From Formosa haliotis (lineage in GTDB: Bacteria > Bacteroidota > Bacteroidia > Flavobacteriales > Flavobacteriaceae), in contig NZ_BDEL01000001.1 of NCBI RefSeq assembly GCF_001685485.1, positions 2,043,501 to 2,107,500 on the forward strand: a stretch of DNA of 64,000 nt, given 5' to 3'. The notes below the pieces were generated by a model. The model saw only the letters and a program-made list of their open reading frames with translations. It did not search any database and had not been told where the DNA came from. Position 1 is the first letter of the stretch. Every line of letters begins with the position of its first letter. Both the position numbers and the translations under genes were made by a program. Shown here in pieces: positions 1 through 64,000 of this stretch.

Positions 1-358
1 TATTGGACTGAAAAATTATTTTGACACCTTGGTCTTACTCCCTAGATTGAACACTTCAGATTTAGCTTCTATTACAAAAAATGTCTATGTTAGAGATAAT
101 ATTAACTTGGGCACATTATATTTTAAGGAATTTCCTTCCCTTAAAAAAACGATTAGAGAACGCTTAAAACTAAATACCTATAGGTTTATAAGCTCCAATC
201 GTCGGGCTAAAAGCCTACATTATAAATCTCTTGCCTATTTCGATTTGTCTAAACTCTTGTTACATCGTACTTGGTTCTTTATTAAAAACAAAAATTACAG
301 AAAAGATGTTTTGAACGATAAAGAGCGCATTACTGAATTTATAAAATCTAAATTATAA
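1..358 (+). CDS. Unrecognised protein, 3' end only
   Basis: The frame is open from base 2 to the TAA at 356-358, so this is the C-terminal part (118 residues or more) of a gene starting before the window. The TTG at 29 is in frame but is not a convincing start, because the frame continues upstream with ordinary codons. The peptide is basic, rich in Lys, Leu and Arg, with no signal peptide, membrane segment or motif I recognise. It converges on the rhodanese-thioredoxin gene with 16 bases between the stops. A glycosyltransferase tail is conceivable from the composition only, and I do not assign a function. Confidence 0.55.
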   Translation, partial: IGLKNYFDTLVLLPRLNTSDLASITKNVYVRDNINLGTLYFKEFPSLKKTIRERLKLNTYRFISSNRRAKSLHYKSLAYFDLSKLLLHRTWFFIKNKNYRKDVLNDKERITEFIKSKL

Positions 359-374
359 CCACGTTATAATTAAA

Positions 375-1085
375 TCAATGTTGTTCTAATTGACTTACTA
401 CATCTGCTTTTTCTATAAAACCAAAATTACTCCACACTAGATTCTTATTCTTATAAAGTTGTAGAACGGGTAATGCATCAACTCCCAAAATTTTACATAA
501 TGCCTTATTTTTATCGACATCGATACGCACAACCTCTACCGTAGTTTTCATATCTAACGAAATTTCCTTTAAATAAGGTTCCATCTTTTTACATGGCGCA
601 CACCAATCGGCATAGAAATCGACTAAAACTAATTTATCAGGTTCCAATAGCTTGTCAAACTCCTGCTTTGTCATGCCTTCGCTAGAATTACTAGGCGTCA
701 TTTCAGGTAAGTTTTTACTGCGCCATTTCATTAATCCGCCATCTAGTTCATAAACCTTAGTAAATCCATCTAAACGCATCTGAGAGGCTGCTTTTGCACT
801 TCGTGCACCACTTAAACAATACACCAAAATCGCTTCTGTTTTATCTAACCTTGCTGTTTCGTTTTGAAAACTATCGGCCTTCCAATCTACATTTTTAGCA
901 TTGGCTATATGTCCGCTATCATATTCTGAAGGCGTTCGCACATCGATAAGCGGAATTTCTGGGTGCTCAGTTATCATTTTAGCAAAATCGGAAACCGACA
1001 ATGTTGTATTTTCAGTTTGTGCTAGAGTCATTTGCCATGTAAAAACTACTACGAAGGTTAAAAGATATTGGATCTGTTTTATCAT
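375..1085 (-). CDS. Exported rhodanese-thioredoxin fusion protein
   Basis: This is a 236-residue protein with an N-terminal signal peptide (residues 1-22, ending in a LAQ-type site). It is followed by a rhodanese domain (about 30-128) with a likely catalytic Cys90 in the loop CLSGARS, then a thioredoxin domain (about 138-236) with Cys162 and Cys165 in WCAPCKK and a cis-Pro in DALPV. Rhodaneses carry sulfane sulfur on the active Cys, and thioredoxin reduces persulfides or disulfides, so the fusion would couple both in the periplasm. The gene is alone, converging on the upstream partial gene. The domain calls are firm from the motifs, but the physiological substrate is unknown. Confidence 0.88.
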   Translation of the reverse strand: MIKQIQYLLTFVVVFTWQMTLAQTENTTLSVSDFAKMITEHPEIPLIDVRTPSEYDSGHIANAKNVDWKADSFQNETARLDKTEAILVYCLSGARSAKAASQMRLDGFTKVYELDGGLMKWRSKNLPEMTPSNSSEGMTKQEFDKLLEPDKLVLVDFYADWCAPCKKMEPYLKEISLDMKTTVEVVRIDVDKNKALCKILGVDALPVLQLYKNKNLVWSNFGFIEKADVVSQLEQH

Positions 1086-1183
1086 GATATATATTTTATA
1101 ATAGCGTTTTTATTGAACCAAATATGTGGTTATATTACAAATAAAGCGCAATTAACAAAATTAAGTTAATTACGCTTTTATTG

Positions 1184-1257
1184 TGACCGCGAAGGGATTC
1201 GAACCCCCAACCCTCAGAGCCGAAATCTGATATTCTATCCAGTTGAACTACGCAGCC
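1184..1257 (-). tRNA. tRNA-Arg (anticodon TCG)
   Basis: On the minus strand a full cloverleaf can be folded. A 7 bp acceptor stem (GGCTGCG with CGCGGTC) carries a discriminator A, and a 5 bp anticodon stem TCAGA/TCTGA closes the loop TTTCGGC, giving anticodon TCG. The T arm reads GGGGG-TTCGAAT-CCCTT. The terminal CCA is not encoded. The anticodon reads CGN arginine codons. Confidence 0.95.
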
Positions 1258-1266
1258 ATTTATTTA

Positions 1267-1287
1267 TTGTTAGTTGTTAGTTGTTAG
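1267..1287. repeat. Three tandem copies of TTGTTAG
   Basis: Three perfect, uninterrupted 7 bp units (TTGTTAG) lie between tRNA-Arg and the yqeY stop, just upstream of the tRNA on its own strand. This is a simple repeat and could vary in copy number between strains. No function is visible. Confidence 0.85.
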
Positions 1288-1323
1288 AACATACTATTTT
1301 CCAACTCTAATATCTAAAAACAA

Positions 1324-1773
1324 CTAAGCCAACTTTGCTTTAACAATATTCGAAATGGTTTTACCATCTGCTTTTCCTGCTAATTGAGCGCTAACGATTC
1401 CCATTACTTTCCCCATATCTTTCATGCCTTGGGCTCCCGTTTCTGAAATGGTTTGTAATACTACTTTTTCTATATCTTCATCACTAAGTTGTTCTGGTAA
1501 AAACTGACTTATCACCTCGGCCTGAGCTAATTCTGGCTCAGCCAAATCGGCACGATTTTGTTCTGTATAAATAGCAGCACTATCCTTACGTTGCTTAACT
1601 AATTTAGATAATATTTTTATTTCTTGCTCTTCAGAAATCTCTTCCTTAGAACCTGTTTCTGTTTGTGCTAATAATAATTCAGACTTTACCGCTCTTAACG
1701 CAGCTAAAGCCGTTTGGTCTTTTGCTTTCATGGCAGTTTTCATAGCTGTCATGATATTTTGTTGTAAACCCAT
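1324..1773 (-). CDS. yqeY: GatB/YqeY domain protein
   Basis: This 149-residue all-helical protein matches the YqeY family in length and motifs. It has an N-terminal helix with ALRAVKSELL, a central KQRKDSAAIY segment and the C-terminal GMKDMGKVMG...GKTISNIVKAKL region, which resembles the tail domain of GatB. YqeY proteins are thought to act in tRNA-dependent amidation or tRNA binding, but the role is not settled. The gene follows ftsZ on the same strand, separated by an intrinsic terminator, so it is probably transcribed separately or by readthrough. Confidence 0.9.
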   Translation of the reverse strand: MGLQQNIMTAMKTAMKAKDQTALAALRAVKSELLLAQTETGSKEEISEEQEIKILSKLVKQRKDSAAIYTEQNRADLAEPELAQAEVISQFLPEQLSDEDIEKVVLQTISETGAQGMKDMGKVMGIVSAQLAGKADGKTISNIVKAKLA

Positions 1774-1804
1774 AATTGTAATTTGTTGCGAAGATAAAAA
1801 TAAA

Positions 1805-1834
1805 AACCCAGAAATCTCTAAGAGTTTCTGGGTT
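1805..1834 (-). terminator. Intrinsic terminator after ftsZ
   Basis: A 10 bp perfect stem (AACCCAGAAA / TTTCTGGGTT) has a 10-base loop that can pair further (CTC/GAG). On the minus strand it is followed by a T-rich tract. It sits 38 bases after the end of the FtsZ frame and closes the dcw transcript before yqeY. Confidence 0.8.
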
Positions 1835-1871
1835 AAAAAAGCTAAAAAATTAACTAAAATTTGCTATTAAT

Positions 1872-3859
1872 CTAGTCCACATTGTCGTGTAAAAACGAAT
1901 TATTACTTCTTAGCTGTATGTCATTATTGTCGTCTACTCCTAGACTTGTTCCCGACATATTATTTTCTGATGAATGTTGTGTTTCGTCTAAATTCACACC
2001 TTGACGCTTGTATGCCGGTATTTTTTCTATTTCATCAATTTTTGACGTATTGAATTTATAGTTAAAATCCTTCATCTTTCTACGACGCTCTTCTGCACGC
2101 TCTTTTAGCATTTCAGAAATTGGTGTATTCATAGGATCGATTGGTTCTGATGGTGCTTTTGGAGCAACTTTTTCAGGTTCTACAGGGGGGTCTTTTTTTA
2201 TAAAACTTACCTCCTGATTGAAATTATCTAAAGTCTCATCTTGAACAATCTTCTTCTCTTGCTTTACTACCACCTTTTTTTCTTGCTCTTCATAGTCATC
2301 AAGCACATATCTTACTTCTCCTTTTTCAGAAGATTCTGTTACGTTTATTAATTCTACATACTCGTTTACAGGTGTGTTTTTTATATCGTCTGCATCATCC
2401 AAAGTATGTTTAATTACAGTTTTAGCTTCCTCAGGAGCATCTGTAGCATGATCTTTTTGTAAAGGCATATCGAAAGTAAGCGTGATTTGCTTTTCTTCCT
2501 CCTCAATAATTTCTGATGGCTCTTCTACTTTTTTAACTTCGGTAAAGACAAAATCATTTACATCAACATCAAATTCTGAAAGATTTTCAAAATTGACATT
2601 TATATTTTAATCGCCTCCGATGTTGGCACCAAATCCATATCGTTAGTAGGCTTTGGAGTTTCCTTTTTAATAGGTGCATCAAAATCTTCTAAATCATTTA
2701 TATCTAGAGTATGTTTAATTACCTCTGGTGCTTTTTCAGCTTTTAACTCAATATTTGGTGTAATAATCGCTGGCTCACGATCTACCTTGTTAGTTTCTTG
2801 TTTTTCTGAGTTTTGCTCGTCTTCTAATGCATGAACAACCTTTTTAGCTTCTGTATTAGAAATCTCATCTTGTTGTTCTAAATTAAAACCAGTTGCAATT
2901 ATGGTAACCGCAATAGACTCTTCTAACGATTCATCTTCGCCAACCCCCATAATAATGTTAGCGCCATGACCAGCTTCACTTTGAATATGATCGTTGATTT
3001 CTCCTATCTCATCAATAGTAATTTCTTGTTCACCAGAAACAATTAGCAACAACACGTTTTTGGCTCCCGAAATTTTATTATCGTTTAATAATGGTGAATC
3101 TAAGGCTTTCATAATCGCGTCTTTTGCACGATTTTGCCCAGATGCTACCGAAGACCCCATGATAGCAGATCCACTATTACTTAATACCGTTTTGGCATCA
3201 CGTAAATCGATGTTTTGTGTATAGTGGTGTGTAATAACCTCGGCTATACCACGAGCAGCTGTGGATAACACTTCGTCGGCCTTAGAGAATCCGGCCTTAA
3301 AACCAAGATTTCCATAAACTTCGCGAAGTTTGTTGTTATTAATTACAATTAAAGAATCGACAACGTTACGTAATTTTTCGATTCCTTTTTGCGCTTGTTC
3401 GTTACGCATTTTACCTTCAAACTGAAATGGCATAGTAACAATACCTACGGTTAAAACGTCTAAGTCTTTAGCCATTTTAGCTATGATTGGTGCGGCCCCA
3501 GTACCTGTACCACCACCCATACCGGCAGTTATAAAAATCATTTTTGTGTTAGTGTCTAACATACGCTTAAGATCGTCGTAACTCTCTACTGCAGATTGTT
3601 CTCCAATTTCTGGGTTAGCTCCGGCTCCTAAACCTTCTGTTAAATCTAATCCTAACTGTATTTTATTAGGAACACCACTGTTTTGAAGTGCTTGCGCATC
3701 TGTATTACAGATTACAAAATCTACTCCTTTAATACCTTGCTGAAACATGTGATTGATGGCGTTGCTACCACCACCACCAACTCCAATAACCTTAATGACA
3801 TTTGATTGGTTTTTTGGTAAATCAAATGAGATACTTGCGAATTCTTTGTTGCTGCTCAT
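1872..3859 (-). CDS. ftsZ: Cell division GTPase FtsZ (one-base frameshift in this sequence)
   Basis: FtsZ is the tubulin-like GTPase that forms the division ring. The first frame (2600-3859, 419 residues) carries the whole GTPase core: GVGGGGSNA near residue 28, the GGGTGTG loop at 115-121 and the T7 catalytic loop NIDLRD at 216-221. It ends prematurely at a TAA (2600-2602). The -1 frame continues directly as acidic linker, then 1872-2468, and ends in IQLRSNNSFLHDNVD, the type of C-terminal peptide that binds FtsA in flavobacteria. Restoring one A in the A4 run at 2605-2608 joins them into 662 residues, within the usual flavobacterial length with its long tail. The break is most likely a sequencing error. 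It follows ftsA by 91 bases. Confidence 0.93.
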
Positions 3860-3950
3860 AAATTCTTTTTTACTGGGTTTTAATCTTAACTTTTATTTAT
3901 GCTCTTTATTTTGAACACTAAATATTTTAATAATTTATTTAACTTTTTTC

Positions 3951-5303
3951 CTATTCGGCGTTGTCCAAAAAATCTTTGATCTTGTCCGTAAACTTGTCCA
4001 AAAAATTTCGGCGCTCCTTCCTTTCTTCTCGAGGAATTTCTTTTAACTCCTCTTTTTCTTCAATAATTTCTTCTGAAATTGGAGTGGCACTTTGAATTTC
4101 TTCTTCTTCAATTTCTTCTATTCTAGCATCCCGCTTTTTGCGTTCTTGATGTTTTAATCCGTCTAAAACTAAACCGACACTTGTAGCGTATAACGGACTC
4201 GTAATATCTTCATTACTATCGCCTGCTAAATGCTCGTTAGGATACCCTATACGGGTGTCCATCCCGGTAATATATTCTACCAACTGCTTTAAATGCTTTA
4301 ATTGCGCACCTCCTCCTGTTAGTACAATACCTGCTATTAATTTCTTTTTCTGTTCTTCGTGACCGTAATTTTTAATTTCTAAAAACACCTGTTCAACGAT
4401 TTCAACTACACGCGCATGAATAATTTTCGATAAATTCTTCAGTGTAATTTCTTTAGGCTCTCTACCTCTTAATCCAGGAATAGAAACAATTTCGTTGTCT
4501 TTATTTTCTCCAGGCCAAGCAGAACCAAATTTTATTTTTAAAAGTTCGGCTTGTTTTTCAATAATCGAACAACCTTCTTTTATGTCTTCGGTAATAACGT
4601 TTCCTCCAAAAGGGATAACCGCTGTATGACGAATTATACCATCTTTAAAAACAGCCAAATCTGTTGTTCCCCCTCCTATATCGATTAGGGCAACACCTGC
4701 CTCTTTTTCCTCTTGACTTAGCACTGCGTTAGCCGACGCTAAAGGCTCTAAGGTTAATCGTTCTAACTCTAAATCGGCACTTTTTATACAACGCCCAATG
4801 TTTCTAATAGAAGAAACCTGACCTACAACCACATGAAAATTAGCTTCCAATCGTCCGCCATGCATACCAATCGGTTCCTTAATTTCTGCCTGCCCATCAA
4901 TTTTATACTCTTGCGGTAACACATGAATAATCTCTTCTCCAGGAAGCATCACCAATTTATGAACCTGATTGATTAGTTTATCGATATCGGTTTCATCAAT
5001 TACCGTCTCAGAATTTGGTCTGGTTATATAATCGCTATGTTGTAAACTTCGTATATGCTGACCTGCAATTCCTACCGTTACTCCTTCTATTTTTGTTCCA
5101 GCAGAGGCTTCTGCTTCTTGCACGGCTTGCTGAATAGATTGAATAGTTTGTGTAATATTACTTACCACACCACGATGAACTCCTAGACTTTTAGATCGGC
5201 CAATACCTAAAATTTCTAGTTTTCCGTAATCGTTTTTACGACCAATCATGGCCACAATTTTTGTGGTTCCAATATCTAATCCAACTGCTATATTATGTTC
5301 CAT
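3951..5303 (-). CDS. ftsA: Cell division protein FtsA
   Basis: This is an actin-like ATPase that tethers FtsZ to the membrane and recruits later division proteins. The 450-residue product shows phosphate-1 DIGTTK (10-15), phosphate-2 DIGGGTTD (208-215) and the adenosine motif LTGGGAQL near 335. A highly charged Glu/Lys segment follows, and then a C-terminal amphipathic stretch (RRNFLDKFTDKIKDFLDN) that would serve as the membrane-targeting helix. It lies 3 bases after ftsQ on the same strand and is clearly co-transcribed. Confidence 0.97.
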   Translation of the reverse strand: MEHNIAVGLDIGTTKIVAMIGRKNDYGKLEILGIGRSKSLGVHRGVVSNITQTIQSIQQAVQEAEASAGTKIEGVTVGIAGQHIRSLQHSDYITRPNSETVIDETDIDKLINQVHKLVMLPGEEIIHVLPQEYKIDGQAEIKEPIGMHGGRLEANFHVVVGQVSSIRNIGRCIKSADLELERLTLEPLASANAVLSQEEKEAGVALIDIGGGTTDLAVFKDGIIRHTAVIPFGGNVITEDIKEGCSIIEKQAELLKIKFGSAWPGENKDNEIVSIPGLRGREPKEITLKNLSKIIHARVVEIVEQVFLEIKNYGHEEQKKKLIAGIVLTGGGAQLKHLKQLVEYITGMDTRIGYPNEHLAGDSNEDITSPLYATSVGLVLDGLKHQERKKRDARIEEIEEEEIQSATPISEEIIEEKEELKEIPREERKERRNFLDKFTDKIKDFLDNAE

Positions 5304-5306
5304 AGT

Positions 5307-6032
5307 TTAGTTTTTGGTGCACACCACTTGGTTATCGAATTGCAAATTAATTTTATTATAATCATTAAGAGTTTTCTCTTTTAAAGCCTTCTTATAAAAC
5401 ACTTTTAGATTATTTATTTTTTTATCTAACTGACTTAAATCGCCTAAATACACTTCAAAATCATGTTGTCTTAATTTTAAAGACATTTTTTGAGCTTCAT
5501 TTTGATGAATCTCAACGACATGTTGTTTTAAGAAGGTATCATTATAAACTTTCTGGGCGATTTTAAAAACATTACCTAAATTATTTTTATCAATTTTTCC
5601 CACAACAAAAGGTACACGCGCAGTATAGTTAGTCGACAAAGGCATGTAACCACCTTCATCATCTACATAATACGACGTTGCATCTTGAACGCGTGCAATA
5701 GGTTTTTTCTGTTCTATATCTACTGTTAGTAAGCCGTTTACGTCTACATAAACTTCTGCAGATTTAATTAATGGATTCGAATTCAGGGCAAATTCTAATG
5801 TATTCAAATCTAGAGTTTCTTTACTCAAATTGGAAACCTCTTCATGATTTTGTATTAACAAGTTACTAACATTTTCATGGGTAATATACAAGTTGTGATC
5901 GCCCATAAAATGAATTACTGGCTCCGACACTTTTCTATGTCCATTTCGTACCGATGCGAAGGCAAATAAAAACATTACCACAGCCGTTAGCAGCACCAAC
6001 TTAACATATCCCCAATGTACTTTAATCGCCAT
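5307..6032 (-). CDS. ftsQ: Cell division protein FtsQ
   Basis: This 241-residue bitopic protein has a short basic N-terminus, one membrane segment (about residues 11-28) and a periplasmic POTRA-like region (about 38-110, with VSNLLIQNHEEV...LNSNPLIKSAEVYVDVNGLLTV). FtsQ bridges early and late division proteins with FtsL and FtsB. The start overlaps the murC stop by 11 bases, which supports translational coupling. The family is poorly conserved, so the call leans on position plus the TM-POTRA layout. Confidence 0.9.
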   Translation of the reverse strand: MAIKVHWGYVKLVLLTAVVMFLFAFASVRNGHRKVSEPVIHFMGDHNLYITHENVSNLLIQNHEEVSNLSKETLDLNTLEFALNSNPLIKSAEVYVDVNGLLTVDIEQKKPIARVQDATSYYVDDEGGYMPLSTNYTARVPFVVGKIDKNNLGNVFKIAQKVYNDTFLKQHVVEIHQNEAQKMSLKLRQHDFEVYLGDLSQLDKKINNLKVFYKKALKEKTLNDYNKINLQFDNQVVCTKN

Positions 6033-7374
6033 TTAATGCCGTTTTTATATGTTTAACTTCCTCTCCTATATCGCCAGCACCCATAGTTACAATAACCTGA
6101 GCTTTGCTTGCTTTTATTTTTGAAATAAGATTTGATTTAGAAACCAACTCTTTATTTTCATTTTTTATTTTGCCTAATAACCATTCCGATGAAACACCTT
6201 CTATTGGCAATTCTCTTGCTGGGTAAATATCTAATAACAGAACCTCATCAAAAGACGATAGGCTGCTAGCAAAATCATCTACAAAATCTCGTGTTCTACT
6301 GAATAAATGTGGCTGAAACACAGCCATTACTTTCCGGTCTGGATACATTTCACGAATGGCTTGATACACCGCCTTAATCTCTTCCGGGTGGTGTGCGTAA
6401 TCGTCTATATAAATTATATTTTCCGATTTAATATGATATGTAAATCGTCTTTTAACCCCTTTATATAATGCTAACGCCTTGGCGAGCTGTGGTTGAGGGC
6501 AACCATACTCTACAGCCATCGCCAGGGCTATTAATGCATTCGACAAATTATGTCTACCAGGTAGGTTAAATTGAATATTTTTAATCAGGTTTTTAGGTGT
6601 TTTTACATCAAACACATAAGCACCATTCTCTATTTTTATATTTTGCGCGGTATAGTCGGAATCATCTTCAATACCGTATGTAATTCCTTTTAAAGGCAAA
6701 CCATTTTTAACAAACAACATGCCATTCTCTTTTATTTTTTTCGAAAATTCAACAAAAGATTCTTGCAAAGCTTCTGCTTCTCCATAAATATCTAAATGAT
6801 CGGCATCCATAGAAGTTATACATGCTAGATCTGGAGATAAGGTTAAAAATGAACGATCAAATTCATCAGCCTCAACTACAGAAACCGTAGTTCCTTTAGA
6901 GATGTAATTCGAGTTGTAATTTTCACTAATACCACCTAAAAACGCCGTTAAAGGCACATCGCACTGATACAACAAATGCGCTAAGATACTCGTGGTGGTT
7001 GTTTTACCATGTGTACCTGCCACCGCCAAACAAAAGGTGTTTTTAGTAATTAGCCCTAAAACTTCCGAACGCTTTAAAACCGAGAAACTTTTATTATTCT
7101 TAAAATACACCAACTCCATATTATCTTTTGGCACGGCAGGGGTATAAACCACCAAAGTTCTATCGTAATTTAAAAATGGCTCGTCTACATTCGCTATAGA
7201 ATCTTCAAAATGCACTTTAATTCCTAACGCTTCCAAATCGCGAGTAACATCGCTTGGTGTTTTATCGTAGCCAGCAACATTCATATTATTAGCTTTAAAA
7301 TAGCGCGCCAAAGCACTCATGCCTATGCCGCCAATGCCAATAAAATAAACGTTATGTATGCTGTCTAAATTCAT
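6022..7374 (-). CDS. murC: UDP-N-acetylmuramate--L-alanine ligase MurC
   Basis: This cytoplasmic Mur ligase adds L-Ala to UDP-MurNAc using ATP. The 450 residues show the UDP-binding Rossmann start (FIGIGGIGMSALA), the P-loop GTHGKTTTT at 120-128 and the C-terminal HHPEEIKAVYQAIR / FQPHLFSRT region diagnostic of MurC. It shares one base with the end of murG upstream and overlaps ftsQ downstream, forming part of the continuous dcw transcript. Confidence 0.97.
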   Translation of the reverse strand: MNLDSIHNVYFIGIGGIGMSALARYFKANNMNVAGYDKTPSDVTRDLEALGIKVHFEDSIANVDEPFLNYDRTLVVYTPAVPKDNMELVYFKNNKSFSVLKRSEVLGLITKNTFCLAVAGTHGKTTTTSILAHLLYQCDVPLTAFLGGISENYNSNYISKGTTVSVVEADEFDRSFLTLSPDLACITSMDADHLDIYGEAEALQESFVEFSKKIKENGMLFVKNGLPLKGITYGIEDDSDYTAQNIKIENGAYVFDVKTPKNLIKNIQFNLPGRHNLSNALIALAMAVEYGCPQPQLAKALALYKGVKRRFTYHIKSENIIYIDDYAHHPEEIKAVYQAIREMYPDRKVMAVFQPHLFSRTRDFVDDFASSLSSFDEVLLLDIYPARELPIEGVSSEWLLGKIKNENKELVSKSNLISKIKASKAQVIVTMGAGDIGEEVKHIKTALNGD

Positions 7375-8471
7375 TAGATATTTAATAGTTTTTCTACTTC
7401 GTTTACAATGTCTTTTGTAGCATTTACAAGAGCCAACTGCTTAATATTTTCACTTAACCCAATTTGCTTATCTTTCGATTCTATTAATTGAGAAAACTTG
7501 TTTTCAAAATCGACATCTAAATCGCTTTCTTGAATTAACATCGCCGCTTGTTCTTTAACTATAGCCATCGCATTTTTAGTTTGATGATCTTCGGCAACAT
7601 TTGGCGACGGTATAAATATTACAGGTTTCCCTACGATGCATAATTCTGAAACAGAACCTGCTCCTGCTCTAGAGATAATAATATCTGCTGCAGCATAGGC
7701 AAAATCCATATTATTTAAATAGGCGTGTACTTGTACATTTTTAGTGTTATTATAAATTTTATAGGTATCGTAATACAACTTACCGCATTGCCAAATAACT
7801 TGAACATTGCGCATTTGTAAAAAATCGAGTTCTTTCTCTATAAGCTCATTAATTCGTTTAGAGCCTAAACTACCACCTAAAACTAACAAGGTCTTTTTTT
7901 CTGAAACCAATCCGAAAAAGGCTTTCGCTTCTTCTGTTTTAGAATTAATCTCCAACAAACTTTGACGCACAGGATTTCCTGTTTTTATAATTTTTTCTTT
8001 CGGAAAAAAGCGCTCCAAACCATCGTAAGCCACACAAATTTTCTGAACCTTTTTCGACAATAACTTATTGGTTATTCCTGGAAAAGAATTCTGTTCTTGA
8101 ATTAAACTCGGAATCTTTTTCCCAGAAGCCACTTGTAATAAGGGACCACTAGCAAATCCTCCGGTACCAATAACAACATCTGGTTTAAACTGCCTGATTA
8201 TTTTTCCTGCCGCCAACAAACTACTGATAAGCTTAAACGGAAACATTAAATTTTTTAAAGTCAACTCACGCTGAATCCCCGAAATCCAAAGTCCCTCTAT
8301 ATCGTAACCTGCTTGTGGCACTTTTTCCATTTCCATTCTATCTTTTGCTCCCACAAATAGAAATTTAGCATCGGGATGACGCTGCTTCAATTCGTTCGCA
8401 ATCGCAATCGCCGGGTAAATATGCCCCCCAGTTCCTCCTCCAGATAATATGATACGATATGTTTTACTCAT
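7374..8471 (-). CDS. murG: Lipid II synthase MurG (GT28)
   Basis: MurG transfers GlcNAc from UDP-GlcNAc to lipid I on the inner face of the membrane. The 365 residues show the first G loop [16 protein letters not shown] at the N-terminus, a second glycine loop ([11 protein letters not shown]) and the UDP-GlcNAc-binding signature [23 protein letters not shown] with the following EDHQTKNA. Length and order fit the family. It overlaps both neighbours by one base. Confidence 0.97.
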
Positions 8472-9667
8472 TATATTGCTTCCGATAAAATTTCTAACGG
8501 ATTTTCTTCGTCTATTTCTTCTTCTTTTGCCGAAACTTCGCTTCTAGCACTTACACTTAAAATAATTCCTATTGCCAAACAGGTCATCCAAATCGATGTT
8601 CCTCCACTACTTATTAACGGCAGAGTTTGCCCCGTTACTGGGAATAATTCCACAGCAACCGCCATATTTATTAAGGCCTGAATTACGATAGGTAAACCTA
8701 CCCCGAGTACGACTAGCGTACCAAAAACAGTTTTGGCGTGATGCGAGATTATAATGATTCTGAACAATAACATCATATACATAGCCATTAAAATCACGCC
8801 CCCTATTAAGCCATATTCTTCAATAATTATGGCAAAAATAAAATCGGATGAAGATTGTGGTAAAAAATTCTTCTGAACACTTTTCCCAGGACCAACACCC
8901 TTTACACCTCCCGATGCAATCGCAATTTTTGCTTTTTCAATCTGATAATCTTCCTCGGTATCTTCGCCATTAGAAAAATTCTCGATACGACTCATCCAAG
9001 TGTCTATTCGGTTTGGCATAGCTTCTGGAAATGCCTTCGCAACCAATACAAACATGGCTAAAGACAAGACCCCCATACCAACAATTAAAGCCAAATATTT
9101 AAGTGGATAACCGCCTAAAAACACCAAAGTCAGCACGATAAGAAAAATTAAAGCTGCTGTCGAAAAATTAGCCGGCAAAATTAACATAATCACTAAGAAA
9201 ACAGGTAACCACAATGGTAAAATTGAATCTTTAAATGTAATTTTTGTATCTGCCATTTTAGACATGTATCGCGCCACATACACCATAAGCACCACCGATG
9301 CAAATGTTGATGTTTGAAACGACATACCTACAATAGGAATCTGTATCCACCTACTAGCATTAGCCCCATCTATAGTTGTGCCCTGCATCATGGTAAGCGC
9401 CAACAACACTAAAACCACAGGTATAAACACCATAGACAGTCCTCTTAAATAGCGATACGGCATTAAATGCGCTGCATACATTATAAAAAAACCAACCCCT
9501 AAATGCATGAGGTGCTTAATAAAAAAACTAAAAGTATTACCGCTACCGTGCAAATACGCCAAATTACTTGCCGCACTATACACCGGTAGAAACGAGAACA
9601 ACGCCAATAATGCAGCAATTGCCCAAACCGATCGATCTCCTTTTAATTTTTTAAAAAATTCTTGCAT
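8471..9667 (-). CDS. ftsW: SEDS peptidoglycan glycosyltransferase FtsW
   Basis: This 398-residue polytopic membrane protein of the SEDS family has about ten hydrophobic segments. Family signatures are visible: the stretch [22 protein letters not shown] and the C-terminal [10 protein letters not shown]. FtsW polymerises lipid II at the septum together with the class B penicillin-binding protein FtsI, encoded in the same cluster. The position between murD and murG is the standard one, and it shares one base with each. Confidence 0.96.
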
Positions 9668-10998
9668 TATAAATTTCTAACTGCGTCTTTAAATTGCCTT
9701 CCTCTATCTTCGTAATTCTCAAATAAGTCAAAACTTGCGCAAGCTGGAGACAATAACACATTGTCGCCCGCTTCTGCCAGCTTATAAGCTATTTTTACAG
9801 CTTCGCTCATAAATTGTGTTTCCACAATAACATCAACCATATTGCTAAATTTCTCTAACAATTTCTCATTATTAACTCCTAAGCAAATAATGGCTTTTAC
9901 TTTTTCGTTCACAAACGGAAATAATGTTTCGTAACTATTCCCTTTATCTTCTCCACCAACAATCCATACTGTAGGAGCAGACATGCTCTCTAACGCAAAA
10001 TATGTTGCATTTACATTGGTTGCCTTAGAATCGTTTATATATTGAACTTTATTAATTTTTAAAACCTGCTCAAGACGGTGTTCTACCCCCTGAAAATTTT
10101 CTAAACTTTCACGAATGGTTTGCTTTCTTATTTTTAATAAGTGCGCCACCGTTGAAGCTGCCATTGCATTTTTTACATTATGTTTACCTTCTAACGTTAG
10201 GTCTCTTGTTGGCATAATTATCTGGTTATTATCTATTGTTATTTTAATATTTTCTTTGTCTAAATACGCGCCATTTTCTATTGGTTTTACTAATGAAAAT
10301 GGTAATAATTGTGATTGAATTGGATGCTGATTTAACCAATCGACTAACACCTCATCGTCGGCATCATAAATCAAATAATCATCTTTTGTTTGATTCATTA
10401 CTATTCTAAATTTTGAAGCGATGTATTCCTCAAAATTGTAATTATACCGATCTAAATGATCTGGAGTAATATTGGTGATTACAGCAATATGTGGTTTAAA
10501 ATCTACCACTCCATCTAATTGAAAACTGCTAATTTCTAACACATAGTTTTCGAAATCATCTTCTAAAACTTGCTTCGCAAAACTATCACCTATATTTCCC
10601 GCCAAACCCACATTTAATTCTTGTTTTAAAATGTGGTACGCTAGACTCGCTGTAGTAGTTTTACCATTACTCCCCGTTATTCCAACGATATTCGCATTGG
10701 TAAACTGGGCCGCAAATTCAATTTCTGAAATTACCGGAACGCCCTTTTCTTTTAACGCTTTTACCAAAGGCACTTTATCTGGAATTCCAGGGCTTTTCAT
10801 AACCAAATCTGCATTCAGAATTTTTGACTCTGTGTGCTGTGATTCTTCCCAATCAATCTCATTATTTATAAGAACGTTTTTGTATTTGTCTTTTATAATT
10901 CCTTTATCCGAAACAAACACCTCAAATCCTTTTGCTTTTCCTAAAAGCGCTGTACCAACACCACTTTCTCCTCCTCCTAAAATCACCAACCGCTTCAT
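9667..10998 (-). CDS. murD: UDP-N-acetylmuramoyl-L-alanine--D-glutamate ligase MurD
   Basis: This Mur ligase adds D-Glu to UDP-MurNAc-L-Ala. The 443 residues show the N-terminal GGGESGVGTA loop, the ATP-binding GSNGKTTT at 109-116, NITPDHLDRY in the central domain and the C-terminal NDSKATNVNAT / LSPACASFDLFENYEDRG motifs typical of MurD. The gene is one base from mraY and overlaps ftsW by one base. Confidence 0.97.
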   Translation of the reverse strand: MKRLVILGGGESGVGTALLGKAKGFEVFVSDKGIIKDKYKNVLINNEIDWEESQHTESKILNADLVMKSPGIPDKVPLVKALKEKGVPVISEIEFAAQFTNANIVGITGSNGKTTTASLAYHILKQELNVGLAGNIGDSFAKQVLEDDFENYVLEISSFQLDGVVDFKPHIAVITNITPDHLDRYNYNFEEYIASKFRIVMNQTKDDYLIYDADDEVLVDWLNQHPIQSQLLPFSLVKPIENGAYLDKENIKITIDNNQIIMPTRDLTLEGKHNVKNAMAASTVAHLLKIRKQTIRESLENFQGVEHRLEQVLKINKVQYINDSKATNVNATYFALESMSAPTVWIVGGEDKGNSYETLFPFVNEKVKAIICLGVNNEKLLEKFSNMVDVIVETQFMSEAVKIAYKLAEAGDNVLLSPACASFDLFENYEDRGRQFKDAVRNL

Positions 10999-10999
10999 G

Positions 11000-12232
11000 C
11001 TATCTAATTTTTAGAGTTACAACAGAAATGATGGCTAGCAATATTCCTATAATCCAAAAACGGGTAACAATTTTACTTTCGTGATATCCTGATTTTTGGT
11101 AGTGATGATGCAAAGGCGACATTTTAAAAATGCGTCGGCCTTCGCCATATTTTTTTCGTGTATACTTAAAGTAGCTTACTTGCATAACTACAGATAGATT
11201 CTCGGCCAAAAAGATTCCGCATAACACAGGAATTAACCACTCCTTTCTAACTGCAATAGCAATTACGGCAATTATACCTCCTATTGTTAAACTTCCTGTA
11301 TCTCCCATAAACACTTGCGCCGGATAGGTATTATACCATAAAAATCCTATTAGTGCTCCTGTAAAAGCCGCGATATAAATAGTAATTTCTTCGACTCTTG
11401 GGATGTACATAATATTGAGATAATCGGAAAATATGATGTTACCCGATACCCAAGCAAAAATCCCCAAAGTGAAAACTATAATGACGGACGTCCCTGCCGC
11501 GAGGCCATCTATGCCATCGGTTAAATTGGCTCCATTAGACACTGCAGTAATTATAAAAATCACAATAGGAATAAATAGTAACCAGGCGTATTTAGCCAAG
11601 TTTGGATTAATCCAAGTAATTAAATCGGCATAATCAAACTCATTCGATTTCACGAAAGGAATAGTAGTTTTGGTCGACTTTTCCTCCTCGTTAAACTGTT
11701 TCGGCGTACCGCCTTGTGCAATTACGATTTCTTGTTGCGCTAACGGAATTTTCTCTTTAACCGTCACTTCCGGATGAAAGTATAAGGTTGTCCCTACGAT
11801 TAGCCCTAAACCAACCTGACCTAATACTTTAAACTTCCCTTTTAAACCTTCTTTATCGTTTTTAAACTTCTTTATATAATCGTCTATAAACCCAATGGTT
11901 CCCATCCAGAGCGTAGTCACTATCAGTAACAGGATATACACATTATCTAGTTTCGATAATAAAACTACAGGTATAAGCGTTGCTAGAATAATTATAATTC
12001 CACCCATAGTTGGTGTTCCCGCTTTCTCAACTTGACCTTCTAATCCTAAATCACGAATAGATTCGCCTACTTGCTGACGTTGTAAATAGCGAATAATTCG
12101 CTTTCCGTAAATGGTAGAAATAAGTAAAGACATAATTACAGCTACTGCCGCACGAAAGGTTATAAACCCAAATAATGAGGCTCCTGGAAACTGATAATGT
12201 TGCTCTAAATATTCGAAAAAATAATATAACAT
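11000..12232 (-). CDS. mraY: Phospho-N-acetylmuramoyl-pentapeptide-transferase MraY
   Basis: This is an integral membrane enzyme that attaches phospho-MurNAc-pentapeptide to undecaprenyl phosphate, making lipid I. The 410 residues have about ten membrane segments and the family motifs [27 protein letters not shown] and the HHH cluster in SPLHHHYQ. A loop of about 70 residues (roughly 145-210, charged) between early segments makes it longer than the roughly 360-residue proteobacterial enzyme, which is common in Bacteroidetes. It sits one base from each neighbour. Confidence 0.97.
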
Positions 12233-12233
12233 T

Positions 12234-13697
12234 TTACTTCTCTAGCTGTTTTAAATAGTCTTTTACAATTTCTAAATCGTTAAAATCGAATCGTTCTCCT
12301 TTAATTTCCTGATAGGTCTCATGACCTTTACCGGCAATTAATATAATATCGTTTGGTTGCGCCAATTGGCACGCCGTTTTTATAGCTTGACGTCTATCTA
12401 CAATAGACATCGTTTTTTTAAAATGAATTGGCTCTACTCCCTTTTCTATAGCTTCAATAATGTCTTCTGGAACTTCATCTCTAGGATTATCGCTCGTAAA
12501 AATCACTTTTGTACTTAAAGCAGAGGCAATATGTCCCATTTTTGGACGCTTTGTTTTATCTCGATTTCCACCACACCCTACTACAGTTATTAAATCTTCA
12601 TTACTCGTGCGAATGCTGTTTATGGTTTCTAACACATTTTGCAAAGCATCTGGAGTATGCGCATAATCTACAATTGCAGTTATTTTAGTTTCGGAAATCA
12701 CATATTGAAATCGCCCGCTAACACTTTCTAATCCACTAATAAGTCTTAAAACCTCCTCCTTTTCTAAACCTAATAAATCTGCAACACTGTAAATAGCCAA
12801 CAAATTATAAGCATTGAACCGCCCTATAATTCTAGACCAAACTTCGTTATCATTAATCTTAAGCAGTAAACCTGTAAATTGATTTTCTAGGATTTGAGCT
12901 TTATAATCGGCGTAATTTTTAAGGGCATAGGTATATTTCTGCGCTTTTGTATTTTGAAGCATGACCTCTCCATTTTTATCATCTACATTTACTACAGCGA
13001 ACGCCGTTTTTGGCAACTCATCGAAAAACGATTTTTTAACATCGCGATATTCTGCAAATGAATTATGATAATCTAAATGGTCGTGAGATAAATTAGTAAA
13101 CACACCTCCCACAAAATGAAGTCCTTCTGTACGTTTTTGATGAATTCCGTGCGAACTTACTTCCATAAAGCAGTACTCAACACCTTCAACATTCATCATA
13201 CTTAAGTACGAATTGATACTTAAAGAATCTGGTGTTGTATGCGTGGCTTTATATTCTTTGTCGTCAATTAAAATTTTAACGGTTGAAAGCAATCCTACTT
13301 TATATCCAGCATTTTTAAATAACTGATATAAAAGTGTGGCAATGGTTGTTTTTCCATTGGTCCCTGTAATTCCTATGAGCTTTAAATTCTCTGACGGATT
13401 ATTATAAAAGTTCGACGCCATTATAGCTAGCGCTACTTTAGTATCGGTTACCTGAATGTAAGTGACTCCATTGATTTTCTCTACTGGAAAATGCTCGCAA
13501 ACCACAACCAAAGCTCCGTTATTAATAGCCGTTTCAATAAACTCATGACCATCTGCCAAAGTTCCAGAAATAGCCACAAACACATCGTTCAATTCTATTT
13601 TTCGAGAATCGAAAGCAATATTATTAACATGCACATTCGTTGTTCCAACAACGGCATCAATAGCAACCTTATACAATATGTCTTTTAATAAACTCAC
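12234..13697 (-). CDS. murE: UDP-MurNAc-tripeptide ligase MurE, meso-diaminopimelate type
   Basis: MurE adds the third amino acid of the stem peptide. The 487 residues show TGTNGKTT at 111-118, the SSHGIHQKR segment, [10 protein letters not shown] and DYAHTPDAL. The substrate-selecting motif is DNPR (403-406), which in characterised MurE enzymes marks meso-diaminopimelate rather than lysine specificity, so the wall is predicted to be mDAP type. It overlaps ftsI by 4 bases. Confidence 0.97.
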
Positions 13698-15700
13698 GAA
13701 ATTTTCAATACAACTTTTTGATTCTTTTTTATTTTTTCTCCTTGCGGAATAGATTGTGCTTTTACTTGTCCTAAACCATCCATTTCTACTTCTAAACCTA
13801 AGTTTTCAAGTAAAGCCACAGCATCCATTACCGGTAAACCAACAACTTTTGGCATTATGGTTTTATAGTCTTGTGCCGTTTTAAAATACCCTTCGTATTC
13901 CTTTTCCACAGGTGAGTCGGCTACCTGAAGCGTATTTACCTCGTCTATAATAGGGGTGTCTGTAAATATTTTTTGGGCAATACGCTTAAATACAGGGCCA
14001 GAAACATCGGCTCCGTAATACCCTTTCTTTGTACTTGGTTTATGCACCACAACAATGCAAGAATACTTTGGATTTTCGGCCGGAAAATATCCTGCAAAGG
14101 AAGACACATACCGTGGTGAAGACTTCCAGTCTTTCATCCAATATTCGGTTTGTGCGGTACCTGTTTTTCCTGCCATAGAGAAATACGGATTATACAGAGA
14201 TTTCCCTGTTCCGCGTACTACTACATTTTTTAATATTTTACGAATTTCACCCAGTGTTTTATCTGAACATATTTTTTCGTTTATAACTTCCCTATCAAAA
14301 GTTTCTATTTCCTTATTCAACTCTTTAACCTCCCTAATAAAACGAGGTTTAACCATAACCCCATCGTTTGCTATAGCATTATAAAAGGTTAAGGTCTGCA
14401 AAGGCGTTAATTCCATATTATACCCGTACGCCATAGAAGGCAGTGCATTTCTACTCCATTTGGCATGACCCGGCTCCGGAATCATAGGTTTACCTTCCCC
14501 TATAATTGAAATTCCAAAAGGCTTATCTAATTTCCATTCTTTTATATGATTGATAAACTTTTCTGGCTGTTTAGAATACCCTTCATCTAATATGGTAGCT
14601 AGCCCAATATTTGAAGACACCTCTAGAGATCTTGCCGCAGAAATTTTACCAAATCCACCGTGATGTGAATCCGAAATAGTTCGTCCGTAAAAACGCTTTC
14701 TTCCTTTCCCTGTATCAATCACCGTAGATGTATCTATTAATTTATCCTCTAAAGCAGCCATTAAGGCCATCGTTTTAAATGTAGATCCTGGCTCATGAGA
14801 TTCTCCAACAGCATAATTCAATTTCTCGTAATAGGTTCCGTTTTTGGTACGACCTAAATTTGAAATAGCGCGAATTTCTCCGGTCTCCACTTCCATAACT
14901 ACCACACAACCATGCTCGGCTTCATAATATTCTAACTGCTTCAGCAATGCATGATGCGCAATATCCTGAATATTAACATTAATAGTTGTATATACATCGT
15001 ACCCATCCTTAGGTTCCACTTGGTTGTAATCGGCGATAGGCTTCCACTGTCCCTTCCCAATATTTTGCTTTAAGCGCTTACCATTGGTACCTCGTAAATA
15101 TTTAACCCCAAACGCACCATCTATTCCTGGTCGCGTAACATTTCCGTTTTCATCTATGCGCTCGTAACCAATAGTACGCTCGGCCATTCCCCCCATAGGG
15201 TGCTCGCGTTTTGTTTTTTGCTCTACAATTAATCCGCCTTTAAAAGCACCAAGATTTAGCATAGGAAAATTACGTAATCGGATATAATCTGAATAGCCAA
15301 TATCTCTAGCTATTAAATGATATCTATTGCGTTCTACGCGTGCTCGTCGTAATTGTTTTTGGTAGTAACTAGAAGGTTTCCCTCCAAATTCTTGAAGCGA
15401 ATCGCACAACGGTTTTAAATATTTTTCGAATGTTTTTGAAGTTGGTGTCATCGCATCGAATCGGATATCGTATTTAGGAACCGAAGTAGCCAAGAGACTC
15501 CCCTCTACATCGTACACATTCCCACGATTTGCTGGAATAGTCACCGATTTTATGGTACGCTTTTCTGCCAGGCTACGATACTTATCTCCATCTACAAATT
15601 GAATTGTACACAGTTTAAAGATCACAGCTGCAGCGAACAGAAACATACATCCTGCTACAATATACAATCGGTTTGATATGTTCTTCTGGTTTGTTGCCAA
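13694..15700 (-). CDS. ftsI: Septal class B penicillin-binding protein FtsI with C-terminal PASTA domain
   Basis: This 668-residue transpeptidase cross-links septal peptidoglycan with FtsW. It has one N-terminal membrane segment (about 12-32), a pedestal domain and the transpeptidase domain with the active-site STFK (306-309), SSN (362-364) and KTGT (512-515). A single PASTA repeat lies at about 612-668. The PASTA tail is frequent in Bacteroidetes FtsI but absent from the E. coli protein. It lies 9 bases after ftsL and overlaps murE by 4 bases. Confidence 0.96.
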   Translation of the reverse strand: MATNQKNISNRLYIVAGCMFLFAAAVIFKLCTIQFVDGDKYRSLAEKRTIKSVTIPANRGNVYDVEGSLLATSVPKYDIRFDAMTPTSKTFEKYLKPLCDSLQEFGGKPSSYYQKQLRRARVERNRYHLIARDIGYSDYIRLRNFPMLNLGAFKGGLIVEQKTKREHPMGGMAERTIGYERIDENGNVTRPGIDGAFGVKYLRGTNGKRLKQNIGKGQWKPIADYNQVEPKDGYDVYTTINVNIQDIAHHALLKQLEYYEAEHGCVVVMEVETGEIRAISNLGRTKNGTYYEKLNYAVGESHEPGSTFKTMALMAALEDKLIDTSTVIDTGKGRKRFYGRTISDSHHGGFGKISAARSLEVSSNIGLATILDEGYSKQPEKFINHIKEWKLDKPFGISIIGEGKPMIPEPGHAKWSRNALPSMAYGYNMELTPLQTLTFYNAIANDGVMVKPRFIREVKELNKEIETFDREVINEKICSDKTLGEIRKILKNVVVRGTGKSLYNPYFSMAGKTGTAQTEYWMKDWKSSPRYVSSFAGYFPAENPKYSCIVVVHKPSTKKGYYGADVSGPVFKRIAQKIFTDTPIIDEVNTLQVADSPVEKEYEGYFKTAQDYKTIMPKVVGLPVMDAVALLENLGLEVEMDGLGQVKAQSIPQGEKIKKNQKVVLKIS

Positions 15701-15709
15701 CTCTGAACG

Positions 15710-16027
15710 CTATTTATTAATTTTAACTTTAATTTTTCTCGGTGGTATTTCTGAAGGCATCAACCCTTTCTCTACCATTTTATTTAATATTGAAGACTCC
15801 ATCTTAACTCGCATTAATTTGGACCGTCCGTCCACAAAGGCAGACCGCAGTTCTTTAACCTCGTCATTCATCCTCGCAATTTGATGTACTTTTTTATCTG
15901 CACTATGCGAGCTTGCAATCATGATAAAAGCCAAAAACGACACAAACACAATAACTCTCCAGTTTTTAAACGAATCGTCGCTAACCAGAAAAGCACCCTT
16001 TAATATGTTGTAAACATTTTTTCTCAT
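15710..16027 (-). CDS. ftsL: FtsL-like small bitopic division protein
   Basis: This is a 105-residue protein with a short cytoplasmic tail, one membrane segment (about residues 22-40) and a periplasmic helical region (about 45-90) with leucine-like spacing. It sits between rsmH and ftsI, exactly where FtsL is found, and overlaps rsmH by 4 bases. The sequence itself is too divergent to identify FtsL, so position, size and topology carry the call. Confidence 0.85.
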   Translation of the reverse strand: MRKNVYNILKGAFLVSDDSFKNWRVIVFVSFLAFIMIASSHSADKKVHQIARMNDEVKELRSAFVDGRSKLMRVKMESSILNKMVEKGLMPSEIPPRKIKVKINK

Positions 16028-16931
16028 ATTTTTTCTGCAACCCTAAGTTTTGCACTGCGCGCTCTGTTATTCAATTTTATTTCTTCGGCAGTTGGCACTA
16101 TAAGACCTCCTACTTTTTTTAAGGCCACTTCGAAATTTCCAAATACATCGCGCTCCGGCTCTCCTTCAAACATTCCGTTTCTTATAAACCGCTTCACCAA
16201 TCTATCTTCTAGCGAATGGTACGAGATAAAACTTAAACGCCCTCCAGTTTTCAATACATCTGGTGTTTGCTCTAAAATTCTCTTAAGGCCGTAATTTCCT
16301 GATTTACTTCAATCCTAATAGCCTGATAAATTTGAGCTAATATTTTATTCTCTTTTCTTGGCGGTAAAAAACGCTGCAATGTTTTCTTTAACTGATCGCT
16401 TGTTTTAATCGGTTCAATGTCGCGTTGCTCTACTATTGCTCTAGCCATAGCAGCCGATGGTCTTAATTCTCCATATTGCCACAGTACATCTTTTATCTGC
16501 TCTTCATCATAATCGTTCACCACATGATAGGCTGACAACTGACTGGTCTGATTCATTCGCATATCTAAATCCGACTCGAATCGTGTAGAAAAACCACGCT
16601 CTGCAACATCAAATTGATGCGATGACACACCGAAATCTGCCAAAACACCATCTACTTCTTTTACACCATAAAAACGCAAAAAACGTTTTACATATCTAAA
16701 ATTTTCATGAATTAACTGAAACCGATCGTCGTCTATCGTATTTTGTAAAGCGTCCGGGTCTTGATCGAATGCGAATAATTTTCCATTCGGCCCTAACCTT
16801 TTTAAAATCTCTTTACTATGTCCGCCACCTCCAAAGGTCACATCTACATACACGCCATCTGCCTTAACATTAAGACCATCGACAGTTTCTTTTAATAGTA
16901 CAGGGTTATGATATTCCATAATCTTCATCAT
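16024..16931 (-). CDS. rsmH: 16S rRNA (cytosine-1402-N4)-methyltransferase RsmH (one-base frameshift in this sequence)
   Basis: RsmH (MraW) methylates C1402 of 16S rRNA using SAM. The first frame (16272-16931) holds the SAM site VDVTFGGGGHS and ends prematurely after VNQEITALREF. The -1 frame (through 16024-16254) supplies the rest, including SFISYHSLEDRLVKRF and the C-terminal NNRARSAKLRVAEK. Adding one T to the T4 run (plus-strand A4 at 16274-16277) joins them seamlessly with LEQTPDVLKTGGRL, giving 302 residues, or 298 if the Met at 16919 (MEYHNPVLL) is the start, as is usual in the family. It overlaps mraZ. The break is probably a homopolymer sequencing error. Confidence 0.93.
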
Positions 16932-17376
16932 CTTGTCCCATAACCTCTTCAGCTAAATCTGCAAAATCATCAGCCGAACCACTTATGCTCTGTTCATAAT
17001 TATCCTTATCCCAGATTTCAATAATATTAACAGCCGAAGCCACCACTATTTCTTTTGAAATCGATCCGAAAACCGCTAAATCTTTCGGAATCAACAAACG
17101 TCCAGTACCATCTACCTCTACCATTTTCACACCAGCAGTAAATTTCCTAATAAAATCGACGTTTCTTTTTTTGAATCTATTTAGCTTGTTTATCTTCTGC
17201 ATTAACACATTCCACTCCTCCATAGGATACAATTCTAAACACGGATTAAAAACGGAACGTTTTACCACAAACCCATCTTGCAATACGGCACTCAACTGCT
17301 TTTTCAGCGAAACAGGAAGCATTAATCTGCCCTTCGCGTCTACTTTGCATTCGTATGTACCTATTAATGAGTTCAA
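16906..17376 (-). CDS. mraZ: Transcriptional regulator MraZ
   Basis: This 156-residue protein has two SpoVT-AbrB-like DNA-binding halves. The first carries ECKVDAKGRLMLPVSLKKQL, the second EVDGTGRLLIPKDLAVF. MraZ binds repeated boxes upstream of its own operon and regulates the dcw cluster. It is the first gene of the cluster, and its start lies 33 bases downstream of a TATATTTG -7 element and just beyond three decamer-spaced boxes. The last codons overlap the start of rsmH. Confidence 0.97.
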   Translation of the reverse strand: MNSLIGTYECKVDAKGRLMLPVSLKKQLSAVLQDGFVVKRSVFNPCLELYPMEEWNVLMQKINKLNRFKKRNVDFIRKFTAGVKMVEVDGTGRLLIPKDLAVFGSISKEIVVASAVNIIEIWDKDNYEQSISGSADDFADLAEEVMGQDDEDYGIS

Positions 17377-17408
17377 AACAATTTTTGGGATTTACAATCT
17401 TTAATTTT

Positions 17409-17416
17409 CAAATATA
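17409..17416 (-). promoter_or_regulatory. Promoter -7 element for mraZ (dcw operon)
   Basis: On the minus strand TATATTTG matches the Bacteroidetes -7 consensus TAnnTTTG exactly and ends 32 bases before the mraZ ATG. No TTTG -33 element is present. The region where it should lie is occupied by the TACCAC boxes, consistent with regulation by a bound protein. Confidence 0.65.
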
Positions 17417-17426
17417 TCGAAAAATA

Positions 17427-17452
17427 TACCACTTTTTACCACATAATACCAC
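17427..17452. promoter_or_regulatory. Putative MraZ operator: three TACCAC boxes at 10 bp spacing
   Basis: Three perfect copies of TACCAC (GTGGTA on the coding strand) begin at 17427, 17437 and 17447, so they fall on the same helical face. Known MraZ operators are short G-rich direct repeats with a period of about 10 bp directly upstream of mraZ. Place, spacing and count all fit, although the box sequence differs from the E. coli TGGGN type. They overlap the expected -33 region, so binding could repress transcription. Confidence 0.8.
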
Positions 17453-17637
17453 TTTGTTAATAAATTTTCGACTATCGGATAGATAATACCGCCATTTCTG
17501 CCCTCCAAATCTGCTTAAGTATTGGATTAAAATGCATTAGCATTAAAAAACACGCTAAAAATTGCTGCGAATATTTATTATGTAAAACTATTTCAGGTGT
17601 TATGCATTAAATTCGTAATTAATATGAATGATTTACC

Positions 17638-17645
17638 TATATTTG
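17638..17645 (+). promoter_or_regulatory. Promoter -7 element for the alpha/beta hydrolase-engB unit
   Basis: TATATTTG matches TAnnTTTG exactly, 24 bases before the hydrolase start. A degenerate TTCG lies 22 bases upstream at 17612-17615. A Shine-Dalgarno-like GAGG follows at 17652-17655. Between it and the gene lies a four-codon mini-ORF, ATGACTAATTAA, whose stop overlaps the real ATG. Confidence 0.55.
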
Positions 17646-17669
17646 TTTTTTGAGGATAATGACTAATTA

Positions 17670-18434
17670 ATGACGAATCGCTTAAAAAAAGAGAAGAATT
17701 TTATCTACATGGAAGTAGGAGAAGGACAACCTATAATCGTTCTTCACGGCTTAATGGGTGGATTGAGTAATTTTGGAGCTGTAGCTGAATATTTCAGCAC
17801 TAAAGGCTATAAAGTTATCATTCCAGAACTTCCACTCTACAGTTTAAATTTGCTTAAAACGAATGTAAAAAGTTTTGCAAAATACTTAAACGATTTTATC
17901 GAATACAAAGAATTTAAGGATGTTATTTTGCTAGGAAACTCTTTAGGCGGTCACATTGGGCTACTATACACTAAACTGTATCCTAAAAAAGTAAAAGCTT
18001 TAATAATTACCGGAAGTTCTGGTTTATACGAGAGCGCTATGGGTAGTGGTTACACAAAAAGAAGTGACTACGAAGTCATGAAAAAGAAAGCTCAGGAAGT
18101 CTTTTACGACCCTGAAGTTGCCACTAAAGAAATTGTAGATGAAGTTTACGAAACTGTTAACGACAGAAATAAACTAATAAAAACTTTAGCGATTGCCAAA
18201 AGCGCAATTAGACACAATATGGGTAAAGATTTACCTAAAATGCGTCAACCAACATGTATAATTTGGGGTAAAAATGATATCGTCACCCCTCCAGAAGTTG
18301 CTACCGAATTTCATAGCCTTTTACCTAACTCTGATTTATTTTGGATTGATAAGTGTGGGCATGCAGCTATGATGGAGCACCCAAAAGAATTCAATGAAAT
18401 CCTAGATTCCTGGTTAAATACCAGAAATTTATAA
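17670..18434 (+). CDS. Alpha/beta hydrolase
   Basis: This 254-residue cytoplasmic hydrolase has a complete catalytic set. It shows the oxyanion region VLHGLMGG (about 24-31), nucleophile Ser91 in GNSLGG, an Asp in [10 protein letters not shown] and a His in [12 protein letters not shown] near the C-terminus. The substrate is not evident. It is followed after 10 bases by engB, an arrangement that suggests co-transcription. It is divergent from the dcw operon and shares the 293 bp regulatory gap with it. Confidence 0.9.
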
Positions 18435-18444
18435 TAGTAAAATT

Positions 18445-19050
18445 ATGCAAATTAAATCGGCTGAGTTTGTAATGAGTAATTCGGACGTTACCAAATGCCC
18501 GAAAGACAGAATCCCAGAATACGCCTTTATTGGTCGTAGTAATGTAGGGAAATCGTCGCTGATAAACATGCTTACCAACCGTAAAAGTCTTGCAAAAACG
18601 TCTGGAAGACCAGGAAAAACACAGCTTATAAATCACTTTATAATTAATAAAACTTGGTATTTAGTAGATTTACCTGGTTACGGGTATGCCCGTGTTTCTA
18701 AAAGTGCAAAAAAAACTTTTCAAAAATTTATTACCGAATACTTCAAGAAAAGAGAACAATTAATATCTGCTTTTGTTTTAGTTGATATTCGCCACAAACC
18801 ACAACCTATAGACTTAGAATTCATGATTTGGTTAGGCGAAAACAGCATTCCTTTTTCTATAATTTTCACAAAAGCCGATAAACTTAAGCCTAACGCTATA
18901 GAGAATCATGTAAATACTTACCGAGACATTTTACTTGAAACTTGGGAAGAGATGCCTAACTATTTTGTAACATCCTCCTCTAAGGAAACAGGTAAAGACG
19001 AATTACTTCAATATATAGACGACACCAATAATAATTTAAAGTTAGATTAA
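18445..19050 (+). CDS. engB: Ribosome biogenesis GTPase YsxC/EngB
   Basis: This 201-residue small GTPase is needed for large-subunit maturation in other bacteria. All G motifs are visible: G1 GRSNVGKSS (30-38), G2 within RPGKTQ, G3 DLPGYGYA, G4 TKADK and G5 SSKE near the end. Its TAA stop lies in a TTAA tetramer that is also the stop of the convergent ABC permease gene. Confidence 0.96.
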
Positions 19051-20141
19051 CTTTTTACGTCTAAAGCATCTCTTAAGGCATTTCCTATTAACATAAATGC
19101 CATTACTAAACTCATTATACAAAGTCCTGGAATTACTGCTAAATACGGCTTTCCTAATATAATATAGTTGTAATGATCTTTTATCATAGCACCCCAACTT
19201 GCCATAGGTGGCTGTGCGCCTATACCCAAGAAACTAAGTCCACTTTCTATTAATATGGCCGACGCAAAATTAGCCGCACAAATTACAATAACAGGTGCCA
19301 TTATATTTGGTAAAATATGCTTAGTAATAATTCGATAATCGTTAAAACCTAAGGCTCTTGCTGCGGTTACATACTGCATTTCCTTAGCACTTATAATTTG
19401 TCCGCGAACCACACGTGCCACTTCTACCCACATGGTTAAACCTACAGCAATAAACACTTGCCAGAAGCCTTTTCCTAAGGCCAATGTTATCGCTATAACT
19501 AATAATAAGGTAGGAATAGACCAGGTTACATTTATAACCCACATAATAAGCGCATCGACCTTACCACCGTAATATCCTGCCAAACTGCCTAAAACCAAAC
19601 CTATAATTAAAGAAATAAATACAGCTACAAAACCTATGAAAAATGAAATTCTAGCCCCAACCAAAATACGACTTAATACATCGCGACCGTATTTATCTGT
19701 GCCCAAATAGAACGATTTTGAAGCGACTAAGCTTGAGATTTCTGTTTCTGAAAAAGAGGATAAATCCAATACTTTTTCTTCCCCAATTAACCCATCTGAA
19801 GCGTATTCTGTATAGCTTAAACTTGAATTTTGAATAATATATTTTGAGATTGGAATTTCGGTCTCCGTATTTATTGTTCCGAAGAAAATTTTATCTAAAG
19901 CGCTTTGTTTATTTACAATTTTTGATGGCACCGTAAGCATATCTACCGTAAATCCTGGCTTTTTAGAGTGAATAGATAAATGCATCTGGTTAGCATGCTG
20001 TGAATGATCTGGCGCTAAAACATAAGCAAAAACAGAAATTAACCCTACTAAAACAATAAAACCTAAACTAAAAACGCCCCAAAAATTGTGTTTAAATTTT
20101 TGGAGCGCTAAATATTTTAACGACTGTGACTTATCACTCAT
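19047..20141 (-). CDS. ABC transporter permease, dipeptide/oligopeptide (DppC/OppC) type
   Basis: This 364-residue inner membrane protein has one N-terminal membrane segment, a roughly 100-residue extracytoplasmic insertion, then the binding-protein-dependent permease core (about 155-360). The coupling-helix EAA motif is in [20 protein letters not shown]. The family moves peptides, nickel or similar solutes with a second permease, ATPases and a binding protein, none of which is adjacent here, so the substrate is open. The stop overlaps that of engB. It starts 7 bases downstream of the protease gene and may share its transcript. Confidence 0.9.
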
Positions 20142-20148
20142 GAATAGT

Positions 20149-22284
20149 TTAATTTTTCACATTTGCCACGTCCTTTTTAATGGTATATGACAGTTTTAAG
20201 TCTTGAAGCACATTAACAGCTTCTTCTACATAAACATCTTGTGTTAAACTTTCGTGCCAGCGATCGCGTTTTTCTCTTAACGTTGAATCCTTTACAAATA
20301 GGGCTTCTTCGTATGGTAATGATGAATACGTTAAATTCGATTTGTAATTCGATATTTTATCAAATCGCTTAGCTTCAGCCTCATTAAGCTCTAACTTTTC
20401 TTTGTATTTATCGTAGTTTAAACTAAAGGTATTTACATCCATTTTTAGTTTAATCCATTTTGCATTCTCTTCAATTAATTTTAATTGCTCATTATTGCTC
20501 ATACGATCTTTACTCTTTTGTATAGTAGAATCGTAATCGAAATAATTTCCCCATACCGTATAATCTGCGGCAGCAATTTTATCCCATGGTAGCGGATTTA
20601 CTTGATCCTTTTCTCCAATATCTATAAAACTATAACGGTCTGGAACAATAACATCACTCTTTACTCCTTCTAATTGAGTAGACCCTCCGTTAATACGGTA
20701 GAATTTTTGAGTGGTTAATTTCAACGCTCCTAAATCGCCATTGCTATTATTACGTACTAAGTTATTTAAATCTAATACATTTTGAACGGTACCTTTACCA
20801 TACGTTTGTTTACTACCTATAATAATAGCACGTTTATAATCCTGCATAGCAGCTGCTAAAATCTCGGAAGCAGAAGCCGATAATTCGTTTACTAAAATAA
20901 CTAATGGCCCATCCCATTCTATAGATTCATCTTTATCTCTAAGAATTTCTTTAGGCTCGCCTGTAGAGCGCACTTGTACAATTGGACCATCTTTAATAAA
21001 TAATCCAGCCATATCTACAACAGTTTGTAAAGATCCTCCTCCATTATTTCTAAGATCTAAAACCAAACCTTCCATACCCGCTTCTTTTAAACGATCAATC
21101 TCGATTTTAATATCGGAAGCTGCATTTCTGTTGTTATAATTTTCAAAATCTACGTAAAATTTAGGAAGATTGATTACCCCATACTTGATATCCTCTTTAG
21201 TAACTAATGATGATTTCGCATAAGTCTCTTCAAGCTCTACCACATCTCTAACAATAGAAATTTCTTTTGTTGTACCATCAACCTTTTTTACGGTAAGAAT
21301 CACTTTTGTGCCTTTAGGACCTTTTATAAATTTAATGGCATCGTCTAAACGCATACCAACTATATTTACGGCATCCTTTTCCCCTTCTTGACGAACTTTA
21401 AGAATAATATCTCCTACCTCTAACTCTTTTCCTCTCCAAGCTGGACCACCAGAAATTAATTCCATAATCTTGGTATTGTCCATTTTTTTCTGAAGTCTAG
21501 CCCCAATTCCTTCTAACTTACCAGACATTTGTTGGTCGAAACGGTCTTTATCTTCTGGAGCAAAGTAAAAGGTATGTGGATCGAATTCTTCAACAACCGA
21601 ATTTACATACATAGCAAACCAATCATTACGCTCTAAATCGTCTATATAATCTGTGTAATAATTATCTAGATTTTTTAAGGTAGAAGCTCTCGATTCTTTT
21701 TCCATGTCATCGTTAGACTTTAACGTATACGCTGGATCCTTTTGTTTTTTAAGATGCTCCTCGGTTTGTAAATCGTCGTAATTCGCTATAGAAGTAAATT
21801 TAAGTTGCTTTCTCCAACGATCTTTCATCTCCTTTTTAGACTTCGCGTACGGTTTCTCGTTGTAGTCTGCATTGAATTCTTCATCTACCGTATAATCGAA
21901 AGGTGCATTTAAAACCTCTTTATACAAGGTTTTAGACTCTTCTATTCTCTGAATTAAACGCTCGTGAGTTACATTAAAAAAAGTAATATCGTACTCTTTT
22001 AATTGATCGTCAATATTATCTTTATACTTTTCAAATTCTTTGATGTCCGATTCGTAGAAATAACGTTTTAAAGGATCTATGGCCTTTAAATAATTATTAA
22101 AAACGTCTTCAGAAAAATTATCATCTAAAGTTTTAGGGTCGAAATGACCGCGTTCAAGCACATAAGTAATAACTTGTATTAATAATTTATCCTTATCTGG
22201 ATTGTTGAATGTTTTGGTAGTAAAACTGCAAGAAGCGAATGCTAATAACAACAGTAAAACTAAATATCTATAATTCCTTTTCAT
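20149..22284 (-). CDS. Tail-specific (carboxy-terminal processing) protease, lipoprotein
   Basis: This S41 peptidase cleaves exported proteins from the C-terminus in the periplasm. I prefer the Met at 22284 (711 residues), because it gives a clean lipoprotein signal with lipobox AFASC. The frame also offers an ATG at 22302. Domains in order: a long N-terminal helical region, PDZ (about 240-330, with EGIGARLQ and VGDIILKV), the catalytic S41 domain (ELSASASEI with Ser, then KQTYGKGTV with Lys) and a C-terminal domain seen in Prc-type enzymes. Length fits Prc rather than the shorter CtpA. Confidence 0.92.
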   Translation of the reverse strand: MKRNYRYLVLLLLLAFASCSFTTKTFNNPDKDKLLIQVITYVLERGHFDPKTLDDNFSEDVFNNYLKAIDPLKRYFYESDIKEFEKYKDNIDDQLKEYDITFFNVTHERLIQRIEESKTLYKEVLNAPFDYTVDEEFNADYNEKPYAKSKKEMKDRWRKQLKFTSIANYDDLQTEEHLKKQKDPAYTLKSNDDMEKESRASTLKNLDNYYTDYIDDLERNDWFAMYVNSVVEEFDPHTFYFAPEDKDRFDQQMSGKLEGIGARLQKKMDNTKIMELISGGPAWRGKELEVGDIILKVRQEGEKDAVNIVGMRLDDAIKFIKGPKGTKVILTVKKVDGTTKEISIVRDVVELEETYAKSSLVTKEDIKYGVINLPKFYVDFENYNNRNAASDIKIEIDRLKEAGMEGLVLDLRNNGGGSLQTVVDMAGLFIKDGPIVQVRSTGEPKEILRDKDESIEWDGPLVILVNELSASASEILAAAMQDYKRAIIIGSKQTYGKGTVQNVLDLNNLVRNNSNGDLGALKLTTQKFYRINGGSTQLEGVKSDVIVPDRYSFIDIGEKDQVNPLPWDKIAAADYTVWGNYFDYDSTIQKSKDRMSNNEQLKLIEENAKWIKLKMDVNTFSLNYDKYKEKLELNEAEAKRFDKISNYKSNLTYSSLPYEEALFVKDSTLREKRDRWHESLTQDVYVEEAVNVLQDLKLSYTIKKDVANVKN

Positions 22285-22439
22285 AAGCCTGTAAAAGTGC
22301 ATCGTATATTTTTCACTAAAGTAGAGAAAAAACTATGCCAATAAAAATACAAGAGCCGTAATTTTTTGTTAAACTGAACAAATTAGAAGTTTCATGCATA
22401 TTTTATGTATTTTAGCAATGCGTTTTCAAATCTAAAAAT

Positions 22440-23216
22440 ATGTCTAAAAAACCACTTATCCTGGTTGTAAACGACGACGGCATTACTGCACCGGGGATAA
22501 GAACTCTTATAAAAATAATGAATACCATTGGAGATGTTGTAGTTGTCGCTCCAGATAGTCCACAAAGTGGAATGGGCCATGCCATAACAGTAGATTCTAC
22601 TTTATATGTAGAAAAAATTCATATCGACAACGGTCCTCAATCGGAGTACAGTTGTTCGGGAACCCCTGCCGACTGTGTTAAACTTGGGGTTCGCGAAATT
22701 TTAAAGCGTAAACCAGACCTTTGTGTTTCTGGTATTAATCACGGCTCCAACTCATCTATCAATGTTATTTACTCGGGAACCATGAGTGCCGCTATTGAAG
22801 CTGGTATTGAAGGGATTCCTGCCATTGGATTTTCTTTACTTGACTTCAATTGGAATGCTAATTTTGAGCATGCCGAATCTTTCATAAAAACGATTACAGA
22901 ACGTGCCTTAAAAAATGGTTTACCCGAAGGTGTTGTCCTGAATGTTAATATTCCGAATAAAAATAAAAAAGATATTAAAGGGATTCGGGTTTGCCGACAA
23001 GCTAAAGCCAATTGGGTGGAGAAATTCGATAAGCGCCAAAGTCCGATGGGAAAAGATTATTACTGGCTGGCTGGTAAGTTTGTAAATTTAGATCAAGGTG
23101 AAGATACAGACGAATGGGCGTTAGAAAATAATTATGTTTCTGTTGTGCCTGTACAATTCGATTTAACAGCGTACCAAAGCATTAAACAAATTAATACTTG
23201 GAATTTAAATGATTAA
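22440..23216 (+). CDS. surE: 5'/3'-nucleotidase SurE
   Basis: This 258-residue metal-dependent phosphatase removes phosphate from nucleoside monophosphates. The metal-binding Asp pair is in VNDDGITAPG (residues 10-19), followed by APDSPQSGMGHA, SGTPADCV and SGINHGSN, all hallmark SurE segments. It is divergent from the tail-specific protease gene. Its end overlaps the next small membrane protein by 8 bases. Confidence 0.97.
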   Translation: MSKKPLILVVNDDGITAPGIRTLIKIMNTIGDVVVVAPDSPQSGMGHAITVDSTLYVEKIHIDNGPQSEYSCSGTPADCVKLGVREILKRKPDLCVSGINHGSNSSINVIYSGTMSAAIEAGIEGIPAIGFSLLDFNWNANFEHAESFIKTITERALKNGLPEGVVLNVNIPNKNKKDIKGIRVCRQAKANWVEKFDKRQSPMGKDYYWLAGKFVNLDQGEDTDEWALENNYVSVVPVQFDLTAYQSIKQINTWNLND

Positions 23217-23493
23217 AAAAGAAGTTTTCATAGGATTTATAGTGGGAATTATTGCCAATGCCATAGGCTTATTTTTAGCCGCTACTTTACTTGGCCAAGG
23301 CGATGATGCTATTACCGTAATTAAAGCGGCATCTGCTGAAGGATTTTTAGGAAAATTAATGAGTTTGGGTGCCATTCTTAATTTGGCCGCATTTTTTGTG
23401 TATATAAAAAAGAAACAGGATTATAGAGCAAGAGGAGTTTTATTGGCTACCTTATGTATAGCAGTGTTTACCTTCATTTTTAAATTTTTATAA
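23209..23493 (+). CDS. Small membrane protein of unknown function
   Basis: The 94 residues contain three predicted membrane segments (about 6-26, 48-66 and 74-93) separated by short charged loops with KKKQDYRARG before the last. I recognise no named family. It overlaps surE by 8 bases and lpxB by one base, so it is translated as part of a surE-lpxB unit. That context hints at an envelope role but does not show one. Confidence 0.85.
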   Translation: MIKKEVFIGFIVGIIANAIGLFLAATLLGQGDDAITVIKAASAEGFLGKLMSLGAILNLAAFFVYIKKKQDYRARGVLLATLCIAVFTFIFKFL

Positions 23494-24611
23494 TGAAATA
23501 TTACATTATTGCAGGAGAAGCTTCGGGAGATTTACACGGCTCGAATTTAATGAAAGCGTTACAGAAAGAAGACATTAACGCTGACTTTAGATTTTGGGGA
23601 GGCGATCTTATGCAACATGTAGGTGGTACTTTAGTAAGCCATTATAAGGAACGTTCCTTTATGGGGTTTTCTGAGGTTATCATGAATTTATCTAAAATTT
23701 TTAAAGCCATATCTTTCTGTAAACAAGATATACTGCAATACCAACCAGACGTTATTATTTTTATAGACAATTCTGGTTTTAATTTGCGTATTGCCAAATG
23801 GGCCAAAGCAAATAACTTCACTACCAACTATTATATTTCGCCACAAGTTTGGGCCTCTAGAGCGGGACGCGTTAAAGATATTAAACGCGACATCGATGCC
23901 ATGTATGTTATTTTGCCGTTTGTAAAACCGTTTTATGAAACCTATGATTACGATGTTACCTTTGTAGGACACCCATTAATTGATGCTATTTCTGACCGAA
24001 CTCAGGTTGATGAATATGAATTTAGAGCAGAGCACGGATTAAGCACTTTACCAATTATTGCCATACTTCCCGGAAGCAGAAAGCAAGAAATAAGCAAGAT
24101 GCTTACCGTTATGCTTAGTATTATTGACGATTATCCAAAATATCAATTTGTTATTGCAGGAGCACCTAGTCAGGATTTTAGTTTTTACCAAACCTTTATT
24201 AAGAACACAAATGTTAGTTTTGTTAATAATAAAACCTACGATTTACTAAGTGTCTCTTACGCTGCATTAGTAACCTCTGGTACAGCAACACTAGAAACCG
24301 CTTTGTTTAAAGTACCACAAGTGGTTTGCTATAAAGCCAGTTGGTTGTCTTACCAAATAGGGAGACGAATTGTAACTTTAAAATATATTTCATTAGTGAA
24401 TTTAATCATGGATAAACCTATAGTTACCGAACTTATTCAAGATGATTTTAATTCTGAAAATTTAAAAAAAGAACTCAACCTCATTTTAAACCCTTACGAA
24501 CGCACCAAATTCTTTATTAATTATTACGATTTAGAAAAGAAACTTGGCGGTAAAGGTGCAAGCCAAAAAGCAGCAAGCCTCATTTACAAAGCCCTAAAAT
24601 CAAACACCTAA
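23493..24611 (+). CDS. lpxB: Lipid-A-disaccharide synthase LpxB
   Basis: This peripheral membrane GT19 enzyme joins UDP-2,3-diacylglucosamine and lipid X to form the lipid A disaccharide. The 372 residues start with the signature IAGEASGDLHGSNLM and carry ISPQVWASRAGRVKDIKRD, LPFVKPFYE, VGHPLID, LPGSRKQEI and TSGTATLETALF, all conserved in LpxB. It shows that the cell makes lipid A. It lies in a tight plus-strand run with surE and the NlpC/P60 gene (one base gap). Confidence 0.97.
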   Translation: MKYYIIAGEASGDLHGSNLMKALQKEDINADFRFWGGDLMQHVGGTLVSHYKERSFMGFSEVIMNLSKIFKAISFCKQDILQYQPDVIIFIDNSGFNLRIAKWAKANNFTTNYYISPQVWASRAGRVKDIKRDIDAMYVILPFVKPFYETYDYDVTFVGHPLIDAISDRTQVDEYEFRAEHGLSTLPIIAILPGSRKQEISKMLTVMLSIIDDYPKYQFVIAGAPSQDFSFYQTFIKNTNVSFVNNKTYDLLSVSYAALVTSGTATLETALFKVPQVVCYKASWLSYQIGRRIVTLKYISLVNLIMDKPIVTELIQDDFNSENLKKELNLILNPYERTKFFINYYDLEKKLGGKGASQKAASLIYKALKSNT

Positions 24612-24612
24612 T

Positions 24613-25179
24613 ATGCATAAATCCGTAGTTATACTTTGCTTACTTCTTATTGTAAGCAGCTGTAAATCTTCTAAAAAATCTACTAGCTCTAGACCTGCCT
24701 CGTCACCCCAAGTTTCAGTTTCGCCTACGCAAAACAGTGATACCGGAAATGATGATGTTGTGGTTTTAGCTCCCGAGAACTACGACGATTTAAAGCGCAT
24801 AGGTATAGAGATCGTAGATTATGCCAAACAGTTTGAAGGTGTACGTTATAAATTTGGAGGCACTACAAAAAAAGGCATGGATTGTTCGGGTTTAGTATTC
24901 GAGTCTTTTAAAGCCTACAATATTAATTTACCTCGAGTTTCTCGCGACATGGCTAAAGAAGGCGTAAAAATAGATATTGATGATGTTAAGGTGGGCGATT
25001 TATTATTCTTTCATACCAACCCAAACCGAAAAACCATTAATCATGTTGGTTTAGTGGTTTCTTCTCGAACTGGGAATGTAGAATTTATTCACTCTACAAC
25101 AAGCAAAGGTGTTATAACCTCTTCTTTAGCAGAACGTTACTGGTATTATTCTTTTAAAGAGGCGCGCAGAATTCTCTAA
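24613..25179 (+). CDS. C40 (NlpC/P60) peptidase lipoprotein
   Basis: This 188-residue predicted lipoprotein has a lipobox at VSSC (Cys17), a Ser/Thr-rich linker (about 18-50), then an NlpC/P60 domain with catalytic Cys91 (DCSG), His144 (NHVG) and His160 (FIHS). Family members cut peptide stems of peptidoglycan, usually the gamma-D-Glu to mDAP bond, which agrees with the mDAP-type MurE in this window. It follows lpxB directly and precedes comEC by 19 bases. Confidence 0.93.
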   Translation: MHKSVVILCLLLIVSSCKSSKKSTSSRPASSPQVSVSPTQNSDTGNDDVVVLAPENYDDLKRIGIEIVDYAKQFEGVRYKFGGTTKKGMDCSGLVFESFKAYNINLPRVSRDMAKEGVKIDIDDVKVGDLLFFHTNPNRKTINHVGLVVSSRTGNVEFIHSTTSKGVITSSLAERYWYYSFKEARRIL

Positions 25180-25198
25180 TATTTAGTATCTTACTGGT

Positions 25199-27226
25199 AT
25201 GAAGTTGTTTAGCTTTATACTTGTAAAACTAACGCTCCTTATAATACTAGGTATTTGTTTTGGCCATGCCTATAACATTCCCTTATTTTGGAGTTTACTT
25301 GCTTGCGCCTTACTACTTGTATTGTTAGGCAGCATTTGGTTTTCTCATAAGACTAACTTTAAACCTCCTGCTTCTTTTGGAATTACAGCTTTTATTTTAA
25401 CCTTCTTCATCGGGGTTTTCACCGTAAATGTACATAACGAAAAACTTCAAAAAAGCCATTATTCTCGGCTAAATACTGAATCAAACAAAATAACAATTAA
25501 AATTCGAGAGGTATTAAAACCTAATGCTTATTACGACAAATACATTGTTGAAATTTTAAAAATTAATAATGAAAAGGTTACAGGCACATCTTTACTAAAT
25601 ATTAAAAAAGATACACTAACCCGCCAATTTAAGATTGATGACGTTTTCTTAACAACTGAAAAATTTCAAGAGATTACACCACCTTTAAATCCCAATCAAT
25701 TTGATTATAAAGCCTATTTAGAACGGCGGTATATTTATCATCAAATAGTTGCTAGCCCAAATCAGTTACTAAAATTAGCACATAACCATACAAGCCTTCT
25801 AGGAGTTGCTTATAAGGTGAATACTTTTGTACGAGACCGCTTACAACAATATAGTTTTGGTAACGATCAGTTAGCGGTATTACACGCTTTATTACTGGGG
25901 CAACGGCAAGACCTTTCGGAAACCTTGTATAAAAATTACACGAAAGCAGGCGCAGTACACATCTTGGCTGTATCGGGTTTACACGTTGGTATTTTACTTC
26001 TTATTCTAAATTTCCTCTTCAAACCCATAGAACGTGTAACACATGGAAAAGTTATTAAAACAATTTGCATTGTTGCCTTAATGTGGTGTTTTGCTTTTTT
26101 AACAGGGTTATCTCCTTCGGTTTCCAGAGCTACGCTTATGTTTACATTAGTAGCCATAAGTTTAAATTCTAACAGACCCACTAATATTTATAATACTCTG
26201 GCTATTTCGGCCTTTTTATTATTACTATGGAATCCACTACTCCTTTACGATGTCGGATTTCAATTAAGCTATTTGGCGGTATTAAGTATTGTTACCTTTC
26301 AACCTCTTTTTTATAAGCTATGGATCCCGAAACATAAACTAACCAATATCCTCTGGAATACCACAACGGTAACTTTTGCAGCACAAATTGGGGTTTTACC
26401 CGTTAGCCTATTTTATTTTCATCAATTTCCCGGACTTTTTTTCCTTTCTAATTTAATTATTGTGCCGTTACTAGGTTATATACTGGGGTTTGGAATTTTA
26501 GTAAATGTTCTGGCTACTTTACAACTACTTCCACCGCTATTGGTTCTAATTTTAAACAAAACAATTGGGTTTATGAATGGCTTTGTTACATGGGTTGCGA
26601 GTCAGGATCAATTCATTTTTGATTCTATTTCTATTAAACTCAATTCCGTTTTGGCCATATATTTACTAATACTCTGCCTGATTTATGTTTATACAACTCC
26701 GAAGTTTAAATCGGTAGCCTTTGTGTTATTGGCTTGCATAACACTACAGCTCACCTTTATTTACAACCGCTGGCAAGTACAATCTCAAGAATGGATATTA
26801 TTTCATAAAAACAGAGAAAGTATTTTAGCCGAACGAAAGGCCTATTCACTTTTTATACACAGCACATCGGACTCCTCTTTAGCAACAAAACAATATCCGT
26901 TAAAAAGCTATATAATTTCCAATGAAATAAAAAGAACAGCTACAACGCCGTTAAAATCTGTATACAATGTTCTCGACAAAAGATTGCTTGTAGTAGATAG
27001 TTCGGCGGTGTATACTATTAAAGGGTTTAACCCCCATTATATTGTGCTTAGCAATTCGCCTAAAGTCAATTTAAATCGCTTGATCGATTCCTTAGTTCCG
27101 AAACAAATAATTGCAGATGGTAGCAACTACAAATCGTATATAAGTCGTTGGGAAACGACCTGTAAAAACAAAAAAATCCCTTTCTACCAAACAGGTAAAA
27201 AGGGCGCTTTTCTTTTTAATAGATGA
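25199..27226 (+). CDS. ComEC/Rec2 family DNA-uptake channel protein
   Basis: This 675-residue polytopic membrane protein has an N-terminal DUF4131-like region (about 30-190) and the Competence domain (about 220-500) with the signature LAVSGLHVGILL. ComEC forms the inner membrane channel for transforming DNA. The C-terminal 170 residues do not show the HxHxDH metal motif of the beta-lactamase-like domain found in Firmicutes ComEC, as is common in Bacteroidetes. The last codons form a terminator-like hairpin. No other competence genes are in the window. Confidence 0.9.
   Translation: MKLFSFILVKLTLLIILGICFGHAYNIPLFWSLLACALLLVLLGSIWFSHKTNFKPPASFGITAFILTFFIGVFTVNVHNEKLQKSHYSRLNTESNKITIKIREVLKPNAYYDKYIVEILKINNEKVTGTSLLNIKKDTLTRQFKIDDVFLTTEKFQEITPPLNPNQFDYKAYLERRYIYHQIVASPNQLLKLAHNHTSLLGVAYKVNTFVRDRLQQYSFGNDQLAVLHALLLGQRQDLSETLYKNYTKAGAVHILAVSGLHVGILLLILNFLFKPIERVTHGKVIKTICIVALMWCFAFLTGLSPSVSRATLMFTLVAISLNSNRPTNIYNTLAISAFLLLLWNPLLLYDVGFQLSYLAVLSIVTFQPLFYKLWIPKHKLTNILWNTTTVTFAAQIGVLPVSLFYFHQFPGLFFLSNLIIVPLLGYILGFGILVNVLATLQLLPPLLVLILNKTIGFMNGFVTWVASQDQFIFDSISIKLNSVLAIYLLILCLIYVYTTPKFKSVAFVLLACITLQLTFIYNRWQVQSQEWILFHKNRESILAERKAYSLFIHSTSDSSLATKQYPLKSYIISNEIKRTATTPLKSVYNVLDKRLLVVDSSAVYTIKGFNPHYIVLSNSPKVNLNRLIDSLVPKQIIADGSNYKSYISRWETTCKNKKIPFYQTGKKGAFLFNR
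27178..27217 (+). terminator. Intrinsic terminator inside the 3' end of comEC
   Basis: The stem CCCTTTCTACC with GGTAAAAAGGG (one mismatch, 5-base loop) is followed by a T-rich run. It lies within the last 17 codons and closes the surE-comEC transcript before the convergent thioredoxin gene. Confidence 0.55.
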
Positions 27227-27233
27227 CTAAGCG

Positions 27234-27785
27234 TTATGGCACAAATTCTGGCACAAAACTTTCATAATAGCTTGTAAACTCTTCTTGCGTTTTAATCTCT
27301 TTATGTTTATCCTCTTTAAACAACTTTAAATACAACTCTAATTGTTGTGGTTTTTGATATCCTCTAATTGGGGCTAAAAGTGCACCGTTTTCATCGAAAA
27401 ACACTATCGTCGGATAGGCATTCACCCCAAGCTTTCTTGTAAACTCATGTACACTATTACGTTTGTTTGTCTTTGCTGGATCGAAATGAGGATTGCCTAA
27501 AGTTACATCGTTAAATAAGATAGATTCATCCCCTTCTGCATTAAATTTAACAGCGTAATAATTAGCATTAACATAGTCTATTACGTCCTTATTTCCGAAA
27601 GTGTTTTTGTCTAACATTTTACAAGGACCACACCAGTTGGTATACACATCCATCATCATTTTCTTAGGTTCTTTTTTCTGAAGTTCAACAGCCTCATTAT
27701 AAGACATCCATTTTATTTCCTGAGCATTTATAACTCCTATGGAGCATAAAAGCACCAATAAGAACATCCCTTTTTTTATTAACAT
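27234..27785 (-). CDS. Exported thioredoxin-family protein
   Basis: The 183 residues have a signal peptide (about 1-21, ending INA), then a thioredoxin fold with the redox motif WCGPCK, followed by KMLDKNTFG...VIDYVNANYYAVKFNAEG and a cis-Pro in NAYPTIVFF. The layout is that of the Thioredoxin_7 group. It would act as a periplasmic disulfide reductant or folding factor with an unknown partner. It is convergent with comEC and transcribed like the POT transporter upstream, though a terminator separates them. Confidence 0.88.
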   Translation of the reverse strand: MLIKKGMFLLVLLCSIGVINAQEIKWMSYNEAVELQKKEPKKMMMDVYTNWCGPCKMLDKNTFGNKDVIDYVNANYYAVKFNAEGDESILFNDVTLGNPHFDPAKTNKRNSVHEFTRKLGVNAYPTIVFFDENGALLAPIRGYQKPQQLELYLKLFKEDKHKEIKTQEEFTSYYESFVPEFVP

Positions 27786-27832
27786 ACCTTAAGTTTAAAA
27801 TATTGAATTTGTTAGTAATGGTCTAAAATAAC

Positions 27833-27860
27833 AAAAGCACCTTACAACGAAGATGCTTTT
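27833..27860 (-). terminator. Intrinsic terminator after the first POT transporter gene
   Basis: An 11 bp stem (AAAAGCATCTT / AAGGTGCTTTT on the minus strand, one G-T pair) with a 6-base loop lies 25 bases past the POT stop. A T-rich region follows. Confidence 0.7.
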
Positions 27861-27884
27861 ATTGTTTTTTAACGTATTGTATAA

Positions 27885-29471
27885 TTAACGCACACCGTGC
27901 ATCAGTTTGTTCATGACTTTAGTTAGAGACATTACAAGTAAGCCTGCTACTATTGGTACTACAGTAAAAATTAAAAAGAAAGTACTCATATCGTACGCTG
28001 CAGTAATTTTATCAATTAATCCTCCCATAGTCCCTGCTAATTTATTTCCGAGACCAACAGCGATATACCATAATCCAAACATAAGTCCGATTTTAGCAGC
28101 TGGCACTAATTTACTAACATAAGATAGGCCTACTGGAGATAAAGACAACTCTCCTAGGGTATGCAATAAATAAGCAAGAATTAGCCAAATAATGCTAACA
28201 GAAGCTGTTTGAGCTCCCTGCGGAATACTAGCCGAACCATATGCTAAAACCCCAAAACCAAGACCTAATAAAACTAAGCCCATTCCGAATTTAACGGTTG
28301 CTGGTGGATTGTATTTACTTTCCCATATTTTGGATACTAAAGGCGCAAAAGCAATAATATAAAATGAATTTAATATACCGAACCATGATGCTGGAATTTC
28401 GGTATTCTCTTGAGAAAATTGTTCATTTAACATGTAAATTACAATTCCCCAAATAATCGCAAAACTTAAGCCTAATGCAAGATTTGATACCCGATATTTA
28501 CTAAAGGTAATTTTAAACAATTGTAATAGCACGTAGGTAATTATTAATAATGGTATTACCGTAAGTAATGTATTTGCAATTCTAAATGCTAAAGCAGAGT
28601 TCCCTTCTAAAACACGATTTGTATAATCTGAAGCAAAAATAGTCATTGATCCACCAGCCTGCTCGAAAGCGGCCCAAAAGAAAATAGTGAAAAAGGCTAA
28701 AATCCCAACCACAATATAACGATCTCTTTGAACCTTAGAAGACACTATTTCTTCTTTCTCAACAGCTGTGTTTTCTCCATTTTCTTTATGCTCCTCATCG
28801 AAGGTAATAGTTTCTGATGGCGATAGCCCTATTCTTCCAAAAATCCCTTGGGCTAACCAAAACTGAATCATTCCTAAGAACATAAAAACACCAGCTAAAC
28901 CAAATCCCCAATGCCATCCTACAGATTCACCTATGTATCCACATAATAAAATTCCTAAAAATGCACCTGCATTTACACCCATATAAAAAATAGTAAACGC
29001 ACCATCTTTTTTATCTTGAGCATTTTTATAAACACCATTAATAATAGATGTAATATTCGGTTTGAATAATCCATTTCCAGCAACCAATAATCCAATTCCT
29101 AAGTATAAACTCCAAGGTGTATCGAATGCCATTGCCGCATGTCCTAAGGTCATAATTAATGCCCCTATTGCAACAGCACGACGGTAGCCAAATATTTTAT
29201 CTGCTAAAATCCCTCCTAAAATCGGTGAAAAATAAACAAGCATCGTATAGGTTCCGTAAAGTCCTAAGGCATCCTCTCTACTCCATGCCCAGCCACCATC
29301 AATAATTGCAGATGTTAAGAATAACACTAAAATGGCACGCATTCCATAATAGGAAAAACGCTCCCACATTTCTGTAAAAAATAAGACGAACAATCCCGAT
29401 GGATGTCCCATTAACAATTTTCGGTTCATGTCGGAACCTTCAAATCTAAAGTTCGTTGTACTAGTACTCAT
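27885..29471 (-). CDS. Proton-dependent oligopeptide transporter (POT/PTR2 family)
   Basis: This 528-residue MFS-type inner membrane transporter takes up di- and tripeptides with protons. It carries the POT signature EMWERFSYYGMRAIL (about residues 31-45), a GG-D-K cytoplasmic loop (GGILADKIFGYRRA), FYMGVNAGAFLG, and the C-terminal FEQAGGSM and LSPVGLSYVSKLVP motifs. About 14 membrane segments are visible. A second family member follows 35 bases upstream in transcription order, so the pair is a tandem duplication that has diverged. Confidence 0.94.
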   Translation of the reverse strand: MSTSTTNFRFEGSDMNRKLLMGHPSGLFVLFFTEMWERFSYYGMRAILVLFLTSAIIDGGWAWSREDALGLYGTYTMLVYFSPILGGILADKIFGYRRAVAIGALIMTLGHAAMAFDTPWSLYLGIGLLVAGNGLFKPNITSIINGVYKNAQDKKDGAFTIFYMGVNAGAFLGILLCGYIGESVGWHWGFGLAGVFMFLGMIQFWLAQGIFGRIGLSPSETITFDEEHKENGENTAVEKEEIVSSKVQRDRYIVVGILAFFTIFFWAAFEQAGGSMTIFASDYTNRVLEGNSALAFRIANTLLTVIPLLIITYVLLQLFKITFSKYRVSNLALGLSFAIIWGIVIYMLNEQFSQENTEIPASWFGILNSFYIIAFAPLVSKIWESKYNPPATVKFGMGLVLLGLGFGVLAYGSASIPQGAQTASVSIIWLILAYLLHTLGELSLSPVGLSYVSKLVPAAKIGLMFGLWYIAVGLGNKLAGTMGGLIDKITAAYDMSTFFLIFTVVPIVAGLLVMSLTKVMNKLMHGVR

Positions 29472-29506
29472 TGCTAAATAATTAAGTTAATTTAGGGCTA
29501 TTTAAT

Positions 29507-31023
29507 TTAATGCGCTACTTCATGTTCATTATCTTCCGCACCGTGAGTTAATCGTTTTAAAGGTTTTAAAATTAGAATAAACAATGTACCTATAATCACA
29601 GTAAAAACTAAAATTCCTAAAAAGATAGTGTATTCACCAAAGGCGCTAGCAGATTCTCCTACTATTCCAGCCACTTTACTACCTAATCCTGTAGCTGCAA
29701 AATAAACCCCCATCATAAGTGATGCATATTTTACCGGAGCTAATTTTGTAATAAAGGATAAAGCTACAGGCGATAAACAAAGTTCTCCCATAGTATGGAA
29801 AAAATAAGCTAACACTAACCAAAGCATACTAGAAGTTCCCGATTTTTCGAATTCCATTACAGCAAACACCATAAATAAAATCCGAATCCCATGATAATTA
29901 TACCCATCGCCATTTTAAATAATGATGAAGCTTCCTTACCTTTTAATTTACGTTTCGCCCATAAATTGGCTACAACCGTAGCAAAAATCACGATAAAACC
30001 GGCATTTAAACTTTGGAACATGATAGTAGGAATTTCCCAGCCTAAAAGCACACGGTCTGTTTTCGTGTCTGTGTATATATTCATTAACCCTCCAGCTTGT
30101 TCAAAAGCTCCCCAGAAGATAATCACCATTATAAAAGATAGTAATAACACTACAAAGCGATCTTTATAAATTTGAGAGGATAGATCTTTATAAATCATCA
30201 TTAAAAGCACCGTTATTGCTGTAAGAAATATAAAAAGAGCTCCATATCCCCATCCTAATTGTATCCATCCATAAATAGAAACAAGTAATAGCAGACATGA
30301 GATCATTAACTGCTTTGGAGATTTTAAAATTTTAGAATATAATTCACCATAAGATACTTCATCTTCTTTATTCGTAGCCACAACGTGATTTCCAACTTCT
30401 GTTAAATAGCGTTGTCCAAATAAATAAACCATAAGCCCCAAAAGCATTGCAACACCTGCAAGACCAAAACCGGCATGCCATCCCCATTCTGCAACCACAC
30501 TTCCAACTACTAAGGTTGCCAATAAGGAGCCTACGTTAATTCCGATATAGAAAATACTAAAACCTTTATCTCGTCTTATATCTCCCTCTTGATAAAGCCC
30601 TCCAACCATAGTTGAAATATTAGGTTTTAAGAAACCTACTCCTAAAATTACTAATCCTAAACCGGTATAAAACGCCCAAGTATCTGTAAGCACCAAAACA
30701 CCATGACCTAAACATAAAATAATAGCTCCGTATAATACCGCCTTTTTCTGGCCGATTAATTTATCGGCAATCATACCTCCTGGAATAGACATAACATAAA
30801 CCAACATGGTGTACCATCCATATAATGCTAAGGCTTCTTGATTGGTCCATCCTAAACCTGGTCCTCTTTCATCTCCAGTGGTTTGTGTTACCATATATAA
30901 CACAAGCAAGGCTCGCATTCCATAGTAAGAAAACCGCTCCCACATTTCTGTAAAGAATAAAATATAAAGACCTACTGGATGACCAAATAATTCTTTCTGT
31001 TTAACATCAATTGAATTTGCCAT
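29507..31023 (-). CDS. Second POT-family peptide transporter (one-base frameshift in this sequence)
   Basis: This is a paralogue of the neighbouring transporter. The first frame (29857-31023, 388 residues) contains EMWERFSYYGMRALL, FYIGINVGSLLA and FEQAGGLMNIY but runs into a stop after MGIIIMGFGF. The -1 frame continues with the expected final part (LSPVALSFITKLAP, about 120 residues). Adding one T to a T4 run (plus-strand A4 at 29877-29880) gives GFGFLFMVFAVMEFEK and a normal 505-residue protein. Either a recent inactivation or, more likely given similar events nearby, an undercalled homopolymer. Confidence 0.9.
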
Positions 31024-31076
31024 AAAATAATTTGTTTTGTTAATTAAGGGGTTGTTAAAGGATTGCTATTATTAAA

Positions 31077-33263
31077 TTATAGTTTATCTCCTAGAGTTCT
31101 ATCTAAGAAATTAGTCATTTTAGTATATAAATGTAAACGGGTATTGCCGCCATAAATACCGTGATTTTTGTCTGGGTATATCATCCACTCAAACTGTTTG
31201 TTTGCTTGAATTAAGGCTTCAATCATACGCATTGAATTTTGAACATGTACATTATCATCGGCCGTACCATGCACTAATAAAAAGTCGCCTTTTAATTTAT
31301 CTACATGATTAATTGGTGAATTTTCATCGTAGCCCGATGGATTTTCCTGTGGAGTCGTCATGTAGCGCTCTGTATAAATAGAATCGTAAAATCTCCAGCT
31401 TGTTACAGGTGCCACGGCTATAGCCATTTTAAAGACATCGTTCCCTTTAAAAATAGCATTACTACTCATAAATCCTCCAAAACTCCAGCCCCAAATTCCA
31501 ATTCGGTCTTTATCGATATACGCTAAATCGCCTAATTGTTTTGCCGCTGCAATTTGGTCTTCTAATTCGTATTTACCCAATTCTTTTTGAGTCGCTTTTT
31601 TAAAAGCTGCGCCTTTAAACCCCGTTCCACGTCCGTCTACACAAGCTACAATATAACCTTTTTGCGCCAACATTTCGTACCAATAATCGTTAGCACTTAA
31701 CCAACTATTTGCTACTTGTTGCGATCCTGGCCCCGAATATTGATACATAAATAAAGGATATGTTTTAGACGCATCAAAATTTGCAGGTTTAATCATCCAC
31801 ATGTTTAAATCGTTGCCATTTACTTTTATCGTACTAAATTCCTTTTTAGAAATGGCATACTGCGAAAGTTTATTCGACAAGGCTTTGTTGTCCTTAATCA
31901 CTTTAATTACTTTACCAGATTTAGAATCGTTTAAAGTATATAAAGGAGGAGTTGTTGCACTAGAATAAGTGTTAATAAAATAGGTGAAATCAGCACTAAA
32001 CGACGCCGAGTTAGTTCCATCTTTTTCAGATAAACGTGTTTTTCCTTTTCCGTTTAAACCAATACTGTAAACATCGCGATTTATAGATCCGTTTTCTACA
32101 GACTGATAAAACAACTTTTTCGATTTTTTATCAAATCCATAATAGTTAGTCACTTCCCAATCGCCTTTGGTTATCTGATTAATAAGTTTTCCGTCTTGCT
32201 TGTAATGATAGATATGATTATATCCGTCCTTTTCACTTGTCCAAATAAAACTATTATCATCTAAAAATGTTAAGTTATCGGTTACATCTACATAAGCAGG
32301 ATCTTTGTCTGTAAGCACTAATTTTGAAGTTTGATTTGAGGTATTTATCATCCATAAATCCAACTCATTTTGATGTCTGTTACTGTATTGTGCACTTAAA
32401 ACATCGGCGTTATTTGTCCACTTAATTCTAGGAATATAAAAATCGGAATAGCTTTTATCTAAACTAATGGCTGTGGTTTTGTTTTTGGCCAAATCGAAAA
32501 CATGTAAAGATACGACAGAGTTTGGCTCTCCTGCTTTCGGGTACTTAAACACCTCTTGTTTTGGATACAAATCGGTTCCAAACACATCCATAGAAAACTC
32601 AGGAACGTTAGATTCATCAAAACGAATAAAAGCAATCTTGTTACTAGCTGTATTCCATTCAAAGGCACGTACAAAAGCAAATTCTTCTTCGTAAACCCAA
32701 TCGGTAATACCATTAATAATTTTATTATCTAAACCGTCTGTAGTAATCTTTGTTGTAGCACCCGTTTTTAAATCCTTTACAAACAAATTATTGTTTAAAC
32801 CATAAGCCACTTTGGTACCATCTGGCGAAAATGTAGGTTCCTGAATTTTATCTTCTGCAACACCTGTAATTTTACCTGTAGCGGTATCAAAAACATAATA
32901 ATTAGCTAGTGTAGAATGCCTAAAAATAGACTCTACATTTGTCGCTAAAAGCACTTTGCTTTCATCTTCACTAAAAGTATAATCTGTAAAATAATCGACA
33001 TCCGCTAAATTTGAAGAACTCACTAGCGTTTTCACTTTGCTAAGCGTTTTATAATCGTAAATATCGATAGCTGTAGATCGGGTTTGTCTGTTAAAATCTA
33101 ATACAGAATATTGCTGACCGTTAGCCATAGAATGTAAGGCTTCCATACCTTCGGTTCTAAAACCGCCATTCCAAATTTCTTCTAATGTTATCTGTTTTTG
33201 TTGTGCGAATACTAGGCCTGAACATAGAAAACATGTTAGCAGGAAAGGAGTAAAATACTTCAC
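31077..33263 (-). CDS. Dipeptidyl-peptidase IV-type S9 serine peptidase
   Basis: This 728-residue exported peptidase has a signal peptide (about 1-20), an eight-bladed propeller-like DPP-IV N-terminal domain (about 90-450) and a C-terminal alpha/beta hydrolase domain. The catalytic triad is Ser594 (GWSFGG), Asp669 or Asp670 (HGTADDN) and His701 (DKNHGI). The Glu pair of DPP-IV that binds the substrate N-terminus is visible as YEEEFAF. It would release N-terminal X-Pro dipeptides outside the cytoplasm, and the two peptide transporters next to it would take them up. Confidence 0.94.
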   Translation of the reverse strand: MKYFTPFLLTCFLCSGLVFAQQKQITLEEIWNGGFRTEGMEALHSMANGQQYSVLDFNRQTRSTAIDIYDYKTLSKVKTLVSSSNLADVDYFTDYTFSEDESKVLLATNVESIFRHSTLANYYVFDTATGKITGVAEDKIQEPTFSPDGTKVAYGLNNNLFVKDLKTGATTKITTDGLDNKIINGITDWVYEEEFAFVRAFEWNTASNKIAFIRFDESNVPEFSMDVFGTDLYPKQEVFKYPKAGEPNSVVSLHVFDLAKNKTTAISLDKSYSDFYIPRIKWTNNADVLSAQYSNRHQNELDLWMINTSNQTSKLVLTDKDPAYVDVTDNLTFLDDNSFIWTSEKDGYNHIYHYKQDGKLINQITKGDWEVTNYYGFDKKSKKLFYQSVENGSINRDVYSIGLNGKGKTRLSEKDGTNSASFSADFTYFINTYSSATTPPLYTLNDSKSGKVIKVIKDNKALSNKLSQYAISKKEFSTIKVNGNDLNMWMIKPANFDASKTYPLFMYQYSGPGSQQVANSWLSANDYWYEMLAQKGYIVACVDGRGTGFKGAAFKKATQKELGKYELEDQIAAAKQLGDLAYIDKDRIGIWGWSFGGFMSSNAIFKGNDVFKMAIAVAPVTSWRFYDSIYTERYMTTPQENPSGYDENSPINHVDKLKGDFLLVHGTADDNVHVQNSMRMIEALIQANKQFEWMIYPDKNHGIYGGNTRLHLYTKMTNFLDRTLGDKL

Positions 33264-33405
33264 GAAATAAATTAAATTAAAAAGTTAATATAGGGATATT
33301 TTAAAAGCCCCCAAGTTTACTAAAAATTAACGAAATTACCGACTCAATTAACAGTTTATATAGATAATCTGACGGTTTAACCTCCCTAAAACACTCAATA
33401 AGTAC

Positions 33406-33413
33406 TATATTTG
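33406..33413 (+). promoter_or_regulatory. Promoter -7 element for the HMG-CoA reductase gene
   Basis: TATATTTG matches TAnnTTTG exactly and lies 20 bases before the ATG at 33434. No good TTTG -33 element is present at the usual distance. The gap is shared with the divergent DPP-IV gene. Confidence 0.5.
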
Positions 33414-33433
33414 TTCTGTTAAATAATAAATGC

Positions 33434-34749
33434 ATGAGCAAAACGATTTCAGGTTTTTCGAAACTATCAAAATCAAAAAAATAGATTGGATTGTTAGCAC
33501 CTATTTTGCTAATCAAGAAAACACCAAATCTATATTAAAACAATATTGGAATTCCAACGACAAACTTCAACAGTTACACGACGAATTTATCGAAAATACC
33601 ATCACCAATTATTATTTACCGCTTGGTGTTGCTCCCAATTTTTTAATAAATGGTAAAATGTACACGATCCCTATGGCTATCGAAGAAAGTTCGGTGGTTG
33701 CTGCAGCCAGTAAAGCTGCTAAATTTTGGTTGGATCGTGGCGGATTTAAAACAAGCGTAATTTCTACTACAAAAATCGGACAAGTGCATTTTATGTATTT
33801 AGGCGATACCGACCATTTAAAGCACTTTTTCACCACTGTAAAACCCAAACTTTTAGACGCCGTAAAACAGCTATCTAAAAACATGGAAAAGCGTGGCGGC
33901 GGGATTATTGATATTGAATTACGCGATAAAACTGCCGAAATTCCTAACTATTTCCAATTGCATGTGTCGTTTGAGACCGCCGATGCTATGGGCGCAAACT
34001 TTATAAATTCCTGTTTAGAAGCTTTTGCAAAAACATTTAAAAGTGAAGCTTTAAAATTTGATGGATTTACCGCCAAAGAAAAGCACATAGATATTGTTAT
34101 GAGCATCCTCTCTAACTATGTTCCTGACTGTTTGGTACGTGCCGAAGTAAGCTGCAAGGTTGAAGATTTAACCGAAAACGAAGCAATTCCTGCCGAAGAA
34201 TTTGCTAATAAATTTATACAAGCTGTTAAAATTGCTGAAATAGAACCTTTCCGAGCCGTAACACACAATAAGGGTATTATGAACGGTATTGATGCTGTGG
34301 TACTCGCTACGGGTAACGATTTTAGAGCTATTGAAGCCGGGGTACATGCCTACGCGGCTAGAAACGGATCATATAGTAGTTTATCGCATGCTAAAATTGA
34401 AGATGGCATTTTTACTTTTTGGATGGAAATTCCTTTAGCTTTAGGAACCGTAGGAGGCTTAACCAACTTACACCCTTTGGTAAAGTTATCGTTAGAGATG
34501 CTCCATAAACCATCGGCTAAAGAATTTATGCAAGTGGTTGCCGTTGCCGGATTAGCCCAAAATTTTGCGGCATTAAGATCGTTAACAACGACTGGAATAC
34601 AGCAAGGCCATATGAAAATGCATTTAATGAACATCCTAAATCAGTTTGAAGCGAATACTGAAGAAAAAGCTATTTTGGTAAATCATTTTAAAACACATAC
34701 CGTATCGCATAGCGCTGTTGTTGATGCTTTAGAAAAACTACGTCGCTAA
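33434..34749 (+). CDS. Hydroxymethylglutaryl-CoA reductase, class II type (one-base frameshift near the start)
   Basis: HMG-CoA reductase feeds the mevalonate route to isoprenoids. Class II residues are all present: Glu in EESSVVAAAS, Lys in THNKGIMNG, Asp in GNDFRAIEAG and His in QQGHMKMH. The N-terminus is split. From the ATG at 33434 the frame reads MSKTISGFSKLSKSKK, matching the FxxLS start of class II enzymes, then hits TAG after an A7 run (33475-33481). One extra A joins it to KIDWIV and the rest, 438 residues. The in-frame alternative start at 33430 gives an unrelated N-terminus. The next gene starts within the stop codon. Confidence 0.93.
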
Positions 34750-35654
34750 TGGAATCGTTTTATAGCAACGGAAAATTATTAATTTCGGCCGAATACCTTG
34801 TGCTTAATGGGGCAGAAGCTTTAGCTTTACCATCTAAATTTGGACAATCGTTAAGTGTTGAATCTATTTCCGAGCCATTATTAACATGGCAAAGTTATAA
34901 CAATAACAATGAGTGCTGGCTAGAAGCCACTTTTAAGGATATTCATGGCACCTTGCAACCCGAGATAGAAAACGATCTTACCCTAAGGCTAGCCTCTATT
35001 TTAAACGCTGCAAAAACTTTAAATCCGGAGTTTTTAAAACCTGAGCTTGGCCTTGCTATTAAAACATATTTAGATTTTCCTACAAATTGGGGTTTAGGCA
35101 CCTCGTCAACTTTAATAAACAACATCGCGAGTTGGGCAAATATAAATCCGTTTACCCTCTTAGAACGCACTTTTGGAGGTAGTGGTTACGACATTGCTTG
35201 CGCGTCTAACAACACTCCTATTACGTATCGATTAAACGGAAAATCGCCAATAGTAAAGTCTGTAAATTTTCATCCTAATTTTTCTGATTGCATATATTTT
35301 GTTCATTTAAATAAGAAACAAAACAGCCGCGATGGCATTGCTCATTTTAAAGCCAATACCTCAGATCATTCCGAGGCTATTAAAGCAGTAAACAGTATAA
35401 CATCAGAACTTATTACATGCGACAACCTAGATCGCTTTAACGGCTTAGTTGAAGCACATGAAGCGATTATAGCAAACATCATTCAGTTGAAACCAGTTAA
35501 ACAATTACTTTTCCATGATTTTACCGGAAGCATTAAAAGCTTAGGCGCTTGGGGAGGCGATTTTGTTATGGTAACTTCTCATGAAGATCCCACGAGTTAT
35601 TTCAAAGACAAAGGATATCACACCATACTGCCTTATAAAGACATGATACTTTAG
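34749..35654 (+). CDS. GYDIA-type GHMP kinase
   Basis: This 301-residue sugar/mevalonate-type kinase has the ATP-binding loop GLGTSSTLINN near residue 116 and the hallmark GGSGYDIACA that gives the GYDIA family its name. The N-terminus FYSNGKLLISAEYLVL is typical of GHMP folds. It shares one base with the HMG-CoA reductase stop, so the two are translationally coupled. A role phosphorylating mevalonate or a derivative is inferred from that pairing. The exact substrate cannot be read from the sequence. Confidence 0.92.
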   Translation: MESFYSNGKLLISAEYLVLNGAEALALPSKFGQSLSVESISEPLLTWQSYNNNNECWLEATFKDIHGTLQPEIENDLTLRLASILNAAKTLNPEFLKPELGLAIKTYLDFPTNWGLGTSSTLINNIASWANINPFTLLERTFGGSGYDIACASNNTPITYRLNGKSPIVKSVNFHPNFSDCIYFVHLNKKQNSRDGIAHFKANTSDHSEAIKAVNSITSELITCDNLDRFNGLVEAHEAIIANIIQLKPVKQLLFHDFTGSIKSLGAWGGDFVMVTSHEDPTSYFKDKGYHTILPYKDMIL

Positions 35655-35674
35655 CATATCCTTTAGTCAACCAA

Positions 35675-35713
35675 AAGCTACGAGGCAAAATTTTGCGATA
35701 TCGCGAAGCCTCG
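35675..35713. repeat. Nested palindromes in the gap after the GHMP kinase
   Basis: CGAGGC (35681-35686) and GCCTCG (35708-35713) enclose two overlapping perfect palindromes, GCAAAATTTTGC (35685-35696) and GCGATATCGC (35695-35704). The latter lies within TTTGCGATATCGCGAA. No poly-T follows, so it is not a standard terminator. It may be a protein-binding site or a small mobile repeat. The rest of the gap up to 35835 shows nothing I recognise. Confidence 0.6.
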
Positions 35714-35835
35714 AGATTCGATTTAAAAGCGTTATACTTTTGCAAGTAAAGAGAAACTAGAAAGACTTCACTCGACAGTCATCTTCATTTCACTTAAAAA
35801 TTAATGTATTGTTTTAGAACGAGACTTTATAGAAC

Positions 35836-35869
35836 AAAAAAATCCTCATCGTTTGATGAGGATTTTTTT
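35836..35869. terminator. Bidirectional intrinsic terminator
   Basis: A perfect stem AATCCTCATC / GATGAGGATT with loop GTTT is flanked by A7 on the left and T8 on the right, so it works on both strands. It separates the convergent GHMP kinase (plus) and PpiD-like (minus) genes. Confidence 0.92.
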
Positions 35870-35888
35870 TATAAGGTATAACTGATAT

Positions 35889-38012
35889 TTATTGTACAGT
35901 TTCTGCTCTATTATCTTCAATTTCTGAAGCATCTTTTAAAGCTTGATATAATTTAGTATTAACAGCATTTGCTTTTTGTTGACCAACGCGGTTAGCAAAC
36001 GCTTGGTAATTATCTAATTCTGTTGCTGGAGTTACTTTAGTAACTTCAACCATATACACACCATTATCACCAACTAACAACTTAGAAGTTTCTCCTTCTT
36101 TTAATCCGAAAGCAGCACCTACAATACGAGGCTCTCTTCCTGCTCCAGAAATCGTTGGATTCTTCATATTTAAAGCTGAAGCTGTTCTAATAGATTGATT
36201 TTCTTCTGAAGCCAAAGCGTCTAAAGTTGTTGCTTTAACACGGTCTTTAATAATTTCAGCTTTTTTCTCTTTACGAATTTTAGGCACTACAATAGCAGAT
36301 GCATTATCTGTAGTCATTAATCCCGCTTTGTTTTTAGCCGCTAATTGTACAATAGCATATCCGCCTGGAATATTAAAACGCTTTACATCTCCTACATTAG
36401 TCTCTTCGTTAAATGTCCAACGTACAATTTGACGTTGATTACTTAATCCAGGAATATTTTCTTGTAAGATCTCGATACCTTTTACCGGACGAACAGTGTA
36501 ATTGTTTTCTTTAGAAACCGCTTGAAAATCTTTGTCGGCAACTGCGATTTCAAATTTAGAAGCATCTCTAAACACTTTATCTACTGTAGCGTCAGATGGC
36601 TCTATTTGTCTAGCAATAGTTGCAATTTTAACCGCTTTTTCTTTATCAGTTTGATCTAATATTTCTACAACGTGGTAACCGAAATCTGTTTTTACCACAC
36701 CAACATCACCTTTACGATTTCCGAAAGCATAATCTCTAAATTCTGGTACCATAGCATTATATGTAAACCAGTCTAGAACACCTTCTTTCTCGTTACTTAC
36801 TTTATCTACAGATAAGTCTAATACATCTACAAACTTAGAAGGATTTGCTTTTACAATAGCCATAACGCTATCTGCTGTTTTCTTAGCTTCTGCTTTTGTT
36901 TGTACAGTTTCTGCTGTAGCCGCACGAGAACCGATAAATGGAATTAAAATGTGTCTTGCTTTTACCGAGTCTGGCATAAAGGTTTCTTCAACTAATTTAG
37001 AAAGTTTAAAAAATCCGTTATCCTTATAAGGTCCGTAAACCGCTCCTGGCGTTTTATCGTATAAATTATCGGCTAATACTTTTGGTAAAGCAGATTTAAA
37101 CACAAAACGATTATCGTATTTAATATCTGAATTAGAGTTTACAAAAGATTCTACATCCTTAGCATTTGCGAAACCTAAAACGGTATCGTTAGCTTTAGTC
37201 ACATCGTTATAAACAACAGAGTTATTTAGAAGATTCGTTAAACCTGCAGAAATTTCTTTTTCGTCTTCTAAAGAAGCAATTTCTCTAAACTCTACATAAT
37301 TGATATCTCTTGAAGCTTCTACTTCAAATTCTTTTTTATGATCGTTAATATAGCTTGAAATTTCAGACTTAGACACTGTAATCGTACTATCTACAATTGA
37401 AGAAAAAGGTACTTGTACATATTTAATATCTACTTTATTGTTTTCTAAATCATGCTCTACTTTTCCTTCTGCTAAAGTACCATTAACACCCGCCTTAACC
37501 ATATTTACATAGTCTTGTTGCATGCCGCTTTCTGCAATAGATTGTTCGTAATCTACCCATTGTTGGTATGCTTCAGCCGACGTAGCTTTTAAACTAGCGA
37601 TATATTCATTTAATTTATTCTCGTCGAATAAACCAGCTTCATTTTGGAATTCAGGGCTATTAGATAAATTTGTTCTTAACAAATCTCTCATTTGATCGCG
37701 CTCTACACTAAACCCTAATGGCTTATATTGAGATTCTAATACAGCTTGTCTCACTTCTTGCTCCCAAACACGGTTCATAGCTTGTGTGTTAGTAACACCT
37801 TGCCCCATTTGTCTTTGTGCAAATTCTACTTTACGTAAAAAATCTTCTCTAGAAATTTCTTTCCCGTTAATAGTAGCAACTACATTTTGAGATTTATTTG
37901 ATAAAGCACTACCATTTTGGAACAATCCAGATAGTACAAAAGAAAATAATGCTAATGCAATAATTAGGATTAAGAAAAGTGAACGTTGTCTAATTTTATT
38001 TAAAACTGCCAT
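35889..38012 (-). CDS. PpiD-like periplasmic peptidylprolyl isomerase/foldase
   Basis: This 707-residue protein is anchored by one N-terminal membrane segment (about 12-32). It has a SurA-type N-terminal chaperone domain (GKEISREDFLRKVEFAQRQ) and a parvulin rotamase domain (about 345-450, with ARHILI and GVVKTDFGYHVVEI), then a second, degenerate rotamase-like region. Such proteins assist folding of outer membrane and secreted proteins. It heads a minus-strand run of envelope genes in the order found in many flavobacteria, although 107 bases separate it from the CNNM gene. Confidence 0.9.
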   Translation of the reverse strand: MAVLNKIRQRSLFLILIIALALFSFVLSGLFQNGSALSNKSQNVVATINGKEISREDFLRKVEFAQRQMGQGVTNTQAMNRVWEQEVRQAVLESQYKPLGFSVERDQMRDLLRTNLSNSPEFQNEAGLFDENKLNEYIASLKATSAEAYQQWVDYEQSIAESGMQQDYVNMVKAGVNGTLAEGKVEHDLENNKVDIKYVQVPFSSIVDSTITVSKSEISSYINDHKKEFEVEASRDINYVEFREIASLEDEKEISAGLTNLLNNSVVYNDVTKANDTVLGFANAKDVESFVNSNSDIKYDNRFVFKSALPKVLADNLYDKTPGAVYGPYKDNGFFKLSKLVEETFMPDSVKARHILIPFIGSRAATAETVQTKAEAKKTADSVMAIVKANPSKFVDVLDLSVDKVSNEKEGVLDWFTYNAMVPEFRDYAFGNRKGDVGVVKTDFGYHVVEILDQTDKEKAVKIATIARQIEPSDATVDKVFRDASKFEIAVADKDFQAVSKENNYTVRPVKGIEILQENIPGLSNQRQIVRWTFNEETNVGDVKRFNIPGGYAIVQLAAKNKAGLMTTDNASAIVVPKIRKEKKAEIIKDRVKATTLDALASEENQSIRTASALNMKNPTISGAGREPRIVGAAFGLKEGETSKLLVGDNGVYMVEVTKVTPATELDNYQAFANRVGQQKANAVNTKLYQALKDASEIEDNRAETVQ

Positions 38013-38119
38013 TTGTCATTTAAATTATATGAAATATTGGGCGCGAAAATACCATTTTCTATTTAATAATAAAAGCAGAAAACATCAATAATTCATTTAA
38101 TTTCTAGGATTTAGACAAA

Positions 38120-39409
38120 TTAGTCGGGCTTAACTTTAGATAGTGCGACTAAGTCGATTTTTGTATTAGATACTTCAAGAATTTTAAACTGAAAATCTCC
38201 TACTACAACCACTTCATCCTGAGCAGGAATTTCTTCGGTATGGTTAACTATAAATCCACCAAGCGTCTCGTAATTTTCACTTTCCGGAATATTTAATTTA
38301 TAATTTTCGTTTAAATAATCTACTTCTATCCTAGCAGATAGGGTATAATTATCATCGTCTATTTTTTCCTCTATAAGGTCTACAGTATCGTGTTCATCTT
38401 CTATTTCGCCAAACAATTCTTCCACGATATCTTCTACTGTCATAATCCCAGAAGTCCCGCCATATTCATCTAAAACCACCGCGATACTTTTTCGCTTTTT
38501 TATAAGCACACTCAACACATCTTTAATAAGCATGGTCTCTGGAACAAGCTCTACTGGTAATAAAATAGACTTGATAGTTTTCGGTTTTTTAAACAACTCA
38601 AAAGAATGTACGTACCCCAAAATATCATCTATAGTATCTTTATATACGATTATTTTAGAACAGCCTGTTTCTGTAAATAAACTGTTTAAAACCTTAGTCG
38701 ATTCATGAAGTTCTACGGCTATAATTTCGGTTCGTGGCACCATGACTTCTCGGGCTTTTACTTCCGAAAATTCTAATGCATTCTGAAAAATCTGAATTTC
38801 GGAATCGACTTCGTCATGTTCTTCAACCGATTGCATTTGCTCTGTAATATAATTTCCTAGCTCTACCTTAGAAAAGGCTAACTGCACTTGATCGCCTTCG
38901 GTTTTAAAAAAACGTTTTAAAACAAAGTCTGAAATCCATAACACAAAATCTGAAACCCAAGAAAACAAACCGTAAAAAATATAAGCCGGTACAGCAAAGA
39001 CTTTTAGTAGGTTGTTGGCATAAATCTGGAAAAATACTTTTGGTAAAAATTCTGCAGTAATTAATATAATAAGTGTCGAGATTACGGTTTGAGTTAACAA
39101 ACTAAGATCGTTTAGCATATAATCTATAAATGCAGATCCCGATGGCAACATAGACTGAAACCATTCTACTAACAAATCGCCCATAAAAAACCCATAAATA
39201 ACCAAGGCTATATTGTTTCCAATAAGCATGGTGGCAATAAATTTAGAAGGTTTAGCCGTAAGCTTGGTTAAGATTTTGGCAAGAAATCCTTTTTGTTTTT
39301 TTTCGATTTCGATATGGATTTTATTAGACGACACATAGGCAATCTCCATACCCGAAAAAAATGCAGATAAAATTAAGGACAGTATAATGATTATAATAGC
39401 AGAACTCAT
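38120..39409 (-). CDS. CNNM/CorC-type membrane protein with CBS domains (hemolysin family)
   Basis: The 429 residues contain an N-terminal DUF21/CNNM membrane domain (about 1-190, four segments), a CBS pair (about 205-330, with AREVMVPRTEI and VVLDEYGGTSGIMTVEDIVEELFGEI) and a C-terminal CorC_HlyC domain. Related proteins act in magnesium or cobalt efflux. The old hemolysin name has little functional support. It overlaps the 66-residue protein upstream by 4 bases. Confidence 0.92.
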   Translation of the reverse strand: MSSAIIIIILSLILSAFFSGMEIAYVSSNKIHIEIEKKQKGFLAKILTKLTAKPSKFIATMLIGNNIALVIYGFFMGDLLVEWFQSMLPSGSAFIDYMLNDLSLLTQTVISTLIILITAEFLPKVFFQIYANNLLKVFAVPAYIFYGLFSWVSDFVLWISDFVLKRFFKTEGDQVQLAFSKVELGNYITEQMQSVEEHDEVDSEIQIFQNALEFSEVKAREVMVPRTEIIAVELHESTKVLNSLFTETGCSKIIVYKDTIDDILGYVHSFELFKKPKTIKSILLPVELVPETMLIKDVLSVLIKKRKSIAVVLDEYGGTSGIMTVEDIVEELFGEIEDEHDTVDLIEEKIDDDNYTLSARIEVDYLNENYKLNIPESENYETLGGFIVNHTEEIPAQDEVVVVGDFQFKILEVSNTKIDLVALSKVKPD

Positions 39410-39606
39410 TTACAACTATTCGTCTTTATTTTAAATTTCTTATTGAATTTCTGTCTGAAGAAAAACATAAAAGTTGCTGCTATACAAAGTAACAGCGAAG
39501 AATATGTAATAACTCCTGTATTCATATATTTTGTAATTACATCATATAAAAAATATAAAGCAAAAGCCAAATACGCGTATTGAAAAATCTTAAAAGCGTT
39601 ATTCAT
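39406..39606 (-). CDS. Small two-segment membrane protein, unknown function
   Basis: The 66 residues have two hydrophobic segments (about 8-24 and 33-50) and a strongly basic C-terminus (RQKFNKKFKIKTNSCK). No family is recognised. Its stop overlaps the start of the CNNM gene by 4 bases and it follows lptC by 38 bases, so it belongs to the same transcript and is probably real. Confidence 0.75.
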   Translation of the reverse strand: MNNAFKIFQYAYLAFALYFLYDVITKYMNTGVITYSSLLLCIAATFMFFFRQKFNKKFKIKTNSCK

Positions 39607-39644
39607 GATTTAGGGTAAATTAAATTTAAAGTAAAGGTAACGAA

Positions 39645-40196
39645 TTATTCGTCAAGTGTAATAATTCCGTTAATTTCTAGCACTTCGGCTTCTTCGAATT
39701 TAACATCGGAATCGAAACCATTTCCGTGAATTAAATCACCTCCGGTTCTAAACGTTACGGGTTGGTTTGTAGAAAGCCATTGTTTGGCCTGATCGTAATA
39801 TAATTGGTCTGCAAATAGCGTGTCGTTAGTAGCTGTAGAGAGCATAACATTACCTTGCAAATCGATTAAACCTGTTTTATCGTAAACAATGGCATAATCT
39901 GAAATAATGGTACTTTTATTTCTATCCTTATCGTAAATATATAAATTAATGCCTTCTGTAAATTCTGAAAATGAAAACTCTCTATTCGAGTAATCTAACA
40001 TTTTTGGACTAAGCAAATTGGCTTTTAGCCTGCCAGAATCGGTATATTTTAAGTTAATATCTTCGGCTACACCTCCTGGTTCGTTTACAGAAAAAGCCGT
40101 GTTACTAACTTGTTCTAAGCCTTTACTACAAGAAACAAACATGGTCATAGCAAACGCTATGACCATGAGTATACATTTATGATGTTTAAAAAACAT
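39645..40196 (-). CDS. lptC: LPS export protein LptC, lipoprotein form
   Basis: The 183 residues have a lipoprotein signal (lipobox MFVSC, Cys23) and an LptC-like beta-jellyroll region with NLKYTDSGRLKANLLSPKMLDYS, TIISDYAIVYDKTGLIDLQGNV and TFRTGGDLIHGNGFDSD. LptC hands LPS from the inner membrane extractor to the LptA bridge. The lipid anchor replaces the membrane helix of the E. coli protein, as is typical in Bacteroidetes. It starts one base after the TPR gene ends. Confidence 0.88.
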   Translation of the reverse strand: MFFKHHKCILMVIAFAMTMFVSCSKGLEQVSNTAFSVNEPGGVAEDINLKYTDSGRLKANLLSPKMLDYSNREFSFSEFTEGINLYIYDKDRNKSTIISDYAIVYDKTGLIDLQGNVMLSTATNDTLFADQLYYDQAKQWLSTNQPVTFRTGGDLIHGNGFDSDVKFEEAEVLEINGIITLDE

Positions 40197-40197
40197 A

Positions 40198-41580
40198 TTA
40201 TAGGTTTGGTACAGTTACACTAGAACCAATCCAACATCCAATTTTAATAGTTTGTCCAGCATTCCCCTCAGAGAAGATATCTGATTTTTGAGGTGCTTTA
40301 GCTCTATAACTTGTAGCCGATTGAGAAGCATGAGATTTTAAAGTTGGATCTACACGACCAGCTTTACTAGCTTCGTCTGCAGCTAACCAGAATACAGCAC
40401 GTTTGTTAAAGTTTGTATCTCCACAATCGTTAGCACTTGCTGCATACATAGATGCGATTTGTAAGTGAGGACGACCGTTTGATGGGTTTAAACTTAAAGA
40501 CTCACGGTAGTAGCTTCTCGCTTTACTGTAAGAGTGTTGTTTCTTTAATTTATCTCCAATTTTACTGTATAATTTAGCTTTCTTATAAGAATCTGTTTCT
40601 AAACTTAAAGCTTGCTCGTAATACTTAAGTGCTTCGCTACTTTTGTTTTCTTTATCTTTTAAGATTCCTAAGTAGTATGCAGAGTTAGCCGAAGGTTTTA
40701 AATCGTGGTATGCATTTACCAATTTAAAGAATAATGGGTCGCTTGTACATTCTTTCTCAGACATTTTTCCTGCTGCTCTTTGTAACCAAACTGCATTTGT
40801 TTTGTTAGCTTCGAAATCTTTTTCGTATAACGGAATTAAGTTTTCACAATTAGCACGCTCTCCTAATTTACCATTAATACTACCACCAATCTTATCGTAA
40901 GCATCTAGGTAACTAGAGTACATTTTTTTGTATTGTAATTCTTTACTTGTTAAGGCAGTACCAGCTTCTTCTTTAGCAATTAATTTATTTAAATCTTCAG
41001 AGTAATTTGCTACTTCTGCATCTACACGCTCTACAACGTCATCGTATTTGTTAAATAAATCTTGAGCCGATTTTTCTTTAGCGTCATATAAATCTACCAT
41101 TAAAGAGAAGTAAGTATATAATCCTTTTGGACTTTTAAAGTTATCCTTATCTGTAGTATAAGCTTTATCGAACGCGTTATAAACATCTAAATCTGATAAT
41201 CCTAATACCGCTTTGTTATCGTACATTAATTGGGCTTTTTGAACTAAAACTTCTCCTTGAGTTGTTCTACTTGGAAAGTTTGTTAACTCTTCGTCCCAAA
41301 GTTTCATTTGGTCTTCGATAAATGCCTTCTTTTCTGCTCCTGCAGATTTTTCGATTTTATGATCTAAAATCTTGTTACCATCAATAATGATCGCTTTATT
41401 AAATTTAGGACAGGCCTTTCTAACAGCCATCCAAGGCTCGTATGCAGCATCAAAATTTTTAGCTTTTACGTACTCGTGAAAGATAGATAATTTAGTTGTA
41501 CATTCTTCTTGACTTTGAGCAAAACTATTAGTTAGCCCTAAACACAATAGTGCTACTATTAAAGTAACTTTCATTTTCAT
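40198..41580 (-). CDS. Exported tetratricopeptide-repeat protein
   Basis: The 460 residues start with a signal peptide (about 1-22, SFAQ) and consist of helices. Clear TPR units lie at about 300-375 (SAYYLGILKDKENKSSEALKYYEQAL, then KLYSKIGDKLKKQHSYSKARSYYRESLSLNPSNGRPH in adjoining repeats). Cysteines recur near the C-terminus. It is a likely periplasmic scaffold. The partner is unknown, but it sits between lptC and an outer membrane protein, which points to envelope assembly. Confidence 0.85.
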   Translation of the reverse strand: MKMKVTLIVALLCLGLTNSFAQSQEECTTKLSIFHEYVKAKNFDAAYEPWMAVRKACPKFNKAIIIDGNKILDHKIEKSAGAEKKAFIEDQMKLWDEELTNFPSRTTQGEVLVQKAQLMYDNKAVLGLSDLDVYNAFDKAYTTDKDNFKSPKGLYTYFSLMVDLYDAKEKSAQDLFNKYDDVVERVDAEVANYSEDLNKLIAKEEAGTALTSKELQYKKMYSSYLDAYDKIGGSINGKLGERANCENLIPLYEKDFEANKTNAVWLQRAAGKMSEKECTSDPLFFKLVNAYHDLKPSANSAYYLGILKDKENKSSEALKYYEQALSLETDSYKKAKLYSKIGDKLKKQHSYSKARSYYRESLSLNPSNGRPHLQIASMYAASANDCGDTNFNKRAVFWLAADEASKAGRVDPTLKSHASQSATSYRAKAPQKSDIFSEGNAGQTIKIGCWIGSSVTVPNL

Positions 41581-41601
41581 CGTTTTTATTTTGAGTAATA
41601 A

Positions 41602-42918
41602 TTAATCATATTTACGTTTTACAAACCATCTGTCGTTTAAAGATAAACTGACGTTAAAATTAAAAAAATTTTCTTGAATTAAATTTTTATTTGTTGTTCC
41701 TCTTTTTCCAATCTCAAATCCAATATTGGCATTAGAAAAAATGGTGCCTAATGGTAAACCTGCACCAAAAGATATGCCAAATTCATTAATCGACTCATCA
41801 TTAACAACTAAGCCCGTACTTTCTGTTCTAAATCCAGCGCGATATACTACGCGATTCCAATATCCCGTAAAGGCATTATAATTTGGAATATAAAATCCTC
41901 CTAAAGACATACCAACGGCATCTTTATAGGATACATTCGGACTTTCGTTGTGTTCGTTTGCAAATTTAGAAGTTTGTCTAAAAGTACCTTCTACCCCAAC
42001 AAACCATTGTCTTGGCTGACCAATACCTGTACCTACGGTAAATTGCGAAGACACATCTACTTCGGTCTCTAAACGACCTGCATCGATAAGCGATTGCTCT
42101 CCATCTATAACATCGACAATAGTTTCCGATCCTGTAGTAGGATTAATGGTAATGGTAGAAAATGTTCTAGAATTTTGCGAATGTAACACATTGCTAGGCG
42201 AGTAAGTTGCCGATGTTACCCACTCAAATCGATCGTTAATCATAGTCGTATACGACGCTCCTAGATTAAAACTAATTCCGCTTAAATCGGATCTATTATT
42301 TTGTTTGGTTTGATAATTTAAAAGTAAGCCGTCTGTATCATACACATACTCTATAACGCTATTTTTAAGGTTTCCGAAACCATATCTAGCCTCAACACCT
42401 ACACTTAATCCTTTGGTTACTAAATACCCAACCGATAAAAACACATTATTTAAACCTCCTTCTCCATCAAAGCGATCGTTAATAGAACCATCGTCATGAT
42501 GTGTGTTTAACTTATATCCTACAGAAGTATAAGGCATTAAACCAATTCCTACACCAAATCGACCAATAGGAATAGATAAGGCAATATAGTCGAAAGTAGA
42601 TGAGTTGGAATTATCTGAATTATTTTCGCTTTCTAAGCTAGTTCTTGTATAACTTCCTCCAATAGCAAATTTTACTGGACGACTTTCGTTATTATAGCCT
42701 TTTAGATTTTCTGTAGCGTAAGATGCTGGATTTCGAAGATTAATATGGATACTGTCATTATAAACACTAAGGCCACCCATACTTCTATTCTCCACAGTTC
42801 CCCTGAATTTCTGACTACCTATACCGTAATACGAATAAGGTGAAGATGTACCACCACTTTGAGCATAACTATTAACTGCAAAAGCAGCAATAAAAACTAA
42901 TACAAGTTTTTTTATCAT
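41602..42918 (-). CDS. Outer membrane beta-barrel protein
   Basis: The 438 residues begin with a signal peptide (about 1-20, SYAQ) and continue as alternating amphipathic strands with many Gly, Tyr and Asn. The segment SSPYSYYGIGSQKFRGTVENRSMGGLSV near the start and glycine-rich turns are characteristic of the OmpP1/FadL-like proteins common in Bacteroidetes. It overlaps coaX by 4 bases. Cargo or function cannot be deduced. Confidence 0.85.
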   Translation of the reverse strand: MIKKLVLVFIAAFAVNSYAQSGGTSSPYSYYGIGSQKFRGTVENRSMGGLSVYNDSIHINLRNPASYATENLKGYNNESRPVKFAIGGSYTRTSLESENNSDNSNSSTFDYIALSIPIGRFGVGIGLMPYTSVGYKLNTHHDDGSINDRFDGEGGLNNVFLSVGYLVTKGLSVGVEARYGFGNLKNSVIEYVYDTDGLLLNYQTKQNNRSDLSGISFNLGASYTTMINDRFEWVTSATYSPSNVLHSQNSRTFSTITINPTTGSETIVDVIDGEQSLIDAGRLETEVDVSSQFTVGTGIGQPRQWFVGVEGTFRQTSKFANEHNESPNVSYKDAVGMSLGGFYIPNYNAFTGYWNRVVYRAGFRTESTGLVVNDESINEFGISFGAGLPLGTIFSNANIGFEIGKRGTTNKNLIQENFFNFNVSLSLNDRWFVKRKYD

Positions 42919-43646
42919 TCTTGTGAATTAAATTGTAAAATTGAGTTCAATCCTTCTAAAAGAAAATTCGAGATCGCAAATATGCTACTTTTTAATTGCT
43001 TAGACAAGAAATTCGTGTCACCTCCTGTTAAAATAACTGTTAAATCTCCAAATTGTTCTTGGTAATTTAAAATGTTTCCATCTATTTCATTTAAAATTCC
43101 GAATACAATTCCAGAATGAATTGAAGCTCGTGTAGAGTCGCCAATAAGATTTATAGGCATCTCTGGTTCTAACAACGGTAATTTTGCCGTAAAATTATTT
43201 AAGGCCTTATATCTTAAATTTAATCCTGGAGAAATTCCACCGCCGTGATAAATTCCGTCGCTAGATACAAAATCGTAAGTAATGCATGTTCCTGCATCTA
43301 TCACCAACACATTTTTGTTTTTAAATTGCGACACAGCGCCACTTACCAACGCAATACGATCTATACCTAAAGTTGAAGGTGTGGCATATTGATTTACAAA
43401 GGGCACTGGTGTGTTATGATCTAGTTGCAATAATTTACAAGACTGTTTTATGGCTAAAACATCTAATTCTGATAAATTTCCTACCGAAGACAGGATACCC
43501 TTCTCTATATTTTGATGCTTTTCAATAAATTTTTTAAATTTTTCTAAAAAATTTTCTGCCCGTACAATTTCTTTATCAAAAATTCTATCCGCTTCAAAAA
43601 CAGCAAGTTTCACAAACGAATTTCCAACATCTATTATTAAATTCAT
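42915..43646 (-). CDS. coaX: Type III pantothenate kinase CoaX
   Basis: CoaX phosphorylates pantothenate, the first step to coenzyme A. The 243 residues show the ASKHA-fold motifs: phosphate-1 DVGNSFVKLAVF at the N-terminus, phosphate-2 VIDAGTCITYDFV near 120 and GGGISPGLNLRYKAL after it. LTGGD near residue 208 closes the site. It is the first gene of the minus-strand run down to lptC and overlaps the outer membrane protein by 4 bases. Confidence 0.95.
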   Translation of the reverse strand: MNLIIDVGNSFVKLAVFEADRIFDKEIVRAENFLEKFKKFIEKHQNIEKGILSSVGNLSELDVLAIKQSCKLLQLDHNTPVPFVNQYATPSTLGIDRIALVSGAVSQFKNKNVLVIDAGTCITYDFVSSDGIYHGGGISPGLNLRYKALNNFTAKLPLLEPEMPINLIGDSTRASIHSGIVFGILNEIDGNILNYQEQFGDLTVILTGGDTNFLSKQLKSSIFAISNFLLEGLNSILQFNSQE

Positions 43647-43697
43647 ATCAAATTATTAGAAATGCTAATTTACAAAAGCATTTTTTATAAAATTTAT

Positions 43698-43728
43698 TTT
43701 GGAGAACAATAAAAAGGATATATATTTG
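43698..43728 (+). promoter_or_regulatory. Consensus promoter of tRNA-Phe
   Basis: TTTG (43698-43701), exactly 19 bases, then TATATTTG (43721-43728): a perfect match to the Bacteroidetes TTTG-N19-TAnnTTTG promoter. The tRNA begins 18 bases after the -7 element. Confidence 0.88.
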
Positions 43729-43746
43729 CACTCGCAATTACGCACT

Positions 43747-43822
43747 GGTGCCTTAGCTCAGTTGGTAGAGCAAAGGACTGAAAATCCTTGTGTCCCTGGT
43801 TCGATTCCTGGAGGCACCACCA
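43747..43822 (+). tRNA. tRNA-Phe (anticodon GAA), CCA encoded
   Basis: The cloverleaf is complete: acceptor GGTGCCT/AGGCACC, D arm GCTC..GAGC, anticodon stem AAGGA/TCCTT with loop CTGAAAA giving GAA, and T arm CCTGG-TTCGATT-CCTGG. The discriminator A is followed by an encoded CCA (43820-43822), unlike the tRNA-Arg in this window. Confidence 0.97.
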
Positions 43823-43823
43823 G

Positions 43824-43857
43824 AAAACCCTGAAAACTTTACGTTTTCGGGGTTTTT
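43824..43857 (+). terminator. Intrinsic terminator of tRNA-Phe
   Basis: A 14 bp stem, AAAACCCTGAAAAC with GTTTTCGGGGTTTT (one T-G pair), has a 5-base loop (TTTAC) and is followed by T. It lies directly after the CCA end. Confidence 0.9.
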
Positions 43858-43890
43858 GCTTTTTAAACGGTTTCTTAATTGTCAACCAAT

Positions 43891-43898
43891 AATACTAC
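43891..43898. repeat. Left target-site duplication of the insertion sequence
   Basis: AATACTAC directly precedes the left inverted repeat and is repeated exactly at 45325-45332 after the right one. Eight bases is the usual duplication length for ISL3-type elements. Confidence 0.95.
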
Positions 43899-43920
43899 GG
43901 ATCAAGTCTAAAAGTTGTGG
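43899..43920. repeat. Left terminal inverted repeat (IRL) of the insertion sequence
   Basis: It starts GGATCAAG and ends AAAAGTTGTGG. It pairs with 45303-45324 at 18 of 22 positions and is adjacent to the 3' end of the transposase gene. Confidence 0.92.
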
Positions 43921-43930
43921 GATTTATATA

Positions 43931-44851
43931 TTACGCATAAATAGATGCTAGTCTAAATAAGAAAAAATCTATATTTCTGACACCTCTAAATTGTGCTCTA
44001 AAAGCTTTTATTTTAGCATTGAAAGATTCAGCCGATGCGTTTGTACTTCTGTTATCGAAATAATTTAGTATATTTTTGTAATGAATAGACATGGTTCTTG
44101 CTATTGTATTAAAGCTTTTAAACTCCGCTTTTCTTACTTTTTCATCCCATTTCGCTAGTCTAATTAATGCAGATGTTTTATCTTTTGAATTATTAAATAT
44201 CCATGATAAGTTCTGACATAGATTATATGCCTTTTCTAAATCTGGATATCTCTGAAATAGAACTTCCGCTCTTTGAGATTGATTTTTAGTCCATTTTGAA
44301 CTTGATTTGTATAGTAAATATCTGCTTCTAGCGAGTAACTGTTTGAGTGTATCTCCATTTTTAAGGAGTTCAGGGGTAAACTTCAGGGATTTACTTCTTG
44401 CTTTTTCTATAGCATCGTTTTCTAGGTCTATAGCATCCCATCTATGCTTAATTCTAATCTCTTGTAATGCATCTAGTGCTAATTTTTGAACATGGAAACG
44501 ATCTATAACCAATGTCGCATTGGGGAATGATTTCTTAACTATCAGTCCCATATTTCCAGCCATATCTAAAGTTACTTCCTTAACCTTACTTCTTTGTTTT
44601 AGAGGGATTTTGCGTAGTATATTAATAACCGTTTCAGCTTTGGTTCCTTTTACCATTGCTATTATAGCTCCTGTCTTTCCTTTTGCGGATTTATTTGTTA
44701 TTATGGTATATAAATCACCATTGGAGAAAGCTGTTTCGTCCAATGAAAGGTAACCCCCGATGTTTTGAGGAAATAACATCCAATTTCTTGCATGCGACTT
44801 TTGATCCCAAGATTTAAAGTCACTTAAATAATCTTTATATTGTCTTTGCAT
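43931..44851 (-). CDS. ISAon1-like DDE transposase
   Basis: This 306-residue transposase catalyses cut and rejoining of the element ends. Candidate catalytic residues are Asp in LSLDETAFSNGDLY, Asp in LVIDRFHVQKL and Glu in NASAESFNAKIKAFRAQFRGV, in the order expected for DDE_Tnp_ISL3. The start at 44851 is provisional. The frame is open further upstream (reading YGVNPRS just before the Met) back to a TAA inside the end of the N-region gene, and family members continue conserved in that part. Production as a fusion by frameshifting is therefore likely. Confidence 0.9.
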   Translation of the reverse strand: MQRQYKDYLSDFKSWDQKSHARNWMLFPQNIGGYLSLDETAFSNGDLYTIITNKSAKGKTGAIIAMVKGTKAETVINILRKIPLKQRSKVKEVTLDMAGNMGLIVKKSFPNATLVIDRFHVQKLALDALQEIRIKHRWDAIDLENDAIEKARSKSLKFTPELLKNGDTLKQLLARSRYLLYKSSSKWTKNQSQRAEVLFQRYPDLEKAYNLCQNLSWIFNNSKDKTSALIRLAKWDEKVRKAEFKSFNTIARTMSIHYKNILNYFDNRSTNASAESFNAKIKAFRAQFRGVRNIDFFLFRLASIYA

Positions 44852-44909
44852 ACTTCTAGGGTTTACTCCATAGAATTTAGCGACCAGAGTTGTGCAAGAA
44901 GCATTATTA

Positions 44910-45263
44910 CTAATAGAGTTCTTTTAAAAAAGCAGCAAATTCACTAGTCATTCTAGTGCCTTTTGCTACTAATTTCCAATCCCTTGTAACCACTTTATTA
45001 GTGTCTTGATTAATCCATCTTCGTCTAGTGATATGTAAGAAAACATTCTTACCTCTTATGGGGAAATCCTGAATACTAGCTTCTGGAAAAAAACCTTTAG
45101 AGTGTAGTTTTTCATCTTTATGATCCAATGGTGCATTGTTTAGTTCTGTGAAATAAAAATGAATTTCTTCAGCTTTAACCTCATGCTTAGTTAAGTCAAA
45201 ATAGGTTACTAAAACTTCTGGAAGTAATAAATTAGCAATTGATAATAGAGTGTCTGAGGACAT
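44910..45263 (-). CDS. ISAon1-like transposase N-region protein
   Basis: The 117 residues match the small first ORF of ISAon1 elements. They start with a hydrophobic LLLPEVLVTYFDL segment, then GFFPEASIQDFPIRGK, HITRRRWINQDTNKVV and the end WKLVAKGTRMTSEFAAFLKEL. It probably provides the DNA-binding part of the transposase. The last codons contain a T6A4 run (minus strand, 44922-44931) next to the TAG, and the transposase frame lies +1 relative to this one. Confidence 0.88.
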   Translation of the reverse strand: MSSDTLLSIANLLLPEVLVTYFDLTKHEVKAEEIHFYFTELNNAPLDHKDEKLHSKGFFPEASIQDFPIRGKNVFLHITRRRWINQDTNKVVTRDWKLVAKGTRMTSEFAAFLKELY

Positions 45264-45302
45264 GTATTTCTTTTATTCAAAGGTCTTCCAATTTTTTGTA
45301 CT

Positions 45303-45324
45303 CCACAACTTTTTGTGTTGAGCC
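45303..45324. repeat. Right terminal inverted repeat (IRR) of the insertion sequence
   Basis: Read inward on the minus strand it starts GGCTCAAC and ends AAAAGTTGTGG. The GGCTC tip is characteristic of ISL3-type ends. It lies 39 bases upstream of the N-region start and would contain the transposase promoter region. Confidence 0.92.
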
Positions 45325-45332
45325 AATACTAC
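45325..45332. repeat. Right target-site duplication of the insertion sequence
   Basis: AATACTAC is identical to 43891-43898. Removing one copy and the element restores the original gap between tRNA-Phe and the DUF2914 gene. Confidence 0.95.
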
Positions 45333-45339
45333 CTAATAA

Positions 45340-45966
45340 TTAAAATGTTTTCTGGATTACACGAATCGCATCTTGAGGGCTTCGTGTTATAATATCGAAA
45401 TTAATTATACCTAGAATTAAACCTTCCTCGGTAACTACTTCAACTTTCCACAAACCTGGTTTCACATTGCTTTTGTAAGTATATCCACGATAACCTGCGT
45501 CCCTTCCGCCAGTAATATCATAACCAATTTCATCTACAACTTCCCAGTCCTGGGTACTTGTATTATACCATTTCCAACGATGAAAAATCGACTTTTTTAT
45601 ATCTGTAGGCGCAAAAATGGAAGTAAAAACATACACCTCTTCTCCTGGACTATAATTATATTTAAACTTATGTGCTCTCCAAAACACGTACCACTTGTCA
45701 CTTTCATAAGCAACCACATACTTGTTATTTTCTTTTTTAACACTGTGGGCCACCATACCATCTTCTAAAGCTAGAGGCACGGGCGGAATAAGGTTGAAAA
45801 AATAAAACAAATTTATAGTACCATATATAAGCGCCACTAAGCCTAACATTTTACCTAAATGAATTTCACTACGCGTACTCGGGCTACTCTTATAAATAAC
45901 AATAATTAACAACAGGGTAATAACTAAACTTATAATCCCCGATAAAATAAATACATTCGTACTCAT
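45340..45966 (-). CDS. DUF2914 domain protein (C-terminal part of a probable split gene)
   Basis: The 208 residues have two hydrophobic segments (about 8-26 and 42-60) followed by a soluble DUF2914 domain (about 75-205) rich in Trp, with VYVFTSIFAP, IFHRWKWYN and GLWKVEVVTEEGLILG. In many bacteria DUF2914 is the tail of one longer membrane protein whose N-terminal half resembles the gene just upstream (45963-46454). The two overlap as ATGA. One extra A in the AAA at 45970-45972 would fuse them into about 372 residues, so this may be a homopolymer break rather than two genes. Function unknown. Confidence 0.85.
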   Translation of the reverse strand: MSTNVFILSGIISLVITLLLIIVIYKSSPSTRSEIHLGKMLGLVALIYGTINLFYFFNLIPPVPLALEDGMVAHSVKKENNKYVVAYESDKWYVFWRAHKFKYNYSPGEEVYVFTSIFAPTDIKKSIFHRWKWYNTSTQDWEVVDEIGYDITGGRDAGYRGYTYKSNVKPGLWKVEVVTEEGLILGIINFDIITRSPQDAIRVIQKTF

Positions 45967-46454
45967 TGCTTTATAAAAACCGGAATGATAAAAGTGAAAA
46001 AAGTAAAACTCAAAAAAAAGTAGACACTAAACTGAAGGTATTTATTAGAAATTCGCTTTTTTAAAAACTCGTTAGCCACCAGCAACATTATAAGGATAAT
46101 AAAAAATGAAACGGTTTTTGTTAAAGACACACTTCTAGAAAAATAAATAACATAGGCACTAGACAAGGCCCCAAAAAAGAATTGAATAGCCAGAGGAAAA
46201 TACTCTTGAAACTTATTGAGCATTGTATCTACCCACTTCCCGTCATCGGCTAAATTATAAAGATATAATGTAATGGTTAACGACGACATATGCAGGCACA
46301 ACACCACCAAATCATAAGTTCTATCAATACGACCAAGCGTTAAGGTGTCGAAAATAAATCCGCCTATAAAAAAAAGCAGTGGCGTATACTTTTTATGTCT
46401 CACAATAAAATTCTGAAACTTACTATCCTTAAATTTAGCTATAGTATTATGCAT
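45963..46454 (-). CDS. Membrane protein, N-terminal partner of the DUF2914 protein
   Basis: From the Met at 46454 (MHNTIAKFK) the product is 163 residues with about five membrane segments and the motif GGFIFDTLTLGRID, which is typical of the membrane half of DUF2914 proteins. I prefer this start because AAGG lies 10 bases before it and an upstream extension to 46499 has no homologous look. It overlaps a 29-codon ORF upstream and the DUF2914 ORF downstream. Function unknown. Confidence 0.82.
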   Translation of the reverse strand: MHNTIAKFKDSKFQNFIVRHKKYTPLLFFIGGFIFDTLTLGRIDRTYDLVVLCLHMSSLTITLYLYNLADDGKWVDTMLNKFQEYFPLAIQFFFGALSSAYVIYFSRSVSLTKTVSFFIILIMLLVANEFLKKRISNKYLQFSVYFFLSFTFFTFIIPVFIKQ

Positions 46455-46536
46455 TTTCACCCTTGTTTGTAATTCCCAAAACAGATAGTAACACTCCAAC
46501 TAAACCTTCTAAAGAATTCTGCATGTAATATTTCAT
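46447..46536 (-). CDS. Possible 29-residue hydrophobic small protein
   Basis: A short ORF (MKYYMQNSLEGLVGVLLSV then LGITNKGENA) ends with its TAA inside the first codons of the membrane gene at 46454, a geometry (ATGCATAA) suited to translational coupling. The middle is a single amphipathic or membrane helix. A competing ORF of 37 codons in another frame (46459-46572) has a less protein-like composition. Neither is recognised. This may be a leader peptide or chance. Confidence 0.3.
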   Translation of the reverse strand: MKYYMQNSLEGLVGVLLSVLGITNKGENA

Positions 46537-46874
46537 TTTTTTCTGTTGAAGCACGTGTAAACCCTTTCATTCTTACATCAATTTCAATCATCTATTTTTA
46601 ATTGATAGTGTATTTAAATAGACTAAAGATTTAGCACACTTAGATAAACAAAGATATAAAACCTAAAAGTACATTTTTAACTCTAATCAATTTGATGCTT
46701 CGGCAGTCAGTTATCAGCCCTATTTAATCCTTAAAAATTATGTACTACATTGGCACAGATAATTATTTGTTTTAGAATAAAATTTCAGGCATTTAAGTTA
46801 TATTTTAGATGAATAGAGTACTTCAGGTTACGCTTAAATAATTACATTTATATCGATAAATAATCGCATAAAAA
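46537..46874. other. Divergent intergenic region, no gene seen
   Basis: These 338 AT-rich bases lie between the DUF2914 pair (minus) and the GH3 gene (plus). On the minus strand TATCTTTG (46649-46656) fits the TAnnTTTG -7 consensus but has no TTTG at the right distance. Apart from the competing short frame noted at 46459-46572, nothing else is recognisable. Confidence 0.5.
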
Positions 46875-48401
46875 ATGGCTATAATTGGTAGTATTATAAA
46901 AGGTGTTATTCAACTAAAAGACACATTAACTCCAGAATCGAATCCTGTAGAAAATCAGAAATTGGTTTTAAAATCATTATTAGAAACCGCTAAAGACACT
47001 GCTTTTGGATCTCATTATAATTTTAGCGCTATTTTGCAAAGCGAAAATATAGCTAAAGCGTATGCCGACACCATACCTTATTTCGATTATAATAAAATTA
47101 ACGACGAATGGTGGTATAGGTTACACGAAAACGAAACCGATATTACCTGGCCCGGAAATCCAGATTATTTTGCATTAAGTTCTGGAACTACCGGTAATTC
47201 TAGTAAGCGCATTCCTGTTACTAAAGAGATGATAGAATCTATTAGAAATGCAGGAATAGAACAAGTTTTTGCTCTTAACAATTTCGATTTACCGTCTGAT
47301 TTCTTTGAAAAGGAAATCATGATGCTTGGAAGTTCTACCGACTTAATTGAAAAAGAGGACCACATGGAAGGAGAAATTAGTGGGATTAGTGCGAGTAATA
47401 TTCCGTTTTGGTTTCGCGGGTATTACAAACCTGGAATAGAAATTTCAAAAATTGACGATTGGGACGAGCGCATACAACGCATCGCAGAAAATGCTAAAAA
47501 TTGGGATATTGGCGCACTAAGCGGCATTCCCTCTTGGCTTGAACTCATGCTTAAAAAAGTTATCGATCATCACAATGCAAACGACATTCACGATGTTTGG
47601 CCAAATTTACAGGTTTACACTAGCGGAGGCGTAGCTTTCGAGCCTTACGAGAAAAGTTTTAACGCCTTAACCAAAAAGCCAATTACCGTAATTGATACCT
47701 ACTTGGCTTCCGAAGGTTTTATAGCCTTTCAAGCACGACCGGAAACCTCAGCCATGCAATTGGTAACCGATAATGGTATTTATTTTGAATTTGTACCGTT
47801 TAAAGCGGAATACATTTTAGAAGATGGCTCTATAACTGCAGATGCTCCTTCAATTACTTTAGCCGATGTTAAACAAGATGAAGAGTATGTCCTTATTATA
47901 AGTACAGTGTCTGGAGCATGGCGTTATCTTATAGGAGACACTATAAAATTTACAGATGTAGAACGTGCCGAAATAAAAATTACAGGACGTACAAAATTCT
48001 TTTTAAACACTGTAGGGTCGCAGCTTTCTGTAAATAAAATGAATGATGCCTTACTCCATATTGAAGAAGCTTTTGGTATGAAAATTCCTGAATTTACTAT
48101 TTGTGCGAAGCAATACGATGGCGATTTTTATCACAGTTGGTATTTAGGAACCGAAAACACAGATAAAGACGCCCAAAAAATAGCCGAAGCCATAGATTCT
48201 TATTTAAAAGACGCCAATAAAAATTATAAAGTAGCTCGATCTAAAGCTCTAAAAGGAGTAAAAGTAAACCTTATAAAACCAGAATTGTTTTACGATTGGA
48301 ATGCTGAAAATAAAAAGAAAGGTGGCCAAGTAAAAATGGAACGTGTTATGAACGAAGACAAATTTGCTACTTGGGAATCTTTTATAAAAACTAAGTCTTA
48401 A
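46875..48401 (+). CDS. GH3-family acyl-adenylating enzyme
   Basis: The 508 residues belong to the GH3 branch of the ANL adenylating superfamily, best known from plant enzymes that conjugate hormones to amino acids. Motifs in order: the phosphate loop SSGTTGNSSKRIPVT (about 97-111), YLASEGF near 276 and LIGDTIKFT near 357, with a C-terminal subdomain ending VKMERVMNEDKF. Bacteroidetes homologues are common and uncharacterised. The carboxylate and amine substrates are unknown. The gene stands alone, convergent with the metallopeptidase gene with one base between the stops. Confidence 0.88.
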   Translation: MAIIGSIIKGVIQLKDTLTPESNPVENQKLVLKSLLETAKDTAFGSHYNFSAILQSENIAKAYADTIPYFDYNKINDEWWYRLHENETDITWPGNPDYFALSSGTTGNSSKRIPVTKEMIESIRNAGIEQVFALNNFDLPSDFFEKEIMMLGSSTDLIEKEDHMEGEISGISASNIPFWFRGYYKPGIEISKIDDWDERIQRIAENAKNWDIGALSGIPSWLELMLKKVIDHHNANDIHDVWPNLQVYTSGGVAFEPYEKSFNALTKKPITVIDTYLASEGFIAFQARPETSAMQLVTDNGIYFEFVPFKAEYILEDGSITADAPSITLADVKQDEEYVLIISTVSGAWRYLIGDTIKFTDVERAEIKITGRTKFFLNTVGSQLSVNKMNDALLHIEEAFGMKIPEFTICAKQYDGDFYHSWYLGTENTDKDAQKIAEAIDSYLKDANKNYKVARSKALKGVKVNLIKPELFYDWNAENKKKGGQVKMERVMNEDKFATWESFIKTKS

Positions 48402-48402
48402 A

Positions 48403-49083
48403 TTAATCCGACGCTTCTTTTGCGTCACGCTCTTCAACAAGAATCATAATTTCTTCTGGCGATAAATAATATTTCCGCATTCTATTTTTATAGCTTTCGG
48501 GAATATTGGCATGATCGAGTATGAAATTTTTTGTCGCTATTATATATTTTTCCATACCATTTGAAATGGCATAAGAATCTGCCGTACGCTCGGCTTCTCT
48601 TAAATAGGAGTCTGAAAACAAATATTTAAAGCCAAATCCAATCAGTCCGAAAGCACTTCTGTTTTGATAATCTCTTACATGGCCTAATTCGTGCCCCAAC
48701 CAGCCCACAATAATTTCAGAAGGAATATGCTTTGTAGAAAATTCACTACCGGTAATTTTTATTTTCTTACTAATAAAAATCACATACCTACGCTTCTTTC
48801 TATTTTTAAACAAACTCTTAAATTCGGGTTGCGCCTGCATCGTCGATTTTTTGATATCCTTTTTAAAACGGATAGCAATACTTACTTCGGCCAACTCCGG
48901 GTAAAAGGAAAAGGCCAATTTAGCCTCTTCTTGAATAGATTCTGGCACCGAATGATAATCGCTTAATAAAACTGTAGACATAGATTGTGATTGTAATAGA
49001 ACAACTAAGGGTACTAAAATTACTTTTGAAAACAAAAACTCTAATCGTTTTCCTAATTTAGTTTGTCTCTTTTGGTGTGTCAT
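48403..49083 (-). CDS. Membrane-anchored HExxH metallopeptidase-like protein
   Basis: Starting at the Met at 49083 (226 residues), the protein has one N-terminal hydrophobic segment (about 18-31), then a basic soluble region and a zinc-binding HELGH (131-135). REAERTADSYA about 30 residues later can supply the third ligand. The fold resembles a small M48-like peptidase but I cannot name a family. Its start lies inside the end of the mscS gene (26-base overlap), so the two are translationally coupled. Confidence 0.78.
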   Translation of the reverse strand: MTHQKRQTKLGKRLEFLFSKVILVPLVVLLQSQSMSTVLLSDYHSVPESIQEEAKLAFSFYPELAEVSIAIRFKKDIKKSTMQAQPEFKSLFKNRKKRRYVIFISKKIKITGSEFSTKHIPSEIIVGWLGHELGHVRDYQNRSAFGLIGFGFKYLFSDSYLREAERTADSYAISNGMEKYIIATKNFILDHANIPESYKNRMRKYYLSPEEIMILVEERDAKEASD

Positions 49084-49960
49084 CTTCAAGTGCTACGCCA
49101 TTAAATCCTGCTGGAAAATCAAGTGTTCTAATTGGGAACGGAATGTTAATATCATGGGCATCAAAAGCAGATTTTACAGCTATAATAGCTTCAGATTTTG
49201 CTTTCGCCACCTCTAAGGCAGAGGTAGATTTTATCCAAAATCGCGTTTCAAAATTAATAGAGCTATCACCAAATTCTTTAAACATAAAAAGCACATCTTG
49301 TTTACTTTCTACAGCTTCAAAATGTTCCACGATTGTTTTTACAACCAAGTCTCTAACAAATTTTAAATCGCTATCGTAAGCCACGCCACAATCTAAAATA
49401 ACTCGAGATTGCGAAGTACTAGAAAAGTTTTTAATCGGGTTTTCAACGACCATTTTATTTGGCATGTATACCAGATTATTATCGGCTTGTTTTAAAGTTA
49501 CCGATCGCAAATCAATATTAACAACTTCACCTTCTACGCCGTTAGTTTCAACCCAATCTCCAAATTTTATAAAATGTACATACGATAAAATAACACCCGA
49601 ATAAAAGTTTGCTAAAGCGCCCTGTAGAGCCAAACCAACAGCTAAACCTACAACTCCAGCACCCGCCAACACTGTTTTTAGGGCATCATCTAAATTTAAT
49701 ATCCCCAATACGATAAACAGCCCTAACATGATTACGACAGCAGAAACCAATCTAGAAATTAAATGCTTCATTGATTTTTGAAGCTTAGTACGATCTAGTA
49801 ATTTTAAAATTAATTTATCTACATATTTAGATAAGAATAATACAAGTAAAAATACGAGCAAGGCTATTATAAAATTAGGCAACCCTAATACTAAATCTTC
49901 AAACCAAGCATCTAATTTTCCCAGCATTTTGTTCCATGCCTGAATCATTTTATCCTTCAT
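49058..49960 (-). CDS. Small-conductance mechanosensitive channel, MscS family
   Basis: This 300-residue inner membrane channel opens on hypo-osmotic stress. It has three N-terminal membrane segments. The third is the glycine/alanine-rich pore helix (AGAGVVGLAVGLALQGALANFYSGV), followed by the beta domain (GDWVETNGVEGEVVNIDLRSVTLKQADN) and the C-terminal alpha/beta domain. Length matches E. coli MscS. It is divergent from the patatin gene and upstream of the metallopeptidase. Confidence 0.95.
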   Translation of the reverse strand: MKDKMIQAWNKMLGKLDAWFEDLVLGLPNFIIALLVFLLVLFLSKYVDKLILKLLDRTKLQKSMKHLISRLVSAVVIMLGLFIVLGILNLDDALKTVLAGAGVVGLAVGLALQGALANFYSGVILSYVHFIKFGDWVETNGVEGEVVNIDLRSVTLKQADNNLVYMPNKMVVENPIKNFSSTSQSRVILDCGVAYDSDLKFVRDLVVKTIVEHFEAVESKQDVLFMFKEFGDSSINFETRFWIKSTSALEVAKAKSEAIIAVKSAFDAHDINIPFPIRTLDFPAGFNGVALEDDTPKETN

Positions 49961-50181
49961 AAATCGTTTTTACTTTAAATTTTTACCTTCATAATATACT
50001 AAAAATAGTGCAAACCCATTTCATTTTTAGCCGTGCTTTATATTAATTAAAATACCCCAACTCATTTAAACAATTCAACCTTCTTAAAACCAGATAAATA
50101 CACTAACAACACTGCGCTTCAAACCCCGATCTATCAAACAAAAACACAGTTAAAATAAAGCATGTTAAAATTATAAGGAAC

Positions 50182-50212
50182 TTTAAATTTAATTTAATTG
50201 TTATTAAGTTTG
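50182..50212 (+). promoter_or_regulatory. Promoter of the patatin-barrel gene
   Basis: TTTA (50182-50185), 19 bases, then TAAGTTTG (50205-50212): a perfect -7 element and three of four -33 bases at the standard spacing. The ATG is 31 bases downstream. Confidence 0.7.
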
Positions 50213-50243
50213 CATTGCTTTTCGATAGCCAAACTCAATTAAA

Positions 50244-52565
50244 ATGAATCTACTTCGCCCCCTTAAAAGTCTTATACTTTTCTTTTTTATTTTATTGCCT
50301 TTACTTGAATTACATGCTCAAACTGAAGAAGAGCCCTTAAAAAAGAGGCCCAAAATTGGTGTAGTTTTAAGTGGTGGTGGCGCCAAAGGCATGGCTCATA
50401 TCGGGGTTTTAAAAGCCTTGGAGGAAGCTGGCATTTATCCGGATTATATTACAGGAACCAGTATGGGTAGTATAGTGGGTGGATTATATGCTATAGGCTG
50501 GACACCAGAGAATATTGAGACTATGGCCAATAAAATAGATTGGAATTTTGTGCTATCCAACAATATTTTACTTAATAAAGTAGCCTTCGAAGAAAAAGAC
50601 TTTTACGGCCGATACCTCGCCGAATTTCCTATACGTGGTAAAAAGATAACCCTCCCTCAAGGTGCGATAGAAGGACAGGAATTAACTTTACTGTTAAGCA
50701 AAATTACAAGAGAAGCCCATAGTGTAAAAGATTTTAACGATTTCCCTACCCCGTTTGCTTGTGTTGCCACAAACATAGAAACCGGAGAGCCCGAAATTTT
50801 AAATTCAGGCTCCTTACCCGAAGCCTTAAGAGCGAGTATGTCTATACCGTCTATTTTTACTCCCATGGAAATAGGAGACAAACTTTATGTGGATGGCGGA
50901 TTAACAAGAAACTTTCCTGTTCAAGAGGTTTTAGATATGGGTGCAGATATCGTGATAGGTGTTTTTGTTAGTACAGATTTAAACAAAAAAGACAAGTTAC
51001 AGTCTATGATTTCAGTTTTATCGCAATCGGCTTTTGTGATGAGTGTTCACGACTCCAACAAACAAAAGAAACTTGTAGATATACTTATTGAACCAGAATT
51101 AGGCGATTATTCTACCGGTAGTTTTAAAAACACACCCGAAATTATAGAAATAGGTGATAAAACAGGAGAAAAATATTTACCTGTTTTTAAAAAACTCGCC
51201 GACTCTTTACGTCCGTTTGGTTTACGAAAAAAACCAGAACCCCTTCCTTACAAAGAAAGCTACGACATTAAAGAAATTATTGTAAAAGGCAACGAAAACA
51301 TCCCCATAGATCTTATTTTAGGAAAAATGGATATTCAGCCAAATACAAATATTTCTATAGATGATTTAGAAGAAAAAATTGTGATGCTGTATGGTACGCA
51401 GTATTTTTCTAAAATTGTATATACCATAGAAAACGACAACAAACTTATTTTAAAAGTTAAGGAAGCCCCTAAGGGAGCTGTAAAAATTGCTGGACATTAC
51501 GACTCCGACAACTACGCGAGCTTACTATTTAATCTTACCCTAAGAAATATGTTACTTCCAAATTCCAGGTTTGTTACCGAAATTAATTTCGCTCAGAACC
51601 CCGGTGCACGTTTAAACTATTTGAAATATGTGGGAGAAAAACAAAATCTAGGAATTACCTTGGGTTCTACAATATTTAAATCGGAAGTGCCATCTTACTC
51701 CGATATTAATCACAACAATAATATTGAAATAACTAGAACGGGACTTCTTAACCAATTAACATGGTTTAGCCATATTGGGGTTCAATCAACTTACAATACC
51801 AATCGTTCCGCCGGTGTTTTATTAGGCTATAATTTTGAACGTTTTACTCCAGAAATTACCGATCAAGTCTCTGAAGGCGATGGAAACGAAATTGCCATAG
51901 ACGTTTATAAAAGTAAGGAATTTAATCTTCAGGCTTTTTACACCATAAATACTCTAAATAAATTATACTTTCCTACCAAGGGTATCTTTTTTGATGCTCG
52001 GTTAAATTATTATTTCGGTAGACATTTCGACATTGAAATTGACGAATTTAACGGTGATGGTTTTGATTTAAATTTAACCCCTGAAGCCATCTGGAAAATA
52101 GAAACTAATTTTGGTGGTGCATTAAAATTAACACGAAACCTTACTTACTTAGGAAATGCAAGATTGGTGATGAATAACGGGACTTCGGAATTAGAAAACT
52201 TTTCTCAAAACACCTTTATTGGAGGATTTGCTCCTAGAGGTCTCTATGTGCAACCCTTTTGGGGAATAGATTCTAAATACATTTCGGCATCAAATTTCTT
52301 CTTTGCAGAATCTCAACTTCAATGGAATTTTAAAACTAATTTTTATTTGAATTTTGGAGTCAATTATTTAGACTTAGAAAACCCGATGCAATGGATTAAA
52401 GATGACATTATAATTACCGATGCCGATTATCAAAGACAATTTGGTTTTATGGCTACAGCAAGCTACTTCTCTATAATCGGACCAATTTCAGTGGGAGTTT
52501 CTAAAGGACAACACCATAAAGGTATTCAGGGCTTTATTAGTATTGGATATGCTCCAAAATATTAA
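50244..52565 (+). CDS. Patatin-like phospholipase fused to a POTRA and outer membrane barrel
   Basis: This 773-residue protein has a signal peptide (1-26) and a patatin domain (about 36-310) with the oxyanion loop SGGGAKGMAH, nucleophile Ser73 in GTSMGS and catalytic Asp217 in VDGGL. A POTRA-like segment follows (about 340-415, IKEIIVKGNENIPIDLIL), then a BamA-type barrel (about 425-773). The architecture resembles type Vd autotransporters such as PlpD, in which the barrel displays or exports the lipase. No partner genes are needed. Whether the patatin domain is released is unknown. Confidence 0.93.
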   Translation: MNLLRPLKSLILFFFILLPLLELHAQTEEEPLKKRPKIGVVLSGGGAKGMAHIGVLKALEEAGIYPDYITGTSMGSIVGGLYAIGWTPENIETMANKIDWNFVLSNNILLNKVAFEEKDFYGRYLAEFPIRGKKITLPQGAIEGQELTLLLSKITREAHSVKDFNDFPTPFACVATNIETGEPEILNSGSLPEALRASMSIPSIFTPMEIGDKLYVDGGLTRNFPVQEVLDMGADIVIGVFVSTDLNKKDKLQSMISVLSQSAFVMSVHDSNKQKKLVDILIEPELGDYSTGSFKNTPEIIEIGDKTGEKYLPVFKKLADSLRPFGLRKKPEPLPYKESYDIKEIIVKGNENIPIDLILGKMDIQPNTNISIDDLEEKIVMLYGTQYFSKIVYTIENDNKLILKVKEAPKGAVKIAGHYDSDNYASLLFNLTLRNMLLPNSRFVTEINFAQNPGARLNYLKYVGEKQNLGITLGSTIFKSEVPSYSDINHNNNIEITRTGLLNQLTWFSHIGVQSTYNTNRSAGVLLGYNFERFTPEITDQVSEGDGNEIAIDVYKSKEFNLQAFYTINTLNKLYFPTKGIFFDARLNYYFGRHFDIEIDEFNGDGFDLNLTPEAIWKIETNFGGALKLTRNLTYLGNARLVMNNGTSELENFSQNTFIGGFAPRGLYVQPFWGIDSKYISASNFFFAESQLQWNFKTNFYLNFGVNYLDLENPMQWIKDDIIITDADYQRQFGFMATASYFSIIGPISVGVSKGQHHKGIQGFISIGYAPKY

Positions 52566-52576
52566 ACCCAAACCAT

Positions 52577-53818
52577 TTATGCCAATAAGCGTTTTACAAG
52601 TCTACCTACAGTTAACCCTTGAACTAATATAGAAAACACCACTAGCATATAGGTAATTACCAAAAATAATTCGCGATGCATCTCGGTAGTTAAGCTCAGC
52701 GCTAAAGCTATAGAAATACCACCACGCAATCCGCCCCAAGTCATAATCTTATCGGTTTTTGGCACAAAACCTATTCGTTTTTCGAACATACTAATGGGTC
52801 CGTATAAAGACAGGTATCTACTAATTAAGGCAATTGGAATAGCACATAATCCTGCCAAAATATAGGCCCATTTAAATTCTAAAACCAACATTTCCATACC
52901 TATTAATACAAATAAAATCGTATTCAATAGGATATCGACTAGTTCCCAAAATTTGTCGACATAATTTTCTGTAATTTCAGACATGGCGCTACCTCTTAGT
53001 GTATCATTTCCTACCACAAGTCCCGCAGTTACCATGGCTAAAGGCGAGGATAAATCTAATTTCTGAGCTATCACGGTTCCAGACATTACTGCAGCCAAAG
53101 TTATAATAACTTCAATATCATAATCATCTATAGACTTCATTAACCGGTACGTACCATACCCTAAAAGCAGTCCTAAAATAATACCTCCAATAACCTCTCT
53201 ACCAAATAATTTTAAAACCTGACTAATCTCAAAACCATCCCCTCCGGTCGAATTGGCTATTTGAAAAATAGTTAAAAACACAACTACTCCAACCCCATCA
53301 TTAAACAGAGATTCTCCAACAATTTTGGCTTCCAAATCTTTAGGGACACCCACTTTTTTCAAAATCCCTAATACTGCAATGGGATCTGTAGGGGAGATTA
53401 ATGCCCCAAAAAGCATACAATAAATCAAGTCGACATTCAAACCTAAAAGCATTAAAACACCATACATCATCACGCCTATTAAAAATGTAGAGCCCAAAGT
53501 TCCTAACGTCGCAAATACAAAAACTGGCCAGCGTTGTATTCTTAACTGCTCGAAATTGGTATGTAAAGCTCCCGCAAACAACATAAAACTCAGCATTACA
53601 TCTAACAGTACAGTTTTAAAATCGATTTGGGTAATTAATTTCCTTTCGGCCAATAACAAGGTTTTGTCTATGGTAGCAATACCTAATACAACTAGGGTAA
53701 AAACTAAAGTCACCAACATTAACCCTATGGTATTTGGCAACTTTAAAAATCTCACATTTATATAACCAAAGGCAGCAGAAAGCGTAACCAAGGCCGTAAT
53801 TATTACAAAATAATCCAT
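52577..53818 (-). CDS. CPA1-type cation/proton antiporter
   Basis: The 413 residues form about 12 membrane segments of the Na+/H+ exchanger type. GALISPTDPIAVLGIL carries the conserved TDP of NhaP-type antiporters, ESLFNDGVGVVVF contains the ion-binding FNDG motif and TWGGLRGGISIALALSL the C-terminal family motif. No regulatory RCK tail is present. It likely exchanges sodium or potassium for protons, as expected for a marine bacterium. It is convergent with the patatin gene and divergent from the arsenosugar array. Confidence 0.93.
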   Translation of the reverse strand: MDYFVIITALVTLSAAFGYINVRFLKLPNTIGLMLVTLVFTLVVLGIATIDKTLLLAERKLITQIDFKTVLLDVMLSFMLFAGALHTNFEQLRIQRWPVFVFATLGTLGSTFLIGVMMYGVLMLLGLNVDLIYCMLFGALISPTDPIAVLGILKKVGVPKDLEAKIVGESLFNDGVGVVVFLTIFQIANSTGGDGFEISQVLKLFGREVIGGIILGLLLGYGTYRLMKSIDDYDIEVIITLAAVMSGTVIAQKLDLSSPLAMVTAGLVVGNDTLRGSAMSEITENYVDKFWELVDILLNTILFVLIGMEMLVLEFKWAYILAGLCAIPIALISRYLSLYGPISMFEKRIGFVPKTDKIMTWGGLRGGISIALALSLTTEMHRELFLVITYMLVVFSILVQGLTVGRLVKRLLA

Positions 53819-53917
53819 AGTTCGTATTTAAGTCGAATAAAATAAAACATAATTATACACATTAACAACAACTTAGGAGAATCAATTTAATAATAGTATA
53901 AATTAGCTGTTAATTTT

Positions 53918-53934
53918 AGTCGCACGTCCCGACT
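53918..53934. promoter_or_regulatory. Possible operator upstream of the arsenosugar array
   Basis: An AGTCG...CGACT inverted repeat (7-base spacer) lies 53 bases before the first gene, in a locally GC-richer stretch of an otherwise AT-rich gap. It could be a regulator site. No ArsR gene is in the window, and the match to a known operator cannot be judged. Confidence 0.25.
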
Positions 53935-53986
53935 TAGTCATTTTTAAAAACATTAAATATTTATAACAACACTTATTCAAAATACT

Positions 53987-54322
53987 ATGCAAAAGACCTA
54001 TTACGACCCGGCCGACCTAAAAAAATTCAGTAAAATTTCTGAATGGAATGAAACTTTAGGCGAAAAATTCTTCGATTACTACGGAAAAGTATTCGAAGAA
54101 GGTGCCTTATCAGAAAGAGAAAAATCCTTAATTGCATTAGCCGTTTCTCATACCGTACAGTGTCCATATTGTATTGATGCTTATACTGGAGATGCCTTAC
54201 AACGCGGTATTACCAAGGAAGAAATGATGGAAGCTTTACATGTATCTGCTGCCATTCGCGGAGGCGCATCTTTAGTACATGGTGTGCAAATGATGAATAA
54301 AGTAAATAAATTAGAAATGTAA
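53987..54322 (+). CDS. AhpD-like arsenosugar biosynthesis-associated peroxidase-like protein
   Basis: This 111-residue carboxymuconolactone decarboxylase/AhpD-type protein has the redox pair CPYC in VSHTVQCPYCIDAYTGDALQRG (about residues 58-79), then EEMMEALHVSAAIRGGASLVHG. This small family is typically found next to arsS. A thiol-redox role, perhaps reducing arsenic or a disulfide for it, is a reasonable inference, but no activity is established to my knowledge. It is the first gene of the plus-strand array, 54 bases before arsS. Confidence 0.85.
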   Translation: MQKTYYDPADLKKFSKISEWNETLGEKFFDYYGKVFEEGALSEREKSLIALAVSHTVQCPYCIDAYTGDALQRGITKEEMMEALHVSAAIRGGASLVHGVQMMNKVNKLEM

Positions 54323-54376
54323 GTTTCTAAACTTTGTTCAGTCTAAAACAAAAGCAAATACATTTAACATCTTTTA

Positions 54377-55432
54377 ATGATTCATACTTCTTTACAAAAA
54401 CGCAATAGTGATTTAGCACAAAGTAACCGTCAGTTAGAATTTTTATCGAATGGTATTTTTAAAAACGGAGACTTACCAACATTCAAATCTAAGCTATCTG
54501 AAACCGCTCAATTTCCACTGAAAGCAAAAAAACTAGAGATCTTACAAATCAATGTAGGATACATGTGCAACCAAGTTTGCGCACATTGCCATGTGGATGC
54601 GGGTCCAGACCGAAAAGAAATCATGACGCGAGACACCATGTTACAGTGTTTAGACGTTATAAAAAACACAGGAGCACACACTTTAGATTTAACTGGAGGC
54701 GCTCCAGAGATGAATCCGGATTTTAGATGGTTTGTAGAGGAAGCTGCGAAAGCAGGAATTAAAGATTTTATTGTACGCTCTAATCTCACCATTATTCGTG
54801 CTAATAAAAAGTATCATGATTTGCCCCAGTTTTTTAAAAAACATAATGTACATGTAATAAGTTCGATGCCACATTGGACACAGGGTAAAACCGATAAACA
54901 ACGTGGGGACGGTGTGTTTGCAAAATCCATTCAGGCTTTAAAAGACTTAAACGCCATAGGTTACGGTATACCGGGTAGCGGATTACGATTAGACCTCGTT
55001 TACAATCCGTCGGGTGCTTTTTTACCAGGAAATCAAGATGCTTTACAACGCGATTTTAAAAAGGCTTTACTAGACGATTTCAACATTCAGTTTCACAATC
55101 TATTTGCCATAACCAATTTACCAATAGCTCGGTTTTTAGATTATTTAATTGCTTCTGAAAATTATGAAGATTATATGTACAATCTTGTTGAAGCATATAA
55201 TCCTTCTGCTGTCTCCAATGTTATGTGTACAAATACCTTGTCTGTAAGCTGGGACGGCTATTTATTTGATTGCGATTTTAATCAGATGCTAGAATTGCCA
55301 GTAAACAGCAAAGTGAAACATATTTCTGAATATAACGAAGACCTTCTAGAAAACAGAGAGATTGTGATTTCTCAACATTGTTATGGCTGTACCGCCGGGG
55401 CAGGAAGTAGTTGTCAGGGAAGTGTTATTTAA
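54377..55432 (+). CDS. arsS: Arsenosugar biosynthesis radical SAM protein ArsS
   Basis: The 351 residues show the radical SAM cluster motif CNQVCAHC (CxxxCxxC, near residue 62), DLTGGAPEMNP and a C-terminal domain with several cysteines (SWDGYLFDCDFNQML, CYGCTAGAGSSCQG). Characterised ArsS enzymes link the 5'-deoxyadenosyl group to dimethylarsenic, giving 5'-deoxy-5'-dimethylarsinoyl-adenosine, the first arsenosugar precursor. The methyltransferase ArsM that would make the dimethylarsenic substrate is not in this window. A 240 bp gap without recognisable features follows. Confidence 0.93.
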   Translation: MIHTSLQKRNSDLAQSNRQLEFLSNGIFKNGDLPTFKSKLSETAQFPLKAKKLEILQINVGYMCNQVCAHCHVDAGPDRKEIMTRDTMLQCLDVIKNTGAHTLDLTGGAPEMNPDFRWFVEEAAKAGIKDFIVRSNLTIIRANKKYHDLPQFFKKHNVHVISSMPHWTQGKTDKQRGDGVFAKSIQALKDLNAIGYGIPGSGLRLDLVYNPSGAFLPGNQDALQRDFKKALLDDFNIQFHNLFAITNLPIARFLDYLIASENYEDYMYNLVEAYNPSAVSNVMCTNTLSVSWDGYLFDCDFNQMLELPVNSKVKHISEYNEDLLENREIVISQHCYGCTAGAGSSCQGSVI

Positions 55433-55672
55433 CCAAGCCTGCAACAACACCTTGCTTATTGGATATTGTTTTTTTGAATTTTTACCGAAGACAGAACAGA
55501 ATCAGCAAGAATTAAACATCTTTTTAGAAAATCACTTCTTGTTATAAAACGGGAGGGCTTTCAGTTAAAAAATGATTAAAAAACAATGCGATATCAAGCT
55601 ATTTAATCTCTAGATTGTATTTTTGAGAAGCAGACATTTCGTTCTCTCAATGGATAATAAAAACACAAATTT

Positions 55673-56347
55673 ATGGGACTTCTAAGTTCAAAAGATACGG
55701 GTAGCGATAATGAAGTTGCTTATAACTTTCATTTTCCAACCTCGAAAAAAGCATTAATAATTTTTACTAGAAACCCAGAACTAGGCAAATGTAAAACGCG
55801 TTTAGCTAAAACCATTGGCGACCAAAATGCTTTAGATATTTACAACATCCTATTACAGCATACCGCAAAAATTGCAGCTCCAGTAAAAGCTGATCGTTAT
55901 GTGTTTTACTCTGAAAACATCCAGAATGAAGACCTTTGGGATACGGAACTTTTCAGAAAAAAATTACAATCGGGCAACACTTTAGGCGAACGCATGCAGC
56001 ATGCGTTTTCAGATTTATTTCAGAATTACTACAAGAAAGTGATTATTATTGGTAGCGACATTTTAGATCTTACTACCGAAATGATTGACGAGGCTTTTAA
56101 TCAATTAGAACATCACGATGTTGTTATTGGTCCAGCAAAAGATGGTGGTTATTACCTGTTAGGCATGAAAACTTTAGCGCCTCATATTTTTGAAAACAAA
56201 GCTTGGGGAACAGAAACCGTGCTACAAGACACTCTAAAAGATTTAGAGAACAAATCGGTATCTTTACTTGAAGAATTAAATGATATTGATACTTTTGAAG
56301 ATATAAAAACGTATCCGCAATTAAATAAATTCACGATAAAATCATGA
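55673..56347 (+). CDS. TIGR04282-type arsenosugar biosynthesis glycosyltransferase (DUF2064)
   Basis: The 224 residues form a small GT-A-like nucleotidyl/glycosyl transferase with the N-terminal signature FTRNPELGKCKTRLAKTIGD, IIGSDILDLT and GPAKDGGYYLLGMK. The family was named for its occurrence in arsenosugar clusters, and the substrate is not proven. The stop overlaps the phosphorylase start as ATGA, so the two are translationally coupled, which ties the phosphorylase to this pathway. Confidence 0.9.
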   Translation: MGLLSSKDTGSDNEVAYNFHFPTSKKALIIFTRNPELGKCKTRLAKTIGDQNALDIYNILLQHTAKIAAPVKADRYVFYSENIQNEDLWDTELFRKKLQSGNTLGERMQHAFSDLFQNYYKKVIIIGSDILDLTTEMIDEAFNQLEHHDVVIGPAKDGGYYLLGMKTLAPHIFENKAWGTETVLQDTLKDLENKSVSLLEELNDIDTFEDIKTYPQLNKFTIKS

Positions 56348-57156
56348 TAAAATATATAAACGAAACCACAGAATACTTATTAAATAAAGGCTTCGACAAA
56401 CCAGAAATTGGAATTATTCTTGGAACTGGATTGGGCAAATTATTAGAAGATGTAAACATCATTCACGAAGTTAGCTACAACCACATCCCCTATTTCCCTA
56501 CAGCAACGGTAGAATTTCATAAAGGAAAATTAATTTACGGCGAACTGGAAGGTAAAAAGGTTGTTGTAATGCAAGGCCGTTTTCATTTGTATGAAGGTTA
56601 CTCGCTACAAGATATTACCTACCCGGTTAGAATCATGGAAAAATTAGGCATCCATACCTTATTGGTTTCTAATGCTTCTGGTGCTGTTAATTTAGATTTC
56701 CAAAAAGGCGACTTAATGCTTATAGATGACCACATTAATTTACTTGGTGGATCGCCTTTAGCTTTTAAAGGGGTATCTAAATTGGGCGAACGTTTTGTAG
56801 ATATGAGTGCCCCATACGACAAGGCTATAAATGAAACATTTAAAAGCATTGCCAAAGCAGAAAATATTACCTTAAATACCGGTGTTTATGCCAGTATGCT
56901 AGGGCCACAATTAGAAACCCGTGCAGAATACCGCATGCTTAAAATTCTTGGTGCCGATGCGGTAGGAATGAGTACCGTTCCAGAAATTATTGTTGCCAAT
57001 CATTTAAAATTAAAGGCTGCAGCCGTTTCTGTAATCACAGATCAAGGTGATCCAGATAATTTACATCCGGTAGATATTAACGATATTATAGCGGTAGCCG
57101 AACAAGCAGAACCTAAAATGATTACGCTGTTTAAAGAGCTTATAAAAACCCTTTAA
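56344..57156 (+). CDS. Purine nucleoside phosphorylase, trimeric type
   Basis: The 270 residues fit the class of trimeric PNP: ILGTGLGKL phosphate loop (25-33), QGRFHLYEGY, SNASGAVN, and the base-binding Glu191 (PQLETRAE) and Met209 (GMSTVPE). At the position of human PNP Asn243 it has Asp233 (ITDQGD). Human-enzyme mutagenesis shows that Asp there admits 6-aminopurines such as adenosine. The gene is coupled to the TIGR04282 transferase, so it could split the adenosine-type ArsS product into adenine and an arsenoribose 1-phosphate. Ordinary purine salvage is the alternative. Confidence 0.9.
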   Translation: MIKYINETTEYLLNKGFDKPEIGIILGTGLGKLLEDVNIIHEVSYNHIPYFPTATVEFHKGKLIYGELEGKKVVVMQGRFHLYEGYSLQDITYPVRIMEKLGIHTLLVSNASGAVNLDFQKGDLMLIDDHINLLGGSPLAFKGVSKLGERFVDMSAPYDKAINETFKSIAKAENITLNTGVYASMLGPQLETRAEYRMLKILGADAVGMSTVPEIIVANHLKLKAAAVSVITDQGDPDNLHPVDINDIIAVAEQAEPKMITLFKELIKTL

Positions 57157-57175
57157 CAAGCATTAAAAAATATTA

Positions 57176-57280
57176 ATGAGGCTGTCCGAAAAGTTTAAAA
57201 ATCTATCATTCTGAATACCTATCTTCCAAAAGACATGGCTGTTCAGATTGACGAAAACGCAACATTTTAGGCAGCCTCAT
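57176..57280. repeat. 105 bp element with terminal inverted repeats
   Basis: ATGAGGCTGTCC (left) and its near-complement ending GGCAGCCTCAT (right) bound 105 bases between the phosphorylase and the sterol-desaturase gene. About 15 of the first 20 bases match, and no ORF lies inside. It resembles the small intergenic repeats or MITE-like units scattered in flavobacterial genomes. The ends could also fold as a terminator-like stem. Confidence 0.6.
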
Positions 57281-57317
57281 AAAATTAGTCCGACAACCCA
57301 TTTCAAATTTTTGAATT

Positions 57318-58208
57318 ATGGATAAATACATAGACATTATTCAACGGTCGTATTCGGGCTATTGGCGCTATTTAAAACACGAATTAATTACCGTAAACCA
57401 TTGGGATAATTATTTTTATGGTTTAATCATTATTTCCCTAATTGTTTGGGGCTTAGAAATTGCATTTCCTTGGCGTAAAAATCAGGCTATTTTCAGAAAA
57501 GATTTTTGGTTAGACACCTTTTATATGTTCTTCAATTTTTTTCTTCTGAATTTAATTGTACTCATAGCCTTATCGAATACCGCTGCACAACTTTTTAATG
57601 ATTTCTTGGGCGTTTTCGGGCTAACCCTTCAAAACTTACAACTTTTTGATGTAGACGACTTGCCAAAAGCACTCGGGCTATTCATCTTTTTTATAGTAAG
57701 CGATTTTGTACAATGGAACACACACCGCTTATTACACCACATCCCAATATTGTGGAACTTTCATAAAGTGCATCACTCTGTAAAAGAAATGGGGTTTGCC
57801 GCGCATTTACGCTACCATTGGATGGAGCCTGTTGTTTACAAGTCTTTGCTCTATATTCCTTTAGCGATAATTGGTGGTTTCGACGCACAAGATGTGGCTT
57901 TTGTTCATTTTTTCGCAATTACTATTGGGCATTTAAACCATGCCAACTTAGGTTGGAGTTACGGTCCGTTTAAATACATACTTAACAATCCTAAAATGCA
58001 TATTTGGCACCATGTAAAACACTTACCAAAAGAACACCAATCGGGCATAAACTATGGCATAACCTTAAGTATTTGGGATTATTTGTTTAAAACAAACTAT
58101 ATTCCTCATAACGGAAAAGATATAGAATTAGGGTTTGAAGGTGATGAACATTTTCCGAAACATTTTATGGGTCAGGAATTATATCCTTTAAATAGAAAAG
58201 ATGCGTAA
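57318..58208 (+). CDS. Sterol desaturase / fatty acid hydroxylase family membrane protein
   Basis: The 296 residues contain four or five membrane segments and the histidine clusters of the di-iron hydroxylase superfamily: HRLLHH, HKVHH, HLNHANLGW and HIWHHVKH. Such enzymes hydroxylate or desaturate lipids with O2 and external electrons. The C-terminus overlaps the DUF547 gene by 8 bases, so it belongs to the array. A role on a lipid carrying the arsenosugar is my inference. The substrate is unknown. Confidence 0.9.
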   Translation: MDKYIDIIQRSYSGYWRYLKHELITVNHWDNYFYGLIIISLIVWGLEIAFPWRKNQAIFRKDFWLDTFYMFFNFFLLNLIVLIALSNTAAQLFNDFLGVFGLTLQNLQLFDVDDLPKALGLFIFFIVSDFVQWNTHRLLHHIPILWNFHKVHHSVKEMGFAAHLRYHWMEPVVYKSLLYIPLAIIGGFDAQDVAFVHFFAITIGHLNHANLGWSYGPFKYILNNPKMHIWHHVKHLPKEHQSGINYGITLSIWDYLFKTNYIPHNGKDIELGFEGDEHFPKHFMGQELYPLNRKDA

Positions 58209-58902
58209 ATCTATAGTCGTACTACTTATAATTTTTGGTATTATACCCTCTGTATTTTCACAGCAGGTAAACCATGACATATGGACTACTGTTTTAAAAG
58301 AAAACGTCGATAACAACGGACATGTTAATTACAAAAACTTAAAACAACATCCACAGAATTTAAACACCTATCTCGACCTACTTTCGAAAAGTAATCCAAA
58401 TTCTAGTTGGTCTAAAAATGAAACTTTAGCCTTTTGGATTAACGCTTACAATGCCTTTACCATTAAACTGATTATAGACCATTATCCTATAAGTAGTATT
58501 AAAGATATTAGCAAACCTTGGGATACACCTTTTATCTCTATTAATAACACCTCTTATTCTTTAGGAGACGTAGAACACAATATTTTAAGAACTATAAACA
58601 AACCACAAATTCATTTTGCTATCGTGTGTGCCTCCGTGTCTTGTCCTAAATTATTAAACGAAGCCTACACTGCAACACATTTAAATGCGCAATTAGATAC
58701 TGCAGCGGTAAATTTTATCAATTCAGATAAAAACCAATTAACCGCCGGAACCATTAAACTATCTAAAATTTTTAAATGGTTTTCTAAAGACTTTAAAACC
58801 AAAGGGTCTTTAATTCAGTTTATAAATACTTATGCCAAACATCCTATAAATGCCGATGAACACATAGGATATTTAAGTTACAATTGGGATTTAAATGAGT
58901 AA
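58201..58902 (+). CDS. Exported DUF547 protein
   Basis: The 233 residues start with a signal peptide (about 1-21, SVFSQ) and carry the DUF547 domain: KNETLAFWINAYNAFTIKLI, SLGDVEHNILR, HFAIVCASVSCPKL and a C-terminal LSKIFKWFSKDF. The domain contains a conserved Cys and His suggestive of a papain-like fold, but no activity is known to me. It overlaps both neighbours by 8 bases, so it is translated with the hydroxylase-like protein and the TIGR04283 transferase. Confidence 0.88.
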   Translation: MRKSIVVLLIIFGIIPSVFSQQVNHDIWTTVLKENVDNNGHVNYKNLKQHPQNLNTYLDLLSKSNPNSSWSKNETLAFWINAYNAFTIKLIIDHYPISSIKDISKPWDTPFISINNTSYSLGDVEHNILRTINKPQIHFAIVCASVSCPKLLNEAYTATHLNAQLDTAAVNFINSDKNQLTAGTIKLSKIFKWFSKDFKTKGSLIQFINTYAKHPINADEHIGYLSYNWDLNE

Positions 58903-59596
58903 TATTTCTATAATAATACCCGTTATTAATGAAGCTAAAAATATTCAGAAATTAATACCGTATCTCCTTAACAACACGAATCCAAAAGATATTTGTTCTA
59001 TTATTATTGTTGATGGAGGAAGTACAGATGGTACTCAAAAGGTGGTTAAATCTTTTAAAAACGTTCAACTTGTTATTTCAGAAAAGGGTCGTGCAAAACA
59101 GATGAATTTAGGAGCAAAACACGCCAAAGGAACTATTTTATATTTTCTTCATGCAGATTCTTATCCGCCAAAACACTTCGACAAGGAAATCTTAAATGCT
59201 GTAAAAGATCATTATGAATCAGGATGTTTTAAAATGGCATTTACCAGTCAACATTGGTGGCTAAAATTAGCGGGATGGTTTACCCAATTTAACTGGAAAA
59301 TATCTCGTGGTGGAGATCAGAGTTTATTTGTAAGTCAATCGCTATTCCACTCCCTTGGCGGATTTGACGAAAGCTATAAAATTTACGAAGACAATCATTT
59401 TATTCAAAAACTATACAAAACATCAAACTTTAAGGTCATTCAAAAAACGCTAACCACATCTGCCAGACGATACGAAACTATGGGCATTTGGAAACTTCAA
59501 TACCACTTTTGGATGATTCACCTAAAATACAGATTAGGCGCCTCTCCTGAAACACTTTACAGCTATTATTTGAAGCACATAACTGTTAAAAACTAA
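58895..59596 (+). CDS. TIGR04283-type arsenosugar biosynthesis glycosyltransferase (GT2)
   Basis: This 233-residue GT-A enzyme has an N-terminal IIIPVINEAKNI, nucleotide-sugar site VDGGSTDGTQ, GRAKQMNLGAKHAKG and the metal-binding HADS (in place of DxD), then FYxxDNHF-like IYEDNHFIQKL. The family is named from its place in arsenosugar clusters. Together with the TIGR04282 enzyme it could transfer the arsenoribose or its aglycone. It overlaps DUF547 by 8 bases, and a 75-base gap separates it from the next gene. Confidence 0.9.
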   Translation: MSNISIIIPVINEAKNIQKLIPYLLNNTNPKDICSIIIVDGGSTDGTQKVVKSFKNVQLVISEKGRAKQMNLGAKHAKGTILYFLHADSYPPKHFDKEILNAVKDHYESGCFKMAFTSQHWWLKLAGWFTQFNWKISRGGDQSLFVSQSLFHSLGGFDESYKIYEDNHFIQKLYKTSNFKVIQKTLTTSARRYETMGIWKLQYHFWMIHLKYRLGASPETLYSYYLKHITVKN

Positions 59597-59671
59597 TAAA
59601 TTTTACTTAATTAATTTATAAAGTACATTTATGATTTGGTGTAATATTCTACTTTCACAAAAACTACCAAC

Positions 59672-61210
59672 ATGAAGCACCTTTACCTTTTCTCCCTAAT
59701 TCTGTTCTGTATATTTTCAAAATCTGTTGTTGCTCAAACCGAAATTCACGCCAGAGTAATCGACTCTATAACACAAGCTCCAATTGCATACGCTACAGTT
59801 TCGTTTAATAATACTTCCGGCGTAATTAGTAACGATGTCGGGCAATTTCAGCTTCAAATTAACACGCCAATCACAGAACAAGACTCCCTGTTTTTTAGTT
59901 GCTTAGGATTTGAATCGAAACAGTTCTCTGCCAAAACATTTCAAGACAGTCTAGTAGTTTTAAAACCAAAATCTATTGAATTAAACGAAGTGATGTTGTT
60001 CAATAAAAATTATACTGTCGATGAAATTATGGACAAGGTAGAAGAGCAACTCGATAAAAACTATACGGCAAGCTTCGAAAAAAGCAAACTCTTTTTTAGA
60101 GAGACTTACGAGTCTACCATCCTTAAAAAATCGGTAAAAATTAAAGAATCGACCATTCCTGAATTTAATCAGGAATTAACCGATAGTATTTTAAGAGATG
60201 TGCCTATAAACTCATATCATTACACCGAGATTTTAGGTGAATTATATAAGAACAAAACCGATAATTCTGCAGACACCATAACCAAATTAGATATTATAAA
60301 AGCCTCTGAATTATATGACAAAAATAATGAAATGACCTTCGAGGCTTACGAGAAGCAACTAAACGATATTGTTAAAAAACGGGTTAAACGCGATTCGTAT
60401 TTCAAAATTAAATCGGGTTGGTTTGGCACCACCCAAGATATAGATTCTACAGTTTTTCAAGACCATTCTAACACAAAATCTGAAGCTTATATAGAGGCCG
60501 AAAAGAAAAAAGAAGCGGAAAAGAAAAAGAATTTTTTAAAATACAGAAAACGTGTTATTCACAATCTTGAGAAAAATAGTTTTGTAAATAAAGACTCTTA
60601 CTTAAATTTTATTCACAAGTCTAATCGATACGAATTTGAGTTGCTTGATTATTCATTTTTAAATGATCAATACGTGTATAAAATTGCGTTTAAACCTAAA
60701 CGAAAAGAAGATTACAAAGGCGTTTTATACATAAACACAGATGATTTTGCCATAATTAGAGTCGATTTTTCGAACGTAAAATCACTAAAAACATTTAAAC
60801 TTTTAGGTGTTTCATTCGACGTGTATTTAAGAAAAGGAAGCTTAATTTACGCTAAAAACAAGGCGAATACCTATAGCTTAAAATATGCCGAAATTGAAGG
60901 TGCAAACAAAACAGGAATAGACCGTCCGCTTAAAATAATAGAAAAAAACAAACATGTTAAAGGCCGTAGAAAACAAAATGAACTTTCTGCCGATATTCAT
61001 TTTATTGCCACCAATCGTTCTAAAAAAGAAATGGTTGTATTTGAAAACGAAACCATAACCGAAGCCGACTTTAATGCCTTTACAGAGAAAGCCGACATTA
61101 AACCTATTTATCAACCCGCTTACGATCCTGAATTCTGGAAAGGATATAATATTATAGAACCAAATAAAGCCATTAAAGATTTTAAGAGTATCGATTCAGA
61201 CCAAGACTAG
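59672..61210 (+). CDS. Exported protein with carboxypeptidase-regulatory-like N-terminal domain
   Basis: The 512 residues have a signal peptide (about 1-22) and a CarboxypepD_reg-like beta domain (about 24-110, VIDSITQAPIAYATVSFNNT). The long C-terminal region is rich in Lys, Asp and Glu, with alternating strands and helices but no recognised fold. Such domains often sit on Bacteroidetes surface or TonB-linked proteins, yet no barrel is visible. It follows the arsenosugar transferase on the same strand, with enough spacing to have its own promoter. Linkage to arsenic chemistry is uncertain. Confidence 0.82.
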   Translation: MKHLYLFSLILFCIFSKSVVAQTEIHARVIDSITQAPIAYATVSFNNTSGVISNDVGQFQLQINTPITEQDSLFFSCLGFESKQFSAKTFQDSLVVLKPKSIELNEVMLFNKNYTVDEIMDKVEEQLDKNYTASFEKSKLFFRETYESTILKKSVKIKESTIPEFNQELTDSILRDVPINSYHYTEILGELYKNKTDNSADTITKLDIIKASELYDKNNEMTFEAYEKQLNDIVKKRVKRDSYFKIKSGWFGTTQDIDSTVFQDHSNTKSEAYIEAEKKKEAEKKKNFLKYRKRVIHNLEKNSFVNKDSYLNFIHKSNRYEFELLDYSFLNDQYVYKIAFKPKRKEDYKGVLYINTDDFAIIRVDFSNVKSLKTFKLLGVSFDVYLRKGSLIYAKNKANTYSLKYAEIEGANKTGIDRPLKIIEKNKHVKGRRKQNELSADIHFIATNRSKKEMVVFENETITEADFNAFTEKADIKPIYQPAYDPEFWKGYNIIEPNKAIKDFKSIDSDQD

Positions 61211-61411
61211 AGTAAATTGAACATGGCCTATATTTAAATGCTTCCACTTTTTTTCAAGAGGAAGCTTACCCCTATTCTGTTAAAAATAAGCTAGAAAGCA
61301 GATGAAACCCCTGATTTACCAAATTGATTATGCTTAAATTTAAATAAAATTGAGGGTTTTGCATTAAGTTTTCATCTATTGATGCGACATAATTATAAAT
61401 ACATTAAATCT

Positions 61412-62710
61412 ATGGAGCATATTGTAATTATTGGCAATGGTATATCTGGCGTCACTTTGGCACGTCATATTAGAAAACTATCTGACAAGAAAATCACAAT
61501 TATTTCCGCTGAAACAAAATACTTTTTCTCCCGTACCGCATTAATGTATGTGTATATGGGACATATGAAATTTGAACACACCCAACCCTACGAAAACTGG
61601 TTTTGGGAAAAGAACCGCATAGATTTAATACAAGAAACGGTTACTGCAATACATCCTGAAAGTAAAGAACTGCTGTTTAATAACAACACCACTCTTAATT
61701 ACGATAAACTCGTTATCGCCACAGGTAGCAAACCCAACAAGTTTGGATGGCCCGGACAAGATTTAAAAGGTGTTCTAGGCATGTACCATAAACAAGATTT
61801 AGACTTGCTAGAACAACTGGCACCAAACAATTCGGTGTGTAAACGAGCTGTTATCGTGGGAGGCGGACTTATAGGTATTGAACTTGCAGAAATGCTCTCG
61901 ACTAGAGATATTCCCGTAACCTTCTTGGTAAGAGAGTCTAGTTTCTGGGGCAATGTACTTCCTAAAGAGGATAGCGAATTAATTAATAAACATATTACAT
62001 CGCACCACATTGACTTAAGATTATCATCAAACTTAAAGGAAATTATTTCTGATGATTCGGGACGTGTAAAATCGATTATCATTGAAGAAACGGGAGAAGA
62101 GATTCCTTGTAATATTGTGGGACTTACAGCTGGTGTCTCTCCAAATATTGCGTTTTTAAAAGATAGTGGCATAGAGACCAATCGCGGGGTTTTGGTAAAC
62201 AAAGAGTTACAAACTAACATAAAAGACATTTATGCTATTGGCGATTGTGCCGAACAACTCCAGGCCATTGGCGAACGTCGACCAATAGAAGCGGTTTGGT
62301 ATACCGGCCGGATGATGGGAGAAACCCTAGCCCAAACCTTATGCGGAAATACCATGCCGTACAATCCGGGACATTGGTTTAATTCTGCTAAATTTTTCGA
62401 TATAGAATATCAAACTTATGGTTGGGTGTATGCAACCCCGAAACCGAAGAACACGCATTTTCACTGGCAGCATAACGACAATACAAAATGTATTACTATT
62501 GAATATGAACTTGAAACAGGAATCTTTAAAGGCATAAACACCTTTGGCATACGAATGCGTCACGACGTTTTCGATCGTTGGCTTACCGAAAATGCCACGG
62601 TTAATTATGTGATAGATCACTTAAAAGAAGCCAACTTCGACCCTGAATTTTATAAATCTTTTGAAAAAGATATTCAATCTACTTTCAAACAACAAACAGT
62701 AAGCTTATGA
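61412..62710 (+). CDS. FAD-dependent pyridine nucleotide-disulfide-type oxidoreductase
   Basis: I place the start at 61412 (MEHIVIIGNG, 432 residues), since the in-frame TTG at 61379 would add 11 residues before the FAD loop. The FAD-binding GNGISG is at the N-terminus, the NAD(P)-binding GGGLIGIELAE near 160 and the second FAD motif YAIGDCAE near 285. This is the fold of rubredoxin, ferredoxin and nitrite reductase-type enzymes. The stop overlaps the start of the 4Fe-4S membrane protein, so the two likely form an electron-transfer pair. Confidence 0.9.
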   Translation: MEHIVIIGNGISGVTLARHIRKLSDKKITIISAETKYFFSRTALMYVYMGHMKFEHTQPYENWFWEKNRIDLIQETVTAIHPESKELLFNNNTTLNYDKLVIATGSKPNKFGWPGQDLKGVLGMYHKQDLDLLEQLAPNNSVCKRAVIVGGGLIGIELAEMLSTRDIPVTFLVRESSFWGNVLPKEDSELINKHITSHHIDLRLSSNLKEIISDDSGRVKSIIIEETGEEIPCNIVGLTAGVSPNIAFLKDSGIETNRGVLVNKELQTNIKDIYAIGDCAEQLQAIGERRPIEAVWYTGRMMGETLAQTLCGNTMPYNPGHWFNSAKFFDIEYQTYGWVYATPKPKNTHFHWQHNDNTKCITIEYELETGIFKGINTFGIRMRHDVFDRWLTENATVNYVIDHLKEANFDPEFYKSFEKDIQSTFKQQTVSL

Positions 62711-64000
62711 GTCTTAAATTAAATAAAAGCATGTCGCTTTCTTCGCCAGATGCCGCCGATCTAAATACCAAACAAAAAATAGGTACGGCAATTGGTATGG
62801 TTGGGCTGTTTATTTTTGTACTCGCTATTTTTAACATTACCCTACCTCATCCTACTTTAGTTTTAATCGCAGGATTGGGCTTAATTACTTTGGGTGTTGT
62901 GGTCTTTACTCAAGGGAGTTATGCCCACAAACAACCAGGAATAAAAAATGATGCTGTTTGGTTTAAATCTATTAGTTCGCGTGGTTTCTGGGGCTGGATT
63001 ACAGGAGTAGCCCTTACTGGTTTTTACATCATCTTATACTTTTACCCGCATTTACTCGGGCTCGGAGCTAAAGGTGAACCCAACACCGGCCTTATCGCGG
63101 TTTTCGACCCTTTAAGTAGAGCCCTCAGCGGAAACCCTGCCAGTCAATGGTTTGTTTACGGAACCTTTTATACACTAGCCATAGTTGTATTCGGATATAA
63201 ATTTTTAAAAAAATATCGTCATAATAGGTACGAACAATTACGAACCTTTTCGGTGATGTTCTTTCAATTAGCCTTTGCTTTTTTTATTCCAGAGCTCATG
63301 GCTCGATTAAATTCTGATACCTTTCATTTGCCATACTACGATTTAAAAAACATGTGGCCCTTAAATTATTATAATTTTGAACAGTATCGGGTTAACGATT
63401 TTATTAATGCAGGGACCGTGGGGTTGGCTTTACTTCTCTTCGGAATTATCTCCATTTTTGTCATTTCGCCAATTTTAACCTACAAATACGGGAAACGTTG
63501 GTATTGTTCTTGGGTTTGTGGTTGCGGTGGCTTAGCCGAAACTGCTGGTGACTCTTTTAGACAGTTAAGTAACAAAAGTCTGAAAGCCTGGAAACTAGAA
63601 CAATGGTTGGTACATACTGTTTTAGTTTTTGTGGTAATAATGACCACCGCTGTCATTTTTACGTATTTAGGCTACGACCCAAATAAATATTGGTTAACAC
63701 GCGATGTATTTCTTGCCTTAGTCGGTGGATTTTTAACCCTTATATTCTCATTAACCATGATTTTTAAACGTCATGAGTTAGGTAAAGATGCCAAATACGG
63801 GGCTATAGGCTATTTTACAGTTATTGTAGTTTTAATTGCCATGTATTATTTTGGAGGCACAGATAAATTATTCTTTTTTAAAGCTGAAACACTGCGCTCT
63901 ACATACGGATTTTTAATAGGATCTATCTTTTCTGGTGTTATTGGCACAGGGTTTTATCCCATTTTAGGAAATCGCGTTTGGTGTCGTTTTGGTTGTCCTA
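62707..64000 (+). CDS. Membrane-bound 4Fe-4S protein, 3' end beyond the window
   Basis: An open frame runs from ATG 62707 to the window end without a stop (431 codons). It shows several membrane segments and paired cysteine motifs: Cys267, Cys271 and Cys273 in CSWVCGCGG, then Cys426 and Cys430 in WCRFGCP. The latter is typical of NapH/CcoG-type ferredoxin-like membrane proteins, so more cysteines should follow. It is coupled to the FAD oxidoreductase by a 4-base overlap. It might pass electrons to the hydroxylase-like or redox enzymes of the array, but that is inference. Confidence 0.88.
   Translation, partial: MSLKLNKSMSLSSPDAADLNTKQKIGTAIGMVGLFIFVLAIFNITLPHPTLVLIAGLGLITLGVVVFTQGSYAHKQPGIKNDAVWFKSISSRGFWGWITGVALTGFYIILYFYPHLLGLGAKGEPNTGLIAVFDPLSRALSGNPASQWFVYGTFYTLAIVVFGYKFLKKYRHNRYEQLRTFSVMFFQLAFAFFIPELMARLNSDTFHLPYYDLKNMWPLNYYNFEQYRVNDFINAGTVGLALLLFGIISIFVISPILTYKYGKRWYCSWVCGCGGLAETAGDSFRQLSNKSLKAWKLEQWLVHTVLVFVVIMTTAVIFTYLGYDPNKYWLTRDVFLALVGGFLTLIFSLTMIFKRHELGKDAKYGAIGYFTVIVVLIAMYYFGGTDKLFFFKAETLRSTYGFLIGSIFSGVIGTGFYPILGNRVWCRFGCP

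Follow-up and report, generated by a model that had tools for sequence, protein, structure and literature searches.

A candidate arsenosugar-finishing operon beside arsS in Formosa haliotis and related flavobacteria

This analysis suggests, with modest confidence, that a row of ten genes in Formosa haliotis is an arsenosugar-finishing operon, in which the base would be removed from an arsenic nucleoside, the sugar activated and then attached to an acceptor. The key new step, overlooked in the initial annotation, is probably that of the purine nucleoside phosphorylase (PNP) encoded in the row. To our knowledge, the conversion of the ArsS product into the arsenosugars of seaweed and seafood is not settled, and the steps after ArsS are dealt with in no open-licence paper title that we found. 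If true, the proposal would fill this gap in arsenosugar synthesis, as the gene neighbourhoods put forward one enzyme for each missing step, with the right overall stereochemistry. Arsenosugar and methylthioadenosine were not found together in the open-licence literature, and the open-licence papers on arsenosugar and phosphorylase are, by their titles, reviews and human or plant studies. Since 111 of 149 same-family genomes have an ArsS that scores above the cut-off, these sequences suggest that common flavobacteria, besides algae and cyanobacteria, may make arsenosugars.

The ten open frames were all found on the plus strand of the window (the whole stretch of 64,000 nucleotides analysed here), where the initial annotation had placed them, and all ten have matches in the profile library. 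Its description of many of the genes as overlapping was slightly too strong, because 54 to 240 bases separate the genes at five of the nine junctions; overlaps are found at the other four (TIGR04282/PNP, hydroxylase/DUF547, DUF547/TIGR04283 and FAD/Fer4). The genes are as follows.

53987..54322, plus strand: AhpD-like peroxidase-like protein, TIGR04169 (191.8 bits, cut-off 120), with a CPYC motif
54377..55432, plus strand: radical SAM enzyme ArsS, TIGR04167 (435.5 bits, cut-off 300), with the motif CNQVCAHC
55673..56347, plus strand: TIGR04282/DUF2064 protein, proposed arsenoribose-1-phosphate nucleotidylyltransferase (220.9 bits, cut-off 134), with the motif KCKTRL
56344..57156, plus strand: purine nucleoside phosphorylase PNP, NF006054 (335 bits, cut-off 218)
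57318..58208, plus strand: membrane protein of the fatty-acid-hydroxylase superfamily, PF04116 (89.3 bits, gathering score 31), with the histidine boxes HRLLHH, HKVHH and HIWHH
58201..58902, plus strand: DUF547 protein, PF04784 (98 bits), with a probable signal peptide (by eye)
58895..59596, plus strand: GT2-type glycosyltransferase, TIGR04283 (248 bits, cut-off 182)
59672..61210, plus strand: CarbopepD_reg_2 protein, PF13715 (37.1 bits), with a probable signal peptide (by eye), loosely linked
61379..62710, plus strand: loosely linked FAD/NAD(P) oxidoreductase, PF07992, which may supply reductant; its start is either TTG at 61379 or ATG at 61412
62707..64000, and on to about 64305 outside the window, plus strand: 4Fe-4S membrane protein with Fer4_5 (PF12801) and C-terminal ferredoxin-type domains, loosely linked

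The row extends beyond the end of the window, where the tenth gene (Fer4; full length 532 aa) is truncated. It is followed on its 3' side by two GT2-type genes and then by a gene that is, by eye, meaB-like. An Rfam search of positions 52500-64000 at the gathering score gave no match.

With regard to the proposed pathway, arsenite would be converted to dimethylarsinous acid by ArsM, whose gene was identified in the same genome (NF008823, 366.1 bits versus 263; contig C1, 977374-978177), unlinked to the row and adjoining, by eye, an ArsR-like gene. ArsS would then couple the 5'-deoxyadenosyl radical to arsenic, yielding 5'-deoxy-5'-dimethylarsinoyl-adenosine; the formation of dimethylarsinoyl-adenosine is established for other ArsS enzymes. 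Phosphorolysis by PNP could release adenine and alpha-5-deoxy-5-dimethylarsinoyl-ribose-1-phosphate, from which the CofC-like nucleotidylyltransferase TIGR04282, judging by its fold and motif, may form the NDP-sugar. The GT2 enzyme TIGR04283 would then act as an inverting transferase, placing the sugar on a glycerol-type or lipid acceptor, and the resulting riboside would have the same beta configuration as the arsenosugars already known. The AhpD, FAD and 4Fe-4S proteins might conceivably hold arsenic in the trivalent state and/or supply electrons to ArsS, and the hydroxylase and DUF547 might conceivably work on the membrane-side product.

According to PMC8552651 and PMC12159101, an ArsM-ArsS arsenosugar pathway operates in Synechocystis sp. 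PCC 6803 (Xue et al. 2019, Cheng et al. 2021). The ArsS equivalog family is common to both organisms and F. haliotis ArsM is also above cut-off, whereas in F. haliotis ArsM is unlinked and the row adds a phosphorylase, a CofC-like enzyme, a hydroxylase, DUF547 and redox genes. Among the NCBIfam families associated with arsenosugars (TIGR04169, TIGR04167, TIGR04282, TIGR04283 and NF038099), the window has proteins above cut-off for the first four; the family names state association only, and a mechanism via a phosphorylase is not in them.

Regarding the source of methylarsenic, ArsM was found in 12 of 26 arsS-containing genomes without the operon methyltransferase NF038099 versus 3 of 85 with it (Fisher p 7e-7, kinship ignored). 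An independent-pairs test on the poorly resolved ArsS tree of 61 loci gave a median p of 0.5, with only four pairs on well-supported branches. As the Fisher value ignores kinship and the independent pairs are not significant, a strict exchange of NF038099 for canonical ArsM was rejected. A SusC-symporter-phosphoesterase module was present in 8 of the 14 loci whose genomes lack both methyltransferases, in 4 of 36 where the genome has NF038099 and in 1 of 11 where it has ArsM only; these are raw counts, uncorrected for kinship and suggestive only, and the module was not retained as a substitute for methylation through the import of ready-made methylarsenic.

The linkage of the other row genes to arsS was read in 61 of the 111 same-family loci, chosen non-randomly: the window's own, 20 mostly high-scoring loci on long contigs, 20 picked for canonical ArsM or no recognised methyltransferase, four leftover loci with neither methyltransferase and 16 with NF038099 near arsS. 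Linkage was also counted over all 149 genomes, and the labels in the loci were assigned with profiles built from window and neighbour proteins at self-chosen thresholds. AhpD was found in 58 of the 61 loci, TIGR04282 in 56, PNP in 51, DUF547 in 41, TIGR04283 in 39, the hydroxylase in 24, FAD in 18, Fer4 in 14 and the CarbopepD_reg_2 protein in 10, counts that are biased upwards for NF038099 and the genes around it because of this non-random choice. Protein clustering of 41 same-family loci gave ArsS in 41, TIGR04282/DUF2064 in 37, PNP in 33, DUF547 in 25, TIGR04283 in 23 and the hydroxylase in 17, against a chance level of 12 set by the commonest unlabelled flanking cluster; FAD (11), GT2a (10) and Fer4 (9) were not above the flanking level in this sample.

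Outside the family, 40 loci hand-picked among arsS-containing genomes of other Bacteroidota (the ArsS frame was not called in one) showed DUF547 in eight, Fer4 in six, FAD in five and GT2a in five, with differing gene orders. Hydroxylase-like matches too weak to reach the threshold were seen in three other Bacteroidota loci (L119, L124 and L145) and left uncounted. A wider set from many phyla comprised the best 80 of 586 arsS loci, many of them draft MAG contigs with flanks below 10 kb, and was labelled on all frames, since longest-frame calling is poor in high-G+C loci. AhpD-like TIGR04169 was present in 55 of these best 80 of 586, and in Proteobacteria the hydroxylase and DUF547 again adjoin arsS. 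The claim that the added genes extend the arsS pathway thus holds in part: PNP, DUF547 and the hydroxylase withstood the neighbourhood comparison, being linked to arsS in the same family and recurrent beside it elsewhere, but FAD and Fer4 were no commoner than the best unrelated flank. Around the core, FAD, Fer4 and the hydroxylase are thus more loosely associated genes.

The predicted structure of TIGR04282 (mean pLDDT 91.1) favours a nucleotidylyltransferase over a glycosyltransferase. The nearest solved structure was 3cgx, followed by CofC/FbiD-type and 3-phosphoglycerate guanylyltransferases. At the level of fold and motif, TIGR04282 has the nucleotidylyltransferase fold in common with the CofC/FbiD 2-phospholactate/PEP and 3-phosphoglycerate guanylyltransferases, and it has the K-x-K-T-R-L loop typical of CofC. 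However, the CofC/FbiD enzymes act on another substrate than that proposed for TIGR04282, which falls below the cut-off of the CofC equivalog TIGR03552 (39.2 bits, cut-off 105). One paper labels TIGR04282 as fbiD.

In 92 of 111 arsS-containing genomes, no more than 20 kb separates PNP from arsS. The window PNP has an Asp at human position 243 and an Ile at 257, which we take to be the base-contact and 5'-OH positions, respectively; this residue identity allows an arsenic-nucleoside step without proving it. MTAP and class I PNPs belong to the same superfamily and likewise combine an Asp at the base contact with a hydrophobic residue at the 5'-OH position. The natural MTAP substrate bears methylthio, whereas the substrate proposed for the window PNP bears dimethylarsenic, and this PNP does not reach the MTAP cut-off (TIGR01694, 101.8 versus 274.85). 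In other lineages, PNP or MTAP was found beside arsS in 9 of the best 80 of 586 genome loci, in each case within the central 9 kb (an internal control), and in two of five plasmid loci. One operon encodes ArsS, MTAP and then a TIGR04283-TIGR04282 fusion.

PNP could alternatively be a housekeeping purine salvage enzyme that is co-transcribed by happenstance, in which case a different nucleosidase would free arsenoribose and the roles of TIGR04282 and TIGR04283 would come later. It is the sole NF006054 copy in nearly every same-family genome (two copies in G033 only), the F. haliotis genome has two more genes for PF01048 proteins at other sites, and in 9 of 14 arsS-lacking genomes whose PNP neighbourhoods were read, out of 22 having PNP, no TIGR04282 is adjacent. 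This explanation is nevertheless unlikely: MTAP, another phosphorylase family, fills the same place near arsS in five lineages (Bdellovibrionaceae, Rhodospirillales, Gemmatimonadales, Acinetobacter and Cupriavidus), and 82 of 85 genomes have PNP no more than 2 kb from NF038099. The Asp/hydrophobic pair also occurs in 13 of the 14 PNPs from arsS-lacking genomes, and because of this and the single copy we rejected PNP as an arsenic-dedicated paralog. The shared residue class would equally suit a general, arsenic-free cassette, TIGR04282-PNP-(DUF547)-TIGR04283, that converts adenosine or a 5'-deoxyadenosine-type nucleoside into a riboside and was joined in many lineages by ArsS, which would supply it with an arsenic substrate. 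TIGR04282-PNP-TIGR04283 is indeed kept in five arsS-lacking genomes, but one of them (G018) retains a short open frame with a match to the C-terminal end of ArsS, which suggests arsS loss, and the TIGR04283 family is present in 96 of 111 genomes with arsS versus only 5 of 38 without it (split counted by eye). We consider such a cassette an improbable account of the row and prefer the arsenosugar-finishing operon. A broader scheme, put forward tentatively, is a new sugar-donor route from a radical-built nucleoside through a phosphorylase and a CofC-like NDP-furanose step to a GT2 enzyme; its arsenic version would finish arsenosugars, its arsenic-free version would occur in arsS-less relatives, and PNP and MTAP would have been recruited independently.

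In its strong form, the initial annotation took the whole row as one pathway to an arsenosugar lipid, which now appears rather doubtful. The hydroxylase, FAD and Fer4 are not obligatory, given their presence in 24, 18 and 14 of the 61 loci. Opposite-strand genes often part FAD and Fer4 from the core; just 3 of 41 loci have the two contiguous with arsS on the same strand, and FAD/Fer4 was found in one locus among the best 80 of 586. The ornithine lipid hydroxylase family OlsE (NF052566) aligns with hydroxylase residues 116-294 but far under its cut-off (91.5 bits versus 475). A sequence search of solved structures at E 1 gave no relative of the hydroxylase or DUF547, and a fold search with the DUF547 model (mean pLDDT 91.6) gave no confident match. 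In favour of a lipid product, PMC7345539 describes arsenosugar phospholipids and isoprenoid arsenosugars from algae and lake biota. In Acinetobacter, Thiodictyon, two Pedobacter and a Myxococcaceae MAG, a hydroxylase gene is likewise found no more than 10 kb from arsS, and every one of these loci also has TIGR04283; in Cesiribacter the AhpD-ArsS pair is flanked by FAD, Fer4, GT2a, GT2b and a GT-C-type gene.

This analysis revealed that the pairing of a phosphorylase gene with arsS recurs outside the Flavobacteriaceae, and through two different phosphorylase families, PNP and the methylthioadenosine phosphorylase family (MTAP). Of the new points, the most useful is the finishing route proposed on this basis: the dimethylarsinoyl-adenosine made by ArsS would be cleaved by the phosphorylase to a sugar-1-phosphate, which the nucleotidylyltransferase TIGR04282 would activate and the glycosyltransferase TIGR04283 would transfer. 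The row of ten plus-strand genes described in the initial annotation (53987..64000) proved sound, its coordinates being verified in the window sequence through open frames and library matches; four of its nine junctions overlap. The array extends beyond the window end on the single 4.3 Mb contig of this genome. The 4Fe-4S gene (Fer4) encodes 532 aa in full. Next come a polyprenyl-phosphate-sugar-synthase-like GT2 gene (GT2a) and a large GT2 gene (GT2b), both assigned by family matches, and then a gene that by eye is meaB-like. Upstream of the row, the opposite strand carries a gene named by eye as cation/proton antiporter-like.

The view that the row forms an extended pathway is partly supported: its core genes recur at arsS loci, while the proposed lipid product and the role given to the FAD/Fer4 pair fared less well. 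ArsS exceeded the family cut-off in 111 of 149 Flavobacteriaceae genomes (148 genera in all), and 61 of the 111 loci, a non-random choice, were read over up to 20 kb. These contained AhpD (58), TIGR04282 (56), PNP (51), DUF547 (41), TIGR04283 (39), a rhodanese-like gene (39), the methyltransferase NF038099 (32), the hydroxylase (24), FAD (18), Fer4 (14), GT2a (11) and the CarbopepD protein (10). When the proteins of the first 41 loci were clustered, the core was found in 17 to 41 loci, whereas FAD (11), GT2a (10) and Fer4 (9) did not exceed the commonest unlabelled flanking cluster (12). Two unlabelled clusters (L042 575-1639 and L044 15090-15821) are repeatedly found close to the array, the first in 12 and the second in 11 of these 41 loci. 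We also selected 40 loci of other Bacteroidota families, 39 of them with ArsS called. Of the 40, 28 have AhpD, 21 TIGR04282, 15 TIGR04283, 8 DUF547 and 6 Fer4, and FAD and GT2a are in 5 each; PNP and the hydroxylase were beside arsS in none at the thresholds used. Gene order varies there (L118, for example, reads FAD-Fer4-AhpD-ArsS-GT2a), so that inheritance of a single fixed block does not fully account for the arrays. In one locus, L069, a second, diverged DUF2064 protein adjoins ArsS (10477-11160); it lacks the K-x-K-T-R-L loop and scores below the TIGR04282 cut-off (101.5 versus 134).

With regard to the phosphorylase, PNP is present in all 111 arsS-positive and in 22 of 38 arsS-less Flavobacteriaceae genomes. 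Of the 111, 92 have the PNP start no more than 20 kb from arsS; of the 85 genomes with NF038099, 82 have it no more than 2 kb from that gene. A wider set took the best 80 of 586 arsS matches, drawn from many phyla. Six of these loci contain PNP and three MTAP, never more than 4.5 kb from arsS; one of these nine, L254, is from Flavobacterium. ArsS matches were also obtained in 55 plasmid records; of the five loci read from these, those of Cupriavidus and Acinetobacter contain MTAP. The Acinetobacter plasmid array comprises arsS, a TVP38/FAD fusion, DUF547, TIGR04283, TIGR04282, a methyltransferase and a phosphate transporter, followed on the opposite strand by mtnP and a sterol-desaturase-family gene, which is much the same parts list as in the window, in a different phylum. 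The plasmid carrying this MTAP and sterol-desaturase-family array (L173) has NDM-1 in its name. In a Bdellovibrionaceae MAG, ArsS, MTAP and a fusion protein are consecutive, separated by 14 bases and then by 1 base:

L252 11756-13165, behind ArsS and MTAP: TIGR04283-TIGR04282 fusion, a single 469-aa protein

Such fusions recur in the protein database. The fusion as query returned 23 proteins including itself. Of these, 22 are between 400 and 489 aa in length, and a GT2 domain together with DUF2064 is annotated in 11, part of the candidates having been scored.

Human PNP prefers 6-oxopurines, and the change of Asn243 to Asp makes the calf and human enzymes accept adenosine (PMC6274182; double mutant in PMC2799393). 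Aspartate occupies the human-243 position in every readable PNP row. The human residue His257, which we take to contact the 5'-hydroxyl, is replaced by isoleucine or valine in 53 of 53 rows readable at both positions (56 rows from arsS-positive Flavobacteriaceae, three unreadable), and by isoleucine or leucine in the six arsS-adjacent PNPs of the wider set (best 80 of 586). Like methylthioadenosine, dimethylarsinoyl-adenosine has no 5'-hydroxyl and carries a bulky group instead. These residues could therefore fit its phosphorolysis. As aspartate with a hydrophobic residue is also seen in 13 of 14 PNPs of arsS-less genomes and in the solved PNP 4lna, the pair is permissive rather than diagnostic.

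The methylarsenic would be supplied by an arsenite methyltransferase. NF038099, the 'arsenosugar biosynthesis arsenite methyltransferase ArsM', is found in most relatives, usually adjoining PNP, and in 85 of 111 arsS-positive compared with 0 of 38 arsS-less genomes. The genome of the window is without it, and its canonical ArsM adjoins an ArsR-like gene about 1.1 Mb from the row. Canonical ArsM occurs in 12 of the 26 arsS-positive genomes without NF038099 and in 3 of the 85 with it; the two tend to exclude each other across arsS-positive genomes, although tree-based pairs (four usable, from a poorly resolved ArsS tree of 61 loci) gave no significance (median p 0.5). Phosphate transporters also carry arsenate, and they lie within some arrays (Pst genes in L040; PiT in L042, L066 and L162) while PiT or Pst genes adjoin arsS in a number of loci of Nitrospira-type and proteobacterial origin. 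Taken together, the methyltransferase distribution and these transporters link the row with arsenic in the majority of genomes. In L040, the Pst genes (2429-5840) have the methyltransferase of the array on one side and the hydroxylase on the other, as does the PiT gene of L042 (5482-6612). A set of SusC, sodium-solute symporter and metallophosphoesterase genes accompanies arsS arrays in one group of loci (L069, L072-L075, L077, L255 and L258) and in a second (L067, L262, L265, L270 and L271), and is commonest where the genome has no recognised arsenite methyltransferase.

Several observations speak against the proposed route. Neither methyltransferase exceeds thresholds in 14 arsS-positive genomes. 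PNP is absent beside arsS in the 40 other-Bacteroidota loci, and a phosphorylase adjoins arsS in only 9 of 80 wider-set loci (best 80 of 586). Furthermore, rhodanese-TIGR04282-PNP-TIGR04283 is kept in five arsS-less genomes (G001, G018, G037, G104 and G129; loci L147, L148, L153, L156 and L157), with DUF547 in G001, G018 and G104, and with FAD-Fer4-GT2a-GT2b also downstream in G104. Either arsS was lost from these genomes, or the cassette has a non-arsenic use of its own. A short open frame in G018 (G018:C7:79733-79903), matching the ArsS C-terminus only, hints at loss.

As to the remaining genes, FAD oxidoreductases of differing kinds are found close to arsS in part of the Bacteroidota, proteobacterial and cyanobacterial loci, but are few in the wider set (best 80 of 586), which has one FAD, two TVP38/FAD and four MerA-like proteins near arsS; a supply of reductant is a guess that fits. 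The structure predicted for the DUF547 protein (58201-58902) is confident (mean pLDDT 91.6) but gave no confident match to solved folds, and the protein has histidine and cysteine residues that are invariant across 31 aligned relatives. Its closest named relatives, from Formosa and others, are the ground on which the genome is assigned to the Flavobacteriaceae. The hydroxylase of the window retains its histidine boxes. In the 61 Flavobacteriaceae loci, it shares the locus with TIGR04283 in 22 of 24 cases, and loci of Acinetobacter, Thiodictyon, two Pedobacter and a Myxococcaceae MAG also hold both genes. A candidate lipid-side role for the hydroxylase is plausible, because arsenosugars are known in phospholipid and isoprenoid forms (PMC7345539).
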